In this document: positions 1-64,000 of the stretch, one piece after another
How positions within the stretch are numbered: the stretch's first letter is position 1
How the letters are laid out: every line of letters begins with the position of its first letter
Assembly (NCBI RefSeq): GCF_000800015.1
Contig: NZ_JUGR01000001.1
Coordinates: 2,294,001-2,358,000 of the forward strand
Reading direction: 5' to 3'
DNA length: 64,000 nt
DNA from: Terriglobus sp. TAA 43
GTDB lineage: Bacteria > Acidobacteriota > Terriglobia > Terriglobales > Acidobacteriaceae
Position numbers and translations under genes: made by a program
Notes under the pieces: generated by a model
Databases searched by the model: none
Told to the model about the DNA's origin: nothing
The model's input: the letters and a program-made list of their open reading frames with translations, nothing else

Positions 1-434
1 AGATCGTCCTGCCACGAACCCAATGCAATCGCCAGCGGAGATTCCTCTTCGCGCAACGCCTGCTGCTGGAGATAGTTCACCTTTTTTCCGAAGACTGACA
101 TGCCTTCGGTGGAACGAAGCGCGGAGGCCGCAGCTTCTACTTCCTCAACCGATGCAGCCGTCTCATCGTGCTGGCAGAGGTTGTCCGTCCAGCCTTCGGG
201 ACGGAATGAACGTGGAAGCTCGCTCTCCTGATACTCGATGCCGGAAGCCGCCAGCGACTTTGCTGTTGCTACCAGCGTTTCGCGCTTGGTTGCCATCTTC
301 TTTACGGCAGCCTCTCGCAGAGTTTCGGTCGCGAAGACCTCATGCTTCTGCAGGTGGATCAGCTTACGATCGTAAAGATCAATTTCGCGATGTAGATCAC
401 GAAGGTAGTACTTATCCTGCACAACTACGCGCAT
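1..434 (-). CDS. Hypothetical helical protein, C-terminus cut by window edge
   Basis: The minus strand is open from an ATG at 434 to the window edge, giving at least 144 residues that begin MRVVVQDKYYLRDLHREIDL. A GGAG Shine-Dalgarno lies 9 nt before the ATG. The visible part is charged and alpha-helical (many E, K, R, L), with no signal peptide or membrane segment and no motif I can assign to a family. The 3' end is outside the window. The plus-strand frame over the same DNA is low-quality sequence and is its shadow. Function unknown; that it is a real gene is fairly secure from the ribosome binding site and the uninterrupted frame. Confidence 0.6.
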   Translation of the reverse strand, partial: MRVVVQDKYYLRDLHREIDLYDRKLIHLQKHEVFATETLREAAVKKMATKRETLVATAKSLAASGIEYQESELPRSFRPEGWTDNLCQHDETAASVEEVEAAASALRSTEGMSVFGKKVNYLQQQALREEESPLAIALGSWQDD

Positions 435-603
435 CCGATGTGCTCCTGGCCCCAACGGCCCGATGAAATTTGTGTCTCCGAACATGCAGAGGAACCCGGA
501 AGGTTCTGAGTGGGGGAGGGCAGTCCTCCTGCATGCACACAGTTGGTAAGATGCGCATTTCGTCGTACGCGTCAGTCGACGTGAATTTTCTGTTGCAAAC
601 GCG

Positions 604-631
604 AAGAGGGCGACCCGAAGGTCGCCCTCTT
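604..631 (-). terminator. Rho-independent terminator after the cold-shock gene
   Basis: A perfect 12-bp stem (AAGAGGGCGACC paired with GGTCGCCCTCTT) closes a CGAA tetraloop. It lies about 20 nt beyond the stop of the cold-shock gene at 652. Both sides end in short T or A runs, so it may work in both directions. Confidence 0.8.
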
Positions 632-651
632 TCCATCAGAAACTCTTAGAG

Positions 652-852
652 TTAGACGGGCTGTACGTTCTCAGCCTGCCAGCCCTTCGGTCCCTTCACC
701 ACGTTGAAGCTCACGCGCTGGCCTTCCTGCAGCGAGCGGAAACCCTGAGCCTGAATTGCGGTGTGGTGAACGAATACATCCTCGCCGTTGTCGCGCGAGA
801 TGAATCCAAAACCCTTAGCGTCGTTGAACCACTTCACATTACCCTGTTCCAT
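652..852 (-). CDS. Cold-shock domain protein (CspA family)
   Basis: This 66-residue protein is a single cold-shock domain, an OB-fold that binds single-stranded RNA/DNA and acts as an RNA chaperone in the cytoplasm. The two nucleic-acid-binding motifs are intact: RNP1-like KGFGFI at residues 13-18 and RNP2-like VFVHH at 26-30, preceded by the usual GNVKWFN. The length is normal for the family. It appears monocistronic: a terminator follows it, and a leader of about 230 nt separates it from the oxidoreductase gene upstream. A long leader is common in csp genes and may carry thermoregulation. Which Csp paralogue it is cannot be decided from sequence alone. Confidence 0.95.
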
Positions 853-1085
853 TGCCTTGTCCCTGTCCTAATACTTCGTTGGTGTTTCGCTGAATCTCTC
901 AATACAGGTTTTGCAAGTGCGTTTGGGCAGGGCGAGCAAAGAACCAAAACTGAGGGTCAAACGATTGCGAATAGCGTAGCACAAACCCTCGGAATGGCAG
1001 CGACTTTTTCGCAGCTCATTCCGTCTAAACATAATGCCGCCTGATATTTGCACCATTCCTGTTGCAAATCAGGGATTCCCTCTTC
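853..1085 (-). other. Long leader/intergenic region upstream of the cold-shock gene
   Basis: This 233-nt gap lacks a credible gene. It holds a 7-bp hairpin (ATTTGCA/TGCAAAT, 1046-1069) just after the stop of the oxidoreductase gene, possibly a weak terminator or operator. The rest is probably the cold-shock promoter and 5' UTR; I could not place a convincing -35/-10 pair. Confidence 0.4.
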
Positions 1086-2126
1086 TTAGAAACCGGGGAC
1101 ATTCACTGCATGATAAATCATTTCCATAATACGCAAATCCTTTAATCCATCTTCCCCTGGCGCAATGGTGTCCCGGTTCTCACGCACGGCAGCGGCTAGC
1201 TCTTCAGCTTCCAGCCGGAACTCCGGGAAATCCAACTCACGAACCTTAATTTCCATGGGACGGCCGTAAGACGGGTTATGGACCTTACCCCGAATGCGAT
1301 ACGGTTCCTGCCAGCGGAAGGCAGGCGCCATGAACGCGCTGCCGAACTCCCCGGTGATCCGCAGGGTGTCGGAGATGTCCCGCTCATACGAAGAGACGCA
1401 GACTGCGCGCGCGCCCGACGGAAACACGCTTGTCCACCGCACCTCACGCTCCATGCCATTTGCGTCGCAGGTGGCGGACGCCTCTTCCACGGCGATGGGT
1501 TCTTCACCCAACAGAAAGCGCGCCGCGTTCAGGGGATAAATCCCTACATCCCAGAGAGATCCACCGCCGGCGAGAGAGCCCTTGTCACGCCAGCCGGATT
1601 TAAGCTTGAATCCAAATCCGCTTTCGATACGCAACGATGACTGCGGGCCAAAGGTGCCCTGCCTGATCAGTTCGCGCAGATGCTGGTGCGGCATGGTGTG
1701 CGGGCAGCGATAGGCAATGCCCAGTCGTACGCCTGCGTTGCGGCACGCGGCGATCATCGCTTCCGCGTCGGCGGAGGTGGAAGCCATGGGCTTCTCGCAC
1801 AACACATGCTTCCCTGCTGCTGCGGCGCGCTCTGTGTATTCGCGGTGCAGGCTGACGGGCAGCGCCAGGTACACGGCATCTATCGACGGATTGTCAGCGA
1901 TCCGGTCAAAGTCAGCATAAGAATAGGTGGCATCGGCACTATATTTCTTCGCGATGGCGCTCGCTTTTGCGGGGTCGCCACTGACCACCGCCGACACACG
2001 GCATGTGAGTGAACCACGGAGTTCTTCCAGAAAAGGCTTGGCAATATGACCCAACCCAACCACGGCAAAGCCGAATTTCCCTTCAGAAGCAGCTTTTGAG
2101 GAACGAAAACGATCCAGCAGACCCAT
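1086..2126 (-). CDS. Gfo/Idh/MocA family NAD(P)-dependent oxidoreductase
   Basis: A 346-residue cytoplasmic dehydrogenase of the Gfo/Idh/MocA family, which oxidises or reduces sugars and related polyols with NAD(P). The N-terminal Rossmann fold shows AVVGLGHIAKPF (residues 21-32), and the family signature EKP is at 111-113 (HVLCEKPMAS). The C-terminal alpha/beta dimerisation domain contains the GGGSLWDVGIYPLNAARFLLG stretch typical of the family. Length is normal. It stands alone, with the next gene divergent at 2272. The substrate cannot be predicted. A second member of the family is encoded at 14586-15761 inside a sugar operon. Confidence 0.9.
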   Translation of the reverse strand: MGLLDRFRSSKAASEGKFGFAVVGLGHIAKPFLEELRGSLTCRVSAVVSGDPAKASAIAKKYSADATYSYADFDRIADNPSIDAVYLALPVSLHREYTERAAAAGKHVLCEKPMASTSADAEAMIAACRNAGVRLGIAYRCPHTMPHQHLRELIRQGTFGPQSSLRIESGFGFKLKSGWRDKGSLAGGGSLWDVGIYPLNAARFLLGEEPIAVEEASATCDANGMEREVRWTSVFPSGARAVCVSSYERDISDTLRITGEFGSAFMAPAFRWQEPYRIRGKVHNPSYGRPMEIKVRELDFPEFRLEAEELAAAVRENRDTIAPGEDGLKDLRIMEMIYHAVNVPGF

Positions 2127-2271
2127 GCCCCTAGCCTAAATGCGCCATACCGCGGATCTGGCAGCGTGTGACGCGTCGATGCTGGGGCGCCCCGCAACGT
2201 TGCCCTTCGAATCGGGTAAAATAAATAAGTAGCGCATCTGGAGCGGACAAATCGGCATCGGAGAATGCCAT

Positions 2272-3015
2272 TTGCAGGTCGCGAAATGGAAGTCCCCGCT
2301 CAGGCACGACGCTTTATCAATTTCCGGACCGGAGCCCTTTCGCTTGAACCTTTCTTCGCGCACCAGTCGTACGCTTGCTATTGCCTTCACAACTCTCTCG
2401 ACACTTGGAATTGCCGCAGGCGCACGTGCAGTTAGCGCCGCGGAAGAAGTTCCTGTAACGCCCGTCACCAAGACGGCTACGGCAAAGCCCACACTGGCTG
2501 AAGCGTTCCACCTGCGGATGCACCACCTGCACACAGGAGAGAACATCGACGTGGAATACAAGACCGACGGAGAGTATGACCTGGGCGGCATTGCGAAGCT
2601 GAACCACTTTCTTCGCGACCACCGTACGCAGGACACCGCTGACTACGACCCGCGCGAGTTTGATCTACTGCACGCACTTCTGGTGAAGCTGGGCAAGCCA
2701 GAGGCAACGATCGACATTGTCTGCGGGTACCGCACACCGTGGTCTAACAACTTCCTGCGTACGCGTTCGGCTTCAACGGGCGTGGCAGAGCATTCGCAGC
2801 ACATGCTGTCCAAGGCGATTGATATTCGGATTCCCGGCGTCAGCACGCTGGCCCTGCGCAATGCAGCTCTGTCACTTGGCATGGGCGGCGTGGGTTATTA
2901 CCCCACCAGCCAGTTCGTCCACGTAGATGTGGGTCCGGTACGCCAATGGCAATTTGGTGGCCGCTCGCTACAGACCGCTTCGCGTAAGGGTTCGCATCGC
3001 AGCCGTCGCGCTTAA
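2272..3015 (+). CDS. YcbK/DUF882-like secreted M15-fold peptidase
   Basis: A 247-residue protein of the DUF882 (peptidase M15_2, YcbK-like) family, predicted to act on peptidoglycan outside the cytoplasmic membrane. Metal-site residues of the M15 fold are visible: GYRT near 152-155, the SxHxxxxAxD pattern at 175-184 (His177, Asp184) and HVD at 218-220. The usual Gly in the SxHxxGxAxD motif is Ser here. A hydrophobic segment at about residues 34-56, ending in an Ala-x-Ala-type site, is the likely signal peptide. The frame opens at a TTG at 2272 with GGAG about 9 nt upstream; a second TTG at 2344 would give a more ordinary signal peptide and is an alternative start. A strong terminator follows. 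Confidence 0.8.
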   Translation: MQVAKWKSPLRHDALSISGPEPFRLNLSSRTSRTLAIAFTTLSTLGIAAGARAVSAAEEVPVTPVTKTATAKPTLAEAFHLRMHHLHTGENIDVEYKTDGEYDLGGIAKLNHFLRDHRTQDTADYDPREFDLLHALLVKLGKPEATIDIVCGYRTPWSNNFLRTRSASTGVAEHSQHMLSKAIDIRIPGVSTLALRNAALSLGMGGVGYYPTSQFVHVDVGPVRQWQFGGRSLQTASRKGSHRSRRA

Positions 3016-3033
3016 CGACACTTCGCATCACGT

Positions 3034-3063
3034 AGCAGAGGCGGCCAGATGGCCGCCTCTGCT
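3034..3063. terminator. Bidirectional Rho-independent terminator
   Basis: A 14-bp perfect stem (AGCAGAGGCGGCCA / TGGCCGCCTCTGCT) with a 2-nt GA tip lies between two convergent genes (plus strand ending 3015, minus strand ending 3083). It probably serves both. Confidence 0.8.
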
Positions 3064-3082
3064 GTTTGTGAAGGCAAGGGTC

Positions 3083-4162
3083 TTAAGGCGTAACGAATCC
3101 CTTTGCCAGCAGCGGCTTCAACTGCGTCCACGACAACACCGTATCTTCAGGATGAAACAGTCTTGGCGCAATGGTGTAGTCGGGATAGCTGATGTGCAAG
3201 CCATCGGCTTCGAGCGTCCAGTTGGTCACATCGCTCAGCACGTCCTGTAACGCTTTCACCTGAGGACCATCAATGTTCTCGTAAAGAAACTTCTCCTTCT
3301 TGTTCCGTGCACTGAGATCAGTCCAGGCCATTTCTCCCAGCTGACGCTTCCATGCCGAGTTGCCAAATACATCCTCTGCGCGCAACGCTCGTTTTTCCTT
3401 TAACAACCAGGTCAGAGTCTCGGAAGTTTCGTAAGGATGCGCTGCGCCATGGCCCATACCAAAGGCCGTAACAACGGTTGTCACGCGATCATGTTCCACG
3501 CTGCGCAATACGCCTTTGATCTGCGAATCCGCGCCCGCGGCCATCGCGTCATCCCATGTCTTCGGCAACGTTCGTTTTGTCCCGTTGACCAGTTCTTGTA
3601 CGTGACCTGCGCCTGCCGTCTTCAGCATGTGAGCCTCGACAGCAGCGCTCCACGCAATCCACTCTTCTGCGTCCGTGTCTGCTGCGGGCCATGTCGCTTG
3701 CAGCGTACCGTAGCCGGGATGTTCCCCTCCTGGCATGTTCGGGTTGCTGCCTTCCACATCCGCTTCTGCAAGGAATTGGGTGCGGGTGAGAAATGCGACA
3801 CCATCGCGCACACCCACGGCACCGCGCAACTGTTTTATGCGCGCGTCATACAACGGCTTCAAACAGGAAACCGCGTTAGCTCGCGTTATCGCAGGTTCAT
3901 TTACGCGACAGACTTCTTGCACATAGGCAAGCCATTGCACCTGATCCACACGCAGCAAGCCAACACTGTTGGAAGACAAGCGCGAAAGATCATCGCGATA
4001 GGAAATGCCCATTGCCGAATCTGCAGCACTCAATTTGGGATCGCTGCAGATGGCGCGCTCCACGGGGCGCTTTGCTTTTGTGCAATCAAAGCTGGCTGCG
4101 TGTGCTGTGACACAACCGATTGCGCTGCACAGGAGCAGCGCTGTCCAGACGTTTCTCCGCAT
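3083..4162 (-). CDS. Secreted protein with LprI-like N-terminal domain
   Basis: A 359-residue protein with a Sec signal peptide (residues 1-22, cleaving after THA). The mature N-terminus contains the paired-cysteine motif of the lysozyme inhibitor LprI/DUF1311 family: FDCTKAKRPVERAICSDPKL, a later Cys in EVC, then SCLKPLYDARI. The C-terminal half (about 190-359) resembles the DUF3298/RsiV-like domain, with AHPYETSETLTWLLKEKRAL followed by a DVF segment. Members with this architecture are periplasmic and poorly characterised; lysozyme resistance is possible but unproven here. A terminator follows at 4197-4223, shared with the glycine-zipper gene upstream of it, and one lies at its own 3' end (3034-3063). 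Confidence 0.75.
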   Translation of the reverse strand: MRRNVWTALLLCSAIGCVTAHAASFDCTKAKRPVERAICSDPKLSAADSAMGISYRDDLSRLSSNSVGLLRVDQVQWLAYVQEVCRVNEPAITRANAVSCLKPLYDARIKQLRGAVGVRDGVAFLTRTQFLAEADVEGSNPNMPGGEHPGYGTLQATWPAADTDAEEWIAWSAAVEAHMLKTAGAGHVQELVNGTKRTLPKTWDDAMAAGADSQIKGVLRSVEHDRVTTVVTAFGMGHGAAHPYETSETLTWLLKEKRALRAEDVFGNSAWKRQLGEMAWTDLSARNKKEKFLYENIDGPQVKALQDVLSDVTNWTLEADGLHISYPDYTIAPRLFHPEDTVLSWTQLKPLLAKGFVTP

Positions 4163-4196
4163 ATCGTTTGAGATGCAAGTCTACGAAAAAACGAAA

Positions 4197-4223
4197 ACGC
4201 CGTCCCGACAATCAGGACGGCGT
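4197..4223 (-). terminator. Rho-independent terminator after the glycine-zipper gene
   Basis: A 9-bp stem (ACGCCGTCC/GGACGGCGT) with a 9-nt loop, followed on the minus strand by a T-rich tract (TTTTCGTTTTTTCG). It sits 20 nt past the stop at 4243 and just upstream of the LprI-like gene. Confidence 0.75.
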
Positions 4224-4242
4224 CCGTTCGACAAACGCTTGT

Positions 4243-4599
4243 TTAGTAGCGACGGCCGTAAGAATCGTAACGCGCTTCATCTCTATGGCGCTTTTCTTCA
4301 TTTGCGTGCCCCAGCAGGGCACCGCCGCCCGCACCCAGAGCACCACCGATCAGCGCGCCCTTACCGCCACCTGCCAATGCGCCAATGCCCGCACCGGCGC
4401 CACCGCCGATCAATGCACCTTTGCCGGTGCCAATGCCGCTGTGACGTTTATGCCAGTTTCCGTGGCTGTCGCGATAGTAATAACGCGAATCGTGATGTTG
4501 TGCATTTGCATTCTGCGACACCACTAAAGGAGCCGCCGTACCCAGCACCATTACACCGCCCAGAACCAGACCCGAGACTTTCTTTCCGAAAGTATTCAT
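4243..4599 (-). CDS. Glycine-zipper envelope protein
   Basis: A 118-residue secreted protein. It has a signal peptide (about residues 1-34, ending SQNANAQ), then a His/Tyr/Arg-rich linker, then a glycine-zipper region at about 55-97 built from repeated GALIGGGAGAGIGALAGG-type blocks. Glycine zippers pack small helices in or near membranes. The C-terminal tail is charged and rich in Arg, Tyr and Glu. A GGAGG Shine-Dalgarno lies 8 nt upstream of the ATG. Proteins of this design are common in acidobacteria and proteobacteria, often stress-linked, but no specific function is established. It appears monocistronic. Confidence 0.75.
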   Translation of the reverse strand: MNTFGKKVSGLVLGGVMVLGTAAPLVVSQNANAQHHDSRYYYRDSHGNWHKRHSGIGTGKGALIGGGAGAGIGALAGGGKGALIGGALGAGGGALLGHANEEKRHRDEARYDSYGRRY

Positions 4600-4831
4600 C
4601 TTCGTATCCTCCGCCGCCGTTCTCTGTGGGCAGCCTCGTTATTTACCAGACGAATAGATGCGGTAGTCTTTTTTAGGTTTTCTCTGTGTCGTAAGTTCCA
4701 TGGGCTGAGGGTTTTCGTACTGTCATAAAGCGTCTTTGTTGGCACGTATCACCATGCATCCCCACACACGCACATAGCATCGCGACCACTGCGTGATGTA
4801 TGACTACACATGCAGAGAAAGGACGGTTTGC

Positions 4832-5125
4832 GTGGCCCGCTTAATTCTTCGCGTTGCGGCGTTGGCATTATTGATTGTGTGCGTCGTGGCCGGTGCGGAT
4901 TGGATCGTATGGCGCATCCGTGTGGCGAGCGGCAATGGCATGGATGAAGTCACTGTCACGCAGGTAAGTGCTGCGCAGTTGAAGCGCAACAAGGAAGAGT
5001 ATTACTTTGACGGCGACATCACCATCACATGCGCACGCAGCGTCTTGCCTCCGCTCACATCCAACGGATGGCTGCCACCCTGCTGGTATCTCCGCAGACA
5101 CACCAAGATCGTAAAACGCATTTAG
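4832..5125 (+). CDS. Small single-span membrane protein, unknown function
   Basis: The best start is the GTG at 4832, with AAAGGAC about 8 nt before it, giving a 97-residue protein; the open frame extends to an ATG at 4793 that lacks a ribosome binding site. Residues 1-28 form one hydrophobic segment (VARLILRVAALALLIVCVVAGA) followed by a short soluble domain of about 65 residues with two cysteines and several tryptophans. I do not recognise a family. It ends 5 nt before the stop of a convergent gene. Reality rests on the ribosome binding site, the membrane anchor and the Cys/Trp-containing domain. Confidence 0.55.
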   Translation: MARLILRVAALALLIVCVVAGADWIVWRIRVASGNGMDEVTVTQVSAAQLKRNKEEYYFDGDITITCARSVLPPLTSNGWLPPCWYLRRHTKIVKRI

Positions 5126-5139
5126 TTCACTTAGTTCAC
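5122..5139. repeat. Tandem 9-nt duplication across convergent stop codons
   Basis: TTAGTTCAC occurs twice head to tail. The first copy holds the TAG stop of the plus-strand gene and the second holds the TAA stop (as TTA) of the minus-strand gene. Probably a small local duplication. Confidence 0.7.
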
Positions 5140-5817
5140 CGTTACGGTGACGGCGCTTGAAGTGCTGGAAGCGTACGTCGTGTCACCTTCATAGGTGGCC
5201 GTGATCGAGTCGCTTCCTGTGGGCAATGCCGTTGTTGTGAAACTTGCCGTTCCGCTGGCCAACGTGCCAGAACCCAACAGCGTGGAGCCGTTGTAAAAAT
5301 TAACGCTGCCCGAAGCCGCGGTGGGAGACACGGTTGCCGACATGGTCACTGAGCCTCCGGTTGCGATGCTGCTTGCGGAAAGGCTAAGAGTCGTCGACGT
5401 AGCCGTAAGGCTGCTGCCGCTGGAGGTGATGGTGATGGTCTTGCTCGGCGATGTGCCTTGGTTATAAGACGACGAACCATCAAACATTGCGTATACCGTG
5501 TGAGTACCCACGGCCAACGTAGTTACCGCAAGGGTAGCGGTTCCGCTGTTAAGTGTTCCTGTTCCCAGGTCCGTGCTGCCGTCATAGAAGTCGACGCTTC
5601 CCGCAGGAGTTCCCTGCGATTTCTGCGCTGCCGGGTCAGCAGCCGCCACAGTAGACGTGAGCGTGATGCTAGTGCCAGAGACGGCGTTGGTTGCAGAAGG
5701 CGTCAACGTGACGGTGACGCCGGTGCCAAAGAAAAAACCACTGCAACCCGTGAGCGAAAAACAGCCCACAGTCACAGCCAGCGCCGCAATGGCACGAATC
5801 CACGATTGCAAAAGCAT
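5131..5817 (-). CDS. Lipoprotein with two bacterial Ig-like domains
   Basis: From the ATG at 5817 the protein has 228 residues and a clean lipoprotein signal: a short basic N-terminus, a hydrophobic core and the lipobox LTGC (lipidated Cys about residue 25). Two Ig-like repeats of the Big_3/Big_5 type follow. Each carries the hallmark pattern GSVxFYxGSTxLGxGTLxSGTAxxxxTxLxxGxxxxxAxYxGxxxYxxxTS, once at about 75-135 and again at about 165-225. Such repeats serve as surface-exposed spacer or adhesion modules. The frame is open to 5913, and an ATG at 5862 is an alternative start. It lies just downstream of the VWFA gene (100 nt), so the two may be co-transcribed. Confidence 0.75.
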   Translation of the reverse strand: MLLQSWIRAIAALAVTVGCFSLTGCSGFFFGTGVTVTLTPSATNAVSGTSITLTSTVAAADPAAQKSQGTPAGSVDFYDGSTDLGTGTLNSGTATLAVTTLAVGTHTVYAMFDGSSSYNQGTSPSKTITITSSGSSLTATSTTLSLSASSIATGGSVTMSATVSPTAASGSVNFYNGSTLLGSGTLASGTASFTTTALPTGSDSITATYEGDTTYASSTSSAVTVTVN

Positions 5818-5917
5818 TTCTCCAGAGGCATCCGCAGGGAACAAAAGTGGCCTCGTGCTCATTGGACGCGATCGATACCGTATTCGGCTACTTGTTGAAG
5901 CACCAGATCGCACTCCA

Positions 5918-6928
5918 TTATTTTTCTACATCCGGCGGAGGTGTGGAACCCGCATAGTAGTTCCGACGCGCGCGGATATCAGCCTTCGGATACTCGGGGA
6001 CGCTGACTCGAATCTCATGCAGTCCGTCTTCCGCGCCTTTGGGAACCGGGAAACTTAACAGGTAGTAGTTGTGTACACGATTGCTAAGCCGGGTCAGGCT
6101 CTCATCGAAACCATTACGGTTGTGAAAGCCGAAGTAGTCGCCGCCAGACTGTACCGTGAGCCATTTGGCCGTGTTCTTCTTCATCGCCTGAACGGCCATT
6201 AGCAACAGACCAATCGGGCCGGAGCCACCGCGAAAGCGCGTTGCTTCATCACGCAATTCGTTTGTGCCAGGCGAGTATGCGACCGAGTCCACCACGGTGT
6301 TGCTGCGTCCAAGCTGTGCGATGAGCTCCGCCTCTTTCACGGTGGAGCCGTGGTCGCGTTCTTCACCAATCAACAGCACCGCATGCCGGTTGTGGCTGTC
6401 ACGATTCTCAAGAATCGAACTTGCGTAGCTGACGGCATCGCGTGTGGCGTTCTTGTCGTCTTCGCATGGACCTAGCTTTTGCATGGCCGCGTCGATCTTT
6501 GCCCAGGAACGCGTGAAGGGCTGTACCAATTCCGGATGGCTCCCGTATCGGACCAGTGCAACTTCCCGCTTGCCACCGCCTACAAGGTTCTCCAGCAATT
6601 CTGGAAGACCTTGAAGCTTCTCATACTCCATGATGGCCATGCGCGAACACTGCACCGCGACGACGAGGGATAGCCCTAGCGAATCCGCATCTTCATCCAG
6701 CGTTACGGGCTGATCCACTCCGTTGTCTGTAATGTGAAACTGGTTTGCCTTCAGGCCATAGATAATCTGACTCTTCAGGCTGACGGTGGTGGGCACCAGC
6801 ACGATCTTGGCGCTGGTCTGCAGGGTGTACGGCTGATCTGGGGTTGCGGGCGGCGTAGCCTGCTGCTGTGCATGCAGAACGCCACCAATCGCTACCAGAA
6901 GACCGCAGACCCATCCTCGCAAACTCAT
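5918..6928 (-). CDS. Secreted VWFA-related protein of the acidobacterial type
   Basis: A 336-residue exported protein with a signal peptide at 1-20 (ending LHAQQQA). It matches the acidobacterial VWFA-related family: the N-terminal phrase TSAKIVLVPTTVSLKS, then LKANQFHITDNGVDQPVTLDED, then a von Willebrand factor A-like fold with a degenerate metal site (VVAVQCSRMA where DxSxS is usual), and finally YYLLSFPVPKGAEDGLHEIRV followed by RRNYYAG. The family is expanded in this phylum and its function is unknown; surface or periplasmic protein binding is presumed. The first Asp of the metal motif is missing, so metal binding is doubtful. Confidence 0.8.
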   Translation of the reverse strand: MSLRGWVCGLLVAIGGVLHAQQQATPPATPDQPYTLQTSAKIVLVPTTVSLKSQIIYGLKANQFHITDNGVDQPVTLDEDADSLGLSLVVAVQCSRMAIMEYEKLQGLPELLENLVGGGKREVALVRYGSHPELVQPFTRSWAKIDAAMQKLGPCEDDKNATRDAVSYASSILENRDSHNRHAVLLIGEERDHGSTVKEAELIAQLGRSNTVVDSVAYSPGTNELRDEATRFRGGSGPIGLLLMAVQAMKKNTAKWLTVQSGGDYFGFHNRNGFDESLTRLSNRVHNYYLLSFPVPKGAEDGLHEIRVSVPEYPKADIRARRNYYAGSTPPPDVEK

Positions 6929-6993
6929 GTTGCTATTGTGACGGCGTTACACTCAGTTGGCGAGCCGTAAATTTTCACGTGACGGAGTTGTAC

Positions 6994-9117
6994 ATGTATC
7001 GGCACTTTGCTGCAATTCTGCTGGCCGCCAGCATGTCCACCGCACAGACACCCAGGAGCACCACCGCCTTGCACTATCCCACACCGCATACCGTTCCGCA
7101 GGTTGACGATTATTTTGGCACCAAGGTCAGCGACCCGTATCGCTGGATGGAAGATCTGGATTCGCCAGAGACTAAGGCGTGGGTCGATGCAGAGAACGAA
7201 GTCACCGCTGCTTACTTCAAGCCGCTAACGTTCCGTGACGGCATTCACAAACGGATGATGGATCTGGCGAACTACGAGCGCTTCTCCATGCCGCAGAAGC
7301 GGGGCAGTCGTTATTTCTATTCGCGTAACAGCGGATTGCAGAACCAGGCGGTCGTCTACTGGACGGAGGGCCTGAGCGGCGAACCGCGTGAATTAATCGA
7401 TCCCAACACCTATCTTGCCGATGGCACCATGGCGATTGGCTCACTCTCCGTTACCCATGATGGCCGGTTTGCTGCCATTGCACTGAGTGAAGCTGGGAGC
7501 GATTGGCAGAAGATCATTGTCCGCGATGTGACGACAGGCAAAGACCTTCCCGATGTGATCCAGTGGACAAAGTTTGGCGGCGCAGCGTGGCTGCTGGATG
7601 GCAGTGGTTTCTATTACAGCGGCTACGATGCGCCTCCGGATGGCGATGTACTGAAAGCTGCGAACTTCAGCATGAAGGTCTTTTTTCATAAGCTGGGCAC
7701 GCCGCAGAAGAGCGACCCTGTGATCTTCGAACGTCCGGATAACAAAGAAATCTATATCTTCGGCGGTATTACGGATGATGGGAAGTATCTCCTCATTACG
7801 CAGCAACAAGGCACCAGTCCGAACAATGAACTTGCAGTGCTTGACCTGACCGATCCGCATGCGAAGGTTCAACGCCTGATTTCGAACGCCGATGCGACTT
7901 ACTCACCGATTGGCAATGATGGATCGCATCTGTGGCTGTACACGACACTGAATGCAAGCAACGGCAAGGTGATTGCCATTGATTTGAAGCAGCCGGAACG
8001 CGAGCACTGGACCACTGTCATCCCTGAAGCGAAGAGCAAGCTGGATAGCGTGTCGCTTGTGCATCGCACGCTGATTGCGGAGTATCTGCAGGATGCACAC
8101 ACGCAGGTCGAGTTGTTCGACGAGAAAGGCAAGCACTTACACGCACTTGCTTTGCCGGGTATTGGAACCGCTTCGGGATTCGGTGGCGAGCGTGACGATG
8201 AAGAAACCTTCTACAGCTTCGCAAACTTCACCACGCCGAATGTAATCTTCCGGCTCGACATGAAGACATTGCAGTCCACGGTGTATCGCGAACCGAAGGT
8301 TGCGTTCGATCGCACACAGTACGAATCGAAGGAAATATTTGTTACATCCAAAGACGGCACAAAGGTTCCTGTCTTTCTGACCTATAAGAAAGGCCTGAAA
8401 CTGGACGGCAATAATCCGACGCTGCTTTATGCCTATGGCGGCTTCAATGTTTCCTTATCGCCCTACTTCTCTGCCACCCTAATTCCATGGCTGGAACACG
8501 GTGGCGTGTATGCGTTGGCATGCCTGCGTGGAGGCGGTGAATACGGAGAAGCCTGGCATAAGGCAGGCATGAAGTTGAACAAGCAGAACGTATTTGACGA
8601 CTTCATTGCCAGCGCGGAATGGCTGATCGCCAACAAATACACATCATCGAAGAAGCTTGCCATTCGCGGTGAATCAAATGGCGGCCTGCTGATGGGCGCG
8701 ATGATTACACAACGTCCAGATCTATTTGGCGCAGTTGCGGCAGGAGTTGGCGTGATGGATATGCTTCGTTTCGATAAGTTCACCGTAGGCTGGGGATGGA
8801 AAGCCGACTATGGTTCTCCCAGCGAGAACGCAGCAGAGTTTCACGCAATCTACAAGTACTCGCCGCTGCATAACCTGAAGGCTGGGACGAAGTATCCGTC
8901 CACGCTCATCTTCACTGCTGATCATGATGATCGCGTGTTTCCTGCACACAGCTTCAAATTCGCAGCGCAGATGCAGAAGGACCAAGCAGGGCCCGCACCT
9001 GTACTCATCCGCATTGAAACGCGAGCAGGCCACGGTGGCGGTATGCCCCTTTCAAAACGACTGGATGTGGAAGCAGATATCCAGGCATTCTTCCTGCGCG
9101 AGCTTGGTGTCGAATAA
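6994..9117 (+). CDS. Prolyl oligopeptidase (S9A serine peptidase), exported
   Basis: A 707-residue enzyme that cleaves short peptides after proline. The ATG at 6994 is preceded by GGAG with 6-nt spacing and starts a short signal peptide (MYRHFAAILLAASMSTAQ); the frame stays open upstream but lacks a ribosome binding site there. The N-terminal seven-bladed propeller domain begins DYFGTKVSDPYRWMEDLDS. The catalytic alpha/beta hydrolase domain has Ser561 in GESNGGLL, Asp645 in TADHDDRVF and His680 in RAGHGGGMPLSK, all at canonical positions. Length is typical of the family. With the signal peptide it probably acts in the periplasm in peptide scavenging. Confidence 0.95.
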   Translation: MYRHFAAILLAASMSTAQTPRSTTALHYPTPHTVPQVDDYFGTKVSDPYRWMEDLDSPETKAWVDAENEVTAAYFKPLTFRDGIHKRMMDLANYERFSMPQKRGSRYFYSRNSGLQNQAVVYWTEGLSGEPRELIDPNTYLADGTMAIGSLSVTHDGRFAAIALSEAGSDWQKIIVRDVTTGKDLPDVIQWTKFGGAAWLLDGSGFYYSGYDAPPDGDVLKAANFSMKVFFHKLGTPQKSDPVIFERPDNKEIYIFGGITDDGKYLLITQQQGTSPNNELAVLDLTDPHAKVQRLISNADATYSPIGNDGSHLWLYTTLNASNGKVIAIDLKQPEREHWTTVIPEAKSKLDSVSLVHRTLIAEYLQDAHTQVELFDEKGKHLHALALPGIGTASGFGGERDDEETFYSFANFTTPNVIFRLDMKTLQSTVYREPKVAFDRTQYESKEIFVTSKDGTKVPVFLTYKKGLKLDGNNPTLLYAYGGFNVSLSPYFSATLIPWLEHGGVYALACLRGGGEYGEAWHKAGMKLNKQNVFDDFIASAEWLIANKYTSSKKLAIRGESNGGLLMGAMITQRPDLFGAVAAGVGVMDMLRFDKFTVGWGWKADYGSPSENAAEFHAIYKYSPLHNLKAGTKYPSTLIFTADHDDRVFPAHSFKFAAQMQKDQAGPAPVLIRIETRAGHGGGMPLSKRLDVEADIQAFFLRELGVE

Positions 9118-9135
9118 TCGCGTTCGACGCCAGGT

Positions 9136-10746
9136 TCATGCAGTGCGTGCGACATTCATCAGTGCTTCTGCCTCAAGAATGTCGCCGTTATATGCCGAAC
9201 TTCGAAGGCTCTTACTGTAGACGATCACGCTGGCAATGGCACAGGGCAGCATGATGAGGGGCGCCAACACTGGCATGTGCAACCAGAAACTCAGCGCGAT
9301 AGCAGCGCCTCCAACAGCGGCACCGCCAAAGATCAGCAACAGGTTCATCCAGCCTCCACCGCCGCCGCTGCGACGTGCTTGACGCACGTCACGCAGCGTA
9401 ACCTTGCCTGTTGGGACAAGCATCGGTCGCTTCAGTGAACGCTGATTTCCTAGAGTGAACGCGGCACAGGCATAGGCCACCATCCACAGTGCAGTAAACA
9501 CCAAAGGCGCAATGCCGGTGCTATGCGTTACCAACATCAATATAGCTGACCCAAGTAAGACCTGCGCGATGTAGACCATCGCCGCAAACAGGTTCTTACC
9601 AAGCAGGATGGTACGCAGTGGAACAGGCGCTAATAGATAGGTCTGTACTCCCGGTCCGTCTTGTCCAAATACATTTACAGATCGTAAGGACAGAGCGAGA
9701 TAACCTGCTGCAATCGGCACAATCCATGTACCCAGAGGGCCGCGCGCCAGTCGTAAGCCGAAGAATACGAGATACAGCAGTGGCGAAAGAGAAGCATAGA
9801 TGGCAGCGCCACCATGGCGCAGCTTGTCCCATTCGCAGGCTGCAATAGCACTGACCAACGGCCCATCGCGTTGATCACCTCTCTGCTTGCGTGTAGCAAT
9901 GGAATCCGATGCTGCCGCGCGAAACTCGTGGGATTCTTCACCTAGGAATGCACGATGAAGTCCGAACAAGAGCACACCTGCAGTAGCGGCAGTCCACCCC
10001 AACAGCAGCAACAGGGACATGCCATACGCAGGCTGCAAGGCTTTAGCTGCAAGATATCCGGGAGTTACGTGCAGTGCTTGCGTAAACCATGGCGGCAACG
10101 CGATCTTTCGCATCCATCCGGCGACGCGTTCGTGTTGCATGCGCATAAGCTGCGGTCCAATACTCAGCAGCGACGACAGGATGAGAACGATGTCGCGGGC
10201 GCGACGGCTGGCAAGCATACGACCGAGCCACAGAAAGACAGCTCGCGTCATGAATAGATTCAGTGCATAAAACAGCAGCATCACAATGATGCTGCGCAGC
10301 ACATTACCACCCCCCGCGAGGATGCCAACAAACATCCCCAGGCAGATCCATGAGCCCATGAGTGTGAGCCCTTCAAACGCGCCCGCCGAGAGCCACAGAA
10401 GAACATATGTACGGAAGCGCAGAGGAAAACGGTAGAGTTCTGCCTCTGCTCCCTGTGGCAGCGAGCCGCGAAAGAGGTTCATCAACTGCCACCCGACAAA
10501 CACGACATGGAATGCAGGTGAAAGTACCTGTCCACGCGACTGCATGAAGTACAGAACAAAGGATGCGATAACACCCAATCCAACTGAAAACAGAAAAACC
10601 ATCAGACGACCGGTGAGCCACAAGACGAAGGAGACCTTGGCTTCGTCGCGCGTCATGTTGCGAACGAAGAGACGCCACCGCATCTCAAACAAAGCTGCAA
10701 GCTGATCACGCTCGCGTGGCAACGAAAGATCGTTCAGGCCAGCCAT
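9136..10746 (-). CDS. ABC transporter permease, multi-span (ABC-2 like)
   Basis: A 536-residue integral membrane protein with about 12-14 hydrophobic segments in two halves separated by a soluble loop near 275-300. Its ATG overlaps the end of the ATPase gene by 13 bp, so the two are translationally coupled and should form one exporter. The arrangement ATPase then large permease, and the phrase QTYLLAPVPLRTILLGKNL, resemble ABC-2 export permeases. The cargo cannot be deduced. It ends 18 nt from the stop of the convergent prolyl oligopeptidase gene, with no terminator visible between. Confidence 0.8.
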   Translation of the reverse strand: MAGLNDLSLPRERDQLAALFEMRWRLFVRNMTRDEAKVSFVLWLTGRLMVFLFSVGLGVIASFVLYFMQSRGQVLSPAFHVVFVGWQLMNLFRGSLPQGAEAELYRFPLRFRTYVLLWLSAGAFEGLTLMGSWICLGMFVGILAGGGNVLRSIIVMLLFYALNLFMTRAVFLWLGRMLASRRARDIVLILSSLLSIGPQLMRMQHERVAGWMRKIALPPWFTQALHVTPGYLAAKALQPAYGMSLLLLLGWTAATAGVLLFGLHRAFLGEESHEFRAAASDSIATRKQRGDQRDGPLVSAIAACEWDKLRHGGAAIYASLSPLLYLVFFGLRLARGPLGTWIVPIAAGYLALSLRSVNVFGQDGPGVQTYLLAPVPLRTILLGKNLFAAMVYIAQVLLGSAILMLVTHSTGIAPLVFTALWMVAYACAAFTLGNQRSLKRPMLVPTGKVTLRDVRQARRSGGGGGWMNLLLIFGGAAVGGAAIALSFWLHMPVLAPLIMLPCAIASVIVYSKSLRSSAYNGDILEAEALMNVARTA

Positions 10747-11507
10747 GACAGCTCCTGCATATTTTCGCGCTCGCCCACCACACGCAGAAAGATCTGCTCC
10801 AACGTCAGACGTTCGCCTTCATGCGCCACACCGGCGCGCAATTCCTCAAGAGATCCCTGGGCTACTAGCGAACCTTTATCAATGATGGCAACGTGTGAGC
10901 AAAGTGCCTCCACGATCTCCAACACATGCGTTGTAAGAAAGATGGTGACACCACGCTCCGTCATGCGTTGCAGCATTCTTTTCAGCGTTCCCGCGGCGAT
11001 AGCATCCACGCCTTCGAATGGCTCGTCGAGAAAGAGAATGCGTGGAGTGTGAATGACCGCTGCGGCGAGCGCGAGTTTACGCTGCATGCCATGCGAATAA
11101 TCTGCTACCAGTTTGCGTGGTGCAGAGGCAAGGTCCATGAACTGGAGCAACTCCTGAGCACGTTCTTCCGCCTGCCCACGTGTCAGGCCATACATACGAC
11201 CGACGAAGCGCAGATACTCAAAGCCGGTAAGGCGTCCCATCAGTGCCATGCCTTCCGGCACTACGCCGATGAGCCGCTTCGCTTCCAAAGAATGTGATGC
11301 CATGTCCATCCCGGCGATCACTACTCGACCTTCGGAAGGAGCGAGGAGGCCGGTTAGCATCTTGATAGTGGTGGACTTCCCTGCACCGTTTGGGCCCAGA
11401 AAGCCGAAGAAGCGTCCCGCTTCCACCGAAAGGTTCACGTCGCGCACGGCAACCGTCTCGTCAAAGCGACGAGTCAGTCCAAACGTCTGCACCGCAATGT
11501 CAGGCAT
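10734..11507 (-). CDS. ABC transporter ATP-binding protein
   Basis: A 257-residue ATPase of the ABC-2/DRA subfamily. Walker A is GPNGAGKST (38-46), the signature is YSHGMQRKLALAAA (near 140), Walker B with catalytic Glu is ILFLDEPFEGVD, and the switch histidine is in TTHVLE. All are intact, so it should hydrolyse ATP. It is the first gene of a two-gene operon with the membrane permease it overlaps by 13 bp. EPFEGVD replaces the commoner EPTxGLD, a variation seen in some ABC-2 ATPases. The substrate is unknown. Confidence 0.92.
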   Translation of the reverse strand: MPDIAVQTFGLTRRFDETVAVRDVNLSVEAGRFFGFLGPNGAGKSTTIKMLTGLLAPSEGRVVIAGMDMASHSLEAKRLIGVVPEGMALMGRLTGFEYLRFVGRMYGLTRGQAEERAQELLQFMDLASAPRKLVADYSHGMQRKLALAAAVIHTPRILFLDEPFEGVDAIAAGTLKRMLQRMTERGVTIFLTTHVLEIVEALCSHVAIIDKGSLVAQGSLEELRAGVAHEGERLTLEQIFLRVVGERENMQELSWLA

Positions 11508-11572
11508 GCGCCTGATGATAGCGATGAGCGGGCCATTCGCACAGATTTTTCTAGCGATTTCAGTACGACAAA

Positions 11573-12373
11573 TTACAACCTGGGCAAGGTCATGCCGCCA
11601 TCCAGAACGAGCGTCGCGCCAGGTGCGTATGGGAGACTACCGTTTGCCAACATGGCTACGGCGGTGCCGACATCTTCCGGCGTGCCCCACCGCTTGTCCA
11701 ACAGCAGGTCGGTTTCCATCAGAGCGTCGTACTTGCCCTTAACGCCAGCGGTCATGTCCGTTGCAATAACGCCCGGCTGTACTTCAAAGACGCCGATGCC
11801 GTGCTGTGTGAGCCGTGATGCCCACAGCTTTGTGGCCATGGCGATGCCCGCTTTGCTAATGCAGTAGTCGCCGCGATTGATGCTGGCGACAAAGGCAGAG
11901 ACAGAACTGACATTCACAATCGTGCGCCGCTCACGCCTGTTTTCCTGTAACTGCACCATCCACTTCGCAATGGCCTGTGTCAGGAAATACGGGCCTTTTA
12001 GATTGGTGGAGATCAGTTCATCAAAGCTTTCTTCCGTTGCTTCCAGAAGATCGGCGCGGACACGCGGTGCGATTCCCGCGTTGTTCACCAGCACATCGAT
12101 GCGGCCGAAATGGTCTTTTACAAAACGGACTAAAGCTTCACGAGCTTCTGCACTGCTTACATCGGCAGCTGTGTATTCGATCTTCTGAGAAGCATTTGCA
12201 CGCGATTCTTCCAATGCAGTAATGGCATCCGCAACGTCGCTCTTGTCGCGGCGTCCGGTGATCACGATATCGAATCCACTGACTGCGAGTTGCTTCGCGA
12301 TACCAAAGCCGATGCCGCGTCCGCCACCCGTTACCAGTGCAACGCGCCCCCTGTTTTCTGCTGGATCTGTCAT
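11573..12373 (-). CDS. Short-chain dehydrogenase/reductase, sugar operon
   Basis: A 266-residue classical SDR. The NAD(P)-binding motif TGGGRGIG is at 15-22, NNAG follows the fourth strand, and the catalytic Tyr170 and Lys174 are in YCISKAG, with an upstream Ser in VNVSSVSA. It is the last gene of the operon that begins with the MFS gene; the ATG follows the GH88 stop by 3 nt, which implies coupled translation. By sequence it would be annotated 3-ketoacyl-ACP reductase, but the setting points to oxidation or reduction of a sugar or sugar acid released by GH88. The substrate is inferred from context only. Confidence 0.85.
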   Translation of the reverse strand: MTDPAENRGRVALVTGGGRGIGFGIAKQLAVSGFDIVITGRRDKSDVADAITALEESRANASQKIEYTAADVSSAEAREALVRFVKDHFGRIDVLVNNAGIAPRVRADLLEATEESFDELISTNLKGPYFLTQAIAKWMVQLQENRRERRTIVNVSSVSAFVASINRGDYCISKAGIAMATKLWASRLTQHGIGVFEVQPGVIATDMTAGVKGKYDALMETDLLLDKRWGTPEDVGTAVAMLANGSLPYAPGATLVLDGGMTLPRL

Positions 12374-12376
12374 CGC

Positions 12377-13753
12377 TTACTCCGCGTCGAAGAAGGTGTA
12401 GTACTTGCCCTGGCCCAGGCGATGCAACAGCAGGCCCAGTTCCAGCATGTGATAGTCGCCCCACATGCTCGATTCGCCTTGCGGGATTTTCGCGCCGGGC
12501 GGCGTGTAATCCCAACCATTCGGCCGGTGATAGATACTGTGCAACAAGATACCTTCATGCGCGGGGCTGGTGGAAAGATAAGGCTCCTGCAGCAACGCAT
12601 CTGCAACAGCCAGACCAGCCTGGAAGTATGTCTCTCCGCCCTTACCCAATGCACGTCCCAAACGGAGCAAACCTTGCGCAGCGATCGCGCTTGCAGAAGA
12701 ATCCACGGGTTCGTAGTCATTGAACGGATCTGCAGGACGGCTCATCCAATCGCCGAGCTTGTGCATCTGTACTGCGCCAGTGTCCCAATAGCAGATGCCG
12801 TCGCTTGCAGTGCCTTGGTGTATGTAGAAGTCACAAGTGGCTCGCGCAGCTTTCTTCATCAATGCAAGTGCATCGGCTTTGCTTTCACCGATAGCAGTGA
12901 AGTCACTCTCAGGGAGAGTTGCGAGAAACTCAAGCTCTTCCGTATATCCAAGCATGGCCCATGCAAGACCACGCGTCCATGTGGTGAATGCGGAGTAGCC
13001 TTGCTGTGTTGATGGGCAACGGAAGGTTCCGCTCTTGGGGTTGAATACCGCTTCATGCACGGTGCGCCCGCGCAGTTCCGGTGTGTCGTAACTATCGCGT
13101 CCTTCACCGTAATAGATATTGAAGCGCGAGGATGTCTTCGCGTGTGTGAGCAAACGCTCCAGCAGGGAGATGCTGCGATCCTGCTCACCGAGCAAAGTAT
13201 GTCCCAGCGTGTGGGCCACGCCGCAGATGCGGATGGTGCGCATGGTGTCAATGAATAGCGAGTGCGATCCATTGAATGAATGGATGAAACCTTCGCCATC
13301 TGGAAGATCTGTCCAACGTGCAGCCTGCACTGCGCCACTGCTCTTCAATGCGAGCTCGTAGAAGTTCATCTCCCATTCGTTCTGTGGGATGATGCCTTCC
13401 TGCATCAGGCGACGGAGTTGGCCATACGTGGAAAGATTGTTAAAGCCGTGGTCATGCACGCCGATGTGCGTGATGTGTTCCGCCATGTGTTGCAGCGTGT
13501 TGTCGCGGCCAATCTGCAGTAGCTTCGCATCGCGGGTGATGTCGTAGCAGAGGATGGCGTTGCCATATGCAAAACCCTGCGTCCACTGTGTCCAGTTACG
13601 ACCCGCATACTCACCGGCGCGCGTCACGACAGGCGCGCCCATGCTTACCTGCCAGCGCGCTGCGATGCGCTTTGTCTTATCTGAAGCAAGCTCAAATAGC
13701 CGCGTGACTGCAGGGGCAAGTTCCTGCGGTGTTCTCTGACGTTCAACTTTCAT
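12377..13753 (-). CDS. Glycoside hydrolase family 88 (unsaturated glucuronyl hydrolase-like)
   Basis: A 458-residue (alpha/alpha)6-barrel enzyme related to unsaturated uronyl hydrolases, which remove the 4,5-unsaturated uronic acid that polysaccharide lyases leave at the non-reducing end. Diagnostic stretches are RNWTQWTQGFAYGNAIL, GFIHSFNGSHSLFIDTMRTI, the central RGLAWAMLG, and YEPVDSSASAIAAQGLL. It has no signal peptide, which fits a cytoplasmic enzyme acting on imported disaccharides. AAGGAT lies about 8 nt before the ATG. It is flanked by the sugar isomerase (16 nt upstream) and the SDR (3 nt downstream). GH105 is a close relative and cannot be excluded. Confidence 0.85.
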   Translation of the reverse strand: MKVERQRTPQELAPAVTRLFELASDKTKRIAARWQVSMGAPVVTRAGEYAGRNWTQWTQGFAYGNAILCYDITRDAKLLQIGRDNTLQHMAEHITHIGVHDHGFNNLSTYGQLRRLMQEGIIPQNEWEMNFYELALKSSGAVQAARWTDLPDGEGFIHSFNGSHSLFIDTMRTIRICGVAHTLGHTLLGEQDRSISLLERLLTHAKTSSRFNIYYGEGRDSYDTPELRGRTVHEAVFNPKSGTFRCPSTQQGYSAFTTWTRGLAWAMLGYTEELEFLATLPESDFTAIGESKADALALMKKAARATCDFYIHQGTASDGICYWDTGAVQMHKLGDWMSRPADPFNDYEPVDSSASAIAAQGLLRLGRALGKGGETYFQAGLAVADALLQEPYLSTSPAHEGILLHSIYHRPNGWDYTPPGAKIPQGESSMWGDYHMLELGLLLHRLGQGKYYTFFDAE

Positions 13754-13769
13754 CGTCGTGATCCTTCAG

Positions 13770-14582
13770 CTACACGAGTTTCGTAAATCGTTCCACCACG
13801 GTTGCCAGCACGTGGTCACCATCGCTATCCCATAGCGCCTGGTTAAAAATTTCTACTTCAATGGGGCCGTTGTATCCTGCAGCTTCCACTGCCATGCGGA
13901 AGCCGTGATTATCAATGGCGCCATCACCCATCATGCCGCGGCCCAGCAGCATGTCTGGCATGGGCACAATCCAATCGCACACATGGAAACCGAAGATGCG
14001 TCCTGCGGCGCGTTTGATTTGGTCGTACGCATATGGGTCCCACCAGAAGTGGAATGTGTCCAGAATCAAACCAACTTCATCTGCAGAATACGGAGACGCC
14101 ATTGCGAGCGACTGATCGATTGTGTTCAACACAGAGCGATCGCCCGCGTACATGGGATGCAGCGGTTCCAGACCAATTTTGACGCCGTGTTTGCGCGCAT
14201 ACGGAACGAGCTCTGCGAGACCATCGCTCACCATCTTGCGCGCATCTGCGATTGCGACCTGCTGTGATGCACCGACCACCATCACCAGTGAATCAGCCTG
14301 GAGCGCCGCGGCTTCATCGACAGCACGGAAGTTGTCGGCGATACGTTCGCGGCGCTCTTCTGCTGTGGGCGCAACAAACATGCCGCCGCGACACACGCTG
14401 GATACATGCAGACCGGCATCGCGCACATGCTTCACAGATGCGTCCAGACCAGTCTCTGCAATCTTGTGTCGCCACAGTGCGATGGAAGGGATGCCGTGAC
14501 GCACACATCCTTCTACCGCCTGTTGCACACTCCAGTTCTGCACCGTCGCCTGATTCAGGCTTAGTCTCTGCAGGTCTGCCAT
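13770..14582 (-). CDS. Sugar phosphate isomerase/epimerase (AP-endonuclease-2 TIM barrel)
   Basis: A 270-residue TIM-barrel protein of the xylose-isomerase-like/IolE-type superfamily, which uses a divalent metal to isomerise, epimerise or dehydrate sugars. Likely metal ligands are visible in order: Glu in GLEPLHP, Asp in LDTFHFWWDP, His in FGFHVCDW and Glu in EVEIFN near the C-terminus. It is the third gene of the operon; its ATG lies 3 nt after the Gfo/Idh stop. The exact sugar cannot be told from sequence. The pairing with a Gfo/Idh dehydrogenase is common in oxidised-sugar catabolism. Confidence 0.85.
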   Translation of the reverse strand: MADLQRLSLNQATVQNWSVQQAVEGCVRHGIPSIALWRHKIAETGLDASVKHVRDAGLHVSSVCRGGMFVAPTAEERRERIADNFRAVDEAAALQADSLVMVVGASQQVAIADARKMVSDGLAELVPYARKHGVKIGLEPLHPMYAGDRSVLNTIDQSLAMASPYSADEVGLILDTFHFWWDPYAYDQIKRAAGRIFGFHVCDWIVPMPDMLLGRGMMGDGAIDNHGFRMAVEAAGYNGPIEVEIFNQALWDSDGDHVLATVVERFTKLV

Positions 14583-14585
14583 GGC

Positions 14586-15761
14586 CTATGCCTTCAGCAC
14601 TTCTGCGTCGTTGATCACGGGAACGTCCAGCCAACGACGCTCTGCCCACGACTGCAGTCCAAGTTCCGCAAGCTGCACGCCGCGTGCGCCATCCACAAAC
14701 GTATGCGGGAAAGGCGTGTCGATAACGACGTGCTTCAGGAACATCTCCCACTGCACCTTGAACGCATTCTCGTACACGGTGTTGTCGGGAACTTCCTGCC
14801 AGTGTTCGCGGAACTGGAACGGATTGGGAAGATCAGGATTCCACGTGGGACGCGGTGTGTTCACTCGGTGCTGTGTCTTGCAATCGCGGAGACCTGCAAT
14901 AGCGCTTCCTTCCGTTCCATCGACGTGCAGGTTGAACAACTCATCACGATAGACACGCGTGGTCCACGACGAATTGATCTGCGCGAAGATGTCACCTGCA
15001 AGTTCAAACGAACCGTATGCGGCGTCATCTGCGGTTGCATCGTAGGTTTTGCCATCTTCGTCCACGCGCGTCGGGATATGCGTTTTGCCTGTGCAGGAAA
15101 CGGATTCCACATTGCCGAAGGTGTGATCAAGCACGTAACGCCAGTGGCAGAACATATCCAGGATGATGCCGCCATCGTCTTCCTTGCGGTAATTCCACGA
15201 AGGACGCTGCGCAGGCTGGCCGCCCCAATCGCCTTCAAATACCCAGTAGCCGAACTCGCCACGAACCGAAAGAATGCGGCCGAAGAAGCCCGAATCAATC
15301 AAACGCTTGAGCTTGCGAATGCCGGGCAGAAAGAGTTTGTCCTGCACAATGCCCTGCTTTACACCTGCCTGCGCTGCCTTCTTCGCGAGGCGCAACGATG
15401 ATTCCACGCTGGTGGACAGCGGCTTTTCGCAATACACATCCTTGCCTGCATCAATGGCCTGCGAGACAAACTGCTCACGCAGGCCCGTGGTACCAGCATC
15501 GAAGTAGACCGTGTCGTTCTTGTCACCGAGCGCGCGCGCAAGATCGGTGGTGTAGCGCGTGAGGCCATGTGCGTCCGCAATCTGTTTCAGCTTTGCTTCA
15601 TTGCGGCCAACAAGGATGGGATCGGGCATGATCGTGTCGCCCTTGCCGATGGCCACACCACCCTGTTGCCGAATGGCGAGGATGGAGCGGATCAGATGCT
15701 GATTCAAACCCATGCGTCCGGTGACGCCGTTCATGATGATGCCTACGCGCTTCTCTGCCAT
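14586..15761 (-). CDS. Gfo/Idh/MocA oxidoreductase of the sugar operon
   Basis: A 391-residue NAD(P)-dependent dehydrogenase. The N-terminus reads MAEKRVGIIMNGVTGRMG, a slightly unusual nucleotide-binding loop that keeps the glycines, and the family EKP motif is in DVYCEKPLSTS (about residue 115). The C-terminal domain contains EDDGGIILDMFCHWRYVLDH, a metal-free active-site region with His and Asp typical of the family. It is the second gene of the operon, 27 nt after the MFS gene and 3 nt before the isomerase. It is longer than the 346-residue paralogue at 1086-2126 and is not closely related to it by eye. Confidence 0.88.
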   Translation of the reverse strand: MAEKRVGIIMNGVTGRMGLNQHLIRSILAIRQQGGVAIGKGDTIMPDPILVGRNEAKLKQIADAHGLTRYTTDLARALGDKNDTVYFDAGTTGLREQFVSQAIDAGKDVYCEKPLSTSVESSLRLAKKAAQAGVKQGIVQDKLFLPGIRKLKRLIDSGFFGRILSVRGEFGYWVFEGDWGGQPAQRPSWNYRKEDDGGIILDMFCHWRYVLDHTFGNVESVSCTGKTHIPTRVDEDGKTYDATADDAAYGSFELAGDIFAQINSSWTTRVYRDELFNLHVDGTEGSAIAGLRDCKTQHRVNTPRPTWNPDLPNPFQFREHWQEVPDNTVYENAFKVQWEMFLKHVVIDTPFPHTFVDGARGVQLAELGLQSWAERRWLDVPVINDAEVLKA

Positions 15762-15788
15762 GTGGTCCTCTTACAGTTGAATTTCGGA

Positions 15789-17036
15789 TTAAGCCTGAGC
15801 GTGGTCAGGCCGTTTTACGATTGCATAGATTGCCAGCGAACCAAGCACGCCTGCGGAAGCCATCACTTGCCACGCCAAATCATAACTGTGGTGCGCATCA
15901 TAGATGCGACCTGCGATATAGGGTCCTGCCCACTGACCAATCGAATACGCAACGATGATCAGCGCGAGCAGCTTGCCCAACGAAGCCAAGCCAAAACATT
16001 CTGCTGTAACCAGCGGGATCAGCATGTAATCCGCGCCCATGGCGAAGCCAAAGAGAATCGCAAACACTGCTGCTGCGACAGGCTGCTTTGCAAGGAACAA
16101 CAACGGAATCGCCGCTCCAAGCAGGAAGTAGAAGATGGCCATGATGTTCTTCTTGCGGAAGCGGTCCGCGATGTAGCCAACAATGACGCGCCCGCCCAGG
16201 CTTGCCGCCAGCAGCAACGAGAGGAAACGCGACGCAGTTGCGGCGTCGTAACCGATGCTCTTAAGGAACAGGATGAAGTGCTGAATTACCGCATTCATCG
16301 CGCCAATCACCAGCGATGAACCGATGACAATCAGCCAGAAATTGCGATCACGCAATGCTGCGCCGATGATGCCGAACACAGAGTTACTAGCAGCTGTATG
16401 CCTTACCAATGGACCGGGTGCTCCATCTGGATTCAGGCCCATTTCATGCGGCATGGAACGCGTAAGAAAGATGGCCACCGGAAAGAGCACTACGATGATG
16501 GACGCGCCAACGGCGATGATGGAGTTGCGCCAACCGTAATCGCGAATCAGCATGTTGATCACTGGAGGCGCGACAGTTCCACCGAGTCCCAAGCCGAGAT
16601 ACGCAAGCCCCATGGCGCGTCCGCGCCGTTCGCGAAACCACTGTGCAATCAACACCTGATTGGAGATGGGGCCAGCCAGCACATAGCCGATGACTTCGAG
16701 AACGCACAGCACCTGGTATTCCCAGAACTGATGCATAAAGCCCATCAGGATGAGAGATCCGCCTGTCAGCAATGCGCCTGCGAAGATGACCCAGCGTGCA
16801 CCGATCTTGTCGATAAGAATGCCCGTGACAAGCCCCGTTGGCAGGCCGATCGTCAGGAAGCCCAGGAAGAAGCCTTGCGTCACTTGTGTGCGATTGAAAC
16901 CAAGCGCGGATACAAACGACGGGTAGAACACAGGGAAGCCGTAGAAGATGATGCCCACGGCAAAGAACAGGTTCAGGAAGGCGGCCACCACAATCCACCA
17001 GCCGTAAAAAATCTTCGATTCGCGCTCTGTGGCCAC
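15789..17036 (-). CDS. MFS transporter, monocarboxylate/OFA-like
   Basis: A 415-residue, 12-span major facilitator. The loop 2-3 motif is IDKIGARWV and the loop 4-5 segment is RERRGRAMGLAYLGLGLGG. FYGWWIVVAAF at the start is a signature of the OFA/monocarboxylate-like branch that carries organic or sugar acids. The start is a GTG at 17036 with GGGAG about 10 nt upstream. It is the first gene of the operon, so import of a sugar acid or unsaturated disaccharide is the natural inference. The LacI-type palindrome lies 87 nt upstream. Confidence 0.88.
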   Translation of the reverse strand: MATERESKIFYGWWIVVAAFLNLFFAVGIIFYGFPVFYPSFVSALGFNRTQVTQGFFLGFLTIGLPTGLVTGILIDKIGARWVIFAGALLTGGSLILMGFMHQFWEYQVLCVLEVIGYVLAGPISNQVLIAQWFRERRGRAMGLAYLGLGLGGTVAPPVINMLIRDYGWRNSIIAVGASIIVVLFPVAIFLTRSMPHEMGLNPDGAPGPLVRHTAASNSVFGIIGAALRDRNFWLIVIGSSLVIGAMNAVIQHFILFLKSIGYDAATASRFLSLLLAASLGGRVIVGYIADRFRKKNIMAIFYFLLGAAIPLLFLAKQPVAAAVFAILFGFAMGADYMLIPLVTAECFGLASLGKLLALIIVAYSIGQWAGPYIAGRIYDAHHSYDLAWQVMASAGVLGSLAIYAIVKRPDHAQA

Positions 17037-17122
17037 TCTGCTGCTCTCCCGGTTTTGAACCTTTTGCGACGGCTGTGCTGACGCTCAGAATTCGACATTG
17101 GCCTTGAAAATTCGCTGTGGGG

Positions 17123-17136
17123 TGGAAGCGCTTCCA
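17123..17136. promoter_or_regulatory. LacI-family-type operator upstream of the uronate operon
   Basis: TGGAAGCGCTTCCA is a perfect 14-bp palindrome with the central CG typical of LacI/GalR-family sites and close to the cre consensus. It lies 87 nt before the MFS start codon and about 10 nt after a TAGTAT hexamer on the minus strand that could be a -10 box. A repressor bound here would block the operon. No LacI-type gene is in the window. Confidence 0.65.
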
Positions 17137-17209
17137 ATCGGCGCTCCCATACTAGCCAAAAACCTGTAGGACAGGCTAGCCCTGCGGATTTTCTTTTTCC
17201 GGCAGAATT

Positions 17210-17932
17210 CTAAGTTTCCAGCCGCCAGATGCCACAGTCCTCGTAGCCCGTGGTGACGTACATATCGCCCGCATCGTGCTCGATGATCGCCTTATCCGCG
17301 ACGCGGTCCTCCCGCGAATGATGGATGCGGCCGTGCCACAACTCTCGAAAATCCTTGTGATAGTCCAACATTAGTTCGCGCTGCTCGTCGTTTACGTACA
17401 GCAGATCTAACTCGCCGGGACGATCGCGGAAGATCTTCTGTAGCCGATCCAACAGGCGATCCATCAGCACCATGTCAAACGGATTGAACAGAAACAACAG
17501 GCATGGACCAGCGGGCATACGAAGCCGCATGACATCTGCCTCTTCCAACCGCATCGGCGGCGTGTCATGTGCGGACTGCCACGTCTCCATATTGCTGCGC
17601 GCTGCCGCGGCAAGCGCCGGATGCAACTCCACACCGACGATGCGGCGAAACGGCATTTCTGCGGCCAGCAACATCGCGCGCCCTTTGCCCGCGCCAATAT
17701 CGACGAAAGCGGTTCGTTCCACGGGATGCTGTGTGAATGTCTGCCAGCGCGTCATCAGCTTGCGAAACAACGACGGCGCCACAGCGTGATACGCCGTGAT
17801 GTGCCGGTCATGCGCGTGGCCGGTTTCCAGATCCTCGCCGGGGATGAGGTTGCCCGTATCCGTTCCGTGCTCAAGATCAAACGGATGACGTGGCGTGGGA
17901 CCCTTGCGGCGTTTGCGTTTCACGGGAATCAT
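17210..17932 (-). CDS. Class I SAM-dependent methyltransferase
   Basis: From the ATG at 17932 this is a 240-residue protein with a basic N-terminus (MIPVKRKRRKG) and a Rossmann methyltransferase domain: motif I is FVDIGAGKGRAML, the acidic end of strand 2 is in VGVELHPALAAAA, and CLLFLFNPFD occupies the motif IV position where a substrate-binding DPPY-type segment sits in relatives. The frame stays open to 18022, but that extension runs through the rplI terminator (18000-18030), so the shorter start is preferred. The substrate is unknown. It lies downstream of rplI but is separated from it by the terminator. Confidence 0.75.
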   Translation of the reverse strand: MIPVKRKRRKGPTPRHPFDLEHGTDTGNLIPGEDLETGHAHDRHITAYHAVAPSLFRKLMTRWQTFTQHPVERTAFVDIGAGKGRAMLLAAEMPFRRIVGVELHPALAAAARSNMETWQSAHDTPPMRLEEADVMRLRMPAGPCLLFLFNPFDMVLMDRLLDRLQKIFRDRPGELDLLYVNDEQRELMLDYHKDFRELWHGRIHHSREDRVADKAIIEHDAGDMYVTTGYEDCGIWRLET

Positions 17933-17999
17933 TCTTGGCGAGTGTAGCAATCCCGCATAGCGGAAGTTAACCCGTGCGGCAAGATCTTCTGCCAACACA

Positions 18000-18030
18000 A
18001 AAGGGCAATGCCAATGCGGCATTGCCCTTT
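18000..18030 (-). terminator. Rho-independent terminator after rplI
   Basis: A 13-bp perfect stem (AAAGGGCAATGCC/GGCATTGCCCTTT) with a 5-nt loop sits 22 nt beyond the rplI stop, followed by TTGTGTT on the minus strand. It marks the end of the ribosomal operon. Confidence 0.85.
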
Positions 18031-18051
18031 GTATTTAGCGAAGTTGGAAAA

Positions 18052-18555
18052 CTACTCTTCGGTTACAGTCTCTTCCTCAGCGACAACAGCAGCGCTGGGG
18101 ACGTAGTTGGGATCGTCGCTCTTGACGGTGACCTTCACGTGGGCCGAAACCTCACGGAAGATCTTCACCGACACGTGGAACTCGCCAATCTGCTTCAGCG
18201 GCTCTTCCAGGTGCACCTTGCGGCGATCGATCTCGTAGCCCTGCTTTGCAAGCTCAGCAGCAATGTCAGCCGAGGTGACGGAACCGAACAATACATCGTT
18301 CGCGCCAACCTTGCGCTCGAACGTGATTTCGACAGCGTTCAGCTTCTCTGCCTGCTCCAGCGCAACAGCCTTGTCCTTGGCTGCCTTGCGTGCAGCGGAT
18401 TCCTGCATCTGCTTGATGACTGCCTTGTTGCCAGCGGTGGCTTCAATTGCCAGGTGCTGCGGCAGCAAGTAGTTGCGGCCGTAGCCGTTTGCAACCTTTA
18501 CGACGTCGCCACGATGACCGAGGCTTTCGACGTCTTCTTTCAGAATGACTTCCAT
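18052..18555 (-). CDS. rplI: 50S ribosomal protein L9
   Basis: A 167-residue L9, which bridges the base of the L1 stalk to the outside of the 50S subunit and helps keep the reading frame. The N-terminal domain starts MEVILKEDVESLGHRGDVVKVANGYGRNYLLP, the family signature, joined by a long helix (about 41-75) to the C-terminal domain. A GGAG site lies 7 nt before the ATG. It ends with an acidic extension (VVAEEETVTEE) longer than in E. coli. It is the last gene of rpsF-rpsR-rplI and is closed by a strong terminator. Confidence 0.97.
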   Translation of the reverse strand: MEVILKEDVESLGHRGDVVKVANGYGRNYLLPQHLAIEATAGNKAVIKQMQESAARKAAKDKAVALEQAEKLNAVEITFERKVGANDVLFGSVTSADIAAELAKQGYEIDRRKVHLEEPLKQIGEFHVSVKIFREVSAHVKVTVKSDDPNYVPSAAVVAEEETVTEE

Positions 18556-18633
18556 GTTCTTTCTCCTTGCGGATGCGCCGAGCGCTATCCGGTGGAGCGC
18601 GACTTACTCTAAGTCACGCTGAGTAAGTTCGAC

Positions 18634-18951
18634 TTAGTACTTCGCGGCAAACGGCAGCAGGGCGATGTTACGCGACTGCTTGATGGCCTGCGAGAGCTGG
18701 CGCTGGTGCGTGGTGCAGACACCGGTCAGACGACGCGGCGTGATCTTGCCACGCTCTGCCACGAAGCCCTGCAGCAGGCGAACGTCGCGGTAGCTGATGT
18801 TGTCAATCTTCTCTACGCAGAACTTGCAAACCTTCTTGCGACGGAAGAACTTGCGGCCACCGGGGCCGCCCGCCGGACGGGGAGGACGCGATCCACCCTG
18901 CGCCGGAGCGGAGGAAGTCGGAGTGCTAGGGGTGCTGGTTTCGTCAGCCAT
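18634..18951 (-). CDS. rpsR: 30S ribosomal protein S18, zinc-binding form
   Basis: From the ATG at 18951, with AAAGGA 9 nt upstream, S18 has 105 residues. The conserved core [18 protein letters not shown]-type sequence is complete. It carries CKFC near residue 40 and CTTH near 80, the zinc-ribbon (C+) form of S18. The N-terminus has an extra 25-30 residues rich in Ser, Thr, Pro and Gly before GRKFFRRKK. The frame also opens at 19002 (MQSRSM), but no ribosome binding site supports it. It lies between rpsF and rplI; no ssb gene intervenes. Confidence 0.95.
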
Positions 18952-19097
18952 TGTTGCCAATCCTTTCATCGGGTTCGGCGACGTCATGCTCCGGGATTGC
19001 ATTGAATCCCATGGTCATGCGGAAGCAGATCGTCGCAGGTACTTAACCAAACTTCTAAGTTCCGTAGTTACCGGAACCAGAAACTTAACAGGCTGAC

Positions 19098-19571
19098 TTA
19101 GACAGCAGCAGTCTCGGTCTCAACCGGAGCTTCCACAGCTGCAGCCGGGGCTTCTTCAGCAGCGGCAGTAGCAGCCGCAGCATTAGCAGCAGCGTTGGCG
19201 GCAGCAGCAGCGGCAGCCTGCTGATCGGAAACCTTCACGCGGCTATCGCGGTGAGTCTTGATCTTGGCAAGGCGCTTGTTCTCTTCGTCGGTGCGGACGG
19301 TGATGAACTTGATCACCTGTTCCGTCACACGGAGACGACGCTCCAACTCAGCCACCAGCGGACCATCAGCAGAGATGTGCATCAGCACATACAGGCCGTC
19401 CTGGAACTTACGGACGATGTAAGCCAGACGGCGACGTCCGAGCTTCTCGGTCTGCGAAACTTCGCCGCCGCCATTGGTTACAACAGCGGTGAAGCCTTCG
19501 ATCAACTTGTCGAGGTCAGCCTCTTCCAGGTCGGGGCGAACGATGTACATCACTTCATACGTACGGTTCAT
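19098..19571 (-). CDS. rpsF: 30S ribosomal protein S6 with alanine-rich tail
   Basis: From the ATG at 19571 (MNRTYEVMYIVRPDLEE) S6 has 157 residues; it binds 16S rRNA together with S18 in the platform of the 30S subunit. The ferredoxin-like core covers about 1-105 and includes the conserved GRRRLAYIVRKFQDGLYVLMH segment. The C-terminus is an unusual tail of some 45 residues made almost wholly of Ala, Glu and Val, reaching alanine runs of six. AGAGAAG lies upstream of the start; an ORF extension to 19613 lacks support. Confidence 0.95.
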   Translation of the reverse strand: MNRTYEVMYIVRPDLEEADLDKLIEGFTAVVTNGGGEVSQTEKLGRRRLAYIVRKFQDGLYVLMHISADGPLVAELERRLRVTEQVIKFITVRTDEENKRLAKIKTHRDSRVKVSDQQAAAAAAANAAANAAAATAAAEEAPAAAVEAPVETETAAV

Positions 19572-19661
19572 TTTTGCTTCTCTTTCTGCGGAGTAAACTC
19601 CGCACCTTCGCAACGGAAGGTATGGAAAGTAAGTGGTATGCAGGCTCTTAGTTACTTACAA

Positions 19662-20261
19662 CTAAGACTTACAACTGTCTTTCTGGTTGAAGCGGTTCAT
19701 CGCCGCTGCGATGCCCTCTCCAACCACCATCTCGACTGCCCGTGCTGCACAATCGAGTACTTCATCCATCACCGCGAGTTCTGTCTTGCGCATGGGGGTT
19801 AGTAGGTAATCCCTGCCCCCTGCCTTGATCTCGCGGCCATCCGCCAGTGTGGGTTTCCCCACTCCAATCCGGATGCGAATCCAATCTTCTGTTCCGAGCG
19901 TTCCGGTGATGGACTTCACACCATTGTGCCCGTTACTGCTGCCGTTAGGTCGCAGCCGAAGCTCGCCCAGTGGAAAGGCCAGTTCGTCATACAGCACGAT
20001 CACGTCTTTCGCCGGGTCCAGCTCGTATTCCTTCACCAGCGGAGCGACTGCAAGGCCACTCAGATTCATGAAGGTTTCCGGCTTTATCAGCAAGCACTCT
20101 TCTCCGGCGATGATTGCCTTGCCGGTAAGTGCCTTACTGCGCCGGTTCACCACCATCGCACCGCGATCTTCTGCGATGCGATCGATGGCGAGAAATCCCG
20201 CATTGTGCGGCGTGAAAGCATACTCCGGGCCAGGATTCCCAAGTCCCACAATCAGCTTCAC
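19662..20261 (-). CDS. pth: Peptidyl-tRNA hydrolase
   Basis: A 199-residue enzyme that hydrolyses the ester bond of peptidyl-tRNA released from stalled ribosomes. The catalytic residues are in place: Asn9 in IVGLGNPG, His19 in FTPHNAGFLAID, Asp in LYDELAFPLGELRLR and Asn in GSSNGHNGVKSI. It starts at a GTG (20261) with GGAG about 10 nt upstream. It lies between rplY and rpsF, in the order expected for this phylum. The stop codon lies inside an ACTAAGACT motif that recurs in the spacer upstream. Confidence 0.96.
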   Translation of the reverse strand: MKLIVGLGNPGPEYAFTPHNAGFLAIDRIAEDRGAMVVNRRSKALTGKAIIAGEECLLIKPETFMNLSGLAVAPLVKEYELDPAKDVIVLYDELAFPLGELRLRPNGSSNGHNGVKSITGTLGTEDWIRIRIGVGKPTLADGREIKAGGRDYLLTPMRKTELAVMDEVLDCAARAVEMVVGEGIAAAMNRFNQKDSCKS

Positions 20262-20277
20262 GGTCGCTAGCTCCAGT

Positions 20278-20318
20278 CTTAGTACAGAGTCTTAGTACTA
20301 AGACTTAGTACTAAGACT
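20278..20318. repeat. Three tandem 13-nt repeats between rplY and pth
   Basis: CTTAGTAC starts at 20278, 20291 and 20304, exactly 13 nt apart; the units are CTTAGTACAGAGT, CTTAGTACTAAGA and CTTAGTACTAAGA. They contain an 18-bp perfect palindrome (AGTCTTAGTACTAAGACT, 20288-20305), so a hairpin or a dimeric protein site is possible. Confidence 0.75.
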
Positions 20319-20325
20319 GAGGCAG

Positions 20326-20976
20326 TTACTTCTTTGCCGGTTCGGCAGCCTTCGTTGCGCCCTTCGTCACTTCCGGCTCTGCAGCAGGAGTGGGCTCAGC
20401 CGGTGCAACTTCCTTGATGATCGTCACGTGAGCAACCATCGTGTCTTCCGGAACCAGGAACTTGTACTTACCAGCGTGCGGCAGATCCGACACGTGGATC
20501 GAAGCATGCAGCTCCAGACCGCTGACGTCCACGTCGATGTGCGACGGGATATCGCCCGGCAGGCACTCCAGTTCCACTTCGCGCAGCAACTGATCCAGGA
20601 TGCCGCCGCTGTTCTTCACGCCCGTCGGTACGCCTTCCAGCATGACCGGAACGCTAACGCGCATAGCCTTATCCATCGCAATACGCTTCAGGTCAACGTG
20701 CAGCAGCTTGCCCTTGATCGGCTCGTACTGCCAATCCACGATCATCGCCTTTGCAGCAGAGCCGCCTTCGACATCCAGGTCGAAAATCGTGTTGTGGCCC
20801 GATTCCGAGTGCAGAATCTTCGTGATCACCTTGGGGTCCAGAGCAATTGCAACCGACTCCTGTCCCGCACCGTACACAACGGCGGGAATCTGACCGGCCA
20901 CGCGTACGCGACGCGCTGCATTCTTGTTGAACTTACCTGAGCGAAGTGTTGCCTTTACTGCTTCTGTGTTTGCCAT
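20326..20976 (-). CDS. rplY: 50S ribosomal protein L25/general stress protein Ctc
   Basis: A 216-residue L25 of the long TL5/Ctc type, which binds 5S rRNA. The N-terminal 5S-binding domain contains GQIPAVVYG, a 5S-contact loop region and HNTIFDLDVEG; the C-terminal beta domain includes PVMLEGVPTGVKNSGGILDQ and the family phrase DVSGLELHASIHVSDL. The tail is Ala/Glu/Lys/Pro-rich. AAAGGA is 5 nt before the ATG. It lies between prs and pth, the conserved order prs-rplY-pth. Confidence 0.95.
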   Translation of the reverse strand: MANTEAVKATLRSGKFNKNAARRVRVAGQIPAVVYGAGQESVAIALDPKVITKILHSESGHNTIFDLDVEGGSAAKAMIVDWQYEPIKGKLLHVDLKRIAMDKAMRVSVPVMLEGVPTGVKNSGGILDQLLREVELECLPGDIPSHIDVDVSGLELHASIHVSDLPHAGKYKFLVPEDTMVAHVTIIKEVAPAEPTPAAEPEVTKGATKAAEPAKK

Positions 20977-21093
20977 GTTTTCCTTTCGGGCCGCGCTGTC
21001 TTCCAGCTAATCCCTTCGCCACACTTGAAGTGCAGCTTGTCTGTAGTTACTTCGTTTGTGTTGCACCACTCAGCAAAAAGCTAAGTAGCAAAC

Positions 21094-22179
21094 TTATGAG
21101 AAGAGTGTTGAAACGCTCGTCTCCATGTGAATGCTCTCAATGGCACGACCCAACAGGCCTGCCACTGAAAGCACCTTAATCTTGTCCACCTGCGCCGCCT
21201 CTTCTGAGAGCGGAATGGTGTTGGTCACAACCAGTTCCTTCAGGTTGCTGTTCTTAATGCGTTCCACCGCGGGGCCAGACAACACTGCGTGCGATGCGCA
21301 GGCATAAACGTCTGTTGCACCATTCGCCAGCAGAGCATCCACCGTCTTGGTGAGCGTTCCAGCGGTATCCACAATGTCATCCAGAATGATGCAGGTGCGA
21401 CCTTTCACATCGCCGATCACATTCATCACTTCGGTCACGTTGATATCCGTACGACGTTTGTCCACAATGGCCAGCGGCACGCCCAGCTTCGTAGCGAAGA
21501 AGCGTGCGCGTTCCACACCGCCAGCGTCCGGCGAAACCACGGTCAGGTTCGGCAGGTTCAGATCGCGGAAGTAGCCAACCAGAACCGGCGATGCGAACAG
21601 ATGATCCACCGGGATGTTGAAGAAACCCTGAATCTGCGCCGCGTGCAGGTCGACCAGCAATGCACGGTTCGCACCCGCCGTCTGCAACAGGTCAGCCACC
21701 AGCTTCGATGTGATGGCAACACGCGGACGATCCTTACGATCCTGGCGAGCGTAGCCGTAGTACGGAATCACCACGGTGATGCGGCCTGCCGATGCGCGCT
21801 TCAGCGCGTCAATCATGATCAGCAGTTCCAGGATGTGGCGTTCAACGGGAGCGCAGGTCGGCTGCACGAGGAATACATCCGCGCCACGCACGTTTTCCAG
21901 CAACTGGAAATGGATTTCGCCATCCGAAAAACTGATGAGCTTGGTCTGTCCCATGGGCACTCCCAGGAACTGGCAGACTTCTTCGCACAGAGCCTTGTTC
22001 GCGGAGCCACAAAAAATCTTGAAGCGGCGATCATCCGCCAGGCGGCTGGAACGCTTCTTCTCCGGAGCCGGCTGCTTTGCGGCACCGCCTGCAGCAATCA
22101 ATGTTGCGCGGTCGGTGATGGGTTCTGTGGTTGCGGGGGTAGCGGTTGCGGCGATTGACATGGATTCGGGTGCGGTCAC
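21094..22179 (-). CDS. prs: Ribose-phosphate pyrophosphokinase
   Basis: The enzyme makes PRPP from ribose 5-phosphate and ATP for nucleotide, His and Trp synthesis. Motifs in order: the catalytic loop IPYYGYARQDRKDRPR, VVSPDAGGVERARFFATKL (PP-binding/flexible loop), and the PRPP motif CIILDDIVDTAGTL. The likely start is the GTG at 22179, with GGAGG 11 nt before it, giving 361 residues; the frame also opens at a TTG (22197), and an ATG at 22161 is possible. The N-terminus is extended by about 45 residues rich in Ala/Thr before SRLADDRRFKIFCG, compared with the roughly 315 residues usual for the family. Confidence 0.95.
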   Translation of the reverse strand: MTAPESMSIAATATPATTEPITDRATLIAAGGAAKQPAPEKKRSSRLADDRRFKIFCGSANKALCEEVCQFLGVPMGQTKLISFSDGEIHFQLLENVRGADVFLVQPTCAPVERHILELLIMIDALKRASAGRITVVIPYYGYARQDRKDRPRVAITSKLVADLLQTAGANRALLVDLHAAQIQGFFNIPVDHLFASPVLVGYFRDLNLPNLTVVSPDAGGVERARFFATKLGVPLAIVDKRRTDINVTEVMNVIGDVKGRTCIILDDIVDTAGTLTKTVDALLANGATDVYACASHAVLSGPAVERIKNSNLKELVVTNTIPLSEEAAQVDKIKVLSVAGLLGRAIESIHMETSVSTLFS

Positions 22180-22284
22180 TGCGGTACGAGCCTCCAAGCC
22201 GTTTAGCGTTGGTTGGTTCTGCCGGATTGTCCTGCCTCTGCCCCCTCTCGTAGAACTCTGCCGCTGGGGAGCATCGACGCTTGA

Positions 22285-22358
22285 TGGCTGGGCGACTAGG
22301 ATTCGAACCTAGACAAAGTGCGTCAAAGGCACTTGACCTACCATTAGTCGATCGCCCA
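22285..22358 (-). tRNA. tRNA-Gln (anticodon TTG)
   Basis: 74 nt including an encoded CCA. The acceptor stem TGGGCGA pairs with TCGCCCA, followed by discriminator G and CCA. The anticodon stem-loop is AGTGC-CTTTGAC-GCACT, so the anticodon is TTG (reads CAA/CAG). The T loop is GGTTCGAATCC-like. The U1-A72 pair and G73 match glutamine tRNA identity elements. It lies between ispE and prs. Confidence 0.95.
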
Positions 22359-22402
22359 AAAAGTCCGTCCCGCCGTTTGGCGTTGGGAACTCTGCCAGAT
22401 CC

Positions 22403-22429
22403 AGTGTACTAAAGACATGGGCCCGGCAA
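22403..22429 (-). promoter_or_regulatory. Possible promoter for tRNA-Gln
   Basis: On the minus strand TTGCCG (22424-22429) and TACACT (22403-22408) are separated by 15 nt, about 45 nt before the tRNA. The spacer is short, so this is tentative. The same GTACACTGG block occurs before acpP. Confidence 0.35.
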
Positions 22430-22468
22430 CCCCGGCGATTTGCCGCAATCCGCCGGAAGCTGTCTGCT

Positions 22469-23497
22469 TCAGACGAACATGGAACTCCAATACGCATTGC
22501 GAGTCAGGGTGATGGTCCGAAAAGACCGTCCTGCATACTCCGTGGTGCGTGCCTGTGCCGCTTCCGCGTCTGCTTCCGTCCGGTAAAGACCAAACAAAGA
22601 CGAACCGGAGCCGGAAAGCGCCGCCATCACGGCAGACGATTCCCCGAGAGTCTCATCGCCCTTGAGGGCATGCAGAATGTCGCGCAGGAAGGGATGTTGC
22701 TGAAACACGACCTCTTCGAAGTCGTTCGCAATCCCGGTACGGACAAGCGCAGGAAGAGGATTCCCGGCCAGGCTTCCGGATCGAATGGAGCCATCTGCTC
22801 CATCGAGTGCCCCGAAAGCACCGGAGGCGCCGGTCTGACTGTCTGCTCCCGTACAGGCGAATGCGGACGCGTAGACGCGGCTCAACTCATCAAGTCTATC
22901 CTGCGCGGCTTCGGGGGTCAATCGAGAAACCTGCTCGTCCCAAGCCTTAAACGCCAGCGGAGTGCTGGATCCGACGGTCGGTGCGAAAACCACGCAATGC
23001 ATCGCTGGAAGGTCGGGGTAGGGAACCACAATCTGTCCCCGATTGTGTCCGTAAACTGTTCCACCTAAAAGAAATAGCGGGACATCGGAACCGATACGCT
23101 CAGCCAGAGACATGCGTTGCGGTCCCGGCAGAGCGGTGCCCAATTCCCTCTCCAGCCCTAGCAGCGCCGCTGCTGCATTGGCCGATCCGGCCCCTAAACC
23201 ACCCTGCACCGGCAAATTCTTTGTCAGCGACAGGTGGACTTCCGCCGTGATCCCCATCGCCGCTAGAGCCATCTCCACCGTGCGAAAGGCCGTGTTGCGA
23301 GCATCCGTAGGAACGCGCAAGTCACTACAATCCATGGTGATACGCGTCACTGCGGAAGCCTTCGCGGTAACCGTTACCTCGTCGTGAAGGCCAATGCTCT
23401 GGTACAACGTGTGCAGTTCGTGGAAGCCGTCCGCTCGCGGTGGCCCGATCCGCAGGCCGAGATTGATCTTTGCGTAAGAGCGGACAGTGGTCGACAT
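22469..23497 (-). CDS. ispE: 4-diphosphocytidyl-2-C-methyl-D-erythritol kinase
   Basis: A 342-residue GHMP kinase that phosphorylates CDP-methylerythritol in the MEP isoprenoid pathway. The N-terminal KINLGLRIGPPRADGFHELHTLYQ contains the catalytic Lys10 and substrate-binding residues; the ATP motif PVQGGLGAGSANAAAAL is at 96-112; the C-terminal motif MAALSGSGSSLFGLY is present. A Gly/Ser/Ala-rich insert (about 218-250) makes it longer than the usual 280-300. It is transcribed before tRNA-Gln. The start has only a weak ribosome binding site. Confidence 0.95.
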   Translation of the reverse strand: MSTTVRSYAKINLGLRIGPPRADGFHELHTLYQSIGLHDEVTVTAKASAVTRITMDCSDLRVPTDARNTAFRTVEMALAAMGITAEVHLSLTKNLPVQGGLGAGSANAAAALLGLERELGTALPGPQRMSLAERIGSDVPLFLLGGTVYGHNRGQIVVPYPDLPAMHCVVFAPTVGSSTPLAFKAWDEQVSRLTPEAAQDRLDELSRVYASAFACTGADSQTGASGAFGALDGADGSIRSGSLAGNPLPALVRTGIANDFEEVVFQQHPFLRDILHALKGDETLGESSAVMAALSGSGSSLFGLYRTEADAEAAQARTTEYAGRSFRTITLTRNAYWSSMFV

Positions 23498-23580
23498 TGC
23501 TTCTTGAGTGTACCGGGGAGCAACTGCCGACTGCCGCGGGTTGAAAAATCTGCATCACAGCAAATCGGGAGATTCTTACG

Positions 23581-23910
23581 ATGAAAGCTTTTCCGTGGTT
23601 GATTGCTGGACTGGCTGTTGGCGCTGCGGCCGTGGTCATTGCCGTTTTGAACGAGCCTGAGACCGGCTACAGCGATCCCGACGTGGAACATGCCGCAAAC
23701 CGCATCGGCGCGTGGGGCGCAAAGCAGCGCGTTACGGGCAGCGGCGAGAACATCTATGGTGTCGCCAAGCAGAAGTTTGGCGAAATCACCGGCAATTATG
23801 ACCTGGCCGACGAAGGAGCCGGCAAACAGACGATCGGCCACATCAAGGATGCCGCCGGTAAAGCTGCGGACGTGGTCAGCGACGCCATCAAGGACCTGAA
23901 CCGCCCGTAG
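23581..23910 (+). CDS. CsbD-like protein with N-terminal membrane anchor
   Basis: A 109-residue protein. Residues 4-24 are a hydrophobic helix (WLIAGLAVGAAAVVIAVL), followed by a CsbD-like segment: GSGENIYGVAKQKFGEITGNYDLADEGAGKQTIGHIKDAAGKAADVV. CsbD-type proteins are small, stress-induced and of unknown role. GGGAG lies 9 nt before the ATG. It is a single plus-strand gene between divergent ispE and the convergent gene at 23915. A membrane-tethered CsbD domain is uncommon but not rare. Confidence 0.75.
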   Translation: MKAFPWLIAGLAVGAAAVVIAVLNEPETGYSDPDVEHAANRIGAWGAKQRVTGSGENIYGVAKQKFGEITGNYDLADEGAGKQTIGHIKDAAGKAADVVSDAIKDLNRP

Positions 23911-23914
23911 GGTG

Positions 23915-24508
23915 TCAGCTTCCGGCAAGCTCGCGGCTGCGGAAGGTGGCGGTGATGGCGCGCAACGCCTCATCCCACCGCTGCGCCGCTTCGGCTTCGT
24001 CCACGCCGACGGCCTTCGCATACAGCGTTATGGCAAATCCCTCCGCGACGGTTCCTTCCAGATCCACCACGGCAGGACGCATCGTTAATTCCGCCGCTGC
24101 CAGCGAGTACGGCAACTCCGTGAGCATGCGATCCAGGCGATGGAGCATCTGTTCCATGCGGTGACGCGAGGCAAAGATAGCTCGGTCGCGCCACAGAAGA
24201 TCAATGTAAGAAGCCAATCCCGCGGTGGCGACTTCTTCATCCAGCAGAAGCTCGTCACGCATAGATTCCAGCTCTTCCGCATCCATCGTCCACACATCGC
24301 ACTTTGCGGTGAACACCGGCGAACGCGAACCGTTCAGTGCGCGCAGAGCTGCGAGCAGGGCAGGATAATCCTCTCCCTCGGGAATCTCGTTCACGGCGTA
24401 TGGGTCTTCGCGCAGATCCACCCACTGCAACAAGCCGTCCGGCGATGCCCACGGCACCACCAGAACAGGATCATCGGGGCCACATGCGGCGTTCCAGTCG
24501 GTCAGCAT
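23915..24508 (-). CDS. Conserved hypothetical protein coupled to YheT-like hydrolase
   Basis: A 197-residue soluble, acidic protein starting MLTDWNAACGPDDPVLVVPW. No signal peptide or membrane span and no motif I recognise. A helical region at about 95-150 includes a cluster of Met and Arg (SRHRMEQMLHRLDRML). The ATG overlaps the stop of the upstream hydrolase gene by 7 nt and has an AGGTG site, so the two are translationally coupled and likely work together. The function is unknown; the co-transcription is the only clue. Confidence 0.7.
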   Translation of the reverse strand: MLTDWNAACGPDDPVLVVPWASPDGLLQWVDLREDPYAVNEIPEGEDYPALLAALRALNGSRSPVFTAKCDVWTMDAEELESMRDELLLDEEVATAGLASYIDLLWRDRAIFASRHRMEQMLHRLDRMLTELPYSLAAAELTMRPAVVDLEGTVAEGFAITLYAKAVGVDEAEAAQRWDEALRAITATFRSRELAGS

Positions 24509-25563
24509 AGGGGCACCTGCTCACGCATCGAATCAGCAGCGCGGTCTTTCACAAAATTCAGTAACAGGCGCTCGGCGTAGTAGCCGTCGTAGTCCTGCGT
24601 TGGTTGCTCGAGGAAGGCACAGTGGCCACCGTTCTGCGGCTCTAACAATGTGATGTGCGGATTGTCATGCAGCTTCTGCCGCGTATCCGCAGTTAACCGG
24701 ATGAAGGGATCATCGCAAGCGTGCAGCACCAGTGTAGGAACAGCAATGCGGTCCAAAACACGCGCCGACGCAGCACGGTGATAGTAGTCACTTGCGCCAG
24801 TGAAACCGCATGCCGGGCCGGTGATGTATTCGTCGAAGTCGCGAATCGATTGCACCCGCGCCGCAAGCTCCGGCACATATACAGCAGGATACAAACGGCA
24901 CTTCAGACGATAGCGTTTCAGCAACGCACGCAGAAAGCGCCGTTCGTAAAGTCGATTCTGTGGCTCGTGCAGAGCGTCAGCGCTCTCACCCAGATCCATC
25001 ACGGGCGAAATCGCAACGCATCCGATCAGTGGCGCCGGAGCTTCGTCTGCAAGCTCTCCTACGGCCTTCAACACCATGTTTCCGCCCATGCTGTAGCCCG
25101 CCAAAACAACGCGGTCACATCCACGCGCAATGAGCCACGCCAGCACGGCCTTCACATCGCCCGACATACCAGAGTGATACAGCGTGGGCGAAAGCGCATC
25201 GGTACCGCCGCAGTTACGCATGTTCATGCGGACAACGTTGCATCCTGCAGCGAAGAGCCGGTTTGCATTGCCCACCACATACTGCGAATACGACGATCCC
25301 TCAAGACCATGCACCAGAACAACCGTGACACGGTTCTCCGGCTCTGGTTGCCAATGGCAATGGCAAAGGATGCGGCTCGGCAAACGTTGATCCAGAGCCA
25401 CCGCCTCCGGCAGCAACTGCATCTCCTGCGGCAACGGCACGGGAATCAGTTCCGTCGTGGCCACGGGCAGGCGATCCGTACGCGGCAAAAAGTTGCCAGC
25501 GATCGTCTGCAGGTGGCCGTTGCGGAGCCAGCGGCGCGGTTGAAATGGACTCGTTGCGTTCAA
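24502..25563 (-). CDS. Alpha/beta hydrolase of the YheT family
   Basis: A 353-residue hydrolase of the YheT/COG0429 family (esterase-like; physiological substrate unknown). The family N-terminus FQPRRWLRNGHLQTIAGNFLPR is present. The nucleophile is Ser in GYSMGGNM, the acid is in HACDDPFI and the His in NGGHCAFLEQP. The VLVHGLEGSSYS segment supplies the oxyanion hole. The start is a TTG (25563), which fits where relatives begin. A second gene (23915-24508) overlaps its 3' end by 7 nt. It probably acts in the cytoplasm or at the membrane. Confidence 0.88.
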   Translation of the reverse strand: MNATSPFQPRRWLRNGHLQTIAGNFLPRTDRLPVATTELIPVPLPQEMQLLPEAVALDQRLPSRILCHCHWQPEPENRVTVVLVHGLEGSSYSQYVVGNANRLFAAGCNVVRMNMRNCGGTDALSPTLYHSGMSGDVKAVLAWLIARGCDRVVLAGYSMGGNMVLKAVGELADEAPAPLIGCVAISPVMDLGESADALHEPQNRLYERRFLRALLKRYRLKCRLYPAVYVPELAARVQSIRDFDEYITGPACGFTGASDYYHRAASARVLDRIAVPTLVLHACDDPFIRLTADTRQKLHDNPHITLLEPQNGGHCAFLEQPTQDYDGYYAERLLLNFVKDRAADSMREQVPLC

Positions 25564-25620
25564 AATGCGATTTTTTTTATTGCATCACATTTGCGCAAAG
25601 AGCGTGTGCTTCGGGGCGTC

Positions 25621-26388
25621 TTAACTCGTGGCGGCGCTGATGGCGGCCTTGCCCAGCGCGTAAATCAGCCATGTAATCAGGACCATCGCCACGCCGTTCT
25701 TCACCTTTACGCGAGCCACAATGGCCCCGCCAATACCCATAAGGACCAGTATCCACAGCGAGAAGACGTCTACCGAGCTCAGAAAAGTCTTCAGGAAGAC
25801 AGAAGCGTCTGAGCCAAGATAGAAACCCGGATTGGTGCCGATGGGGTCATTCAGGTTGAAGTTTTCCGTCTCGCCAAAGAGCAGTACCGCCGCACTCAGC
25901 AGAGATCGGAAGATGCCCGGTAAATACGCGAAGATCATCACGGCAAACATGCCGGGATACGTGCCCGACCCGCCAAGGATGAAGTTAAAGCCAACCCACA
26001 ACAGCAACGCACCGATGGCTGCCGAGAGCAGGATGAAAACCGGCCATGCCCACAGCGAAACCTGCATGATGGAGGCCGTGATGGAGATCATCTGCGCCCG
26101 GCCTTCCGGCGTCGCGTTCTGCATCCGCTGTGCCTGCGCGGGATTGTTGCGAATAGAAGATTCCGCCAAACGACGCGGACCTACCTTCGTCAGCGCCGTC
26201 GTGGTGAAGAGATAACCGACGAGGGCCATGACCACAAATGCAAGCCACCACGAGCGATTACGGCGTAAATCCGCAAACGTCTTCGAGGGCGTATAGAAAA
26301 TATTCAGAACACGCTGAACAGCGGTGAGTGGCGGCTGGTTGTCGTACTGATCGATGGGGCCCGGCGGCAGTGCTTCAGGATAAGCGGA
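25621..26388 (-). CDS. YIP1-domain membrane protein
   Basis: From the ATG at 26388, with GGAG 7 nt upstream, the protein has 255 residues: a Pro-rich N-terminus (MSAYPEALPPGPIDQYDNQPP), the phrase LTAVQRVLNIFYTPSKTFADLRRNRSW that opens YIP1-type proteins in this phylum, then five hydrophobic segments. YIP1-domain proteins are membrane proteins with no well-defined bacterial function. The frame is open to 26436. It lies 44 nt after the broken acyltransferase gene. Confidence 0.8.
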   Translation of the reverse strand, partial: SAYPEALPPGPIDQYDNQPPLTAVQRVLNIFYTPSKTFADLRRNRSWWLAFVVMALVGYLFTTTALTKVGPRRLAESSIRNNPAQAQRMQNATPEGRAQMISITASIMQVSLWAWPVFILLSAAIGALLLWVGFNFILGGSGTYPGMFAVMIFAYLPGIFRSLLSAAVLLFGETENFNLNDPIGTNPGFYLGSDASVFLKTFLSSVDVFSLWILVLMGIGGAIVARVKVKNGVAMVLITWLIYALGKAAISAATS

Positions 26389-26432
26389 CATGAATCGTCT
26401 CCGGTATGCGGTGGGGAGGATTGTACCCTCTA

Positions 26433-27635
26433 TCAACGCTCGGGGAGAGCCCTAAGTTCCACAGGATGTGGAGCGCCGCGAAGACGACGATTCATGGGCT
26501 CAGAAAAATAGGTAGCAACGAGCCATCCGAGGGCGGAGCTGAGCAGTAACGCGACCAGGCTCCACGCGAACATACCGAACCCCAGGCCTTTGCCGGTCTG
26601 CCTTCCAACACGCAACGCCAGCAGAGCGATGCCGATGACGATAAATTCGTGCGTCAGGTAGACCTCATAGCTCAGTTGGCCCAGCCATCGGATCGGCACT
26701 ACCCATCGCCAACCCGCACGATTGCGGCCCACCAATCCAAGGATGACCATACAGGTGCCCAACGTGAGCAGCGAGTTATCCAGATCTGTCATGGCAAGAA
26801 AGCGATGCCACTGGCCCAGCGGAAACGGCGGCATCGCGACGAGCATAACGACCACACCACTCCATGCCAACGCCAACAACCGGCTGGGTGAGGGCATCAT
26901 GTTGCACGTCTGCAAGCGCCTCAGCAGAAGGGCGGTAAGGCAGCCCATTGCAATGGACCCCATACCGCCGAGATAAGATTTTTCAGCCTCAAGTTCTGTC
27001 GCAGCCCAGATAGTGCGGCCCATGGGTCCGAGCACGACGAGTACAGCCAACAAGAAACACAGTAACGCCATACCGCCGCGGCGCATGTGCCACACCATCA
27101 CGCAGGCGATGGGAAAGAAGAGTTAGAACATCTCCTCGATCGAGAGTGACCACAGCACGTCCCAGTTCGCTGGCAGGTAGCCGTGACTTGCCTCAAACCA
27201 GTTCAGATGAAACGTCAGCGCCGCAGTGAGAGCGCGCAACAGCGTTCCACGCTTCGGCGAGATAACGAAACCGTCCACATGCAGCAGGTGAAGGACGCTC
27301 AAAACAACAAGGAGCGCCAGCAACAGCGGCGCAATGCGAGCAAATCGGATGCGGTAAAAGATGCGCGGCTTCAGGTCCGCGAGCGATCCGAAGCGGCGCA
27401 GCGAAATGTACGTGATCAAGAAACCAGAGACGGCGAAGAAGACGGTGACAGCATTGCCACCGTTTACGTACAGGAGTCGGAACAGCGTCGCTGGCATCAC
27501 CGATCTGAGGGCGTGCCCCGAGAACAACATACGCAGGTAAAAGTGGTGCAGCACTACCGCCGCGATGGAGATACCGCGCAGAACGTCCACGCCGTCAAAG
27601 CGTTGAGTTGCGGACGGCGCCTCAGCTTGTGGCAA
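26433..27635 (-). pseudogene. Acyltransferase-3 family gene interrupted by one in-frame stop
   Basis: Two open frames in the same phase, 27635-27126 and 27122-26433, are separated only by a TAA at 27123-27125. Together they make a 400-residue membrane acyltransferase of the OafA/acyltransferase-3 family. The N-terminal part has the family motif DVLRGISIAAVVLHHFYLR with catalytic His, and ends at WSLSIEEMF; the stop replaces the next residue, where relatives have Tyr (SIEEMFYLFFP). The downstream half keeps the remaining spans (VYLTHEFIVIGIALL). A single TAC/TAT to TAA change would explain it. Either it is a recent nonsense mutation, a sequencing error or a readthrough site. The TTG start lies 4 nt after the upstream stop. 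Confidence 0.85.
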
Positions 27636-27638
27636 GCT

Positions 27639-29579
27639 CTAGCGAACTCCTGCAGCGAGCAACGCAGAGATATGACGACGACGCCTGGACGGTGCCGGTG
27701 AAGCCTTTACCAGTTCCATCTTGCGCTGCGGCAATGCATCCGGCGCGGGCGCGTTCTTCTTCTGCGGCAAGCCCAGGTAGCGGCGATACACGCTGATGTG
27801 GAAGCAGGCCTGCTGGAACTCCTCCTCCACATCCACCTTTCCAGTGGACTCCACCGGCGTCAGGTATGCGCGCATCCATGCAATTTCCGTCATGCTCATG
27901 CCGCGCTTGCCCAGGTCAATGGCCTGTCCGTAAAGATGTGGCGAAGCAACATCGCCGGTAGGCGGCGCGGCATTGCCGTTGATGCGGACCAGGTGCTTCT
28001 GAAACTCAACAGTACGCACGGCAGACGTGATGACCAGCGGCGTATGGAAGCGTGCATAGTGCGCACGCGAAAGATCGTTCAGAAAACGAACCGTCCACGG
28101 ACGCGCATAGCGGCGGTTCGTGGGCATGGTGTCATTCACCATGATGGATTCGTTGTTCGGCAGCGACACCAACAGTTTGTAATGCCGCATCTGCTGAAGC
28201 TGATCGTCATCTTCAATGCGATCCAGACCATCAGCAACGGCCATTTGGTTCTGGTGCACCAAGATTTCGTGGCTGCCCTTCATCGCGGGCAACATCTTGA
28301 TGCGTCCGTTGGTGTCGTAAAGATCAACTTTGACCGCAGGGATCACGGCTGCATCTGCCGCATCCTCATCACTGGCAACGACAGCGCGACGCACAACTGG
28401 CGCAGCCTTGGCGCTACGAGTGGTTTCCGCTGGAGTATCGTTGTCGTCGTCAAACGTGGCATCAGTAAGCGCCTGCGCCGTTTGCGGATCCAGGTCTGGC
28501 TTCTTCGCCGCTGCCTTCACCGCGGCGACTGCAGGAGCAGCATCCTTACGAATGGAAATCGGTTTCGGCAGATTCACCTTCGGCACATCGGCCGACGCCG
28601 TCTCCGCTGCAATCACACGAACGCGCGACGGCGACGCCAAGTCCAGCGCGTCTGCTGTCTTTGCCAGCACTTCCGCATCGGGCTTGGTATCGGGATGCTT
28701 CTCCAGATGGCGGTCCAGTTTGGAGGCGGGAAGCGACGCCTGCACCGGCAACGAACCGGGCTGATCGTCCGCAGCCTGAGCCAGCAAATCACCATGAACA
28801 AATGGCGCAGCAACACGCGCTGTAGGAGCTGTACGCGGAATCTGCGTGGCGGCCTCGGCAGCATCATCGTCATCCGTAGTGCGCGCCATGTTCTGCGCCT
28901 GCGCCGTACGGATGGCCTGCCGCTGCTGTTCCAGCGCGCGATCAAAGTCCTCGACCGTGGCCTTGTGTGCCGTAGTTGCGAGATCAGGTGCGACAACAGC
29001 CTTCACCGGCTTTGCCTTCGCCATTGCTGGCTTCGCAGGTGCAGCATCTACTGTTTCGTCAGAGGATGCTGCGGAATGCGATTTGTACCAGGCATGCACG
29101 CGGTCCTGCGTCGCCCGGTCGGCGCTCGCCTCTTCTACCGGTGCTATCGCCTTGTGGGTGGGGGGCTCGACTACCGGGGCAGACTTCTTCTGCACCGCTG
29201 TATGTGCACCTCGCACTTCGGCACGCGCAGCCTCAATGGCTTCACGTCCGACGGGACGCTTTACAGCCACTTCAGGTTTCGCAGCAGCTTCAGGCTTCGC
29301 AGCACGGCCCTTCGCGGGTTTACGCGAAGTTGCTGCCGCACGCTCAAGCTCCGTAGTGCGATGGGGCTTTACAGACTTGGCAGTTGTCGCATGGGCAGGC
29401 GCAACCTTTACCTGCTTTGCAGCAGGATGAGCGGCGGTGTGGCGGGTGGCAGCATAACTCAGGGTGGGCAGCAGCGTTGCCGCAAGGGCAAGCGCCACCG
29501 TGCGCACCGAAAGAGAGCGGGAGACGGTTCCGTTGGGGGTCGCGGGCATGCCGTTGGCTGGCCGCGGAGAATCAAACAT
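27639..29579 (-). CDS. Secreted DUF5715/M15-like protein with long Ala/Lys/Pro-rich region
   Basis: A 646-residue exported protein. A signal peptide covers about residues 21-43 (VALALAATLLPTLSYA). Residues 45-400 are low-complexity, rich in Ala, Lys, Pro and Asp, as expected of a flexible wall-spanning linker. The C-terminal domain (about 440-620) resembles DUF5715 and the M15/VanY fold: TSAVRTVEFQKHL, then SPHLYGQAID with His548 and Asp555, then FHISVYRRY with a second His. It is thus a candidate peptidoglycan carboxypeptidase or endopeptidase. AAGGGG lies 7 nt before the ATG. The antisense frame is also open over most of it, which is a codon-bias effect. Confidence 0.82.
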   Translation of the reverse strand: MFDSPRPANGMPATPNGTVSRSLSVRTVALALAATLLPTLSYAATRHTAAHPAAKQVKVAPAHATTAKSVKPHRTTELERAAATSRKPAKGRAAKPEAAAKPEVAVKRPVGREAIEAARAEVRGAHTAVQKKSAPVVEPPTHKAIAPVEEASADRATQDRVHAWYKSHSAASSDETVDAAPAKPAMAKAKPVKAVVAPDLATTAHKATVEDFDRALEQQRQAIRTAQAQNMARTTDDDDAAEAATQIPRTAPTARVAAPFVHGDLLAQAADDQPGSLPVQASLPASKLDRHLEKHPDTKPDAEVLAKTADALDLASPSRVRVIAAETASADVPKVNLPKPISIRKDAAPAVAAVKAAAKKPDLDPQTAQALTDATFDDDNDTPAETTRSAKAAPVVRRAVVASDEDAADAAVIPAVKVDLYDTNGRIKMLPAMKGSHEILVHQNQMAVADGLDRIEDDDQLQQMRHYKLLVSLPNNESIMVNDTMPTNRRYARPWTVRFLNDLSRAHYARFHTPLVITSAVRTVEFQKHLVRINGNAAPPTGDVASPHLYGQAIDLGKRGMSMTEIAWMRAYLTPVESTGKVDVEEEFQQACFHISVYRRYLGLPQKKNAPAPDALPQRKMELVKASPAPSRRRRHISALLAAGVR

Positions 29580-29737
29580 CAGAGCCCCTTCAGACTAGGC
29601 GCGTCCCGCGATTCCCATAAGTGACTGTCGTGAGTCGTTACCAGTTTGTTACGGGGAGGAAATTGGCGCATCCATTCCGAAAGGTGCAACCGTCAGACCG
29701 TTGAGCCTGTGCTGTTTCTGTGAAGGACCTAACGCCG

Positions 29738-30364
29738 TTAGTCCAGCAAGCCGCCCGACTCCTGTTGGAGTGAATCCAGGAAGCTTCGCAACGCAGCGAT
29801 GCGTGGCTCGGCAAGCTCCTTCGTTTTCCCTAACCGGATCTGCGGGGGAACCGTAGCCAGAGCCTTATCCAGCGAGCGTGCCGCATCGGCAAACGTGATG
29901 AAGCGCGTGTCCTGCTCTATCTTTGCCGTCGTCCGCATTACCGCCACTGCGCCCAGTTGCTCCAACAGGTCGGCATCCCGAAGAATCGTCCCCTCCACCG
30001 TGGTGGGTTCGCCATACGCCTCATGCGTGCGAATGCACTCAATCACAGCCGCGATCTTCTCTTCCGGAAATCCACATTCGCGCAGAACTTCGCCTGCGTG
30101 CGCCACGGTATAGGCCGTGGAGTTCCACCGCTTCAACGCCTCCGGCTCCGAAGGCCTGTGGCCAAGAAATACCCCGAGGTCATGTACCCACGTTGCGCCA
30201 AACAAGACGTCATCATCCACCGGCTCGGTAAAGCTGGCAGCAATCTCCTGAGTCAGCGCATAGAGCCGCGCCTGGTGCGAGAACTTTTCCGGGGGCAGGG
30301 CCTCCGTGCGAATGCGCTTCACCAGCGCACCGCGCCAGCCCTGGTATGTCTCAAAGGTTTCCAT
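29738..30364 (-). CDS. HD-domain phosphohydrolase
   Basis: A 208-residue cytoplasmic protein with an HD metal-dependent hydrolase domain. Metal ligands in order are His30 (KFSHQARLY), His61-Asp62 (TWVHDLG), the region IRTHEAYG near 112-118 and Asp in LRDADLLEQLG. Such domains hydrolyse nucleotides or phosphoesters. The substrate is not predictable. No neighbour in an operon: the divergent HdeD-like gene starts 77 nt upstream. A 13-nt CTAACG-type inverted repeat follows the stop. Length is normal for single-domain HD proteins. Confidence 0.85.
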   Translation of the reverse strand: METFETYQGWRGALVKRIRTEALPPEKFSHQARLYALTQEIAASFTEPVDDDVLFGATWVHDLGVFLGHRPSEPEALKRWNSTAYTVAHAGEVLRECGFPEEKIAAVIECIRTHEAYGEPTTVEGTILRDADLLEQLGAVAVMRTTAKIEQDTRFITFADAARSLDKALATVPPQIRLGKTKELAEPRIAALRSFLDSLQQESGGLLD

Positions 30365-30440
30365 CGCTGCAGACTACATGTTTTTCCGGTGGACTTGTGC
30401 CGCCGGAAGGGACACCATGAGGGCGGGGAGGAGTTTTGAT

Positions 30441-30998
30441 ATGGCTGAAACGGGTGTTGTCGCAACGGAACGTTCTCATGGTGTCTCCATCGTCATCAGC
30501 GTGCTGATGATTGTGGTGGGACTTCTGGCCCTAGCCATGCCTCTGCTCGCAGGCGTGGCGGTGGCAGCCATTTTCGGGTGGGGCTTGATCCTGGTGGGAT
30601 TCCTTCACCTGGTGCTCGGATGGCAGGTGCGCGGTTTGGGTGCACACATCTGGGAATTCTTCGTCGCTCTCATCTATCTCTTCTGCGGCGTCTACACGCT
30701 GATGCATCCGCTGGCCGGACTGGTGGGGCTTACGGCCATTCTGGGTGCATACCTCCTCATTAAAGGCGCAACGGAACTGGTGGGCGGACTTGCGGCTCGA
30801 CGCATACCCGGCTCCGGATGGTTGCTGCTCGATGGCATCATCTCGTTGGTGCTTGCCGGCATCATCTGGGCGCATGTTCTTGCAGCCGCCACGTGGGTCA
30901 TCGGCACGCTGTTGGGCTTCTCGATTCTGTTTACCGGATTCTCACGTCTGCTGTTGCTGCTGAGCGTGAAACGCGCCTACAGGACTGCAACGGTCTAA
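30441..30998 (+). CDS. HdeD-like DUF308 membrane protein
   Basis: A 185-residue protein with six predicted membrane helices in three hairpins, the DUF308/HdeD pattern (for example MIVVGLLALAMPLLAG and GWGLILVGFLHLVLGW, and LLDGIISLVLAGIIW). HdeD is linked to acid resistance in E. coli. The ATG at 30441 has a strong GGGGAGGAG site 8 nt upstream; the frame stays open to 30306 but overlaps the divergent HD gene, so the shorter start is right. It ends 6 nt before a convergent gene with no terminator. Confidence 0.88.
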   Translation: MAETGVVATERSHGVSIVISVLMIVVGLLALAMPLLAGVAVAAIFGWGLILVGFLHLVLGWQVRGLGAHIWEFFVALIYLFCGVYTLMHPLAGLVGLTAILGAYLLIKGATELVGGLAARRIPGSGWLLLDGIISLVLAGIIWAHVLAAATWVIGTLLGFSILFTGFSRLLLLLSVKRAYRTATV

Positions 30999-31004
30999 CC
31001 AGCC

Positions 31005-31682
31005 TCAGTGGCCTAGCTGTTTTCGTATCGACACAGCGACCTGTTCTGCCTGCAGGTCGCTGCCTGCCGTATTCCAGTGAACATCGTCTGCATGCATGTC
31101 TGTGTGCGACAGCATCAACGTATGTTGATCATCGGTGGCAATGGCAAGCCGCTGCATCGCCTGCGCCGCATCACGATTGCGCTGGTCAATGCGAGCATTT
31201 GTTGCACCAGTATCCGAGTCTTTGCGAACAGGCGTGGTGTTCGTCCATACGAGATGCGCCTGCGGCTGTAGCTTCTTCAACGTGCTGACGACACCCGGCA
31301 GCGATGCCGCATACTCAGCCTCAGTAAATCGCCATCCGTGCATGCCGTTATTGAAATGCACCACCGCGAACGGCACCGCAGCAAGTGCCACGTAGTCCTT
31401 CAACTGCCCGGCATAACGAGGGTCAGCGCTGCACGCAGAAGTAGCGAACAGATACACATTCGCAACTCCGTCCAGCGCCTTCGCGGTTGCAGGATAGTAG
31501 GCACGCGTAATGGAATCGCCCAGCAGCAGAACATTCGGTAGCGCGGGATTTGGCGATTCAGGGCGATCGGCCCACGTCCACTCAATCTTCTCCGTGCGCA
31601 GATCAGGCGTATGTTTTGCCTGCGCGTTCACGGCGACAGGAAAGGTAAGACACAGAGCAAGAACATGCGGCGTCAACTTCAT
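31005..31682 (-). CDS. Secreted SGNH/GDSL hydrolase
   Basis: From the ATG at 31682 the protein has 225 residues with a Sec signal peptide (MKLTPHVLALCLTFPVAVNA). Block I is VLLLGDSITRAYY (catalytic Ser57), block III is HFNNGMHGWR with Asn, and block V is DDVHWNTAG, giving the Asp-x-x-His pair. These are the SGNH hydrolase residues for ester or acetyl-ester cleavage, often from polysaccharides. The frame extends to a GTG at 31697, a possible alternative start. It lies 51 nt after dacB on the same strand, so co-transcription is possible. Confidence 0.85.
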   Translation of the reverse strand: MKLTPHVLALCLTFPVAVNAQAKHTPDLRTEKIEWTWADRPESPNPALPNVLLLGDSITRAYYPATAKALDGVANVYLFATSACSADPRYAGQLKDYVALAAVPFAVVHFNNGMHGWRFTEAEYAASLPGVVSTLKKLQPQAHLVWTNTTPVRKDSDTGATNARIDQRNRDAAQAMQRLAIATDDQHTLMLSHTDMHADDVHWNTAGSDLQAEQVAVSIRKQLGH

Positions 31683-31732
31683 GCGGATGATGGTCACATT
31701 CCTACGTCACTGCTGGCAACTGCATTGACTCG

Positions 31733-33358
31733 TCAATTCGTGGCAGCAATCGCAGACACGATCCTGTCCATCGCTTTCATGTCGTCGCTAGTACGAGGCG
31801 TATGCGCATTCACCATCACAGAAAAGATGAGTGTCTGCCCACTGGCGCAATCAATATAGCCTGACAACGCACGCGCCTCGCTCAGCGTTCCCGTCTTCGC
31901 GAACACATGGTCTTTCATGGGCGCACCGGGAAAACGAGCGCGCAACGTTCCATCTTCACCGCCGACAGGCAGCGTGGCTTTCCATGTCGCAAACCAGGGC
32001 TGTGTGGCCGAGTATTGAAGCAGCGTAGTGATGGCACGCGGGGTGACAAGATCATGCCCGCTCAACCCCGAGCCGTCGAAGAAGATAAAGTCTTCCGGGT
32101 CCACGCCCGCACGCTGCGTCATAAACGTCCGCACCACACGCGCGCCGCTCAAGGTGGAACCATTGCCAATTGCCGCACCCAGTTGATGCAGGAAGATCTC
32201 CGCATGCAAGTTCTGCGAAATCTTGTTCGTCAACATCATGTCTGTCGCAATGGTTTGCGAGGTCACAGATGCTAACGTGGCGTGAATCGCCGGATCGGCT
32301 CCGGAAGGCACCAGCCCTGTTGGCCGATGTGCCAGTTCACCCGCAGCAGGCAGCGTTACTGGCTTACGCACCTCCACTGTAAAACTGCCTTCATTCTGCG
32401 GCAGCCGATGCTTGCTCACCGGCTTGCCGTCCACCTTAACGCCGCGTTGTTCCAACAACATCTTGAATGCAGTCGCCGCATAATCCGCAGGATCGTTGAT
32501 TGCCAACTCTTCGTTGTCCGGCTCGCTATCTACCGCAATCGTGCCGTAGATTCGGACACTACGTGAATCCGGCATGCGCTCAATCGCCAGGTGCGATCCG
32601 CTCTTCGCATCACCTGTCTTCGCATCTACCGTGTCGATGGAGTACCAGGGCATCGCAGGCGAAAGCTCATACGCGACAGCGTCGCCAACCTTTGCACCCG
32701 GCTTCAGCTTGATGTTGATCAGGTTGTCATTGATGGTCAGCGCAGAGACCGGAGCACCATAGCCCCAGACTGCATCATCAATGCTCCAATCCTCGGGATA
32801 CGGCTCGTAGGGAAACAACGTGTCATCACCCACAATATTGCCCGCGATATGTTTCAACCCCGTCGCAGCAATTTTGTCCGCAAGCTGCGCAAGGTATCGC
32901 AACGGATCAACCGGCGGAGCATTAGGATCAACCTTCGGCCTCTGTGCGGGCGGAAGATGCGGCAGCGTGGTCCCTGAGAGATTCGGATCGCCATCACCGA
33001 CGAGTTCTAGATCACCATCCAGGTTGCCCTCGTGGATCGGCTTGAGAGGACTCGCAATCACGCGCGTTTCAAAGGTGGTATCTGCACCAAGCAACGCCAT
33101 CGCCGTAGCAGTGGTGAATAGCTTCGCATTCGACGCTGGCTGAAACAATTGCACATCGTTCATCGTGAACACAGGCGTGCCATCCATCTTCGTCACACGC
33201 ACACCCCAGTGCGCGCGCACCACATTCGGCTCGCTCGTGATGCGCTGCACGCGTTCCGCCAGCGGAAGACCGTCATACGTGGACAACGCCTGCGTCTGCG
33301 CGCAGGCTGACGCAATCGACACAGAAAGCAACAGTACAGGCAGAAACCGGGATCTCAT
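31733..33358 (-). CDS. dacB: D-alanyl-D-alanine carboxypeptidase/endopeptidase (PBP4, S13)
   Basis: From the ATG at 33358 the protein has 541 residues with a signal peptide (MRSRFLPVLLLSVSIASACA). The S13 active-site motifs are present: SxxK as SNAK (Ser76-Lys79), the conserved FFDGSGLSGHDL block and KTG at 488-490 (FAKTGTLSEARALSGYI). It trims or cleaves peptidoglycan cross-links in the periplasm. The long domain inserted between SxxK and the rest is as in PBP4. The frame extends to 33448, but the start at 33358 gives the signal peptide. It is divergent from folP. Confidence 0.93.
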   Translation of the reverse strand: MRSRFLPVLLLSVSIASACAQTQALSTYDGLPLAERVQRITSEPNVVRAHWGVRVTKMDGTPVFTMNDVQLFQPASNAKLFTTATAMALLGADTTFETRVIASPLKPIHEGNLDGDLELVGDGDPNLSGTTLPHLPPAQRPKVDPNAPPVDPLRYLAQLADKIAATGLKHIAGNIVGDDTLFPYEPYPEDWSIDDAVWGYGAPVSALTINDNLINIKLKPGAKVGDAVAYELSPAMPWYSIDTVDAKTGDAKSGSHLAIERMPDSRSVRIYGTIAVDSEPDNEELAINDPADYAATAFKMLLEQRGVKVDGKPVSKHRLPQNEGSFTVEVRKPVTLPAAGELAHRPTGLVPSGADPAIHATLASVTSQTIATDMMLTNKISQNLHAEIFLHQLGAAIGNGSTLSGARVVRTFMTQRAGVDPEDFIFFDGSGLSGHDLVTPRAITTLLQYSATQPWFATWKATLPVGGEDGTLRARFPGAPMKDHVFAKTGTLSEARALSGYIDCASGQTLIFSVMVNAHTPRTSDDMKAMDRIVSAIAATN

Positions 33359-33419
33359 GCGGCTGAGTGTACAGCCTATGGCGGGTTTCCGCGGGCAGAA
33401 GGCTGAAGCATTTTCTACA

Positions 33420-34337
33420 ATGGCAACGATGCAGATCGCACCCCGCATTCAATACGAGTGGAAACTGCGCACGCGCACCTTGCAACTGGGCAAACGCACG
33501 CTGGTTATGGGCATCCTCAATGTCACGCCTGATTCCTTCTCGGATGGCGGTGAGTATGTCTCTCTCAGTTCCGCACTGCAACATGCTTTCCACATGTTGG
33601 ATCACGGCGCCGACATCATCGACATTGGCGGCGAATCCACTCGCCCCGGCACGGCAGCAGGCACACCTGATGCCGTAAACGCAGGCGTGGAGCAGGAACG
33701 CGTCCTGCCGCTGATTCGCCATCTTATGCACGCCCGGCCCGGCACGATCATCTCCGTGGACACCTACCGCGCATCCACAGCGCGGCTTGCCATGGAAGCG
33801 GGTGCAGAAATTGTGAACGACGTCAGCGGGATGCTCTGGGATCGCGAGATGGCTGCCATGTGCGCAGAGTTACGCTGCGGCGTCGTCGCCATGCACACAC
33901 GCGGTCTACCCTCTGAATGGGCGAAACAAGCGCCACTCGAGCCGCACCAGATTGCCCCTATGGTATTGGCAGAGCTTCGCGAAACAGCGTCGCGCCTGAT
34001 GCTTGCGGGATGCGAACGCTCCAGCATCGTTCTTGATCCGGGATTCGGCTTCGGCAAGGTCGGGAATGAAAACTGGACCCTGCTGCACGAGATGGATCGA
34101 CTTCAGGAGCTAGGTTTTCCTCTACTGGCAGGGCTTTCACGCAAAGGGTTCCTTGGCGACGTACTGCGAAAGACCAATGGCGGCGAGGCACCGGCACCGC
34201 ATCTGCGCGACAAAGCTACTGCTGCGGCAAATGTGATTGCCGCGCTTGCCGGAGCACACATCGTTCGTGTTCACGATATTCGACGCACACGCGAAGCCAT
34301 GGTCGTTACAGACGCCGTCCGCGAAGCTGCGTTCTGA
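33420..34337 (+). CDS. folP: Dihydropteroate synthase
   Basis: A 305-residue TIM-barrel enzyme joining p-aminobenzoate to 6-hydroxymethyl-7,8-dihydropterin diphosphate, the target of sulfonamides. All motifs are intact: MGILNVTPDSFSDGG, IDIGGESTRPG, SVDTYR, VNDVSG, LDPGFGFGK, LAGLSRKGFLG and RVHDI. The start is uncertain between ATGs at 33378, 33420 and 33429; I chose 33420, just before the first conserved region. It lies 62 nt from divergent dacB. It ends 8 nt from the convergent DUF4175 gene. Confidence 0.94.
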   Translation: MATMQIAPRIQYEWKLRTRTLQLGKRTLVMGILNVTPDSFSDGGEYVSLSSALQHAFHMLDHGADIIDIGGESTRPGTAAGTPDAVNAGVEQERVLPLIRHLMHARPGTIISVDTYRASTARLAMEAGAEIVNDVSGMLWDREMAAMCAELRCGVVAMHTRGLPSEWAKQAPLEPHQIAPMVLAELRETASRLMLAGCERSSIVLDPGFGFGKVGNENWTLLHEMDRLQELGFPLLAGLSRKGFLGDVLRKTNGGEAPAPHLRDKATAAANVIAALAGAHIVRVHDIRRTREAMVVTDAVREAAF

Positions 34338-34345
34338 ACTGTGAT

Positions 34346-37300
34346 TTAGCGAGTACTGTTCTTGCTCAGCCGGCGATAGTAGTCCGCAACGGAATCGCTG
34401 TATCCCGCAGGGATTGTCTGCGGCGTTCCTGTGTGCGCCGTCGTATCGCCACTGCGTTGTAGCTCCAACTCCAGGCGATCCACGGTGCGCAAGACTTCGC
34501 TGTGCATCTGTTCCACCATCGCAGGATTTCCCGGGAACCGCTTCGGATCCAGATTCTGCATTTGCCGCGTTAGCTCTTCAAGATCCTTCTGCGCCTGCGG
34601 ATCACCCTTGACCGTGCCGCGAAGTACGAGTAACTGGCGAAGACTCTGCTGGTAGTTTCGTTCCGTATCCGCAGGGTTGTCAGACGTATCCTTTGCGCCG
34701 AACGGCGTGCCGCCCGCCGCATACGTATTGTTGCCGGTATTGGCACCGCCAAAGACCGTCCCGCGCCCGCCTCCGCCGCCGTTCACGCGATTGCCCAAAT
34801 CACCAAGCTGACCACCGCGATCATCCGTGGCGCCATCGCGTCCATTGCCCCGCGTCAAAGCGCCACCATTGCGATTACCTGCCATCTGCCCATTGCTGCC
34901 TTGGCCGCCACCATTTTGCGCAGACTGCGTACCACCACCTTGCTGAGAGCCTCCCGATTGCTGGCCCCCGCGCCCCTGCTGCGATCCATTGCCCTGCTGT
35001 GATCCCTGCCCCTGTTGTTGCTGTCCTTGTTGCTGTCCTTGACCTAGCTGACCGTTGCGATTCTGCTGACCATTCCCCTGCTGTCCGCTGCCGCCGCGAT
35101 TCAAACCATTGTCCTGCCGCGAAGCCTGCATTGCCTGCAACTCCGAACGCAAACGCGCCACTTGCCCCAATGCCGCATCCTGATCCGGCTTTCCTGCATC
35201 TTGTGGACGTTGTCCATTGCCATTGCCAACTGCACCGGAAGCGGCATGCAGTTGCGACGACAGCTTCGACAAGCCATCCGCGATGCCCTTCTCCGTACCA
35301 TTGCTGTTGGGATTAACGCCGGTCCTCAGCCAGTCCGCACTCCGCTGCATACGGTTGTCGAGATCGCTGTTATCCATCTCCGACAACGCATCACGCACCT
35401 TCTTCGCGGCGTCCGGCTGATTCGCTGCCATGCCCGACGCGGCATCGCGCATGTTCTTCTGCAGCTTCGACAAGCTATCAGACAACTGCTGCCGATCCCC
35501 AGCAAGCTGGTTCCGCTGCCGCATGAGATTCTGGTAATCCTGCGTGTTGAAGTCGCGATTCTGCGTCTGCTTGGTGAAGTCATCAATACGCTGCGCCTGC
35601 GCCTTCTCTTCCTGCTGGATACGATCGGCCTCACGCGAGAGCTGCCCCATACGATTACCCGCAAGACTCTGTTGCGCACCTCCCATCAGACTCGTCGCTT
35701 CACGCAGACGCTCCGCCGCCTGCCGCTGCGCCTCTGCGCTCTGGCCATTTGCGCCCGGAGTCCCTGCGCGCTTCATCGCATCGCTGGCCGAACGCACGCG
35801 ATTCAAAGCCTGCTCAATGCGCTGATCTGCACTCCCTTGCGAACCGCTGCTACCACCGCGAGCCTGCTGTTGGCCGCTGCTACCAGAAGAGGAAGAGCTC
35901 TGACCATTCTGCTGGTTACCTTGCTGTCCGTTTTGTGAAGACGGCTGTCCGCCCTGCGAAGAAGATTGGCCCTGCTGTCCGCTCTGCGACTGTCCCTGTT
36001 GGCCGTTCTGATTGTTCTGCGCAAGCTGTTCCATCTGCCGCTGCAGCTGTTCCGCCTCGCGACGCAACATCTCCTGTTGCCAGCGCTCTTGAAATGCCTG
36101 CTGCGGATTCTTCTGCTGCTGCGCTAACTCTTCCTGTCGCTTCGCCAACGCATCCAGCTTGGCCAGCGCATCTTCGACTTGCTTCTGGTGCTCCTCCTGC
36201 GGAGACGAAGTGCGCGCGGTCTCATACTGGTTCTTCTCGGTGTCCATCTCCAGATCAAACAACGAAGCCAGATCCCGCCCTGTGCTGTTCCCTCCACCAC
36301 CGCCACCACCGCCCTGCTGTCCAAACGCTACCTGGATCTGCCGGAACGTCGCCTCCGCACGCAGCAACGCCTGCAGCGCCTTCTGCTCTGACGTCAACGC
36401 TTCCTGCCACTTCGTAACCGAAAGCTTCTCGCTCGCAGGCAACATGTTCTTCGCCGCCTCTTGCATGGCCTTGTCGAAGGTGGTGAACTCTTCATTCGCC
36501 TCAGAAAGATCGCGGCTGTTCACACGAACACTCAACGCGTTCACTTGGTCACGCAGCTTGATCTGCGCTCCGGAAAGGAAATCGCCCTGTGCCTTCGCGC
36601 TCTTTTCTGTCGCAGTTTTGTCGTTGATCTGCTTCCACGTCTGTTCAATTAATTCTTTCTGTCGCCGCGAAATGTCAGTCTGGTTGCCGCCTTGCTGCCC
36701 GCCTCCACCACCGCCGCCACCACCCCCCTGCTGCGACTGCGAAAACTCACGCTCAAACGGATCCGCCTGGATGAACGAGATATCCGTACGCGACTCCGCA
36801 TGACCATCGCGCGCCGTTGCGTAAAGACTGACAAGATCACCCGGCTGCAACTTGAAATCTTCCAGCCGCAATGTGTACTTCCCATCCGCGTCGCGCGCAC
36901 CCGGCTTGTTCAACATGGCAATGTCTTTATCCGGGCCGCCATTCACGCTGTAATGCAGATGCATATCGCGCAGCCCAAATTGCGCGCCGCCCTTCACGCC
37001 AACTGTCACTTCTTCAATCGGACTGGCGCGGTAATCCCGCCCCGGCTTCTCAATCGCAATCTGCGGTGGCTCCGCTTTATCCGTTGCAATGAAGTAGTCC
37101 TCACTCAACCGCACCGGCTTGCCATCGGCAGTGCCCGCAACGTGATATGCACCATCCTTCGCCATGGCAATCGTTCCCTTGTAACGATTGCCTTCGACGG
37201 ACTCCAGATGAATCGTTCGGCCATCGTCCAGCGAAAGATTGCCATCCTTCAGCGGGCGGTCCATCTCAATCTGCAACTCTGCCTGCGTGCCTTCAATCGC

Positions 37301-38218
37301 GCGTAGATCACCTGCGTGTTCCTGGCTCTCCGTCTTCAGCCCTGTCCACGCGGGATAGTGATAGGTCACCTTCACAGACTTCACCGCTGCCAGATCGGCC
37401 ACACGCACCGTGTGATGTTCAGAGGTCAGCGGGCCCGCTGTAACGTAATACTCCACATCCTCCGGCAATCCGGTAAACGTGAATTGATAACTCGCATTGC
37501 CCGTTGCAGACGGAATCGCCTGCATCGCTACGGGTTCCCATCCATTGCTACTGTGAAAGCGCGCAAATAGCTCCACACGCTCTGGATGCAGATTCGTTAT
37601 CTGGGCCGTGATGAGCTGATCACTGTTGCGCCGCACAGTCACATCACCGGGCTGCACCGCTATTCCATAGAGAGGCTGCACAGCTTTCCGCTCACCACGC
37701 CACAGCAGCGAAGCACCGTAGCCCATGTAGCCAGGCGCTGCAAAAATCATCCACAACAACGCCACAACGCACGCAGCGCCCGCGCCAGCAAACATTGCCA
37801 ACGTTGATACAGGCACAACCGTTTGCGGCTTCACATATTCCGTCTTCGCCAACGTGTCCGCAGCGAGCAACTCGACAAACGGATTCGTCTTTTCCTCGCG
37901 CTGATGAAACGTCGTCAAACGATCTTCAAGTTCAGGATGCGAAGCCTCAACGTTTGCAATCGCTCGTGACGCTGTCATTCGCCACAGCGGCCAGGCAATA
38001 CCTGCACACGCGACCACAACAAGCAGAGCGAACAATAGAACACGCGCCTGCATTGTGCCCGTATGAGGAAATGCATAATGGTTCAGCAACAACACCAGCA
38101 CCAGCGTCATCACCAATGCAGTTGCAAAGAAGATCGCCACGCCACGCACACCTTCGCGCAACTGCAACCGTTGCCGGATGTGTGCAATATAACTGCGGAG
38201 TTCGCCCTGATAACTCAT
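34346..38218 (-). CDS. Giant DUF4175-like membrane protein with Gln/Gly/Ser-rich tracts
   Basis: From the ATG at 38218 (MSYQGELRSYIAHIRQ) the protein has 1290 residues. The N-terminal region has two membrane spans near 25-46 and 59-80 and a third near 137-160, typical of DUF4175. Beta-rich repeats follow (about 170-500), then a coiled-coil, Gln/Arg-rich region interrupted by low-complexity runs: two poly-Gly tracts (about 36290-36320 and 36700-36730 in DNA) and Gln/Asn/Ser/Gly-rich stretches (about 35870-36030 and 34850-35110). It is the last gene of the operon; its ATG overlaps the upstream TGA (ATGA), and GGAGG precedes it. The C-terminal function is unknown, possibly a large scaffold. Confidence 0.85.
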   Translation of the reverse strand: MSYQGELRSYIAHIRQRLQLREGVRGVAIFFATALVMTLVLVLLLNHYAFPHTGTMQARVLLFALLVVVACAGIAWPLWRMTASRAIANVEASHPELEDRLTTFHQREEKTNPFVELLAADTLAKTEYVKPQTVVPVSTLAMFAGAGAACVVALLWMIFAAPGYMGYGASLLWRGERKAVQPLYGIAVQPGDVTVRRNSDQLITAQITNLHPERVELFARFHSSNGWEPVAMQAIPSATGNASYQFTFTGLPEDVEYYVTAGPLTSEHHTVRVADLAAVKSVKVTYHYPAWTGLKTESQEHAGDLRAIEGTQAELQIEMDRPLKDGNLSLDDGRTIHLESVEGNRYKGTIAMAKDGAYHVAGTADGKPVRLSEDYFIATDKAEPPQIAIEKPGRDYRASPIEEVTVGVKGGAQFGLRDMHLHYSVNGGPDKDIAMLNKPGARDADGKYTLRLEDFKLQPGDLVSLYATARDGHAESRTDISFIQADPFEREFSQSQQGGGGGGGGGGQQGGNQTDISRRQKELIEQTWKQINDKTATEKSAKAQGDFLSGAQIKLRDQVNALSVRVNSRDLSEANEEFTTFDKAMQEAAKNMLPASEKLSVTKWQEALTSEQKALQALLRAEATFRQIQVAFGQQGGGGGGGGNSTGRDLASLFDLEMDTEKNQYETARTSSPQEEHQKQVEDALAKLDALAKRQEELAQQQKNPQQAFQERWQQEMLRREAEQLQRQMEQLAQNNQNGQQGQSQSGQQGQSSSQGGQPSSQNGQQGNQQNGQSSSSSGSSGQQQARGGSSGSQGSADQRIEQALNRVRSASDAMKRAGTPGANGQSAEAQRQAAERLREATSLMGGAQQSLAGNRMGQLSREADRIQQEEKAQAQRIDDFTKQTQNRDFNTQDYQNLMRQRNQLAGDRQQLSDSLSKLQKNMRDAASGMAANQPDAAKKVRDALSEMDNSDLDNRMQRSADWLRTGVNPNSNGTEKGIADGLSKLSSQLHAASGAVGNGNGQRPQDAGKPDQDAALGQVARLRSELQAMQASRQDNGLNRGGSGQQGNGQQNRNGQLGQGQQQGQQQQGQGSQQGNGSQQGRGGQQSGGSQQGGGTQSAQNGGGQGSNGQMAGNRNGGALTRGNGRDGATDDRGGQLGDLGNRVNGGGGGRGTVFGGANTGNNTYAAGGTPFGAKDTSDNPADTERNYQQSLRQLLVLRGTVKGDPQAQKDLEELTRQMQNLDPKRFPGNPAMVEQMHSEVLRTVDRLELELQRSGDTTAHTGTPQTIPAGYSDSVADYYRRLSKNSTR

Positions 38219-40245
38219 GCATCCTCCCGCTGCGTGGCCATGTAGCTGCCGGAGAGAACCGTCTCCGCAATCGCTACGAGGAGTGCCAGCAGCATAACCC
38301 ACCACCACAAGCTCACGCGCTGAAATTTCGCGTCGCCGGCGACCGCAGTTTTTTCCTGCGCCTCGCCGCTATTGCTTCCCGCCCACAACTGCTGTAGATC
38401 CTGCGGCATCGGCTCCAGATCGCTCTCGAGCCGATTCGCATTCACACCAATCACCGCATCCCGGCCGCTGGCAAAATGCACGCTGTAAAAGCCTGTGCGC
38501 TCCAGGCGGAACGTCTGCGCCGTGCGCGCTTCCTCTAACGACAGTGCTCGTTTCGCGTCCGGATCAATTACCTCAACATTCGCTGTCGACGCATTCCCGG
38601 AGCGCAACGTTACAAAACTATCCACCACGCGAGAACCAGCTAACCGTTCTGCACCCGCAAGATAGCGCGCACTCCGATCCACGAACGCCACAAACACAGG
38701 ATGCAGCGGTAGATCGTTCGTTAAGTTGTCGAACCCGGTGGTCAGCAACAACACATGACCTTCGCCTATCGCACGGTCCAGCAGCAGCGGCGTGCCATCA
38801 TTCAATCGCGCCAATACCCGAGCATTTGCCGCATCCACCTGTGCGGCGTAAAAGACCTTCGCTTCGGCCCATCCGCCGTTGTCACGCCCCGGTTGCGCAT
38901 CCTGCAGCGCGGGATGCGTAAAGTCCACCTGTCCTACCGTTGCAGGCGCATTCGCGTTGTAGCTACGCGTATCCTTCACGTCGCTGCCCCACAACGGAAC
39001 ACGCGCGTGATGTCCCGCAGCCGTACCCAAGGCGATCAACACATTGCCACCCTTCTGCACATAATCCTGCAGGTTGTGTTCAAAGATGGAAGGCAACGAA
39101 ACGGCATCAGACAACACAACAAACGCAAACCGTGAAGGATCAAGATCATTCGCGGCCGCCGCACTGGTACTTTGCAGTGTGAACGAAGCACGCGCCGCAG
39201 CAGCCAGCGCCGAGCCGTAATACACCTCCGAACGCGTGTCGCCAATGCCATGCAGAAACAGCACCTTCTCCGGATCAGAGCGCCTAATTGCAAAGTAGCT
39301 CACGTCATCCGCGGCAAACGAATCACGGCCATCGATATGCGCTTCGCAACGGTTGAATCCATATGCCACATCCAGCGGCGCAAACTCGACTGTGGCGCTG
39401 CCATTCTCTGGCACATCCACTTGCTTCGTGGCGACAATGTGTCCATTCACCAGCAGTGACACGCTCTTCTTCGCCGCACGTGCATGAAATCCCGTGACCG
39501 TTACACGCGCACGCGACTGCTTCGGATCCTTCACATCGGCAATCTCCGCAGGCGCATCCACGCTCGCCACCGTCCAGTTTTCTGTAGGACTTCCCTTCGC
39601 CACCTGGTGCAATGTCAGCGCTACATCCGGCGGCATCACCATATCCGCAAAACTCGCAGGCATTGCGGACTTCTGCACGTCGCTGAATAGATGTAAGTCC
39701 GCAGGCTGCCTGCTACCCTCTCGCAACGAACGCAACGTGCGCGCTAGCTCGCCATAACTCGCATGACCATCGCCCGGTTGAACACTCTCCAGCGCCGATC
39801 GCAACTGAGTGCCATCGTCTGTCACTTGTGTCAGCACTTGTACCTGTCCGCCCACTGCAATCACCTGCGCCCGCTGCGATCCACTGCGTTTCGCCAACGT
39901 CTCCAACGCTTCGTGCTTCGCATCATCAAAGCGTGTCCCGGCGCGCATGCTGTACGAGTTATCCAGCACAATCATCAGCAGTCGCCCCGCGGGATCAGCT
40001 GCAGGCCGCTTCATAAATGGATTCGCAAACGCCAGCACCACCAGCAGCACCAATGCCGCACGCAACGCAAATAGCAACAGATACTTCAAGCGCCGATGCT
40101 TCGTAGAACTCTGCGTACCGCGCTCAAAGAACATCAGCGATCCGACAGGACGCGGCACCGTGACATGACGCCGCAGCAGGTGCACAAAGACAGGCACACC
40201 CAGCGCAAGCAATCCACCCAGAAACCACGGCGCAAGAAATCCCAC
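38215..40245 (-). CDS. BatA-like VWA membrane protein
   Basis: A 676-residue protein starting at a GTG (40245) with the N-terminal BatA module (MGFLAPWFLGGLLALGVPVFVHLL, then a second span near 55-75). A von Willebrand factor A domain follows with the metal motif DNSYSM (Asp95, Ser97, Ser99) and LFSDVQKS as the later Asp position. The rest is beta-rich, with a GATase-like stretch (FVVLSDAVSLPSIF and GNVLIALGTAAGHH, about 380-420), and the C-terminus ends in a hydrophobic segment. It belongs to the MoxR operon and is expected to sit in the cytoplasmic membrane with its VWA facing the periplasm or cytoplasm. Stop overlaps the next start by ATGA. Confidence 0.85.
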   Translation of the reverse strand: MGFLAPWFLGGLLALGVPVFVHLLRRHVTVPRPVGSLMFFERGTQSSTKHRRLKYLLLFALRAALVLLVVLAFANPFMKRPAADPAGRLLMIVLDNSYSMRAGTRFDDAKHEALETLAKRSGSQRAQVIAVGGQVQVLTQVTDDGTQLRSALESVQPGDGHASYGELARTLRSLREGSRQPADLHLFSDVQKSAMPASFADMVMPPDVALTLHQVAKGSPTENWTVASVDAPAEIADVKDPKQSRARVTVTGFHARAAKKSVSLLVNGHIVATKQVDVPENGSATVEFAPLDVAYGFNRCEAHIDGRDSFAADDVSYFAIRRSDPEKVLFLHGIGDTRSEVYYGSALAAAARASFTLQSTSAAAANDLDPSRFAFVVLSDAVSLPSIFEHNLQDYVQKGGNVLIALGTAAGHHARVPLWGSDVKDTRSYNANAPATVGQVDFTHPALQDAQPGRDNGGWAEAKVFYAAQVDAANARVLARLNDGTPLLLDRAIGEGHVLLLTTGFDNLTNDLPLHPVFVAFVDRSARYLAGAERLAGSRVVDSFVTLRSGNASTANVEVIDPDAKRALSLEEARTAQTFRLERTGFYSVHFASGRDAVIGVNANRLESDLEPMPQDLQQLWAGSNSGEAQEKTAVAGDAKFQRVSLWWWVMLLALLVAIAETVLSGSYMATQREDA

Positions 40246-40283
40246 GGCTTAACGCATCTCCTTTCCACGCAGCTGTCGGTTCG

Positions 40284-41174
40284 TCATACGTTCCCCATCT
40301 GGCGCAACGTTAGGTACTCTCGCAACGCATGATCCAGGGGCTGATCCGTCAACAACAGTCGATAGCCCAATCCCGCAGCGCGCGCCTTCGACTGCAGCGC
40401 TTCGATATGCGTCTGCATCTTCTGCCGATAAGTCGTCTTCGCATATTCCGGGATCACTTCAATGCGCTGATCCGTCTCAAGATCAACAAGCACCGAAGCC
40501 GACTTCAACTCCATCCGCACTTCCTGTGGATCCAACACGTGAAACAGCACCACCTCATTTCCGTGAAAGCGCAGCGGTTCAATCATCTTCACAATTAGTT
40601 CCGGTTCTTCATAAAAGTCCGAAACCACCACCGCAATACCTCGCCGATGCAGCAACTGCTGAAAGTGATGCAGCGGCTTGCCAAAGTCGGTGCGCGCACG
40701 TGGCTCCGCATGCTCCAATCCAGCCAGCAATCGCGCCATCTGCCCTGCTCGCGCGGAAGGCCGCACGTATTCGCGCACCTCATCATCGAAGACGATCAGT
40801 CCCGCGGCGTCGCGCTGCCGTTTGATTGCCAAATAAAACAACGACGCTGCGAGATATCGCGCATAATCCATCTTGGAAACATCTGCGTTCGCCAGTTGCA
40901 TACTGTTGCTCGCATCCAGCAGCACGGTTAACTGCGAATTCGTCTCGCCGCGATAACGCTTGATGTACGTGCGATCCGTGCGCCCATACAGGTTCCAGTC
41001 CACATGCCGCAGATCATCGCCCGGCGCATACGCGCGATACTCCGCAAACTCCTGCGAGAAGCCGAAGTCCGGTGACCGGTGCAGTCCAGCCACAAAACCA
41101 TCCACCACCGTCTTCGCCAACAAATCCAGCGAAGAGATAGCCGATAACACCGCGGGTTGTAGGAATCGTTGCAA
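40284..41174 (-). CDS. DUF58 protein
   Basis: A 296-residue protein with the DUF58 signature FAEYRAYAPGDDLRHVDWNLYGRTDRTYIKRYRGE (residues 43-77) and a VWA-like fold after it: LLDASNSM at 86-92 is the metal motif. DUF58 proteins partner with MoxR ATPases. Start is a TTG at 41174 preceded by GGAGTAGAGG. It follows the MoxR stop by 3 nt and lies 38 nt before the BatA-like gene. It is one of the core components of the module. Confidence 0.9.
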   Translation of the reverse strand: MQRFLQPAVLSAISSLDLLAKTVVDGFVAGLHRSPDFGFSQEFAEYRAYAPGDDLRHVDWNLYGRTDRTYIKRYRGETNSQLTVLLDASNSMQLANADVSKMDYARYLAASLFYLAIKRQRDAAGLIVFDDEVREYVRPSARAGQMARLLAGLEHAEPRARTDFGKPLHHFQQLLHRRGIAVVVSDFYEEPELIVKMIEPLRFHGNEVVLFHVLDPQEVRMELKSASVLVDLETDQRIEVIPEYAKTTYRQKMQTHIEALQSKARAAGLGYRLLLTDQPLDHALREYLTLRQMGNV

Positions 41175-41177
41175 CCT

Positions 41178-42200
41178 CTACTCCTTCGGCCTTGGCACGG
41201 TGGCAATCAATCGCGTCAGAATGTTGTCCGCATCCATACGTTCCGATTCCGCATGAAAATTCAGCAGAATGCGATGTCGCAGTACTGGAATCGTCACCGC
41301 CGTAAGATCCTCTTGTGACACGTGATACCGCTTGCGCGACAATGCACGCGCCTTCGCGGCAAGCACAATAAACTGCGCCGCACGAATACTTCCGCCATAA
41401 CTCACATACTTCTTCACAAACTCGGGCGCGTTGTCGCTCTTATGCCGTGTGGCACGGACGAGATCAACCACATAGCGCGCGAGAGTTTCCGATATCGGAA
41501 CTTCACGCACCAGCTTCTGAAAATCAAGCAACTCCTCGGCCGTCGTCACTGCGCTGATCTTCGGTATGCGCGTCGCAGTAGTAAGGTCTACCACTTTCAA
41601 TTCATCTTCAGGACTCAGATAATCCAAAACCGCATTGAAGAGAAAACGATCCAACTGTGCCTCGGGCAGTGGATACGTTCCTTCCAGTTCAATTGGGTTT
41701 TGCGTAGCCAATACAAAGAAGGGCGAAGGCAGCTTGTAGATATGTCCGCGCACCGTGCAAGAACGTTCCTGCATCGCTTCTAGCAACGCAGCCTGCGTCT
41801 TCGGCGGTGTGCGGTTGATTTCGTCAGCAAGAATTACATTGCCAAAAATTGGGCCCTGCACAAACGTCCAACGACGATGCCCCGTCGATGCATCCTCTTC
41901 AATAATGTCCGTGCCCGTGATGTCTGACGGCATCAAGTCAGGCGTGAATTGAATGCGTCGAAACTCCAGCCCAAGTGCCTCCGCGACGGTGCGCACCATC
42001 AATGTCTTCGCGGTTCCGGGCATGCCTGTCAACAGACAATGGCCGCCAACAAACAGTGCAATGAGCACCTGCTCGATCACATCGTCCTGCCCGACGATGA
42101 CCTGGCGAACCTGCTGGACAATGCTCTCACGCACGGCATGAAATCGTTCAATGCGCTGCTGAAGTTGTGCTGCATCCGGTGGAAGATCGGTGAAGGCCAT
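41178..42200 (-). CDS. MoxR-family AAA+ ATPase
   Basis: A 340-residue MoxR-type AAA+ ATPase, a chaperone-like motor that commonly activates or remodels VWA-domain partners. Walker A is GMPGTAKT (59-66), Walker B is VILADEINR, sensor 1 is FVLATQNPIELEGTYPLPEAQLDRF, and arginine-finger and C-terminal lid regions follow. The preferred start is the ATG at 42200; a GTG at 42221 overlaps the upstream TGA (GTGA) and is an equally credible coupled start. It precedes DUF58 by 3 nt. Confidence 0.94.
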   Translation of the reverse strand: MAFTDLPPDAAQLQQRIERFHAVRESIVQQVRQVIVGQDDVIEQVLIALFVGGHCLLTGMPGTAKTLMVRTVAEALGLEFRRIQFTPDLMPSDITGTDIIEEDASTGHRRWTFVQGPIFGNVILADEINRTPPKTQAALLEAMQERSCTVRGHIYKLPSPFFVLATQNPIELEGTYPLPEAQLDRFLFNAVLDYLSPEDELKVVDLTTATRIPKISAVTTAEELLDFQKLVREVPISETLARYVVDLVRATRHKSDNAPEFVKKYVSYGGSIRAAQFIVLAAKARALSRKRYHVSQEDLTAVTIPVLRHRILLNFHAESERMDADNILTRLIATVPRPKE

Positions 42201-42217
42201 CTGGTCTCGCGTTCCTT

Positions 42218-44392
42218 TCACTTCGTTTGTTGCAATTCAAGTAAGAGCTTCTGCGCAGGACGAAAATCCGGAACTGCTTCAAGAGCCAGCAACACAGTCT
42301 CCTGCGCCTTATCCCGTTGTCCCGCAGCCATGTACGCAGATGCCAAGTCATACTGCGCGCCCGCCATATCGAGGGGACGCGTTGCGACGGCTGCGGCATA
42401 TTCACGCACCGCACCGTCATACTGCTTCGCCGCAAGCAACAGCGATCCAAGATGCTTGTGCAACTCCGTATCGCGCACCGGATAGATATAGAGGATGCGC
42501 GTCAAGGTTGCGATGGCAGCAGGCGAATCACCTGCTTTCTCCTGGAACGCCGCCAGTCGCTTCAACAGCTCCGGTTGCTGGCCACCTGCATGCATATAAG
42601 CATTCAAAGCCTTCGCTTCTTCCGCGGCACTCCCTTTTGCATGCTGCGCATCTGCAAGCAATTCATACGCATTCGCATCGCCGGTATATTCGGGATACAG
42701 CGCAATCGCCGCGGGTGCATTTGCGATTACATCGTCATACTGCTTTGCTTCAGCGGAGGCGACCAGCGCCTTCAACTTCGCGCGCCATGCATCAAAGCCC
42801 TGAGCTTCGTTTCCATATTGTTTATCGATCGAAGCAAAAAACTGCTTGTCAAACTCTTCCGTCGAAAGATGCAGCACCGACTGCAGCGCCTGCTTCGTGT
42901 CCTCCCCAGCGGCGTACGCATGCACTATGTCTAATAGCTTCGCCTCACCTGCTGTATTGCTGATGTAATCGCAGATAGCGCCCGCCTGGAAATAGCTCAC
43001 CAGGACTTGCCCCGGATATTCCTGGTGCACAAATCCACGATCCAGCTTGTCCACCGGCATCAACTTCTTATCGCGAATCGCCAGCAGAATATCCGGCGTC
43101 ACGCGGTCTCTCCACTCCGCCGAACGCTGCCCTTCTTCATGCACCGCAAGTCCTTCGGTGAACCATCTCGGTACACGTTGATTCGTTGCAGTGATGATGT
43201 ACGCGTGGCTCATCTCATGCCATAACGTTGCGCCCCAGTTAAATTCACCCGGCTTGCGTCCCGATGGCGAATCCATCGCAATCACCTGCCCAAACGTCAC
43301 GCCCAACGCACCCAATCCCGGCATGCCCATGGTGCGCACAGCAAAGTCTTCATGGTTGGGATACATCTCCACCTGCACTGGCCCGTGCAACTCCATCGCG
43401 TACTTTTTCGAATACGTCGCGAGAATGGTGTGCAGCTCGGCCTGCACATACGGCGCCAAGAGATCACTCTCCTTGGGATCAAGGATCAGCACCGTGCTCG
43501 CATCCTTCACTGTCTTGAACTTCGCCAGCGAGTCCAGCAGCCGCAAACTATTTACAGTCGCGGGGTCACGATAGCTATTGTTGTAGGCAAGCTCCAGTTC
43601 TTTCTGCGGCGCCTCCGCACGCCCCAATCGCATCTCCTCCACACCCAAAGCCGAATGTGCCGCCCATAATTCCGGCTGCTTCTCGGTCGCCTTGCGGTAG
43701 TACGCAGCGGCATCGTTGAACCGGTAATGCAGCTCCAGATGATGCGCCATCTGCATGTACGCGTCGCCATCGTGCGGGTTCACTGCTAGAATCTTCGCGA
43801 TCCACGCATCTGCAGGACGATCCGCAATCAACTCCAGCGCAGCATGTGTCGCCATGGCGCTTGTCGCTTCTGAGTCAAGTGCCAGCGCTGCGTCTGCTTC
43901 TTTCTCGGCCAGTTCACGATTGTCGTTATCCAGCGCGATCTTTGCTGCAAGCTCATGCGCCGCGGCCAACTTCGGATCATGCTCCAACGCCTTTGCAATG
44001 GAAACATTCGGATTGCCGCTGTAATCCTCTGCCTCCACAGTTGCGAGCCCGAGATACGCTTGCGCGTTGTTCGGGTCTTTCTGCGACGCCTCGCGGAACA
44101 AGCCGGCGGCGTCTGCATTGTTGAATCGCTCATGCAGCAGCATGCCCCAGCGGACTTTGTACATTGCAGGACTATTCGCACTCGCGGTTGCATCGCGGAA
44201 ATTCTCATTCGCGCTCTGCCAGTCCTCCAGTCCCCATGCACCCTCTGCACGGTCATAGGCGCTGCTGCTCTCCGTCAATTGGGTAAAGCAAGCCCGCGCA
44301 GGTTGTCCGTTATGCACCAACTTCCAGCAATCCGCCGGTGTTACGGCGTGCGCAGCGGAAACGAACAAAGCGAAGGCAAGCAAGGTTTTCAT
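42218..44392 (-). CDS. Exported TPR protein with zinc-metallopeptidase motif
   Basis: A 724-residue protein with a signal peptide (MKTLLAFALFVSAAHA). Several TPR-like helical repeats lie at about 50-260 and 560-720. Between them a gluzincin-type peptidase (MA-like) site is complete: HEMSH at 392-396 (WHEMSHAYI) followed by Glu413 in RWFTEGLAVHEE. Such a site binds zinc and hydrolyses peptides. Its ATG overlaps the caspase-like stop (ATGA) and its own stop overlaps a candidate MoxR start, so it is translationally coupled to both. The substrate is unknown; a MoxR-controlled periplasmic protease is an inference. Confidence 0.85.
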   Translation of the reverse strand: MKTLLAFALFVSAAHAVTPADCWKLVHNGQPARACFTQLTESSSAYDRAEGAWGLEDWQSANENFRDATASANSPAMYKVRWGMLLHERFNNADAAGLFREASQKDPNNAQAYLGLATVEAEDYSGNPNVSIAKALEHDPKLAAAHELAAKIALDNDNRELAEKEADAALALDSEATSAMATHAALELIADRPADAWIAKILAVNPHDGDAYMQMAHHLELHYRFNDAAAYYRKATEKQPELWAAHSALGVEEMRLGRAEAPQKELELAYNNSYRDPATVNSLRLLDSLAKFKTVKDASTVLILDPKESDLLAPYVQAELHTILATYSKKYAMELHGPVQVEMYPNHEDFAVRTMGMPGLGALGVTFGQVIAMDSPSGRKPGEFNWGATLWHEMSHAYIITATNQRVPRWFTEGLAVHEEGQRSAEWRDRVTPDILLAIRDKKLMPVDKLDRGFVHQEYPGQVLVSYFQAGAICDYISNTAGEAKLLDIVHAYAAGEDTKQALQSVLHLSTEEFDKQFFASIDKQYGNEAQGFDAWRAKLKALVASAEAKQYDDVIANAPAAIALYPEYTGDANAYELLADAQHAKGSAAEEAKALNAYMHAGGQQPELLKRLAAFQEKAGDSPAAIATLTRILYIYPVRDTELHKHLGSLLLAAKQYDGAVREYAAAVATRPLDMAGAQYDLASAYMAAGQRDKAQETVLLALEAVPDFRPAQKLLLELQQTK

Positions 44393-45312
44393 TTATCCAA
44401 CTCCCCCTGCACCCGCGCCAGTTCCAACAACGCTGCGGTCAACTGCTGCTTATATTCAGCAGGGTCCATCGCGGCCTTGTTGTACTTCAGCACATCGATC
44501 TTCTGCTCCAACTCTTCCTTCTTTGCCAGGAGTGATTGCTTCGCCGGATCACTCGCGGCCTTCTGCGCAGCACCATAACGCAGCAGCGTGAAGCTGGCCA
44601 TCAACTGTCCTTGGCCATTGCCCACTTCGCGTACGGCTTCGCCGTGGCCGGTGTCGTTAAACATCGCATGTTCCGTCGCCAATCGCTTCTGCGACTCATA
44701 AAACGCAGTGGTTTTGCGCGAAGCATACGTGTAGGCCTCTGCTGCTGTCAGTGATTCATTCTTGTCGACATCCGCAGAGGCATCCTGTAACGACTCGACA
44801 AAATACCGCGCAAACACCGTCGCATTTTTCTCCGTGCCCGACTTCGTCGCCGCGATAACAACACGGCCACTGCGTTCCAACGCAGCAACCGCGCCACCGC
44901 TGGAACTTGTGGTGTCCACCACCAGCTGTCGCTTCGATGGAATTCGATCGCACATCGCAGCAATCTCCGCAGCCGTTAAATCGGGCCCCACCATGTTGAA
45001 CTTGTATTCCGTTCCATCGAATGATCCGTGCCCAATGAGCACCAGTACAAAGTCATCAGTCGCCGTTGCTTGCTGGGCTACATTCAACAACGCCGCACGC
45101 AGCTGGGCTGCAGTGGCCTGCGCTCCAGTCAAAGTAACAACGTGCGCTCCTGTTATTCCGCGGAACACCTTATCTAAATCTTTTGCATTCGCCGTGAAGC
45201 GTTGCTCGTAATCCGGTTCACCACCCAGCCCCGCAACGGTGACGTAATACGTTGCAGCCGCTGCGTGCAACGTGAAGAGTAAACTCACAAATAATAAGAG
45301 GAGTCGCTTCAT
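44389..45312 (-). CDS. Caspase-fold (C13/C14-like) protein lacking the catalytic cysteine
   Basis: A 307-residue exported protein (signal peptide MKRLLLLFVSLLFTLHAAAA). The fold has the caspase-like layout: YVTVAGLGGEP at 23-33, a His95 in FVLVLIGHGSFDG, and strand RQLVVDTTSSSGG (128-140) where active relatives have DACHSG. Ser occupies the cysteine position and the only Cys (residue 121) is not in a catalytic loop, so it is probably a pseudo-protease or has another role. A coiled coil covers the last 40-50 residues. The start ATG overlaps the upstream TGA (ATGA). Confidence 0.75.
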   Translation of the reverse strand: MKRLLLLFVSLLFTLHAAAATYYVTVAGLGGEPDYEQRFTANAKDLDKVFRGITGAHVVTLTGAQATAAQLRAALLNVAQQATATDDFVLVLIGHGSFDGTEYKFNMVGPDLTAAEIAAMCDRIPSKRQLVVDTTSSSGGAVAALERSGRVVIAATKSGTEKNATVFARYFVESLQDASADVDKNESLTAAEAYTYASRKTTAFYESQKRLATEHAMFNDTGHGEAVREVGNGQGQLMASFTLLRYGAAQKAASDPAKQSLLAKKEELEQKIDVLKYNKAAMDPAEYKQQLTAALLELARVQGELDK

Positions 45313-47603
45313 ACGACACCCCATTTCCTGCGCATCAACCATTCCGCCAACGGAAGCGCCAGCAGCAGCACAAACACAATCGGCATATTCCAAAGCTCTT
45401 TGATCGAACGAACAGAGATGCCCGCTTCGGAATACGAAATATCCTGCGGCAGATTCTTCAGGTCATTCCCTGCCCAAGCACTGCCGCCAGTATCGCGCGC
45501 AAGCTGCTCCAACAGCTTCGGATTTGCCTCAGTGTGAAACGCCTCCGCAACACCGTCCTCACGCTGAAACGTTGCGGTATCGCGCCCAAGCTCATCCTTG
45601 TCAGAGGTTGCCGTAACTTCCGTGAGATAGGGCCCAGCCTTCTCCGCCGTATAACTTGCGGTGTACAAGCCCGGCGTCTCCTGCGAAGGCTTCATCTCCA
45701 ACGCGGCATCCACACCTGCAGGTCCCGTCACATGCGCCATCACGTGCGCATCGCGCGCCGGTTGAAACTGCTTGTCATGCACCGTTGCCGTAATGTCGAT
45801 GCGCCCTGTATCGGACAACGTGCGCGCCGATGTGTTCACGCTCACCGCACCGGGCGTATCCGCCACCAACCAACGTAGCAACTGCTGAAAGAACAGATTG
45901 TGCGACGGATCACCCAGTGCTTCACTCATCTGCCATCGCCATGTGCCACCGCTGGCCAGAATCGCGGTGCGCCCATTGCCATAGTTCTGCGTGATGAGAA
46001 ACGGCATACGCTTTCCGCCGCTGCTCATCTCCGCAAGCACAGTTGCCCCCGGCTTCGCACTGCCGGGATCTTCAAAATCCGCGAGGTACGTCAACTTTCT
46101 CCAACGCTCTGCATTTTTCTGCGGATCTTCCAACAGCCGCGTCGTCGGTGACGCTACACCCGCATCCGTCAGGTTGACCAAAGCCGCATTGCGTTTGAAA
46201 TGATTCGTTCCGGCAGGAAGAAACGTGGGCATCAACTCATTCAGACTCGACGCGGTCCATCCGCCATCACTCAATGACTGCCGTCCGCCAAGAAACAGAA
46301 CGCCCCCACCGCGTCGATCCACATACTCACGAATCAACTCCTGCTGCGCAGGCGTGAAGTAGTCTGCGGCAACCGAACCAATGATGATGCCGCTATAGGC
46401 AAACAGGTCTTCCGCCTTTGTGGGAAATCCGTCGGCAAGCTCATCTGGACCACTGATGCCCTGCCGATAGATCTTGTTCTCGCTGGTGCGTAGCATCGAG
46501 ACAATCTGCACAGAAGGGTCATCTTCTTCAGCACGACGCAGAAAGCGGAACTGCCATCGCGGCTCGCCTTCCACATACAAGATGCGGCGCTTCGCATCAC
46601 GCACCAGGACGGGCCGCGTCAACGCATTATTCTTCGCGTTGCTTTCATCCGCGAATGGCTCCACGGAAAACACCAGTGTTCGGGCCCCCGCATCGCCAGC
46701 GGAGAAGAATAGTGGCTCTGTCTGCATCACACCATCGCGTTGCAGCGTAATGCTCTTCGCCGCAAGTGTTCGATCGCCGTCACGAATCGTCAACGTCGCC
46801 TGTTGATTCGCATAGCCGTGCTGCACAAAAGTCAGCGAGGCGGTGGTGCGCGCATTCACCACTGCATTCGGTGCAACACTGACATCTTCCATCTCAAGAT
46901 CGTGCAGCGGCTTGTCAGAGCCAAACGCAACGGTATGCACCGGCAATCTGCGATTGCGCAAAGCCTGCATCGCCGCCAGCGATATCCCGCTACCGCCAAG
47001 CCCTGCAGCGTTCTCACTGCCATCCGTTAGCAGAACAACGGCACCCACCGGCAAATCCGCAGTCTCCGTGGCAAGTTGCTGCAATCCATCGCCCAGATGC
47101 GTTGCACTTCCCGCAGCAGCCATGCCGTTCAACGAATCGATCTTCGTCAACTTGCTATCTAGCGTGTAAAGCCGTGTGTGAAAACGTTTGTTCAAACCGT
47201 CCAGCACACCGCCGCGCAACGCATTCAGCGCAACATCGATACGCGGCTTTCCATCCGCATCCGCTGTCGCCATGGAACGCGAATCATCGACGACCACCGC
47301 AATGATGTTCTGCTGCGAACTCAGTTCCGCAACGGACAGCGCAGGTTGCCATAGCAACAGAAGAATCAGCGTTACCAAAGCCGACTGCAACGCCCACACA
47401 CTCCATGCACGACGATGCGTCATGGCCGGAGTTTGGTTCCTATACGGCTTGATCTGTTGCAGACGATACCGAATCAACACGCCAAGACCAAGCACCACCA
47501 ACACCACAAGCAACGGCAGCAGCCACACAGGCCACCGCGACAGGAACACAAGGTGTCCCTTCGCAAACACCGTACTCGGATACTTGAAGAGCAGCGGAAA
47601 CAT
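45309..47603 (-). CDS. VWA membrane protein with glutamine-amidotransferase-like fold
   Basis: A 764-residue protein with two N-terminal spans (about 24-45 and 67-88), then a VWA domain with metal motif DDSRSM (Asp106, Ser108, Ser110) and LLTDGSEN. Residues about 350-560 resemble the ThuA/GATase-1-like fold seen in the same gene family (RRILYVEGEPRWQFRFLRRA, then GVLFLGGRQSLSDGGW). A C-terminal Ig-like region and a last hydrophobic helix (MPIVFVLLLALPLAEWLM) follow. It is the second gene of the MoxR operon. Confidence 0.85.
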   Translation of the reverse strand: MFPLLFKYPSTVFAKGHLVFLSRWPVWLLPLLVVLVVLGLGVLIRYRLQQIKPYRNQTPAMTHRRAWSVWALQSALVTLILLLLWQPALSVAELSSQQNIIAVVVDDSRSMATADADGKPRIDVALNALRGGVLDGLNKRFHTRLYTLDSKLTKIDSLNGMAAAGSATHLGDGLQQLATETADLPVGAVVLLTDGSENAAGLGGSGISLAAMQALRNRRLPVHTVAFGSDKPLHDLEMEDVSVAPNAVVNARTTASLTFVQHGYANQQATLTIRDGDRTLAAKSITLQRDGVMQTEPLFFSAGDAGARTLVFSVEPFADESNAKNNALTRPVLVRDAKRRILYVEGEPRWQFRFLRRAEEDDPSVQIVSMLRTSENKIYRQGISGPDELADGFPTKAEDLFAYSGIIIGSVAADYFTPAQQELIREYVDRRGGGVLFLGGRQSLSDGGWTASSLNELMPTFLPAGTNHFKRNAALVNLTDAGVASPTTRLLEDPQKNAERWRKLTYLADFEDPGSAKPGATVLAEMSSGGKRMPFLITQNYGNGRTAILASGGTWRWQMSEALGDPSHNLFFQQLLRWLVADTPGAVSVNTSARTLSDTGRIDITATVHDKQFQPARDAHVMAHVTGPAGVDAALEMKPSQETPGLYTASYTAEKAGPYLTEVTATSDKDELGRDTATFQREDGVAEAFHTEANPKLLEQLARDTGGSAWAGNDLKNLPQDISYSEAGISVRSIKELWNMPIVFVLLLALPLAEWLMRRKWGVV

Positions 47604-47618
47604 GTTTGGGAGAGCGCC

Positions 47619-48422
47619 TCAGTGCGTCATGCCATACAGGATGTAGTCCAACCCCACGCGAAATGCCATGGAGGCAAACGGTTCAGGATAGTAAGGATCG
47701 TCGGCCCACTCCCAAGCATCACCCAGATGCATGTTGTGGCAAATGGCCACCATAATGCGGCCATCCTTATCGCGAATGGCTCGCCACTTCGGCTGATAGC
47801 CATCCTTTTCATACGTGCGATGCGTGCGGATATAGTGCTCGCCGGGAATCTGCATCTTGTCATCCACGTCGTACAGCGTGTGAAAGATTTCATCGTTCGA
47901 TTGCAGATCTTCCACGGGACTATCCGGCAGCACCTGCCGCATGCCGCGCATGAAGTTGTCCCAATCGTCGGTGCCGTGGAAGTCATCCACCATCAGGAAG
48001 CCACCCTTCAGCAGATAGTCGTGCAGCCGCTTCGCCTCATCATCTGTGAGGCTCCACGTCTGCACCTGCACTGCATAAATCCACGGATAGTTGAAAATCT
48101 CGTCGGAATCCAGGTTGACCACCTGCTCATACGGACGCCCATCAATGCGCGTCAGCCGATGCATTGCGATCAGAAACTGCCGGTCTGCCTTGGGATAATC
48201 GCGCGCCCAGGAGTAGCGCCCGAAGTAGCCGCCACCATAACCGCCGTAGCTGGACAGGGACGACGCATACGACAGCCGCGACCAGTAAAACTCTGACTTT
48301 ACATTGGAAGGTGAGTCATCGCTACCAAAGCCAAAGTTGCCCACGCGCTGCCACGCACGCACTCCAACAGCACACACGGCTCCGCACAGGGCGGCTATCA
48401 ATGCAATGCGCGAAAGCTTCAT
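47619..48422 (-). CDS. DUF4159 exported protein, first gene of the MoxR operon
   Basis: From the ATG at 48422, with AGGA about 9 nt before it, the protein has 267 residues and a signal peptide (MKLSRIALIAALCGAVCAVGVRA). The DUF4159 domain begins near YPKADRQFLIAMHRLTRIDG and ends near DYILYGM, with the family blocks EIFNYPWIYAVQ, LLKGGFLMVDDFHG and AICHNMHLGDAWEW. DUF4159 is related to ThuA-like amidotransferase folds; function unknown. The frame is open upstream to 48701 but lacks support. It is the first gene of the eight-gene block. Confidence 0.85.
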   Translation of the reverse strand: MKLSRIALIAALCGAVCAVGVRAWQRVGNFGFGSDDSPSNVKSEFYWSRLSYASSLSSYGGYGGGYFGRYSWARDYPKADRQFLIAMHRLTRIDGRPYEQVVNLDSDEIFNYPWIYAVQVQTWSLTDDEAKRLHDYLLKGGFLMVDDFHGTDDWDNFMRGMRQVLPDSPVEDLQSNDEIFHTLYDVDDKMQIPGEHYIRTHRTYEKDGYQPKWRAIRDKDGRIMVAICHNMHLGDAWEWADDPYYPEPFASMAFRVGLDYILYGMTH

Positions 48423-48622
48423 CGGGAGGCGTCCTCCAACAAAAGCGGTGTGCGTGCGTGTGCGGCTGAGACTAACAGAAATCGCTTGCGTCTTACCCAT
48501 ACAGACGGACGACGCGGCACAGTTGTTGCAACATATCAGACAGTTGCAGCGACTATCTGGCGCATGAGACGATGCAGCCACCCGGCACGTGAGCGGCATT
48601 TCTAAAGAAATGTGAGGAAGCC
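48423..48622. promoter_or_regulatory. Divergent intergenic region, MoxR operon versus laccase
   Basis: This 200-nt gap should hold both promoters. It contains the 10-bp palindrome TGTTGCAACA and, at 48597-48612, CATTTCT-AA-AGAAATG just before the laccase ribosome binding site. I could not place -35/-10 boxes with confidence. Confidence 0.4.
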
Positions 48623-50032
48623 TTGGACCGGCGCCACCTTCTGAAGATGGGCTCGCTCGCCGCACTCGGCCATCTGGCGCGGCCGGTACCCCTGTTCGCA
48701 CAGCAGCCCAAAGCCGACTTCGAACTCCATATCGCGCCCGTGCAGGTTGACCTGGATCAGCAACGGTCCATCTCCACCATCGGCTACAACGGCTCAGCGC
48801 CCGGCCCTTTGCTTCGGATGAAGGCAGGCAAGCCTGTCACGGTCGACATCTTTAACGAAACTGACACACCTGAGCTGGTCCATTGGCACGGCATGATCAT
48901 CCCTGCGGAGGCCGACGGCACCGAGGAAGAACAATCGCCCTTCGTTCCGCCACATGGACATCGCCGCGTCACGTTTACGCCCGGCCCATCCGGCCTGCGC
49001 TGGTACCACTCGCACGCCATGGCCATGGACGACCTGCACAAAGGCGGCTACACCGGTCAGTTCGGCCTCGTCTACGTGGAAGACGGCAACGACAAAGGCA
49101 GTTACGACCAGGAACTGTTCCTTACCCTGCGCGACTGGGAGCCATTCTTCTCCGGCAGCATGGAGGACGATGACGACGACACCCACGACGCCCCCATGCT
49201 CGAAAAGCCGCCGAAGATTAACACCGATCCCAACGGGCTGGAAGTTGTTTCCGTCGCCTACAGCATCAACGACAAAGCGTTAGGCGCAGGCGATCCCATC
49301 CGAGTGAAACAGGGGCAGAAGCTGCTGATTCACTTCTGTAATGCCAGCCCCATTGAGAATCGTCGCGTGGCGCTCGCGGGTCACACCATGCGTGTCATCG
49401 GCCTCGACGGCAACCCGGTGCCCCGTCCTGCTGAACGCGCCAGCGTCTTTCTCGGCGCAGGTGAACGCGCCGACGTGGAAGTCATCATGAACAACCCCGG
49501 CGTCTGGATTCTGGGCGGCACGGAAAAGATGGTCCGTGAAGGTGGCCTCGGTTGCATCATCGAGTACGCCGGGCAAAAGGGCCAGCCTAAATGGATTGAT
49601 CCTAAGAAAGAGCTTTGGGATTACACCCCTTTTGCCCTGCCGCAATCCACGCAACCCGCGCCGAAGAACGTCATCGACATGCACTTTGAGAAGCTGCCGC
49701 GCGGCATGGGCAAATTCAACGTGTGGACCATCAACGGCAAGCCCTACCCACACGAAAACGAATACGTACAGCAACGTGGCGAGCGCTACCGTCTCATCAT
49801 GCGCAACTGGACCGACGACGCGCACCCCATGCACCTGCACCGACACCTGTGGGAAGTCGTCGAGATGAACGGCAAAAAAATGGGAGGCCTCATGAAAGAC
49901 ACGGTTGTCGTCCCCTACTACGGTCGCGCCGTCGTCGACTTCACGGCGGACCAGTCCGGACTTTCGCTCTTCCACTGCCACATCCAGCAACACATGGACT
50001 ACGGCTTCAAGGCCCTCTTCCGCACCACATAG
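48623..50032 (+). CDS. Multicopper oxidase, Tat-exported, laccase-like
   Basis: A 469-residue copper oxidase. The start is a TTG (48623) with GAGGAAG 5 nt upstream. A Tat signal (RRHLLKMGSLAALGHLARP) opens it. All four copper motifs are present: HWHGM (87-91), HSHAM (129-133), HPMHLHRH and HCHIQQH (451-457). The type-1 axial position (Cys452+10) is Phe462 rather than Met, a feature of high-potential laccases. A run of five Asp followed by THDAP (about residue 185) is an unusual acidic insert. It probably oxidises phenols or metals in the periplasm; the reductant is unknown. Confidence 0.9.
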   Translation: MDRRHLLKMGSLAALGHLARPVPLFAQQPKADFELHIAPVQVDLDQQRSISTIGYNGSAPGPLLRMKAGKPVTVDIFNETDTPELVHWHGMIIPAEADGTEEEQSPFVPPHGHRRVTFTPGPSGLRWYHSHAMAMDDLHKGGYTGQFGLVYVEDGNDKGSYDQELFLTLRDWEPFFSGSMEDDDDDTHDAPMLEKPPKINTDPNGLEVVSVAYSINDKALGAGDPIRVKQGQKLLIHFCNASPIENRRVALAGHTMRVIGLDGNPVPRPAERASVFLGAGERADVEVIMNNPGVWILGGTEKMVREGGLGCIIEYAGQKGQPKWIDPKKELWDYTPFALPQSTQPAPKNVIDMHFEKLPRGMGKFNVWTINGKPYPHENEYVQQRGERYRLIMRNWTDDAHPMHLHRHLWEVVEMNGKKMGGLMKDTVVVPYYGRAVVDFTADQSGLSLFHCHIQQHMDYGFKALFRTT

Positions 50033-50054
50033 TTGCAGGCGTATCGTTCCTGCC

Positions 50055-50798
50055 ATGCGCATCTTCAGCCTTTTCGCGTTGGTCGCGATTCTCAGCGTGC
50101 AAACCGCTCCCGCTCAGGCACCCAACACGCTCACTCCCGCAGAAAAGTCCGCGGGCTGGAAGTTGCTGTTCAACGGCCACGACAGCACAGGCTGGCGCAG
50201 CACACGCTCCAACGCTTTCCCTGCTTCAGGTTGGGAAGTGAAGGATGGCCTGCTTGCCGTGACTGAGTCGGGCGGCGAAGAGGGCGGCAACGCAGGCGAC
50301 ATCATCACCACCCGCGAATACACCAACTTCGAACTCACCGTTGACTTCCGCATCACGCCCGGCGCGAACTCCGGCATCAAGTACTTCGTCAACCTGAACG
50401 ACACACCCGGCCACGAGGGTCACGGCTCCAACATCGGCTTCGAGTACCAGATTCTCGACGACGCCCGACACCCCGACGCCAAGCTGGGCAAAGACGGCGA
50501 CCGCACCATCGCCTCGCTGTATGACATGATCCCCGCCGCCGCAAACAAGCCCACACATCCCATTGGCGAATGGAACACCGCCCGCATCGTCATCCGCGGC
50601 ACGCACGGCGAGCACTGGTTGAACGGCGTCAAGGTCGTCGAATATGACCGCAAGACCCCCGCCTTCCGTGCCCTCGTCGCAGGCAGCAAGTACCACGTTT
50701 ACCCCGGCTTCGGCGAAGCGGACCGCGGCTACATCCTGTTGCAGGACCATGGTTTCCCCGTTCAGTTCCGCAACATCAAGCTGCGCGAACTGCCCTAA
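50055..50798 (+). CDS. Secreted DUF1080 (3-keto-disaccharide hydrolase-like) protein
   Basis: A 247-residue exported protein (signal peptide MRIFSLFALVAILSVQTAPA). It has the DUF1080 beta-sandwich typical of laminin-G-like sugar-binding/hydrolase proteins: GWKLLFNGHDSTGWRS, then GWEVKDGLLAVTESGG, FELTVDFRITPGANSGIKYFV and GSNIGFEYQILDD. Recently studied relatives hydrolyse 3-keto-glycosides; here this is inferred. It starts 22 nt after the multicopper oxidase and is probably co-transcribed with it. Confidence 0.85.
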   Translation: MRIFSLFALVAILSVQTAPAQAPNTLTPAEKSAGWKLLFNGHDSTGWRSTRSNAFPASGWEVKDGLLAVTESGGEEGGNAGDIITTREYTNFELTVDFRITPGANSGIKYFVNLNDTPGHEGHGSNIGFEYQILDDARHPDAKLGKDGDRTIASLYDMIPAAANKPTHPIGEWNTARIVIRGTHGEHWLNGVKVVEYDRKTPAFRALVAGSKYHVYPGFGEADRGYILLQDHGFPVQFRNIKLRELP

Positions 50799-50878
50799 TA
50801 AGACGAGTTTTCCGCAACCGGAACGGCAGCAATAAACCCGGCCACAGCGTATGCTGAAAGTGAAGGGAAAGCGAAAAC

Positions 50879-52477
50879 ATGCTGCTGGCCGTCCTAGCGC
50901 TACAACTCATCCTTCTGGTTCTTCTGGTCGTTCTGCTGGCGCGTAAATCCGGCGCGAACACCACCGCCGACCCGCGTCTTTCCACCCTGCCGGACGCAAT
51001 GATTCAGCTTGCCGCCAAGCTCGACGCCAGCGACGCGGCCATGCGCAGCCACGTCATTGAGTTGCGCCGCGAACAAGCAGAAAACGCCACGCAGGCACGC
51101 CACGCCGCCGAACAGACCAGCCGCAACCTGCGCGAAGAAGTCAGCAACTCCATCACGACGCTGTCGAAGGCTATCAACGAAGGCATCACCGCCTCCCGCA
51201 CCGAAAATGCCAATGCCTTCGGCAACTTCCGCGCTGACAACGCCGAAGCCGCCAACAAGCTCCGTGAAGCCGTGACCGGCGAACTCAACCGCATCGGTCA
51301 GCGCCTCGAAACCTTCTTCGCCGAAGCGGCAAAGCAGGAACGCGAATCTCGCGTTGCGCTCAACAGCGCCCTCACCGAACTCACTGCCAACAACACGAAA
51401 AACAACGAGAACCTGCGCGAATCGTTGCAGCAGGCCTTCTCAAGCATCCGGTCGGAGCAGCGCGAGGCAGGCGAAGCACTCAAGACGACCGTCGAGTCCG
51501 GCCTGCGCACCCTGAACACCGACAACGCCGCCAAGCTGGATGAAATGCGCGTCATCGTCGACGAAAAGCTGCAATCCACATTGAACGAGCGCCTCACCGC
51601 CAGCTTCGGAACAGTCAGCGATCAGCTCACCAAGGTCCACACCGGCCTGGGCGAAATGAAGGAACTGGCAACCGGCGTCAGCGATCTGAAGCGTGTCTTC
51701 TCCAACGTGAAATCCCGCGGTGTTGTGGGCGAATTCCAGCTCGGCATGCAGCTCGAACAGATGTTCAGCCGCGACCAATACCTGGTGAACGCGAAGATCA
51801 AAGAAGGCTCCGGCGAAGCCGTGGAATTCGCTCTGAAAATCCCCGAGGGCGATAACAACCACGTGCTCCTCCCGATCGACGCCAAGTTCCCGCGCGAAGA
51901 CTGGGAGCGCCTGGAATGGGCCTACGAACATGGCACAAAGGAAGAGCAGGACAAGGCAGGTAACGCATTTGAACGCGCCATCCGCACAGAAGGAAAGCGT
52001 ATCTGCGACAAGTACATCGATCCGCCGAAGACCCTCCCGGTGGGCATCATGTTCCTTCCCACGGAAGCACTTTACGCAGAAGTGATGCGTCGCCCCGGCT
52101 TACAGGCCGAACTGCAGTCCCAGTGCCGCGTCACCGTAGCGGGCCCATCCAGCTTCATGGCGATTCTGACCAGCTTCCAGATGGGCTTCCGCACGCTTGC
52201 GATCCAGCAAAAGGGCAGCGAGGTCTGGAACGTACTTGCCAACGTGAAGAAGGAGTTCGGCAAGTTTGAACTCCTCATGGACAAGGTTCAGAACAACGTG
52301 AAAACAGTCCAGAACACGCTCGGCGACATTGGCACCCGCACACGCCAGATCAACCGCAAACTCCATGACGTCAGCGAGTTGCCCGCACTGGAGACTGCAC
52401 CAAAGAGCGGCCTGCTTTCTTTTGAAACCGCCAGCGTTGCGCCAGCGCTTTTCGCAACCGAAGAAGACGAATCCTAA
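50879..52477 (+). CDS. rmuC: DNA recombination protein RmuC
   Basis: A 532-residue protein with one N-terminal membrane anchor (LLAVLALQLILLVLLVVLLA), a long coiled coil (about 60-255) and the RmuC domain: SRGVVGEFQLGMQLEQMF, ALKIPEGDNNHVLLPIDAKFPREDWERL, GIMFLPTEALYAEV and a final helical region. RmuC limits inversions of short inverted repeats and has a nuclease-like fold. AAGGGAAAG precedes the ATG. The 3' end overlaps the convergent GGDEF gene by 4 nt. Confidence 0.92.
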   Translation: MLLAVLALQLILLVLLVVLLARKSGANTTADPRLSTLPDAMIQLAAKLDASDAAMRSHVIELRREQAENATQARHAAEQTSRNLREEVSNSITTLSKAINEGITASRTENANAFGNFRADNAEAANKLREAVTGELNRIGQRLETFFAEAAKQERESRVALNSALTELTANNTKNNENLRESLQQAFSSIRSEQREAGEALKTTVESGLRTLNTDNAAKLDEMRVIVDEKLQSTLNERLTASFGTVSDQLTKVHTGLGEMKELATGVSDLKRVFSNVKSRGVVGEFQLGMQLEQMFSRDQYLVNAKIKEGSGEAVEFALKIPEGDNNHVLLPIDAKFPREDWERLEWAYEHGTKEEQDKAGNAFERAIRTEGKRICDKYIDPPKTLPVGIMFLPTEALYAEVMRRPGLQAELQSQCRVTVAGPSSFMAILTSFQMGFRTLAIQQKGSEVWNVLANVKKEFGKFELLMDKVQNNVKTVQNTLGDIGTRTRQINRKLHDVSELPALETAPKSGLLSFETASVAPALFATEEDES

Positions 52478-53775
52478 GCCGACTGCAAATACACGGCGCG
52501 CTCTGACGACCCGCGGTCGCGGCGCAGTGCATCTCGTAGCGTCTTCTGTTCATACATGCGCTGATCCGCCAAGCGCATCAGTGCGCCCTGCTCCTCGGCA
52601 TCCTGCGGGAACGTCGCCACCCCAATGCTTGCCGAGACTCGCACCACGCGTTCGGCATAGCGCGGCCCCAGGTTCACCGGCTCTTCCACTGCCTCCAGCA
52701 ATAGCTTGCGGATCTGCAGGTTCTCCAACTCATCCGAACCGGCCACAATCACCGAGAATTCATCACCGCCCTGTCGCGCCACTAAACCAAGCGGCTTTGC
52801 CGTTGTGGCCAGGTTCATCGCAACACTCTTCAGCAGAATGTCGCCCGCATCATGGCCCAGCGTGTCATTCACCTGCTTGAACCCGTTCAGATCCAGCGTG
52901 AAGACGCTCACGCTGTGCTGCTCCTGTTGCGCATGGAGCAGCAATGCATGCAGCCGGTCATCAAAGTGTCTGCGATTGGGCAGTCCTGTCAGTTCATCGT
53001 GCAGTGCGAGCCGCTCGCTGCTGGATAACTGCTCTTCCAGCATCACCACCAGAAGACCCACCGTGATGATGAACTTCTGCATATCCCATACTTCGCTGGC
53101 GAAGTCGATCCACTTTGGATGTTGGCTGACCATCCAGGAATGTGTGGCAAAACAAAGCGACCACATGGCAAACCCTGCCACAACCGCCAGGCTTCCACGG
53201 CTTCCCTTGGGCAGCGACCGCGCGAAAGCAACGGCGCACATCAGGTACACCAGTGCCAGGCCAAAGTAAGCGGCGCTCCGATACTGCGATGTTGCCACGG
53301 AAAAGGCAGCCGGTCCCCAAAGCGCGACCATCACCACCAGTTGCCACCAGCTTCTCCGCAATGCAGAGGAAATCAGCGAGACGGCTACGCCCGCTCCGAT
53401 ACAAATCCAATACGGTGACGGCGTACGCACGTCCCACCCATACACGGTCAGCATCGCCAGCAGGGGAAGCGCGTTGCTGCACAGCAGCAGCGCGCGGTGA
53501 TCCATTCTGCGCAAGCTGCTGGACGCGGAAAACAAAAACAGGATCCCCGCCACCAGGTAGGCGTCCAACGCCACCACATGCGATAGCCGGTGCACCAGAA
53601 GAGTGATGTCCCGCAACATGTAGATGATGTGGGCAGCGCATTCCGTCAGGATCAGCATCAACCCGCCAATCCACAGCCGCAGCCCCTCGCGGTCACGATG
53701 GCGCTGGCGCACCGCCAGCAGGACGCCCACTAGCAGCGACATCGCAAAAAAATCTGGCAGCAAGAGGTAATTCAT
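52474..53775 (-). CDS. Membrane diguanylate cyclase (GGDEF)
   Basis: From the ATG at 53775 (MNYLLLPDFF, the usual opening of this acidobacterial family) the protein has 433 residues: about seven membrane helices, then a cytoplasmic GGDEF domain with RQGGDEFSVIV (GGDEF at 336-340), which makes cyclic di-GMP. The RxxD inhibitory site is not visible at the usual place just upstream, so product inhibition may be weak. The frame extends to 53826 (ATGs at 53805 and 53826). Its stop overlaps the rmuC stop. Confidence 0.9.
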   Translation of the reverse strand: MNYLLLPDFFAMSLLVGVLLAVRQRHRDREGLRLWIGGLMLILTECAAHIIYMLRDITLLVHRLSHVVALDAYLVAGILFLFSASSSLRRMDHRALLLCSNALPLLAMLTVYGWDVRTPSPYWICIGAGVAVSLISSALRRSWWQLVVMVALWGPAAFSVATSQYRSAAYFGLALVYLMCAVAFARSLPKGSRGSLAVVAGFAMWSLCFATHSWMVSQHPKWIDFASEVWDMQKFIITVGLLVVMLEEQLSSSERLALHDELTGLPNRRHFDDRLHALLLHAQQEQHSVSVFTLDLNGFKQVNDTLGHDAGDILLKSVAMNLATTAKPLGLVARQGGDEFSVIVAGSDELENLQIRKLLLEAVEEPVNLGPRYAERVVRVSASIGVATFPQDAEEQGALMRLADQRMYEQKTLRDALRRDRGSSERAVYLQSA

Positions 53776-53863
53776 CCCATCTCGTTTCGGCTTTTCATCA
53801 TTCATCCACCGACAACGGTTTCGCAACCGCTCCGGAACGCCTAGAAAACCACTTGCAGATTAA

Positions 53864-53893
53864 TTTAGATGCCGTAAGATGACGCTTTGTAAA
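53864..53893 (-). promoter_or_regulatory. Candidate promoter of the diguanylate cyclase gene
   Basis: On the minus strand TTTACA (53888-53893, 5/6 to -35) and TCTAAA (53864-53869, 4/6 to -10) are 18 nt apart, about 85 nt before the start codon at 53775. Confidence 0.45.
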
Positions 53894-53905
53894 AATGTAT
53901 TTACA
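53888..53905. promoter_or_regulatory. Inverted repeat overlapping the cyclase -35 box
   Basis: TGTAAA-N6-TTTACA is an 18-nt inverted repeat with perfect 6-bp arms. It overlaps the putative -35 and could be a repressor site for the cyclase gene, or an operator shared with the acpP side. Short arms mean chance is possible. Confidence 0.4.
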
Positions 53906-53947
53906 GTACCTCCGTGGTAAAAAGCCGTTCGGAAAATGGCTCGTCTC

Positions 53948-53976
53948 TGGTAACGAGGCCCCGCGCTCTGTACACT
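53948..53976 (+). promoter_or_regulatory. Possible acpP promoter
   Basis: TGGTAA (53948-53953) and TACACT (53971-53976) are 17 nt apart, about 118 nt before the acpP ATG. The -35 match is only 3/6. The GTACACTGG core matches the one before tRNA-Gln. Confidence 0.3.
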
Positions 53977-54093
53977 GGTTAGCGGTTCAGCATGCCGAAA
54001 AGGGCATCCGGAGGTCGGGCGTTGGTTGTCCGGATTCCGCATCCAAAGGGTTTGCAACAATCATTTTTAATAGGTTCTGTTTAGGAGAAAGCA

Positions 54094-54336
54094 ATGGCAT
54101 CGGTTGACGAGAAGGTGAAAAGCATCATCGTGGAGCAGCTCCAGGTGGACGAGGCCGAGGTAACCCCCGGCGCCAGCTTCCAGGAAGACCTGGGCGCGGA
54201 CTCGCTCGACGTGGTAGAGCTGGTGATGCAGTTTGAAGAAGCCTTCGACATTCAGATCCCTGACGAAGACGCTGAGAAGATCAAGACCGTCAAGGACGCA
54301 ACGGACTACATCGAAGCGCACGCAAAGGCGAAGTAA
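54094..54336 (+). CDS. acpP: Acyl carrier protein
   Basis: An 80-residue acidic protein that carries the growing acyl chain in fatty-acid synthesis. The phosphopantetheine attachment Ser37 is in [10 protein letters not shown], the hallmark motif. TAGGAGAA lies 6 nt before the ATG. It is followed by fabF after 2 nt, the classical acpP-fabF pair, which implies co-transcription. All features are as in the family. Confidence 0.97.
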
Positions 54337-54338
54337 TC

Positions 54339-55604
54339 GTGGCACAAGCAACAATTCCCGCACGACGCGTTGTCGTAACGGGCATCGGACTGATCTGCGG
54401 CATCGGCAACACGGCTCCGGCGGTGTGGGATTCGCTGATGGCTGGCAAGAGCGGCATGGCAGGGATTACGGCCTTCGATCTCGAAGGCCATTCCGTGCTG
54501 TTTGCCGCGGAAGTCAAGGACTTTGACCCGCACACGTTCGTGGACAAGAAGGAGGCCCGCAAGATGGGCCGCTTCATCCACTTCGCAATGGCTGCGGCGG
54601 CAGAGGCCATGGCCCACTCCGGTCTGCAGGTCACGCCGGAAAACGAAGAAATGGTCGGCGTCCACATCGGCTCGGGCATCGGCGGGTTCGACATCATTGA
54701 GCGCGAACACACCAACCTGATGAACGGTGGCCCCCGCAAGGTATCGCCCTTCTTCATCCCGGCGTCCATCGTGAACCTTGCCGCGGGCCACGTCTCCATC
54801 AAGTACGGAGCAAAGGGCCCCAACGAAGCCACGGCAACCGCCTGCACCACCTCGGCGCACGCCATTGGCGACGCCTACCGCACCATCCAGCGCGGCGATG
54901 CCGACGCCATGATCGCGGGCGGTGCAGAGGCTGCCATCACGCCCCTGGGCGTCAGCGGCTTCGCGAACATGAAGGCACTCTCCACACGCAACGACGCCCC
55001 CACAAAGGCTTCGCGTCCGTGGGACAAGGATCGCGACGGCTTCGTCATTGGCGAAGGCGCGGGCATCCTCATCCTGGAAGAGCTGGAATTTGCCAAGGCA
55101 CGCGGCGCAAAGATCCTGGGTGAAGTTGTCGGCTACGGCATGAGCTCCGACGCATTCCACATGACCGGCATGGCCCCCGAAGGCGAGGGCTGCGCACGTG
55201 CCATGCGGAACGCGCTGAAGACCGCAGACCTGCAGCCGGAACAGATCGACTACGTGAACGCTCACGCCACCTCCACGCCGCTTGGCGACGCAATGGAGAG
55301 CAAGGGCATGGAGACGATCTTCGGCGAGCACGCTCTGAGCCACAAACTGCTTGTCAGCTCCACCAAGTCCATGACCGGCCACCTTCTGGGCGGCGCAGGC
55401 GGACTGGAAGCAGGCATCACACTCATGGCGCTACAAAAGGGCATCGCTCCACCGACCATCAATCTGGACGACGTGGATCCCGAATGCCGCTTGAACTACG
55501 TGCCCAACAAGCCCGTGGAAAAAGAGATGACTTATGCTCTCTCAAACTCCTTCGGCTTCGGCGGCACCAATGGTTCGCTCATCTTCAAGCGCTGGACAGA
55601 GTAA
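54339..55604 (+). CDS. fabF: Beta-ketoacyl-ACP synthase II
   Basis: A 421-residue thiolase-fold condensing enzyme elongating acyl-ACP. Active-site residues are Cys169 (ATACTTSAHAIG), His309 (NAHATSTPLGD), Lys343 and His348 (KSMTGHLLGGAGG), and the C-terminal NSFGFGGTNGSLIF is present. It starts at a GTG 2 nt after acpP. A terminator closes the operon at 55619. Confidence 0.97.
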   Translation: MAQATIPARRVVVTGIGLICGIGNTAPAVWDSLMAGKSGMAGITAFDLEGHSVLFAAEVKDFDPHTFVDKKEARKMGRFIHFAMAAAAEAMAHSGLQVTPENEEMVGVHIGSGIGGFDIIEREHTNLMNGGPRKVSPFFIPASIVNLAAGHVSIKYGAKGPNEATATACTTSAHAIGDAYRTIQRGDADAMIAGGAEAAITPLGVSGFANMKALSTRNDAPTKASRPWDKDRDGFVIGEGAGILILEELEFAKARGAKILGEVVGYGMSSDAFHMTGMAPEGEGCARAMRNALKTADLQPEQIDYVNAHATSTPLGDAMESKGMETIFGEHALSHKLLVSSTKSMTGHLLGGAGGLEAGITLMALQKGIAPPTINLDDVDPECRLNYVPNKPVEKEMTYALSNSFGFGGTNGSLIFKRWTE

Positions 55605-55618
55605 AAAACATCCAAATG

Positions 55619-55645
55619 GAAACGGGGCTGTAAAGGCCCCGTTTC
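55619..55645 (+). terminator. Rho-independent terminator after fabF
   Basis: A 10-bp stem (GAAACGGGGC/GCCCCGTTTC) with a 7-nt loop starts 15 nt after the fabF stop, followed by ATTTG. It ends the acpP-fabF unit. Confidence 0.75.
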
Positions 55646-55688
55646 ATTTGCCTTGAGATTGCCACCCGGTTAGTGTGAAGGCACAATC

Positions 55689-57005
55689 ATGCTTTTTGCC
55701 ACGCTTGGCGCCCTACGACATTCTCATGATTTCCTTACCCTCAGCAGCCGCGCCACGCTTGGGCTATTGGGTGCATGCGTCGCGATATTCGTCTGTTTCC
55801 GAGGCCTTCCCGCAAGCCTTAAACGCCTGACCAGGCGTTCGTTCGACATCTCCACAACTGCAGGATTCGCTCTGCTGCACCTGGCAATCTTCCTGCCTTT
55901 GGTCGTGGCACACGTGCCATTGCATGCGGACGTTCCGTCGTTCTATCTTCCGCAGGCTCGTGAAGTTCTGAACGGCAAGATTCCCTACGTGGATTTTCAT
56001 TCCAGCTACGGCCCACTGCATTCGTATCTTGATGCGGCGGCCCTCCGCATCTGGAACAACGGATACGCGCTCCTGCTACTGGTCATCCTCTGCGATGTAG
56101 CAGCGTTTCCGATCTGGTTGACAGCGCTGCGCCGCTGGTTTCCAGAAGACCGCACGCGCTGCGTGGCTCTCATGGTCATGACGCAGCCGTTGCTGCTCTG
56201 GAACATCGCTGCCGACGGCCGCAACGACGCAATCATCTTTCTGCTTCTGGGAACAGCGGTAGCGCTCGTGGCGCGTAGCGACTTCTTTTCAGGCATGGCT
56301 GCCACCGCGCCGCTGGTCGTCGTCAAGTTCCTGCCCATCATCCTGATTCCGCACATCTTTGCCGCAGCTCGTCGGCGCTGGCTATGGATCTGCGGCGGCC
56401 TTCTACTACCTGTCATAGGCTATGGCGCGTTATTGGCGATGCACGCGGACATTCTTCAATCGCTCAAAACAGAAGGAGCGATTGCGACCGCAGGGGGCGC
56501 GCCGTACGCATTTACGGCGCTTACAGGACTCGCGGTTTCTCCAATGGTGTCGAGCATCATCCTTGTAGCGGCGTATTTGTTCGCGCTGTGCTGGCTCACG
56601 CGAAGTTCACTCCGCGCGACCAATGATCGTGAAAAGATGAGTGTCCTTATGTGCGGGATTCTCGCACTCCAACTCGTCTTGCTCTTCTTTTCGAAGAAGT
56701 CCTATCCCGTATACCTGCTGCCTGCTGCCGTCCCGCTGGCGGCTTACACTCTGCAATCGTCCCACCGCGGTCGGCATATCACTCCCGTCGTCTACGCGTT
56801 GCTTCTGGTGTTCTCCATGATCCAGACTTCCCTCTGGTACGGCCAGATGGCACTGGAGAGCGCCACCAGCCTCCACGCCGACCTGATGGGAGGCAGCCCC
56901 TTAGCAGCCTTTGAATTTCTCGTGATGGCACTGCCGGCTGCGTGCTACCTGTATCTGCTTGTGACGATCCTGCGCGATCTGTCCACGCAACGGGATCTGG
57001 CTTAA
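55689..57005 (+). CDS. GT-C-type membrane glycosyltransferase (DUF2029/GT87-like)
   Basis: A 438-residue membrane protein with 9-11 spans. The first extracytoplasmic loop, HADVPSFYLPQAREVLNGKIPYVDFHSSYGPL, has the Asp-rich, aromatic pattern of GT-C transferases that use polyprenyl-phosphate sugars. It likely adds sugar to lipid or protein outside the membrane. It is unrelated by eye to its convergent neighbour at 57002 except for fold; the two stop codons overlap by 4 nt. The acceptor cannot be named. Confidence 0.7.
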   Translation: MLFATLGALRHSHDFLTLSSRATLGLLGACVAIFVCFRGLPASLKRLTRRSFDISTTAGFALLHLAIFLPLVVAHVPLHADVPSFYLPQAREVLNGKIPYVDFHSSYGPLHSYLDAAALRIWNNGYALLLLVILCDVAAFPIWLTALRRWFPEDRTRCVALMVMTQPLLLWNIAADGRNDAIIFLLLGTAVALVARSDFFSGMAATAPLVVVKFLPIILIPHIFAAARRRWLWICGGLLLPVIGYGALLAMHADILQSLKTEGAIATAGGAPYAFTALTGLAVSPMVSSIILVAAYLFALCWLTRSSLRATNDREKMSVLMCGILALQLVLLFFSKKSYPVYLLPAAVPLAAYTLQSSHRGRHITPVVYALLLVFSMIQTSLWYGQMALESATSLHADLMGGSPLAAFEFLVMALPAACYLYLLVTILRDLSTQRDLA

Positions 57006-58204
57006 GCCATACGAAAGAAAATCCATGTGCCGCAGCAAATAGCCTGCGACACAAGCGCCGTGAGCATCGTCGCCAGGAACAGTTTGCGCTGCGGAGTTTC
57101 GCTCGCATCGGCCAGCACACCCGCCGCAAACGTCAGCAGAAACGGATACGCCCACAACACCGGCACCGTGGTCACCTGCGTTGTCACTAGCGGCAGAATC
57201 GCCAACGCCACTAGCAGTGGCACCACGTTGCCAAAGTAGCGCGCTCGCTTCATCAGCACAAACAGCGCCACTGCGATTGCAAGAATTCCCGTCACTGCTA
57301 TCTGCATCGGATCACGCAGCAGTTCCAACGCTGGATGATAGTCCAGGGTGAACCGCGCAGCGCCAGCCGTGAACACGTACAGGAACAGGCTCATGTGAAA
57401 CACATACGACGCCAGCACCATCAGCATGGCGCCGAACGATGACACCAGCAGCAGCGGAAACACTAACGTCCTGCGGCGCTCTGCAATCCAAATCATGAAT
57501 ACGGCGGATGCAATCAGTCCAACCAACGCGGCCAGAATATGCGAGCAAGCGGTAAGCCCCAGCGCCACGGTGTACAGCACAATGCGTGGCCGCCACTTCC
57601 GCGGCGGCCCGTACATCGCATGCGCAATACCAATGGCCGTATACACAACGGCAAACAAGCCCCACGCGGCCAGAATCTCGTTATTCGGTGTCGTCGCGTA
57701 TCGCAGTACCGTGGGCGACAGACAATACAGCCCCAGCGCAAACGCTCCGGGGATGTTGCCAAACAGCCTGCGACTCACCCACCACAGCCCTGCCCCCAGC
57801 AACGCCGCGGCCAGAGCAAACGGCACACGCAGCAGGAAGCGCGTTCCCACAATCTGGTGTCGCAGATCATAGATCGAGCCACCCGTGGGATCGCCCTGCG
57901 CCTCCGCGCCATGCCGCTTCGCATCCACCCAGTCGGCAACCTGCAGAGCCTTCACGTACACCGTCAGCGGCAGAGCAGCCGCGCGATACGCCAGCGTCCC
58001 ATCGCCCTGCATATTCCCGCAAGTGGTGAAATACCCGGCGGTTGGAACAGGCTTCTCCCACATCTCGCGCCCACACAGCGCATACCGATAATCGCGGTCA
58101 GTAAGTTCTGTCCGCCCAATCAGGTAGAGACATTCAGCAAAAAAGAACAGGAGGATCAGCGCCGCAACCCGTTGCGGCCTGCCGAAGTGGATACGAAATT
58201 TCAT
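57002..58204 (-). CDS. GT-C-type membrane glycosyltransferase (ArnT/PMT-like)
   Basis: A 400-residue membrane protein with about 9-10 spans. The N-terminal span is followed by a luminal loop containing TELTDRDYRYALCGREMW, a GT-C-like Asp region, and later HQIVGTRFLLRVPFALAAAL, the motif region shared with GT39/83 proteins. It is expected to transfer sugars from polyprenyl-phosphate donors. The stop is a TAA that overlaps the neighbouring stop on the other strand at a perfect 12-bp palindrome (56998-57009). Substrate unknown. Confidence 0.7.
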   Translation of the reverse strand: MKFRIHFGRPQRVAALILLFFFAECLYLIGRTELTDRDYRYALCGREMWEKPVPTAGYFTTCGNMQGDGTLAYRAAALPLTVYVKALQVADWVDAKRHGAEAQGDPTGGSIYDLRHQIVGTRFLLRVPFALAAALLGAGLWWVSRRLFGNIPGAFALGLYCLSPTVLRYATTPNNEILAAWGLFAVVYTAIGIAHAMYGPPRKWRPRIVLYTVALGLTACSHILAALVGLIASAVFMIWIAERRRTLVFPLLLVSSFGAMLMVLASYVFHMSLFLYVFTAGAARFTLDYHPALELLRDPMQIAVTGILAIAVALFVLMKRARYFGNVVPLLVALAILPLVTTQVTTVPVLWAYPFLLTFAAGVLADASETPQRKLFLATMLTALVSQAICCGTWIFFRMA

Positions 58205-58309
58205 GGTCGATACGCATCTTCGAGTGTTGCAGCTTGAGCCAAACTCAGCAAGTCAGCCGCTATGAACAGGGCGCGTATCCGAAGCCAATCCTCGCGTACC
58301 CTTAAAGAC

Positions 58310-58759
58310 ATGGACTCCCTCACCTTCCGCGTAGGCTCCGGCCGTCTCGTCAGCTACTCCCCCACCCGCGAACTTCCGTGGCGCGTGGTGTTCGAGGATG
58401 AGGGCGTCGCTGCCTACTGCTACGCCTGCGATGGCCGCCTGGCCACCGTAGAAGACGAGTTCGACATCACAGTGCTCGACTCCATGCTGGTTTACAACGT
58501 TGCCGCCATGCGCCGCGAGCCGGAAGGTGATCGCGAACGCCTGCTTACCGTGGAATGGAGCCGCGACGGCCAGCAGGCCGCCCTTCGCCTCGACGGTGTA
58601 CCGCAGGTACTGGTCGACTTTGAGCGCCGTGAGAGCTTCTGCCGCAGCGACTTCCCCAACTTCATGGACGACGGCAGCCACCGCTGGCGCACCACCACGC
58701 ACGCCTGGGACGACGCCGCGATGACTCGCTTCGAAGAAGCTGCCCTCGCGGCACAATAG
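58310..58759 (+). CDS. Conserved hypothetical protein
   Basis: From the ATG at 58310 the protein has 149 residues (MDSLTFRVGSGRLVSYSP); the frame is open to 58262. No signal peptide, no membrane span, no motif that I know. It contains several acidic and aromatic residues (a WRTTTHAWDDAAM segment near the end) and a Cys-containing stretch (CYACDGR). The gene lies between two convergent/divergent neighbours and appears to be monocistronic. Confidence that it is a gene comes from the uninterrupted frame and even codon use. Confidence 0.55.
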   Translation: MDSLTFRVGSGRLVSYSPTRELPWRVVFEDEGVAAYCYACDGRLATVEDEFDITVLDSMLVYNVAAMRREPEGDRERLLTVEWSRDGQQAALRLDGVPQVLVDFERRESFCRSDFPNFMDDGSHRWRTTTHAWDDAAMTRFEEAALAAQ

Positions 58760-58844
58760 GCCGTATCGCGCCACGCACGGGGCTTGGGTCTTCCGGGCCT
58801 CGAAAGTGCAGTCCTGCGGCAGCTATGCTGTCTTCCATAGCCCT

Positions 58845-58895
58845 TTACAGAGGTTCCTGGAGCCAAAACGCCCCGACCGGCGTCCTTCTCTGTAA
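58845..58895 (+). promoter_or_regulatory. Leader of the TIGR03435 gene with inverted repeat
   Basis: The 160-nt gap 58760-58919 holds an 8-bp inverted repeat, TTACAGAG (58845-58852) and CTCTGTAA (58888-58895), 35 nt apart and about 24 nt before the start codon. It could form a leader stem. I saw no gene in the gap. Confidence 0.35.
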
Positions 58896-58919
58896 GAAGC
58901 GGCCGGAGGTAGAAGCATC

Positions 58920-59687
58920 ATGTTCAGGGCTGTGGCATTGGGTATCGTCATGGCGGCAGGAGTCGCCGCGGCGCAATCCCCCGCGGTCAGCTTTGAAGTC
59001 GCCACCATCAAACCAGTGGATCCAGGCCCGCAGGCAGGCCGGTTCCTCCGTATGGAGAATGACCACCGCTTCCTCGCCACTAACTTCACGCTCAAGCTGC
59101 TTATCGCCGCGGCCTATGATCTGAACCCGCGCACCATCACGGGTGGCCCCGGTTGGACCGACTCTGACAAGTTCACCATTGAAGCGCTAACACCCGGCGA
59201 GAAGCGCCCGGACCACGACCAGCAGATGCTGATGCTGCGCACACTTCTGCATGACCGCTTCCATCTGGCTTTTCACCGCGTACCGAAAGTCTTCTCTATT
59301 TACGAAATCACCGTGGCCAAGGGCGGCATACAGTTCGACACAGCGGGCGCACCCGACCGCGAGCCGATGGTCACCAGCGTCGTTTACCCCGACCACCTCG
59401 AAATGCCCGCGCGCAACGCCAGCATGGACGACTTCGCACGCGTGATGCAGCGAGCCATCCTCGATCGCCCCGTCGTGAACAAGACCGGCCTCACCGGCCG
59501 CTATGACTTCGATCTGGATTGGGTGCCCGACGAAACTCAATTCGGCGGTGCCATCCCCGTACCGCAGGATTCCAAGAGCCCACCGCTGCTCGTCGCCATG
59601 CGCGAACAGCTCGGCCTGGAGATGAAGGCCACCCGCGGCCCCATCGACACACTCGTCATCGACAAAGCTGACAAACCCGAGAACTAA
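58920..59687 (+). CDS. TIGR03435-type acidobacterial secreted protein
   Basis: A 255-residue exported protein (signal peptide MFRAVALGIVMAAGVAAAQ). The family pattern is clear: FEVATIKPVDPG, then FLATNFTLKLLIAAAYDL, ITGGPGWTDSDKFTIEA, LRTLLHDRFHLAFHR, and FDLDWVPDETQFGG near the end. This family is strongly expanded in Acidobacteria and uncharacterised. GGAGG lies about 12 nt before the ATG. It ends immediately against the stop of the convergent DUF885 gene. Confidence 0.85.
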   Translation: MFRAVALGIVMAAGVAAAQSPAVSFEVATIKPVDPGPQAGRFLRMENDHRFLATNFTLKLLIAAAYDLNPRTITGGPGWTDSDKFTIEALTPGEKRPDHDQQMLMLRTLLHDRFHLAFHRVPKVFSIYEITVAKGGIQFDTAGAPDREPMVTSVVYPDHLEMPARNASMDDFARVMQRAILDRPVVNKTGLTGRYDFDLDWVPDETQFGGAIPVPQDSKSPPLLVAMREQLGLEMKATRGPIDTLVIDKADKPEN

Positions 59688-61406
59688 CTACTTCACGAAG
59701 CTCGCAGGAATCGGTGGCACGTCGCTCACATCGCCCAGCAGTTCCCACCGCTGCAGGCTGAACGGCACGCTGCCGTTGCTCCACACATAGTCCTGATACT
59801 TCTGCAATGAGAACGCGGCCCCCTGCTTCAGCTTCGCTTCGGCTAGCCCCTTCATGATGTCGCTCTTGCCAATCTGATACGTGATGGCCTGCCCCGGCGT
59901 GGACGAGAACATCGCCGCCTCGCTGCGAGCAGTTCCTTCATCCATTGGCACGGTCGTCTTCAGATAATCCGCCGCCTGTTGCAGCGTGTACTCACCCATA
60001 GCCAGCCTCACATCCACCAATACACGCAACGCACGCAGACGCATCATGCTGTAAATGGCTTCCTTCACCTTAGGCGTCTTGTCGAACTCGCCCGCCACCA
60101 GCATCATCTCTTCCGCATAGAAACCGATGCCTTCCTGCGTCTCCGAATCGTAGTAATGCCGCCGCACCGGATCGGGGTTGTGCCACGCCCACGCCATCTG
60201 CTCGTAATGTCCCGGCGCGCCTTCGTGAATGGTCAACGGCCGCGTATCGCGCGCCGTAATGTTGCCAAAGAATCCGCCATCCGTACGCGGCTTGCCCTTG
60301 TAGCTGGAACCCTCTTCGTTCAAACGATCAGGCCCGGTAAGGTCGTCCTCAACACCCAGAAAACCCAGCGGCGCAATGTAAGCCGGAACCGCCACGTAGT
60401 GGTAATGCCGCACCTCCGCCGGATCACTCAACACACCATGTGCCTGCATGGTCTTTCGCATCGCCACTTCCTGCTTCTCTTCATCGGCTATCTGCGATGC
60501 CACATCCGGAAACACCGGCAGGTCCGGCAGTCCTGTATTCGCGGCCTGCGCCAAGGCCTCAAACGTCACGGCCCGATCGAACTCCAGCTTGCCGACCTGC
60601 ACAATCTGCTCGGGTGTGTAGCTCATCAGCGCAACGTTCTTCAGAAACCAGATGTAGCCATCGCGCCCCACCGCCGTCTGCTGTTTCATGCCCGACACCT
60701 GCGGACGCAGCCATTCGCGATACCCCACCATCGCCTTCACCGCCGCATCTTCAGCCTTATCGAACTCGGCAAGCTCCTTCGCATCAAAGCCAGCCTCCGC
60801 ATGGATGCCGTCCTTAAAGCGCCCCATGCGATCTTCAATCTTCGACAAGTTCTCCATGGCGATCACGGCATACGGCTGCCGCATATCCGTCAGGTTCGCC
60901 TTGCCCTCATCCAGCAGACGCGGCAAACTCGCCAGCCGCACCACCACATCGTGCTGCATCTGCGGCGTGAACTTCCGGTGCTGCAGTAGCAATGTATACG
61001 TCGCTGTCAGTCCTTGATCGACATAGAAGAACGGGCTCCGCTGCCACACCGGAATCACATCCAGCTCCCAATACACGCGGGCAATCGCCGATCCAACGAG
61101 GCGATAATCCACCTGCGTACTCACGGGCTGCTTGCTCACATCCAGCGCGCGCCATTCCTTCTCAAACGCCGCAATCTGTTTCCGGTATCCCGCCACATCC
61201 GCCGCCGACCAATGCGCCACAAACCCCGGCGCACGATCCAGACGCGGAATATCGTCATTCGTAAACGGCTGCTCCGTCGCACGCCATTCCCAGAACTTCG
61301 TGCTCAGGCGTTCCACATCGGCTTGTGTGGAAGCATGTGCAAATACGCAGGAAACAACAGCAAAGGACGCGGCAGCAACGCGGCAAAGCAGCTTGGATGT
61401 AGGCAT
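59688..61406 (-). CDS. Exported DUF885-family metallopeptidase-like protein
   Basis: A 572-residue protein with a signal peptide (ATG at 61406, MPTSKLLCRVAAASFAVVSCVFAHA). DUF885 proteins are M32-like helical metallopeptidases. The putative zinc site IHEGAPGHYEQM (HExxxGH) is at the expected place, with a further Glu in GIGFYAEEMM downstream. The family is common in acidobacteria, is secreted or periplasmic and lacks a known substrate. The frame stays open upstream to 61451. Its stop abuts that of the TIGR03435 gene. Confidence 0.85.
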   Translation of the reverse strand: MPTSKLLCRVAAASFAVVSCVFAHASTQADVERLSTKFWEWRATEQPFTNDDIPRLDRAPGFVAHWSAADVAGYRKQIAAFEKEWRALDVSKQPVSTQVDYRLVGSAIARVYWELDVIPVWQRSPFFYVDQGLTATYTLLLQHRKFTPQMQHDVVVRLASLPRLLDEGKANLTDMRQPYAVIAMENLSKIEDRMGRFKDGIHAEAGFDAKELAEFDKAEDAAVKAMVGYREWLRPQVSGMKQQTAVGRDGYIWFLKNVALMSYTPEQIVQVGKLEFDRAVTFEALAQAANTGLPDLPVFPDVASQIADEEKQEVAMRKTMQAHGVLSDPAEVRHYHYVAVPAYIAPLGFLGVEDDLTGPDRLNEEGSSYKGKPRTDGGFFGNITARDTRPLTIHEGAPGHYEQMAWAWHNPDPVRRHYYDSETQEGIGFYAEEMMLVAGEFDKTPKVKEAIYSMMRLRALRVLVDVRLAMGEYTLQQAADYLKTTVPMDEGTARSEAAMFSSTPGQAITYQIGKSDIMKGLAEAKLKQGAAFSLQKYQDYVWSNGSVPFSLQRWELLGDVSDVPPIPASFVK

Positions 61407-61485
61407 GCACAAAACACTAACGCATCCCGGCCCAAGTGGAAAGCAGTTCATCTACTTAACCAAGCCCACCAAAGCCACGTAGACC

Positions 61486-61510
61486 GTCATCCTGCGAAGC
61501 CGAAGGATCT
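61486..61510. repeat. Possible REP-like extragenic element
   Basis: GTCATCCTGCGAAGCCGAAGGATCT sits in the 237-nt gap 61407-61643. It has the ATCCT...AGGAT inverted arms and resembles short intergenic elements repeated in many acidobacterial genomes (from memory, only one copy in this window). The rest of the gap contains no gene I can support. Confidence 0.35.
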
Positions 61511-61643
61511 TCTTTCTTAACCCGCACTGCGATGCCAGCGGGAAAACACAACCGAATCCGGGTCCAATAAACGAATATTGATTCCACCCCTCGACAAAAT
61601 AAAAACGTTTCGGCGACACTGTACTCCGTCAGGAGACACACCC

Positions 61644-62897
61644 ATGCGCTTCCTTCCAGCCGTCCTCATCGCCCTCGCCGCCACAACCGCCGCCGCACAG
61701 ACCACCTGCGACGCGCACACCTACGGCGCAAAGGGCGACGGCAAGACCAACGATACCGCCGCCATCCAGAAGGCCATCAATACCTGCGCGCCCAAGCACG
61801 GCACCGTCGTCCTGAAGGGCGGCACCTTCGTCTCCGCACCGCTCACACTCAAGAGCGACCTGACACTCTCCATCGCGGAAGGCAGCGAGCTCCTCGGCTC
61901 CCGCAATCTGGACGACTACCCCATCCGCGAAGATGCCAAGTGGCGTCGCGTCGCACTCCTGCACGCCGACCACGTCTCCAACCTCCGCATCACCGGCGGC
62001 GGCGTCATCGACGGCAGCGGCGACATGTTCTGGGAACTCGCCCACACCCATCGCATCGCAGGCGACACCAGCGGTAGCGGCGGCTTCCCGCGCCCCATGC
62101 TCCTCGACATCACAGAGTCGCAGCATCTGACCTTTGACCACATCACACTGCAGAACTCGCCCATGTACAACTTCACCTTCTTCTTCTGCGACGGCATCAA
62201 GATCGACCACGCCATCATTCGCAACCCCGCCACCGGCGCGCCAAACACCGACGGCATCGACCCGTTCAGCTCAAAGAACATCGAGATCAGCAACGTCGAC
62301 ATCGACACCGGCGACGACGACATCGCTCTCAAAAGCGGCCTCGTCGAGCGCGATCCCAAGATCGGCCCCGTGGAACACGTCTACATCCACGACAGCATCT
62401 TCCGCCACGGCCACGGCCTCAGCGTGGGCAGCGAACTCGCCGGTGGCATCAACGACGTGCGCGTGGAAAACGTCACCATGGAACACACCGAAGCAGGCGT
62501 CCGCATCAAGAGCAATCGCACCCGCGGCAATGACATCCACGACCTGCACTACAAGAACATCACCATGACCGGCGTAGGCCAGCCCATCCAGATCACCGAG
62601 TACTACCCCAAGTGGCCCGCCGCAGGCACCGACACGGCAAAGCCCGTCGACGCACACACGCCGCGCTTCCACGACATCTCGCTCGAAGGCATCACCGCCA
62701 CCGGAGCGAAGGACGCCATCATCATCGGCATCCCTGAAATGCCTATCCGCAACCTCACTCTGACCAACGTAAAGATCGAAAGCGAAAAGGGCCTTCAGAT
62801 CCGCAACGCCGACGTCACGATGAAGAACGTCACCATCACACCCAAGTCAGGCGACCCCATCACCAAAGAAGAAGGCGCCAATATAACCCGTCGCTAA
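61644..62897 (+). CDS. Glycoside hydrolase family 28 (polygalacturonase-like), exported
   Basis: A 417-residue secreted right-handed beta-helix enzyme that hydrolyses galacturonan (pectin). Signal peptide MRFLPAVLIALAATTAAA; GGAG lies 8 nt before the ATG. GH28 motifs are NTDGIDPFSS, then DTGDDDIALKSG (the two catalytic Asp), then FRHGHGLSVGSELAGG (catalytic His) and RIKSN. The middle Asp-Asp motif reads DDDI rather than the common GDDC. This enzyme would release galacturonides that the uronate operon could use. It appears to stand alone. Confidence 0.93.
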   Translation: MRFLPAVLIALAATTAAAQTTCDAHTYGAKGDGKTNDTAAIQKAINTCAPKHGTVVLKGGTFVSAPLTLKSDLTLSIAEGSELLGSRNLDDYPIREDAKWRRVALLHADHVSNLRITGGGVIDGSGDMFWELAHTHRIAGDTSGSGGFPRPMLLDITESQHLTFDHITLQNSPMYNFTFFFCDGIKIDHAIIRNPATGAPNTDGIDPFSSKNIEISNVDIDTGDDDIALKSGLVERDPKIGPVEHVYIHDSIFRHGHGLSVGSELAGGINDVRVENVTMEHTEAGVRIKSNRTRGNDIHDLHYKNITMTGVGQPIQITEYYPKWPAAGTDTAKPVDAHTPRFHDISLEGITATGAKDAIIIGIPEMPIRNLTLTNVKIESEKGLQIRNADVTMKNVTITPKSGDPITKEEGANITRR

Positions 62898-62940
62898 CCT
62901 CGTCCGCGCATAGCCCGATATCCTTGAAACAGCGTTCTCC

Positions 62941-63726
62941 ATGCTGCACAAACGGCGTGGAGAACTCTGTTTCGGAGTCCCCATTCACGCCTCTCTTGCA
63001 TTCGTCCTGGCCATCGTTTTTGTGGCCACGCTGGTTCGGTCCACCTTTGGATTTGGCGAAGCTCTGATCGCAGTTCCTCTGCTGTCGTTTGTGATGCCGT
63101 TGCAGGTAGCTGCACCGCTGGCAGTACTGCTCTCCATCGCAGCCGCAGCTGTTGTCGTCGTTCAGGATTGGAAACACATTCATCTGAAAAGTGCTGTCGG
63201 ATTACTCGCAGCCACTGTCTTCGGCATTCCTATCGGCCTGTGGCTGCTGACCAATCCTCACCAGCAAATGGTGAAAGCATGTCTCGGCATTCTGATCATG
63301 CTGTTCTCGGCCTATTCGCTGTGGAACTCTGGCACATTTCATCTCAAACATGAGAATCGACCATTGCTTCTGCTCTCAGGATTTCTCGCAGGCATTCTCG
63401 GCGGCGCCTACGGCATGAACGGCCCACCGCTGGTCGTGTACGGCTCTCTCCGCAGATGGTCACCACAGCACTTCCGCGCAACCATCCATGCGTATTTTCT
63501 GCCTGCCAGCATTTTGGGAATGGTCGGCTACTGGAGCGCAGGCCTGTGGACACGCACTGTCACCAACGAATTCCTCTTCTCACTACCAGCAATGCTCCCC
63601 GCAGTCTTCGCAGGCCGAGCGCTCAATCGCCGCTTCTCCGGCACAGGATTCCTGAAGTACGTCTACGTCGGACTGATCCTCATCGGAGCAATCCTCTTTG
63701 TGGGAACAATCACTCACCGCATATAA
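62941..63726 (+). CDS. TauE/SafE-family permease
   Basis: A 261-residue membrane protein with 8 predicted spans. The family motif TLVRSTFGFGEALIAVPLLSF is near the first span, and a second GAYGMNGPPLVVYG motif is in the second half, as in sulfite/organosulfonate exporters of the TauE/SafE family. The cargo is not predictable. No ribosome binding site is obvious at 62941. Confidence 0.85.
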   Translation: MLHKRRGELCFGVPIHASLAFVLAIVFVATLVRSTFGFGEALIAVPLLSFVMPLQVAAPLAVLLSIAAAAVVVVQDWKHIHLKSAVGLLAATVFGIPIGLWLLTNPHQQMVKACLGILIMLFSAYSLWNSGTFHLKHENRPLLLLSGFLAGILGGAYGMNGPPLVVYGSLRRWSPQHFRATIHAYFLPASILGMVGYWSAGLWTRTVTNEFLFSLPAMLPAVFAGRALNRRFSGTGFLKYVYVGLILIGAILFVGTITHRI

Positions 63727-63762
63727 GACGGCGGCAGCAGACTTTGTGGGACACTGTTGGCC

Positions 63763-64000
63763 ATGGCCCACACTGCCCGCACACGCAAGCCGCCCTATGA
63801 TGTAGACGAGGCCGCCGCCGCTCTCTCCGCTGCCGATCCCAAGCTGGCGAAGGTCATCGCCAAGGCTGGGCCTCCGCGGCTGCGCATCGCAGGTTCGCAG
63901 AGTCCTTTTGAAGCGCTAACGGAAGCCATCATCTATCAGCAGCTCCACGGCAAAGCCGCGGCCAGCATCCACGCGCGCATGATCGCCAGCTTTGAAGACG
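63763..64000 (+). CDS. DNA-3-methyladenine glycosylase II-like, cut by window edge
   Basis: The frame is open from the ATG at 63763 (with GGGAC upstream) to the window edge, 79 complete codons. The sequence SPFEALTEAIIYQQLHGKAAASIHARMIASFED matches the start of the HhH-GPD domain of AlkA-like glycosylases, which remove alkylated bases. The catalytic Asp and the HhH motif lie outside the window. Not seen in the plain frame search because it runs off the end. Confidence 0.8.
   Translation, partial: MAHTARTRKPPYDVDEAAAALSAADPKLAKVIAKAGPPRLRIAGSQSPFEALTEAIIYQQLHGKAAASIHARMIASFED

Follow-up and report, generated by a model that had tools for sequence, protein, structure and literature searches.

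Organization of the block

Eight genes lie in a row on the minus strand at positions 34346-48422 of the window, the 64,000-nt stretch of DNA analyzed here. All are where an earlier sequence-only reading had put them, overlapping or nearly touching as it had described. The first in the direction of transcription, opened by an ATG at 48422 with GGAGG ahead of it, encodes a DUF4159 protein of 267 amino acids (47619..48422; Pfam DUF4159, 136.5 bits), predicted to be exported or anchored, with an N-terminal hydrophobic segment at residues 3-21. After a gap of 15 nt comes the gene for a membrane VWA/GATase1-like protein of 764 amino acids (45309..47603; GATase1_like 32.3 bits, VWA weak and below the cut-off), which has hydrophobic segments at both its N- and C-terminus, the MIDAS motif DDSRS and no cysteine at all. 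The next two genes, each overlapping its predecessor by 4 nt (at 45312 and 44392), encode a predicted exported caspase-fold protein of 307 amino acids (44389..45312), a C13-like putative pseudoprotease according to profile alignments and motif scans, and a predicted exported zinc peptidase of 724 amino acids with TPRs (42218..44392), of the gluzincin type (Pfam Peptidase_MA_2, 47.6 bits).

The second half of the block begins with a MoxR AAA+ ATPase of 347 amino acids (41178..42221; Pfam AAA_3, 205.8 bits), whose gene overlaps that of the peptidase by 4 nt at 42221 and whose Walker A and B motifs are intact and conserved across an 85-row alignment. A DUF58 protein with a VWA domain follows after 3 nt (40284..41174, 296 amino acids; Pfam DUF58, 140.6 bits; MIDAS DASNS); the hydrophobicity scan found no transmembrane segment in it. 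Then, after 38 nt, comes a BatA-type membrane VWA protein of 676 amino acids with three hydrophobic segments (38215..40245; Pfam BatA 55.2 and VWA_2 57.1 bits; MIDAS DNSYS), so that the order of MoxR-DUF58-VWA operons of the cmd/Bat type, moxR, then DUF58, then a membrane VWA gene, is found here. The last gene, overlapping by 4 nt at 38218, encodes a DUF4175-like protein of 1290 amino acids (34346..38218), which has three hydrophobic segments close to its N-terminus and, toward the C-terminus, a long stretch of low complexity; it scores 20.3 bits against the DUF4175 model, below the cut-off of 27.3, and its place is conserved in related loci. The sequence-only reading had spoken of two GATase-like VWA proteins, of which one holds up: the VWA-GATase protein matches the Pfam GATase model and the BatA-type protein does not. 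A scan of the block for promoter and terminator consensus sequences gave counts no richer than those in shuffled sequences.

Conservation and gene neighborhoods

All eight families occur in one run at 75 of 103 related loci, 8 of those 75 having an alternative order (in the tree, the genes in this order all fall to one side of a branch), and MoxR-DUF58-BatA falls within the main run at 89 of the 103 (counted from gene orders). At least one of four tested genes is present in 94 of 297 Acidobacteriota genomes, and 84 of those 94 have all four; the sample was chosen independently of the block genes, and the counts carry no correction for shared ancestry. Because the eight-family run recurs at so many loci and the genes co-occur in independently chosen genomes, the block goes beyond chance. 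All eight families are also found in two Gemmatimonadota, while one planctomycete and one Rhizobiaceae replicon have the MoxR/VWA core only, without the peptidase/caspase-like pair. We note that the block is present in many soil bacteria.

Each of 95 caspase-like genes has a peptidase or a VWA-GATase gene within 16 kb. Both are that close in 67 cases, the peptidase only in 7 and the VWA-GATase only in 21, some of these 21 sitting on short contigs. The neighborhood survey that had been proposed as a refuting test did not refute conservation of the peptidase and caspase-like genes with MoxR, although those 21 lack a peptidase match within 16 kb. In five genomes (G014, G134, G151, G175 and G261) the peptidase and caspase-like genes are together while the VWA-GATase is on another contig, which fits a direct peptidase/caspase-like pair. 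Ten genomes have two caspase-like places; the peptidase is beside only one of them in nine and beside neither in G159. Within the window's own family the caspase-like gene occurs in eight genomes and is absent from at least 20 listed, and it is therefore dispensable. By a crude rule, signal-like N-termini are found in 72 of 93 caspase-like proteins, 60 of 89 peptidases and 71 of 81 DUF4159 proteins, vs. 5 of 71 MoxR and 0 of 77 DUF58 proteins.

The zinc peptidase and the caspase-fold protein

The peptidase has its zinc-binding motif intact in the window (HEMSH...RWFTEG), as had been read from the sequence. In the alignment HExxH is kept in 90 of 90 rows with residues and Glu413 in 89 of 89, and the combined motif, HExxH plus the downstream Glu, is present in 101 of 103 peptidase ORFs, the two exceptions being ORFs of only 373 and 263 amino acids. 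A PDB search with the peptidase sequence returned matches to the TPR part only. Fusion of the caspase-like protein with the peptidase was considered and rejected, none being present among the ORFs of the related loci and contigs scanned.

Neither Pfam nor NCBIfam yields a match to the window's caspase-like protein at E 0.1. Of 25 family members, 13 match Pfam C13 (best E 3.6e-07), 3 match C25 and 2 match C14; in hhalign the family reached 99.6% with four loci that the C13 model had picked up (C14-like motifs are present in two of these) and 99.0% against C14 homologues. Judged by these profiles, whose similarity to the C13/caspase fold spans the core, the protein is nearest to peptidase family C13, and the caspase fold assigned to it earlier, within a conserved MoxR/VWA block, is upheld. 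The gene is under purifying selection: its dN/dS is 0.041 and 0.050 in two comparisons (dS of this gene was saturated for a third relative), within the 0.015-0.077 of the other seven genes. An EF-hand-like loop lies at residues 181-192; it is not special to this family, for C13/C14 relatives of the phylum carry it too.

The catalytic His (His95) is kept in all 118 rows with letters, while the candidate nucleophile positions, 135-137, are without Cys in 106 of 119 members. Cys occurs at 135 and at 136 in none and at 137 in 13. The window protein has TTSSSGG at this motif and a single Cys, at residue 121, so that it does not qualify as an ordinary cysteine protease, and the caspase-fold protein of the window's lineage most likely cannot cut. 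The 13 members with Cys137 might be active.

Possible function of the block

Taken together, these observations suggest that the block encodes a previously undescribed machine tending the cell envelope, a variant form of the MoxR-DUF58-VWA operons. The reading we favor, tentatively, is a single MoxR/VWA machine that spans the envelope, works with a peptidase in the periplasm and a pseudoprotease as partner, and controls envelope proteolysis or assembly. In the cytosol the MoxR ATPase and the DUF58 (VWA) adaptor would do ATP-driven conformational work on the membrane-anchored BatA-type VWA, VWA-GATase and DUF4175-like proteins, the large domains of which would face the periplasm; export and topology are predicted from hydrophobicity and charge. 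The periplasm would hold the TPR zinc peptidase, able to cut, and the caspase-fold protein, most likely unable to do so in this lineage, which might act on the peptidase or its substrate as adaptor, sensor or brake and perhaps binds calcium through the EF-hand-like loop. The contacts between these proteins, and their regulation, are likewise postulated. Counting against this reading are the caspase-like genes with no peptidase nearby, the absence of a peptidase/caspase-like fusion, the dispensability of the caspase-like gene within the window's family and the 13 members with Cys137. The membrane-associated quality-control or regulated-proteolysis system proposed earlier survives in part, in its conserved MoxR/VWA block with exported peptidase and caspase-fold protein; as the latter is without a Cys at the candidate positions, "proteolysis" now rests on the zinc peptidase. 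A bolder version, in which the MoxR/VWA machine acts across the membrane to drive the metalloprotease in the periplasm, with a catalytically dead relative of legumain and caspases as its gate, seems to us rather doubtful. The pseudo-caspase regulators of eukaryotes offer a parallel to such gating.

Among the alternatives, the one that fares best, and that we still consider rather unlikely, casts the MoxR/VWA machine as a chaperone for the assembly or metal loading of a single dedicated enzyme of the envelope, with the zinc peptidase processing this client. MoxR is thought to act in this way for methanol dehydrogenase. In addition, MoxR-VWA pairs have been called chaperone-like in complex maturation (PMC3893208, PMC7159879), and a divergent multicopper oxidase adjoins the window's block, what is presumed to be the same flanking family recurring at 23 of 108 loci. 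However, the flanks of other clades differ (ten flanking genes scanned gave seven with a family and no multicopper oxidase), so that the block is not accompanied by any constant client, and the idea of a client gene conserved beside it was rejected.

That some or all of the caspase-fold family has activity, using Cys137 as its nucleophile where this residue is present and Ser elsewhere, is improbable in our judgment. Such activity would be in keeping with the invariant His95, with Ser136 in 111 of 119 members and with the fact that the alignments disagree: joint C14 alignments, five single templates and 3bij put the catalytic Cys on 137. Yet position 136 is the one indicated by the joint C13 alignment, by six single templates and by metacaspase-4, and two single templates point to 135; Cys137 requires at least seven changes on the family tree, the sole Cys of the window protein lies elsewhere, 8 of 119 members have a residue other than Ser at 136, and Thr, Met or Ala predominates two positions earlier, at 134.

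Mere shared descent, with the peptidase and caspase-like genes carried along and playing no role in the MoxR machine, is a shade less probable still. It would sit well with the uncorrected co-occurrence counts and with the nearby peptidase or VWA-GATase missing for 21 and 7 of the 95 caspase-like genes, but all eight families remained in one run despite a rearrangement and are found together in two phyla. Membership of the block among the biological-conflict (defence) systems of the MoxR-vWA kind is very improbable: the bpMoxR model of such systems matches the ATPase above its cut-off (45.6 vs. 27 bits) and published ones join MoxR, vWA and caspase-like domains (PMC7159879), but AAA_3 scores far higher, gene content is stable across loci, purifying selection is strong, and PADLOC, on which we set this reading aside, gave no match at E 0.001 for any of the eight proteins.

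For MoxR-DUF58-VWA operons, whose targets are mostly unknown, this variant is of interest in that it ties the operon, in two phyla, to a single protease and a single likely pseudoprotease, so that deleting a few genes in culturable soil bacteria could test what the machine acts on. The variant also draws attention to a caspase-fold family missed, in the window, by Pfam and NCBIfam, and kept by selection though most members are without the usual Cys.

Comparison with known systems

To our knowledge, DUF4159, VWA-GATase, gluzincin and caspase-like genes are all absent from the Bacteroides aerotolerance (Bat) operon. It shares MoxR, DUF58 and BatA-type VWA proteins with the window's block (as outlined in PMC5700661), which differs in that no BatB, BatC, BatD or BatE model scores above its cut-off among the eight proteins (Pfam, NCBIfam). 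Leptospira bat mutants had wild-type morphology according to PMC3557215, which counts against the favored reading. We found no published description of the block among the titles and abstract openings of the papers listed, and no papers joining MoxR with DUF4159 or with DUF4175, subscription papers being mostly outside the scope of both searches.

With the clan CD peptidases, C13 and also C14 and C25, the caspase-fold protein shares profile similarity and the catalytic His; it differs in the nucleophile. Pseudo-orthocaspases, too, are homologues of caspases in which the His-Cys dyad is altered (variants YS, YA, FS, QC, HA and YN, mainly in Alphaproteobacteria and Cyanobacteria), and a Trypanosoma metacaspase has a His-Ser dyad, so that such a dyad is not new (both from PMC6426788, whose main text mentions neither MoxR nor operon). 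Unlike the pseudo-orthocaspases described there, the window protein has a signal-like N-terminus and a place in a conserved block. The MoxR-vWA ternary conflict systems share MoxR, vWA and caspase-like domains with the block (PMC7159879); unlike them, its eight proteins have no VMAP, iSTAND, FtsH or beta-propeller component among their Pfam matches.

On the Rhizobiaceae replicon, Shinella L185, MoxR, DUF58, a BatA/DUF4159-like protein and a VWA-GATase stand in a row; the profile scan found no caspase-like match in that stretch, and the peptidase profile matched weakly (17.5 bits) about 4 kb past the VWA-GATase. Close in kind, compared by description, are RL3499-RL3502 (cmdA-cmdD) of Rhizobium leguminosarum, which likewise bring MoxR and VWA membrane proteins together in one operon (PMC5700661, PMC5118466). 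Envelope and morphology defects are reported for cmdA-D (PMC5700661 and PMC5118466), which counts in favor of the envelope machine, and it is by analogy with cmdA-D that the block would have its role in the envelope.

The block in the Terriglobus genome

The sequence-only reading had placed eight minus-strand genes in a row at 34346-48422 of the window, and the ORF coordinates bear out all eight: DUF4159, VWA-GATase, caspase-like, TPR zinc peptidase, MoxR, DUF58, BatA-type VWA and DUF4175-like, from first to last. Four of the junctions are 4-nt overlaps and the others are gaps of 3, 15 and 38 nt; a GGAGG precedes the first gene's ATG at 48422. The DUF4175 match of the last protein lies under the Pfam cut-off, and the 307-aa caspase-like protein, encoded by a single-copy gene in this genome, has no match in Pfam or NCBIfam. 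The genome has three strong matches to AAA_3 (MoxR-type) and two to DUF4159, the second of these (G000:C1:2678193-2678771) lying away from the block. Because several loci elsewhere carry DUF4159 between the peptidase and MoxR, such a gene may have been lost from the window's block.

The block is adjoined by a divergent multicopper oxidase (48623-50032, Pfam); a flanking family presumed to be this oxidase recurs at 23 of 108 loci, in close relatives. Past the block's end lies a D-Ala-D-Ala carboxypeptidase (Peptidase_S13, 31733-33448), separated from it by a pterin-binding (folP-type) gene on the opposite strand. Across loci, the recurrent flanking genes form clade-specific sets.

Gene order and distribution

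A scan with the 25-row alignment A1 gave 80 loci in named genomes among the matches listed, of 569 confirmed candidates; 79 of the 80 are titled Acidobacteriota or its subgroups and one, L129, Gemmatimonadota. From these loci and 40 fetched regions together, we examined 108 loci of at least 9 kb, which came to 103 after removal of five duplicates. At 75 of the 103 a single same-strand run holds all eight families, a count of what accompanies the caspase-like protein, since most loci were found with that protein as bait. The window's order is found at 49 of these 75; DUF4159 lies between peptidase and MoxR rather than first in 8, both DUF4159 genes are present in 6, and an extra upstream gene is present in 4. 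The remaining 8 have the order peptidase, DUF4159, MoxR, DUF58, BatA, DUF4175, VWA-GATase, caspase-like. This alternative order is that of loci L131-L137 and L150 (and L145), and in a tree of 118 rows ten alternative-order rows fall on one side of a branch with support 89, eight of them with gene order read and two (L027, L030) judged by match positions. The other 28 of the 103 loci carry partial blocks, many of them perhaps explained by contig ends; no adjacent peptidase was found in the gene orders read at L049, L127 and L145, and L046 has only the peptidase and caspase-like genes.

The reverse view is given by a tally over 297 genomes of Acidobacteriota, an uneven sample that the search tool drew. 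The caspase-like protein was matched in 85 and VWA-GATase in 101 (E 1e-3), the peptidase and the BatA-type protein in 91 each (E 1e-10). With VWA-GATase matches held to E 1e-20 or better, which dropped 13 genomes and left 88, all four genes occur in 84 genomes vs. 94 with any of the four; these are raw counts that ignore kinship, and no P value is given because shared ancestry is uncorrected. VWA-GATase and the peptidase are present somewhere in all 85 genomes with the caspase-like protein. Among the ten exceptions to the four-gene set, three (G131, G258, G266) sit on contigs 3 to 8 kb long, in G156 a profile picks up a caspase-like match (L139), and G198 (L141) looks like a different MoxR block; the others are G015, G080, G211, G226 and G257. 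Within the window's own family, the caspase-like gene is found in 8 genomes and absent from at least 20.

By match position, the 85 genomes have 95 caspase-like places, excluding three second stretches of split matches. Both the peptidase and VWA-GATase share the contig and lie no more than 16 kb away at 67 of the 95, the peptidase alone at 7, VWA-GATase alone at 21, and there is no place with neither; the eight-gene block is therefore the commonest arrangement and not the sole one. Two of the seven peptidase-only places (G259, G282) are contig starts; in G014, G134, G151, G175 (L046) and G261 a different contig carries the VWA-GATase match while the peptidase and caspase-like genes stay together, as if this pair were a movable sub-unit. 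Some of the 21 VWA-GATase-only places sit on short contigs. Ten genomes have two caspase-like places, with a peptidase near only one of them in nine and near neither in G159.

Outside Acidobacteriota, the occurrences of block families among the matches listed are L129 and three records from a protein search of a plasmid collection. Gemmatirosa kalamazoonensis (Gemmatimonadota) has consecutive matches to VWA-GATase, caspase-like, peptidase, DUF4159, MoxR, DUF58, BatA and DUF4175; a second TPR-peptidase-like ORF (59.5 bits) adjoins this block on the opposite strand, at 10309-13137 of locus L186. Planctomyces sp. SH-PL62 has MoxR, DUF58, BatA and VWA-GATase with a weak DUF4175 match, and Shinella (Rhizobiaceae) has MoxR, DUF58, a BatA/DUF4159-like protein and VWA-GATase; no caspase-like match is present in the stretches read in these two (16 and 19 kb).

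The caspase-fold protein

Profile searches with the caspase-like family match PDB metacaspases (best E 1.7e-05), and individual members match Pfam C13 in 13 of 25 cases, C25 in 3 and C14 in 2. By hhalign the family scores 99.6% against four loci that the C13 model had picked out and 99.0% against C14 homologues (98.8% with a smaller alignment). The C14 set is the 19 of 30 loci that passed a motif filter requiring both His and Cys to be intact; at least one of the 19 (L164) looks like a false pick. The catalytic Cys maps to residue 136 of the window's protein with metacaspase-4 and, with a gap, to 137 in 3bij; the joint alignments place it at 136 (C13) and 137 (both C14). Of the single templates, 13 align at the motif, and in these the Cys falls at 136 in six, 137 in five and 135 in two; the L183 template gave no alignment at the nucleophile motif.

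Residues were counted in the 119 rows with letters, from 145 copies with identical sequences collapsed into one row. Position 135 is Thr in 95, Ala in 14 and Ser in 10; 136 is Ser in 111, Glu in 3, Asn in 2, and Ala, Pro and Thr in one each; 137 is Ala in 81, Ser in 22, Cys in 13 and Gly in 3. Cys is therefore absent from 135-137 in 106 of the 119 rows. The rows with Glu in place of the usual Ser at 136 are L073, L030 and L132. The window's protein has a single Cys, at residue 121, a position that several relatives fill with Leu. His95 is kept in all 118 rows with letters there, as are Asp181 and Glu192 of an EF-hand-like loop in 119 of 119, a loop shared by the C13/C14 relatives. The gene's dN/dS is 0.041 and 0.050. 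The simplest reading is a conserved pseudoprotease family, a minority of which may be active. Cys137, for which the tree calls for 7 or more changes (gains or losses), is common in a related group (L017, L024, L025, L122, L128, L130) whose members would be the likeliest to be active.

The other block proteins and known systems

In the TPR peptidase HExxH is present in 90 of 90 aligned rows and the downstream Glu in 89 of 89, with the combined motif in 101 of 103 ORFs. The Walker motifs of MoxR are intact, and MIDAS motifs are present in the DUF58, BatA and VWA-GATase proteins. Hydrophobic segments were located by a simple scan and oriented by eye with the positive-inside rule. A crude rule admitting several start codons scores signal-like N-termini in 72 of 93 caspase-like, 60 of 89 peptidase and 71 of 81 DUF4159 proteins, and in 5 of 71 MoxR and 0 of 77 DUF58 proteins.

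The titles and abstract openings of the literature searched hold no description of the eight-gene block. A chaperone-like role is ascribed to MoxR-VWA pairs (PMC3893208; PMC7159879), and a dedicated maturation chaperone is one reading of the block, to which we give less weight than to an envelope machine that includes a peptidase and a pseudoprotease, the reading we weight most. Mutants of the Rhizobium MoxR operon cmdA-D are reported to have defects in envelope and morphology (PMC5700661), and impaired growth on complex medium is listed for RL3499 and RL3500 (PMC5118466). The reported wild-type morphology of Leptospira bat mutants counts against a general envelope role (PMC3557215). Pseudo-orthocaspases have been described (PMC6426788); the caspase-fold family of the block differs in kind from the Xanthomonas-type metacaspases reported from Acidobacteria, the dyads of which are intact (PMC3501461).
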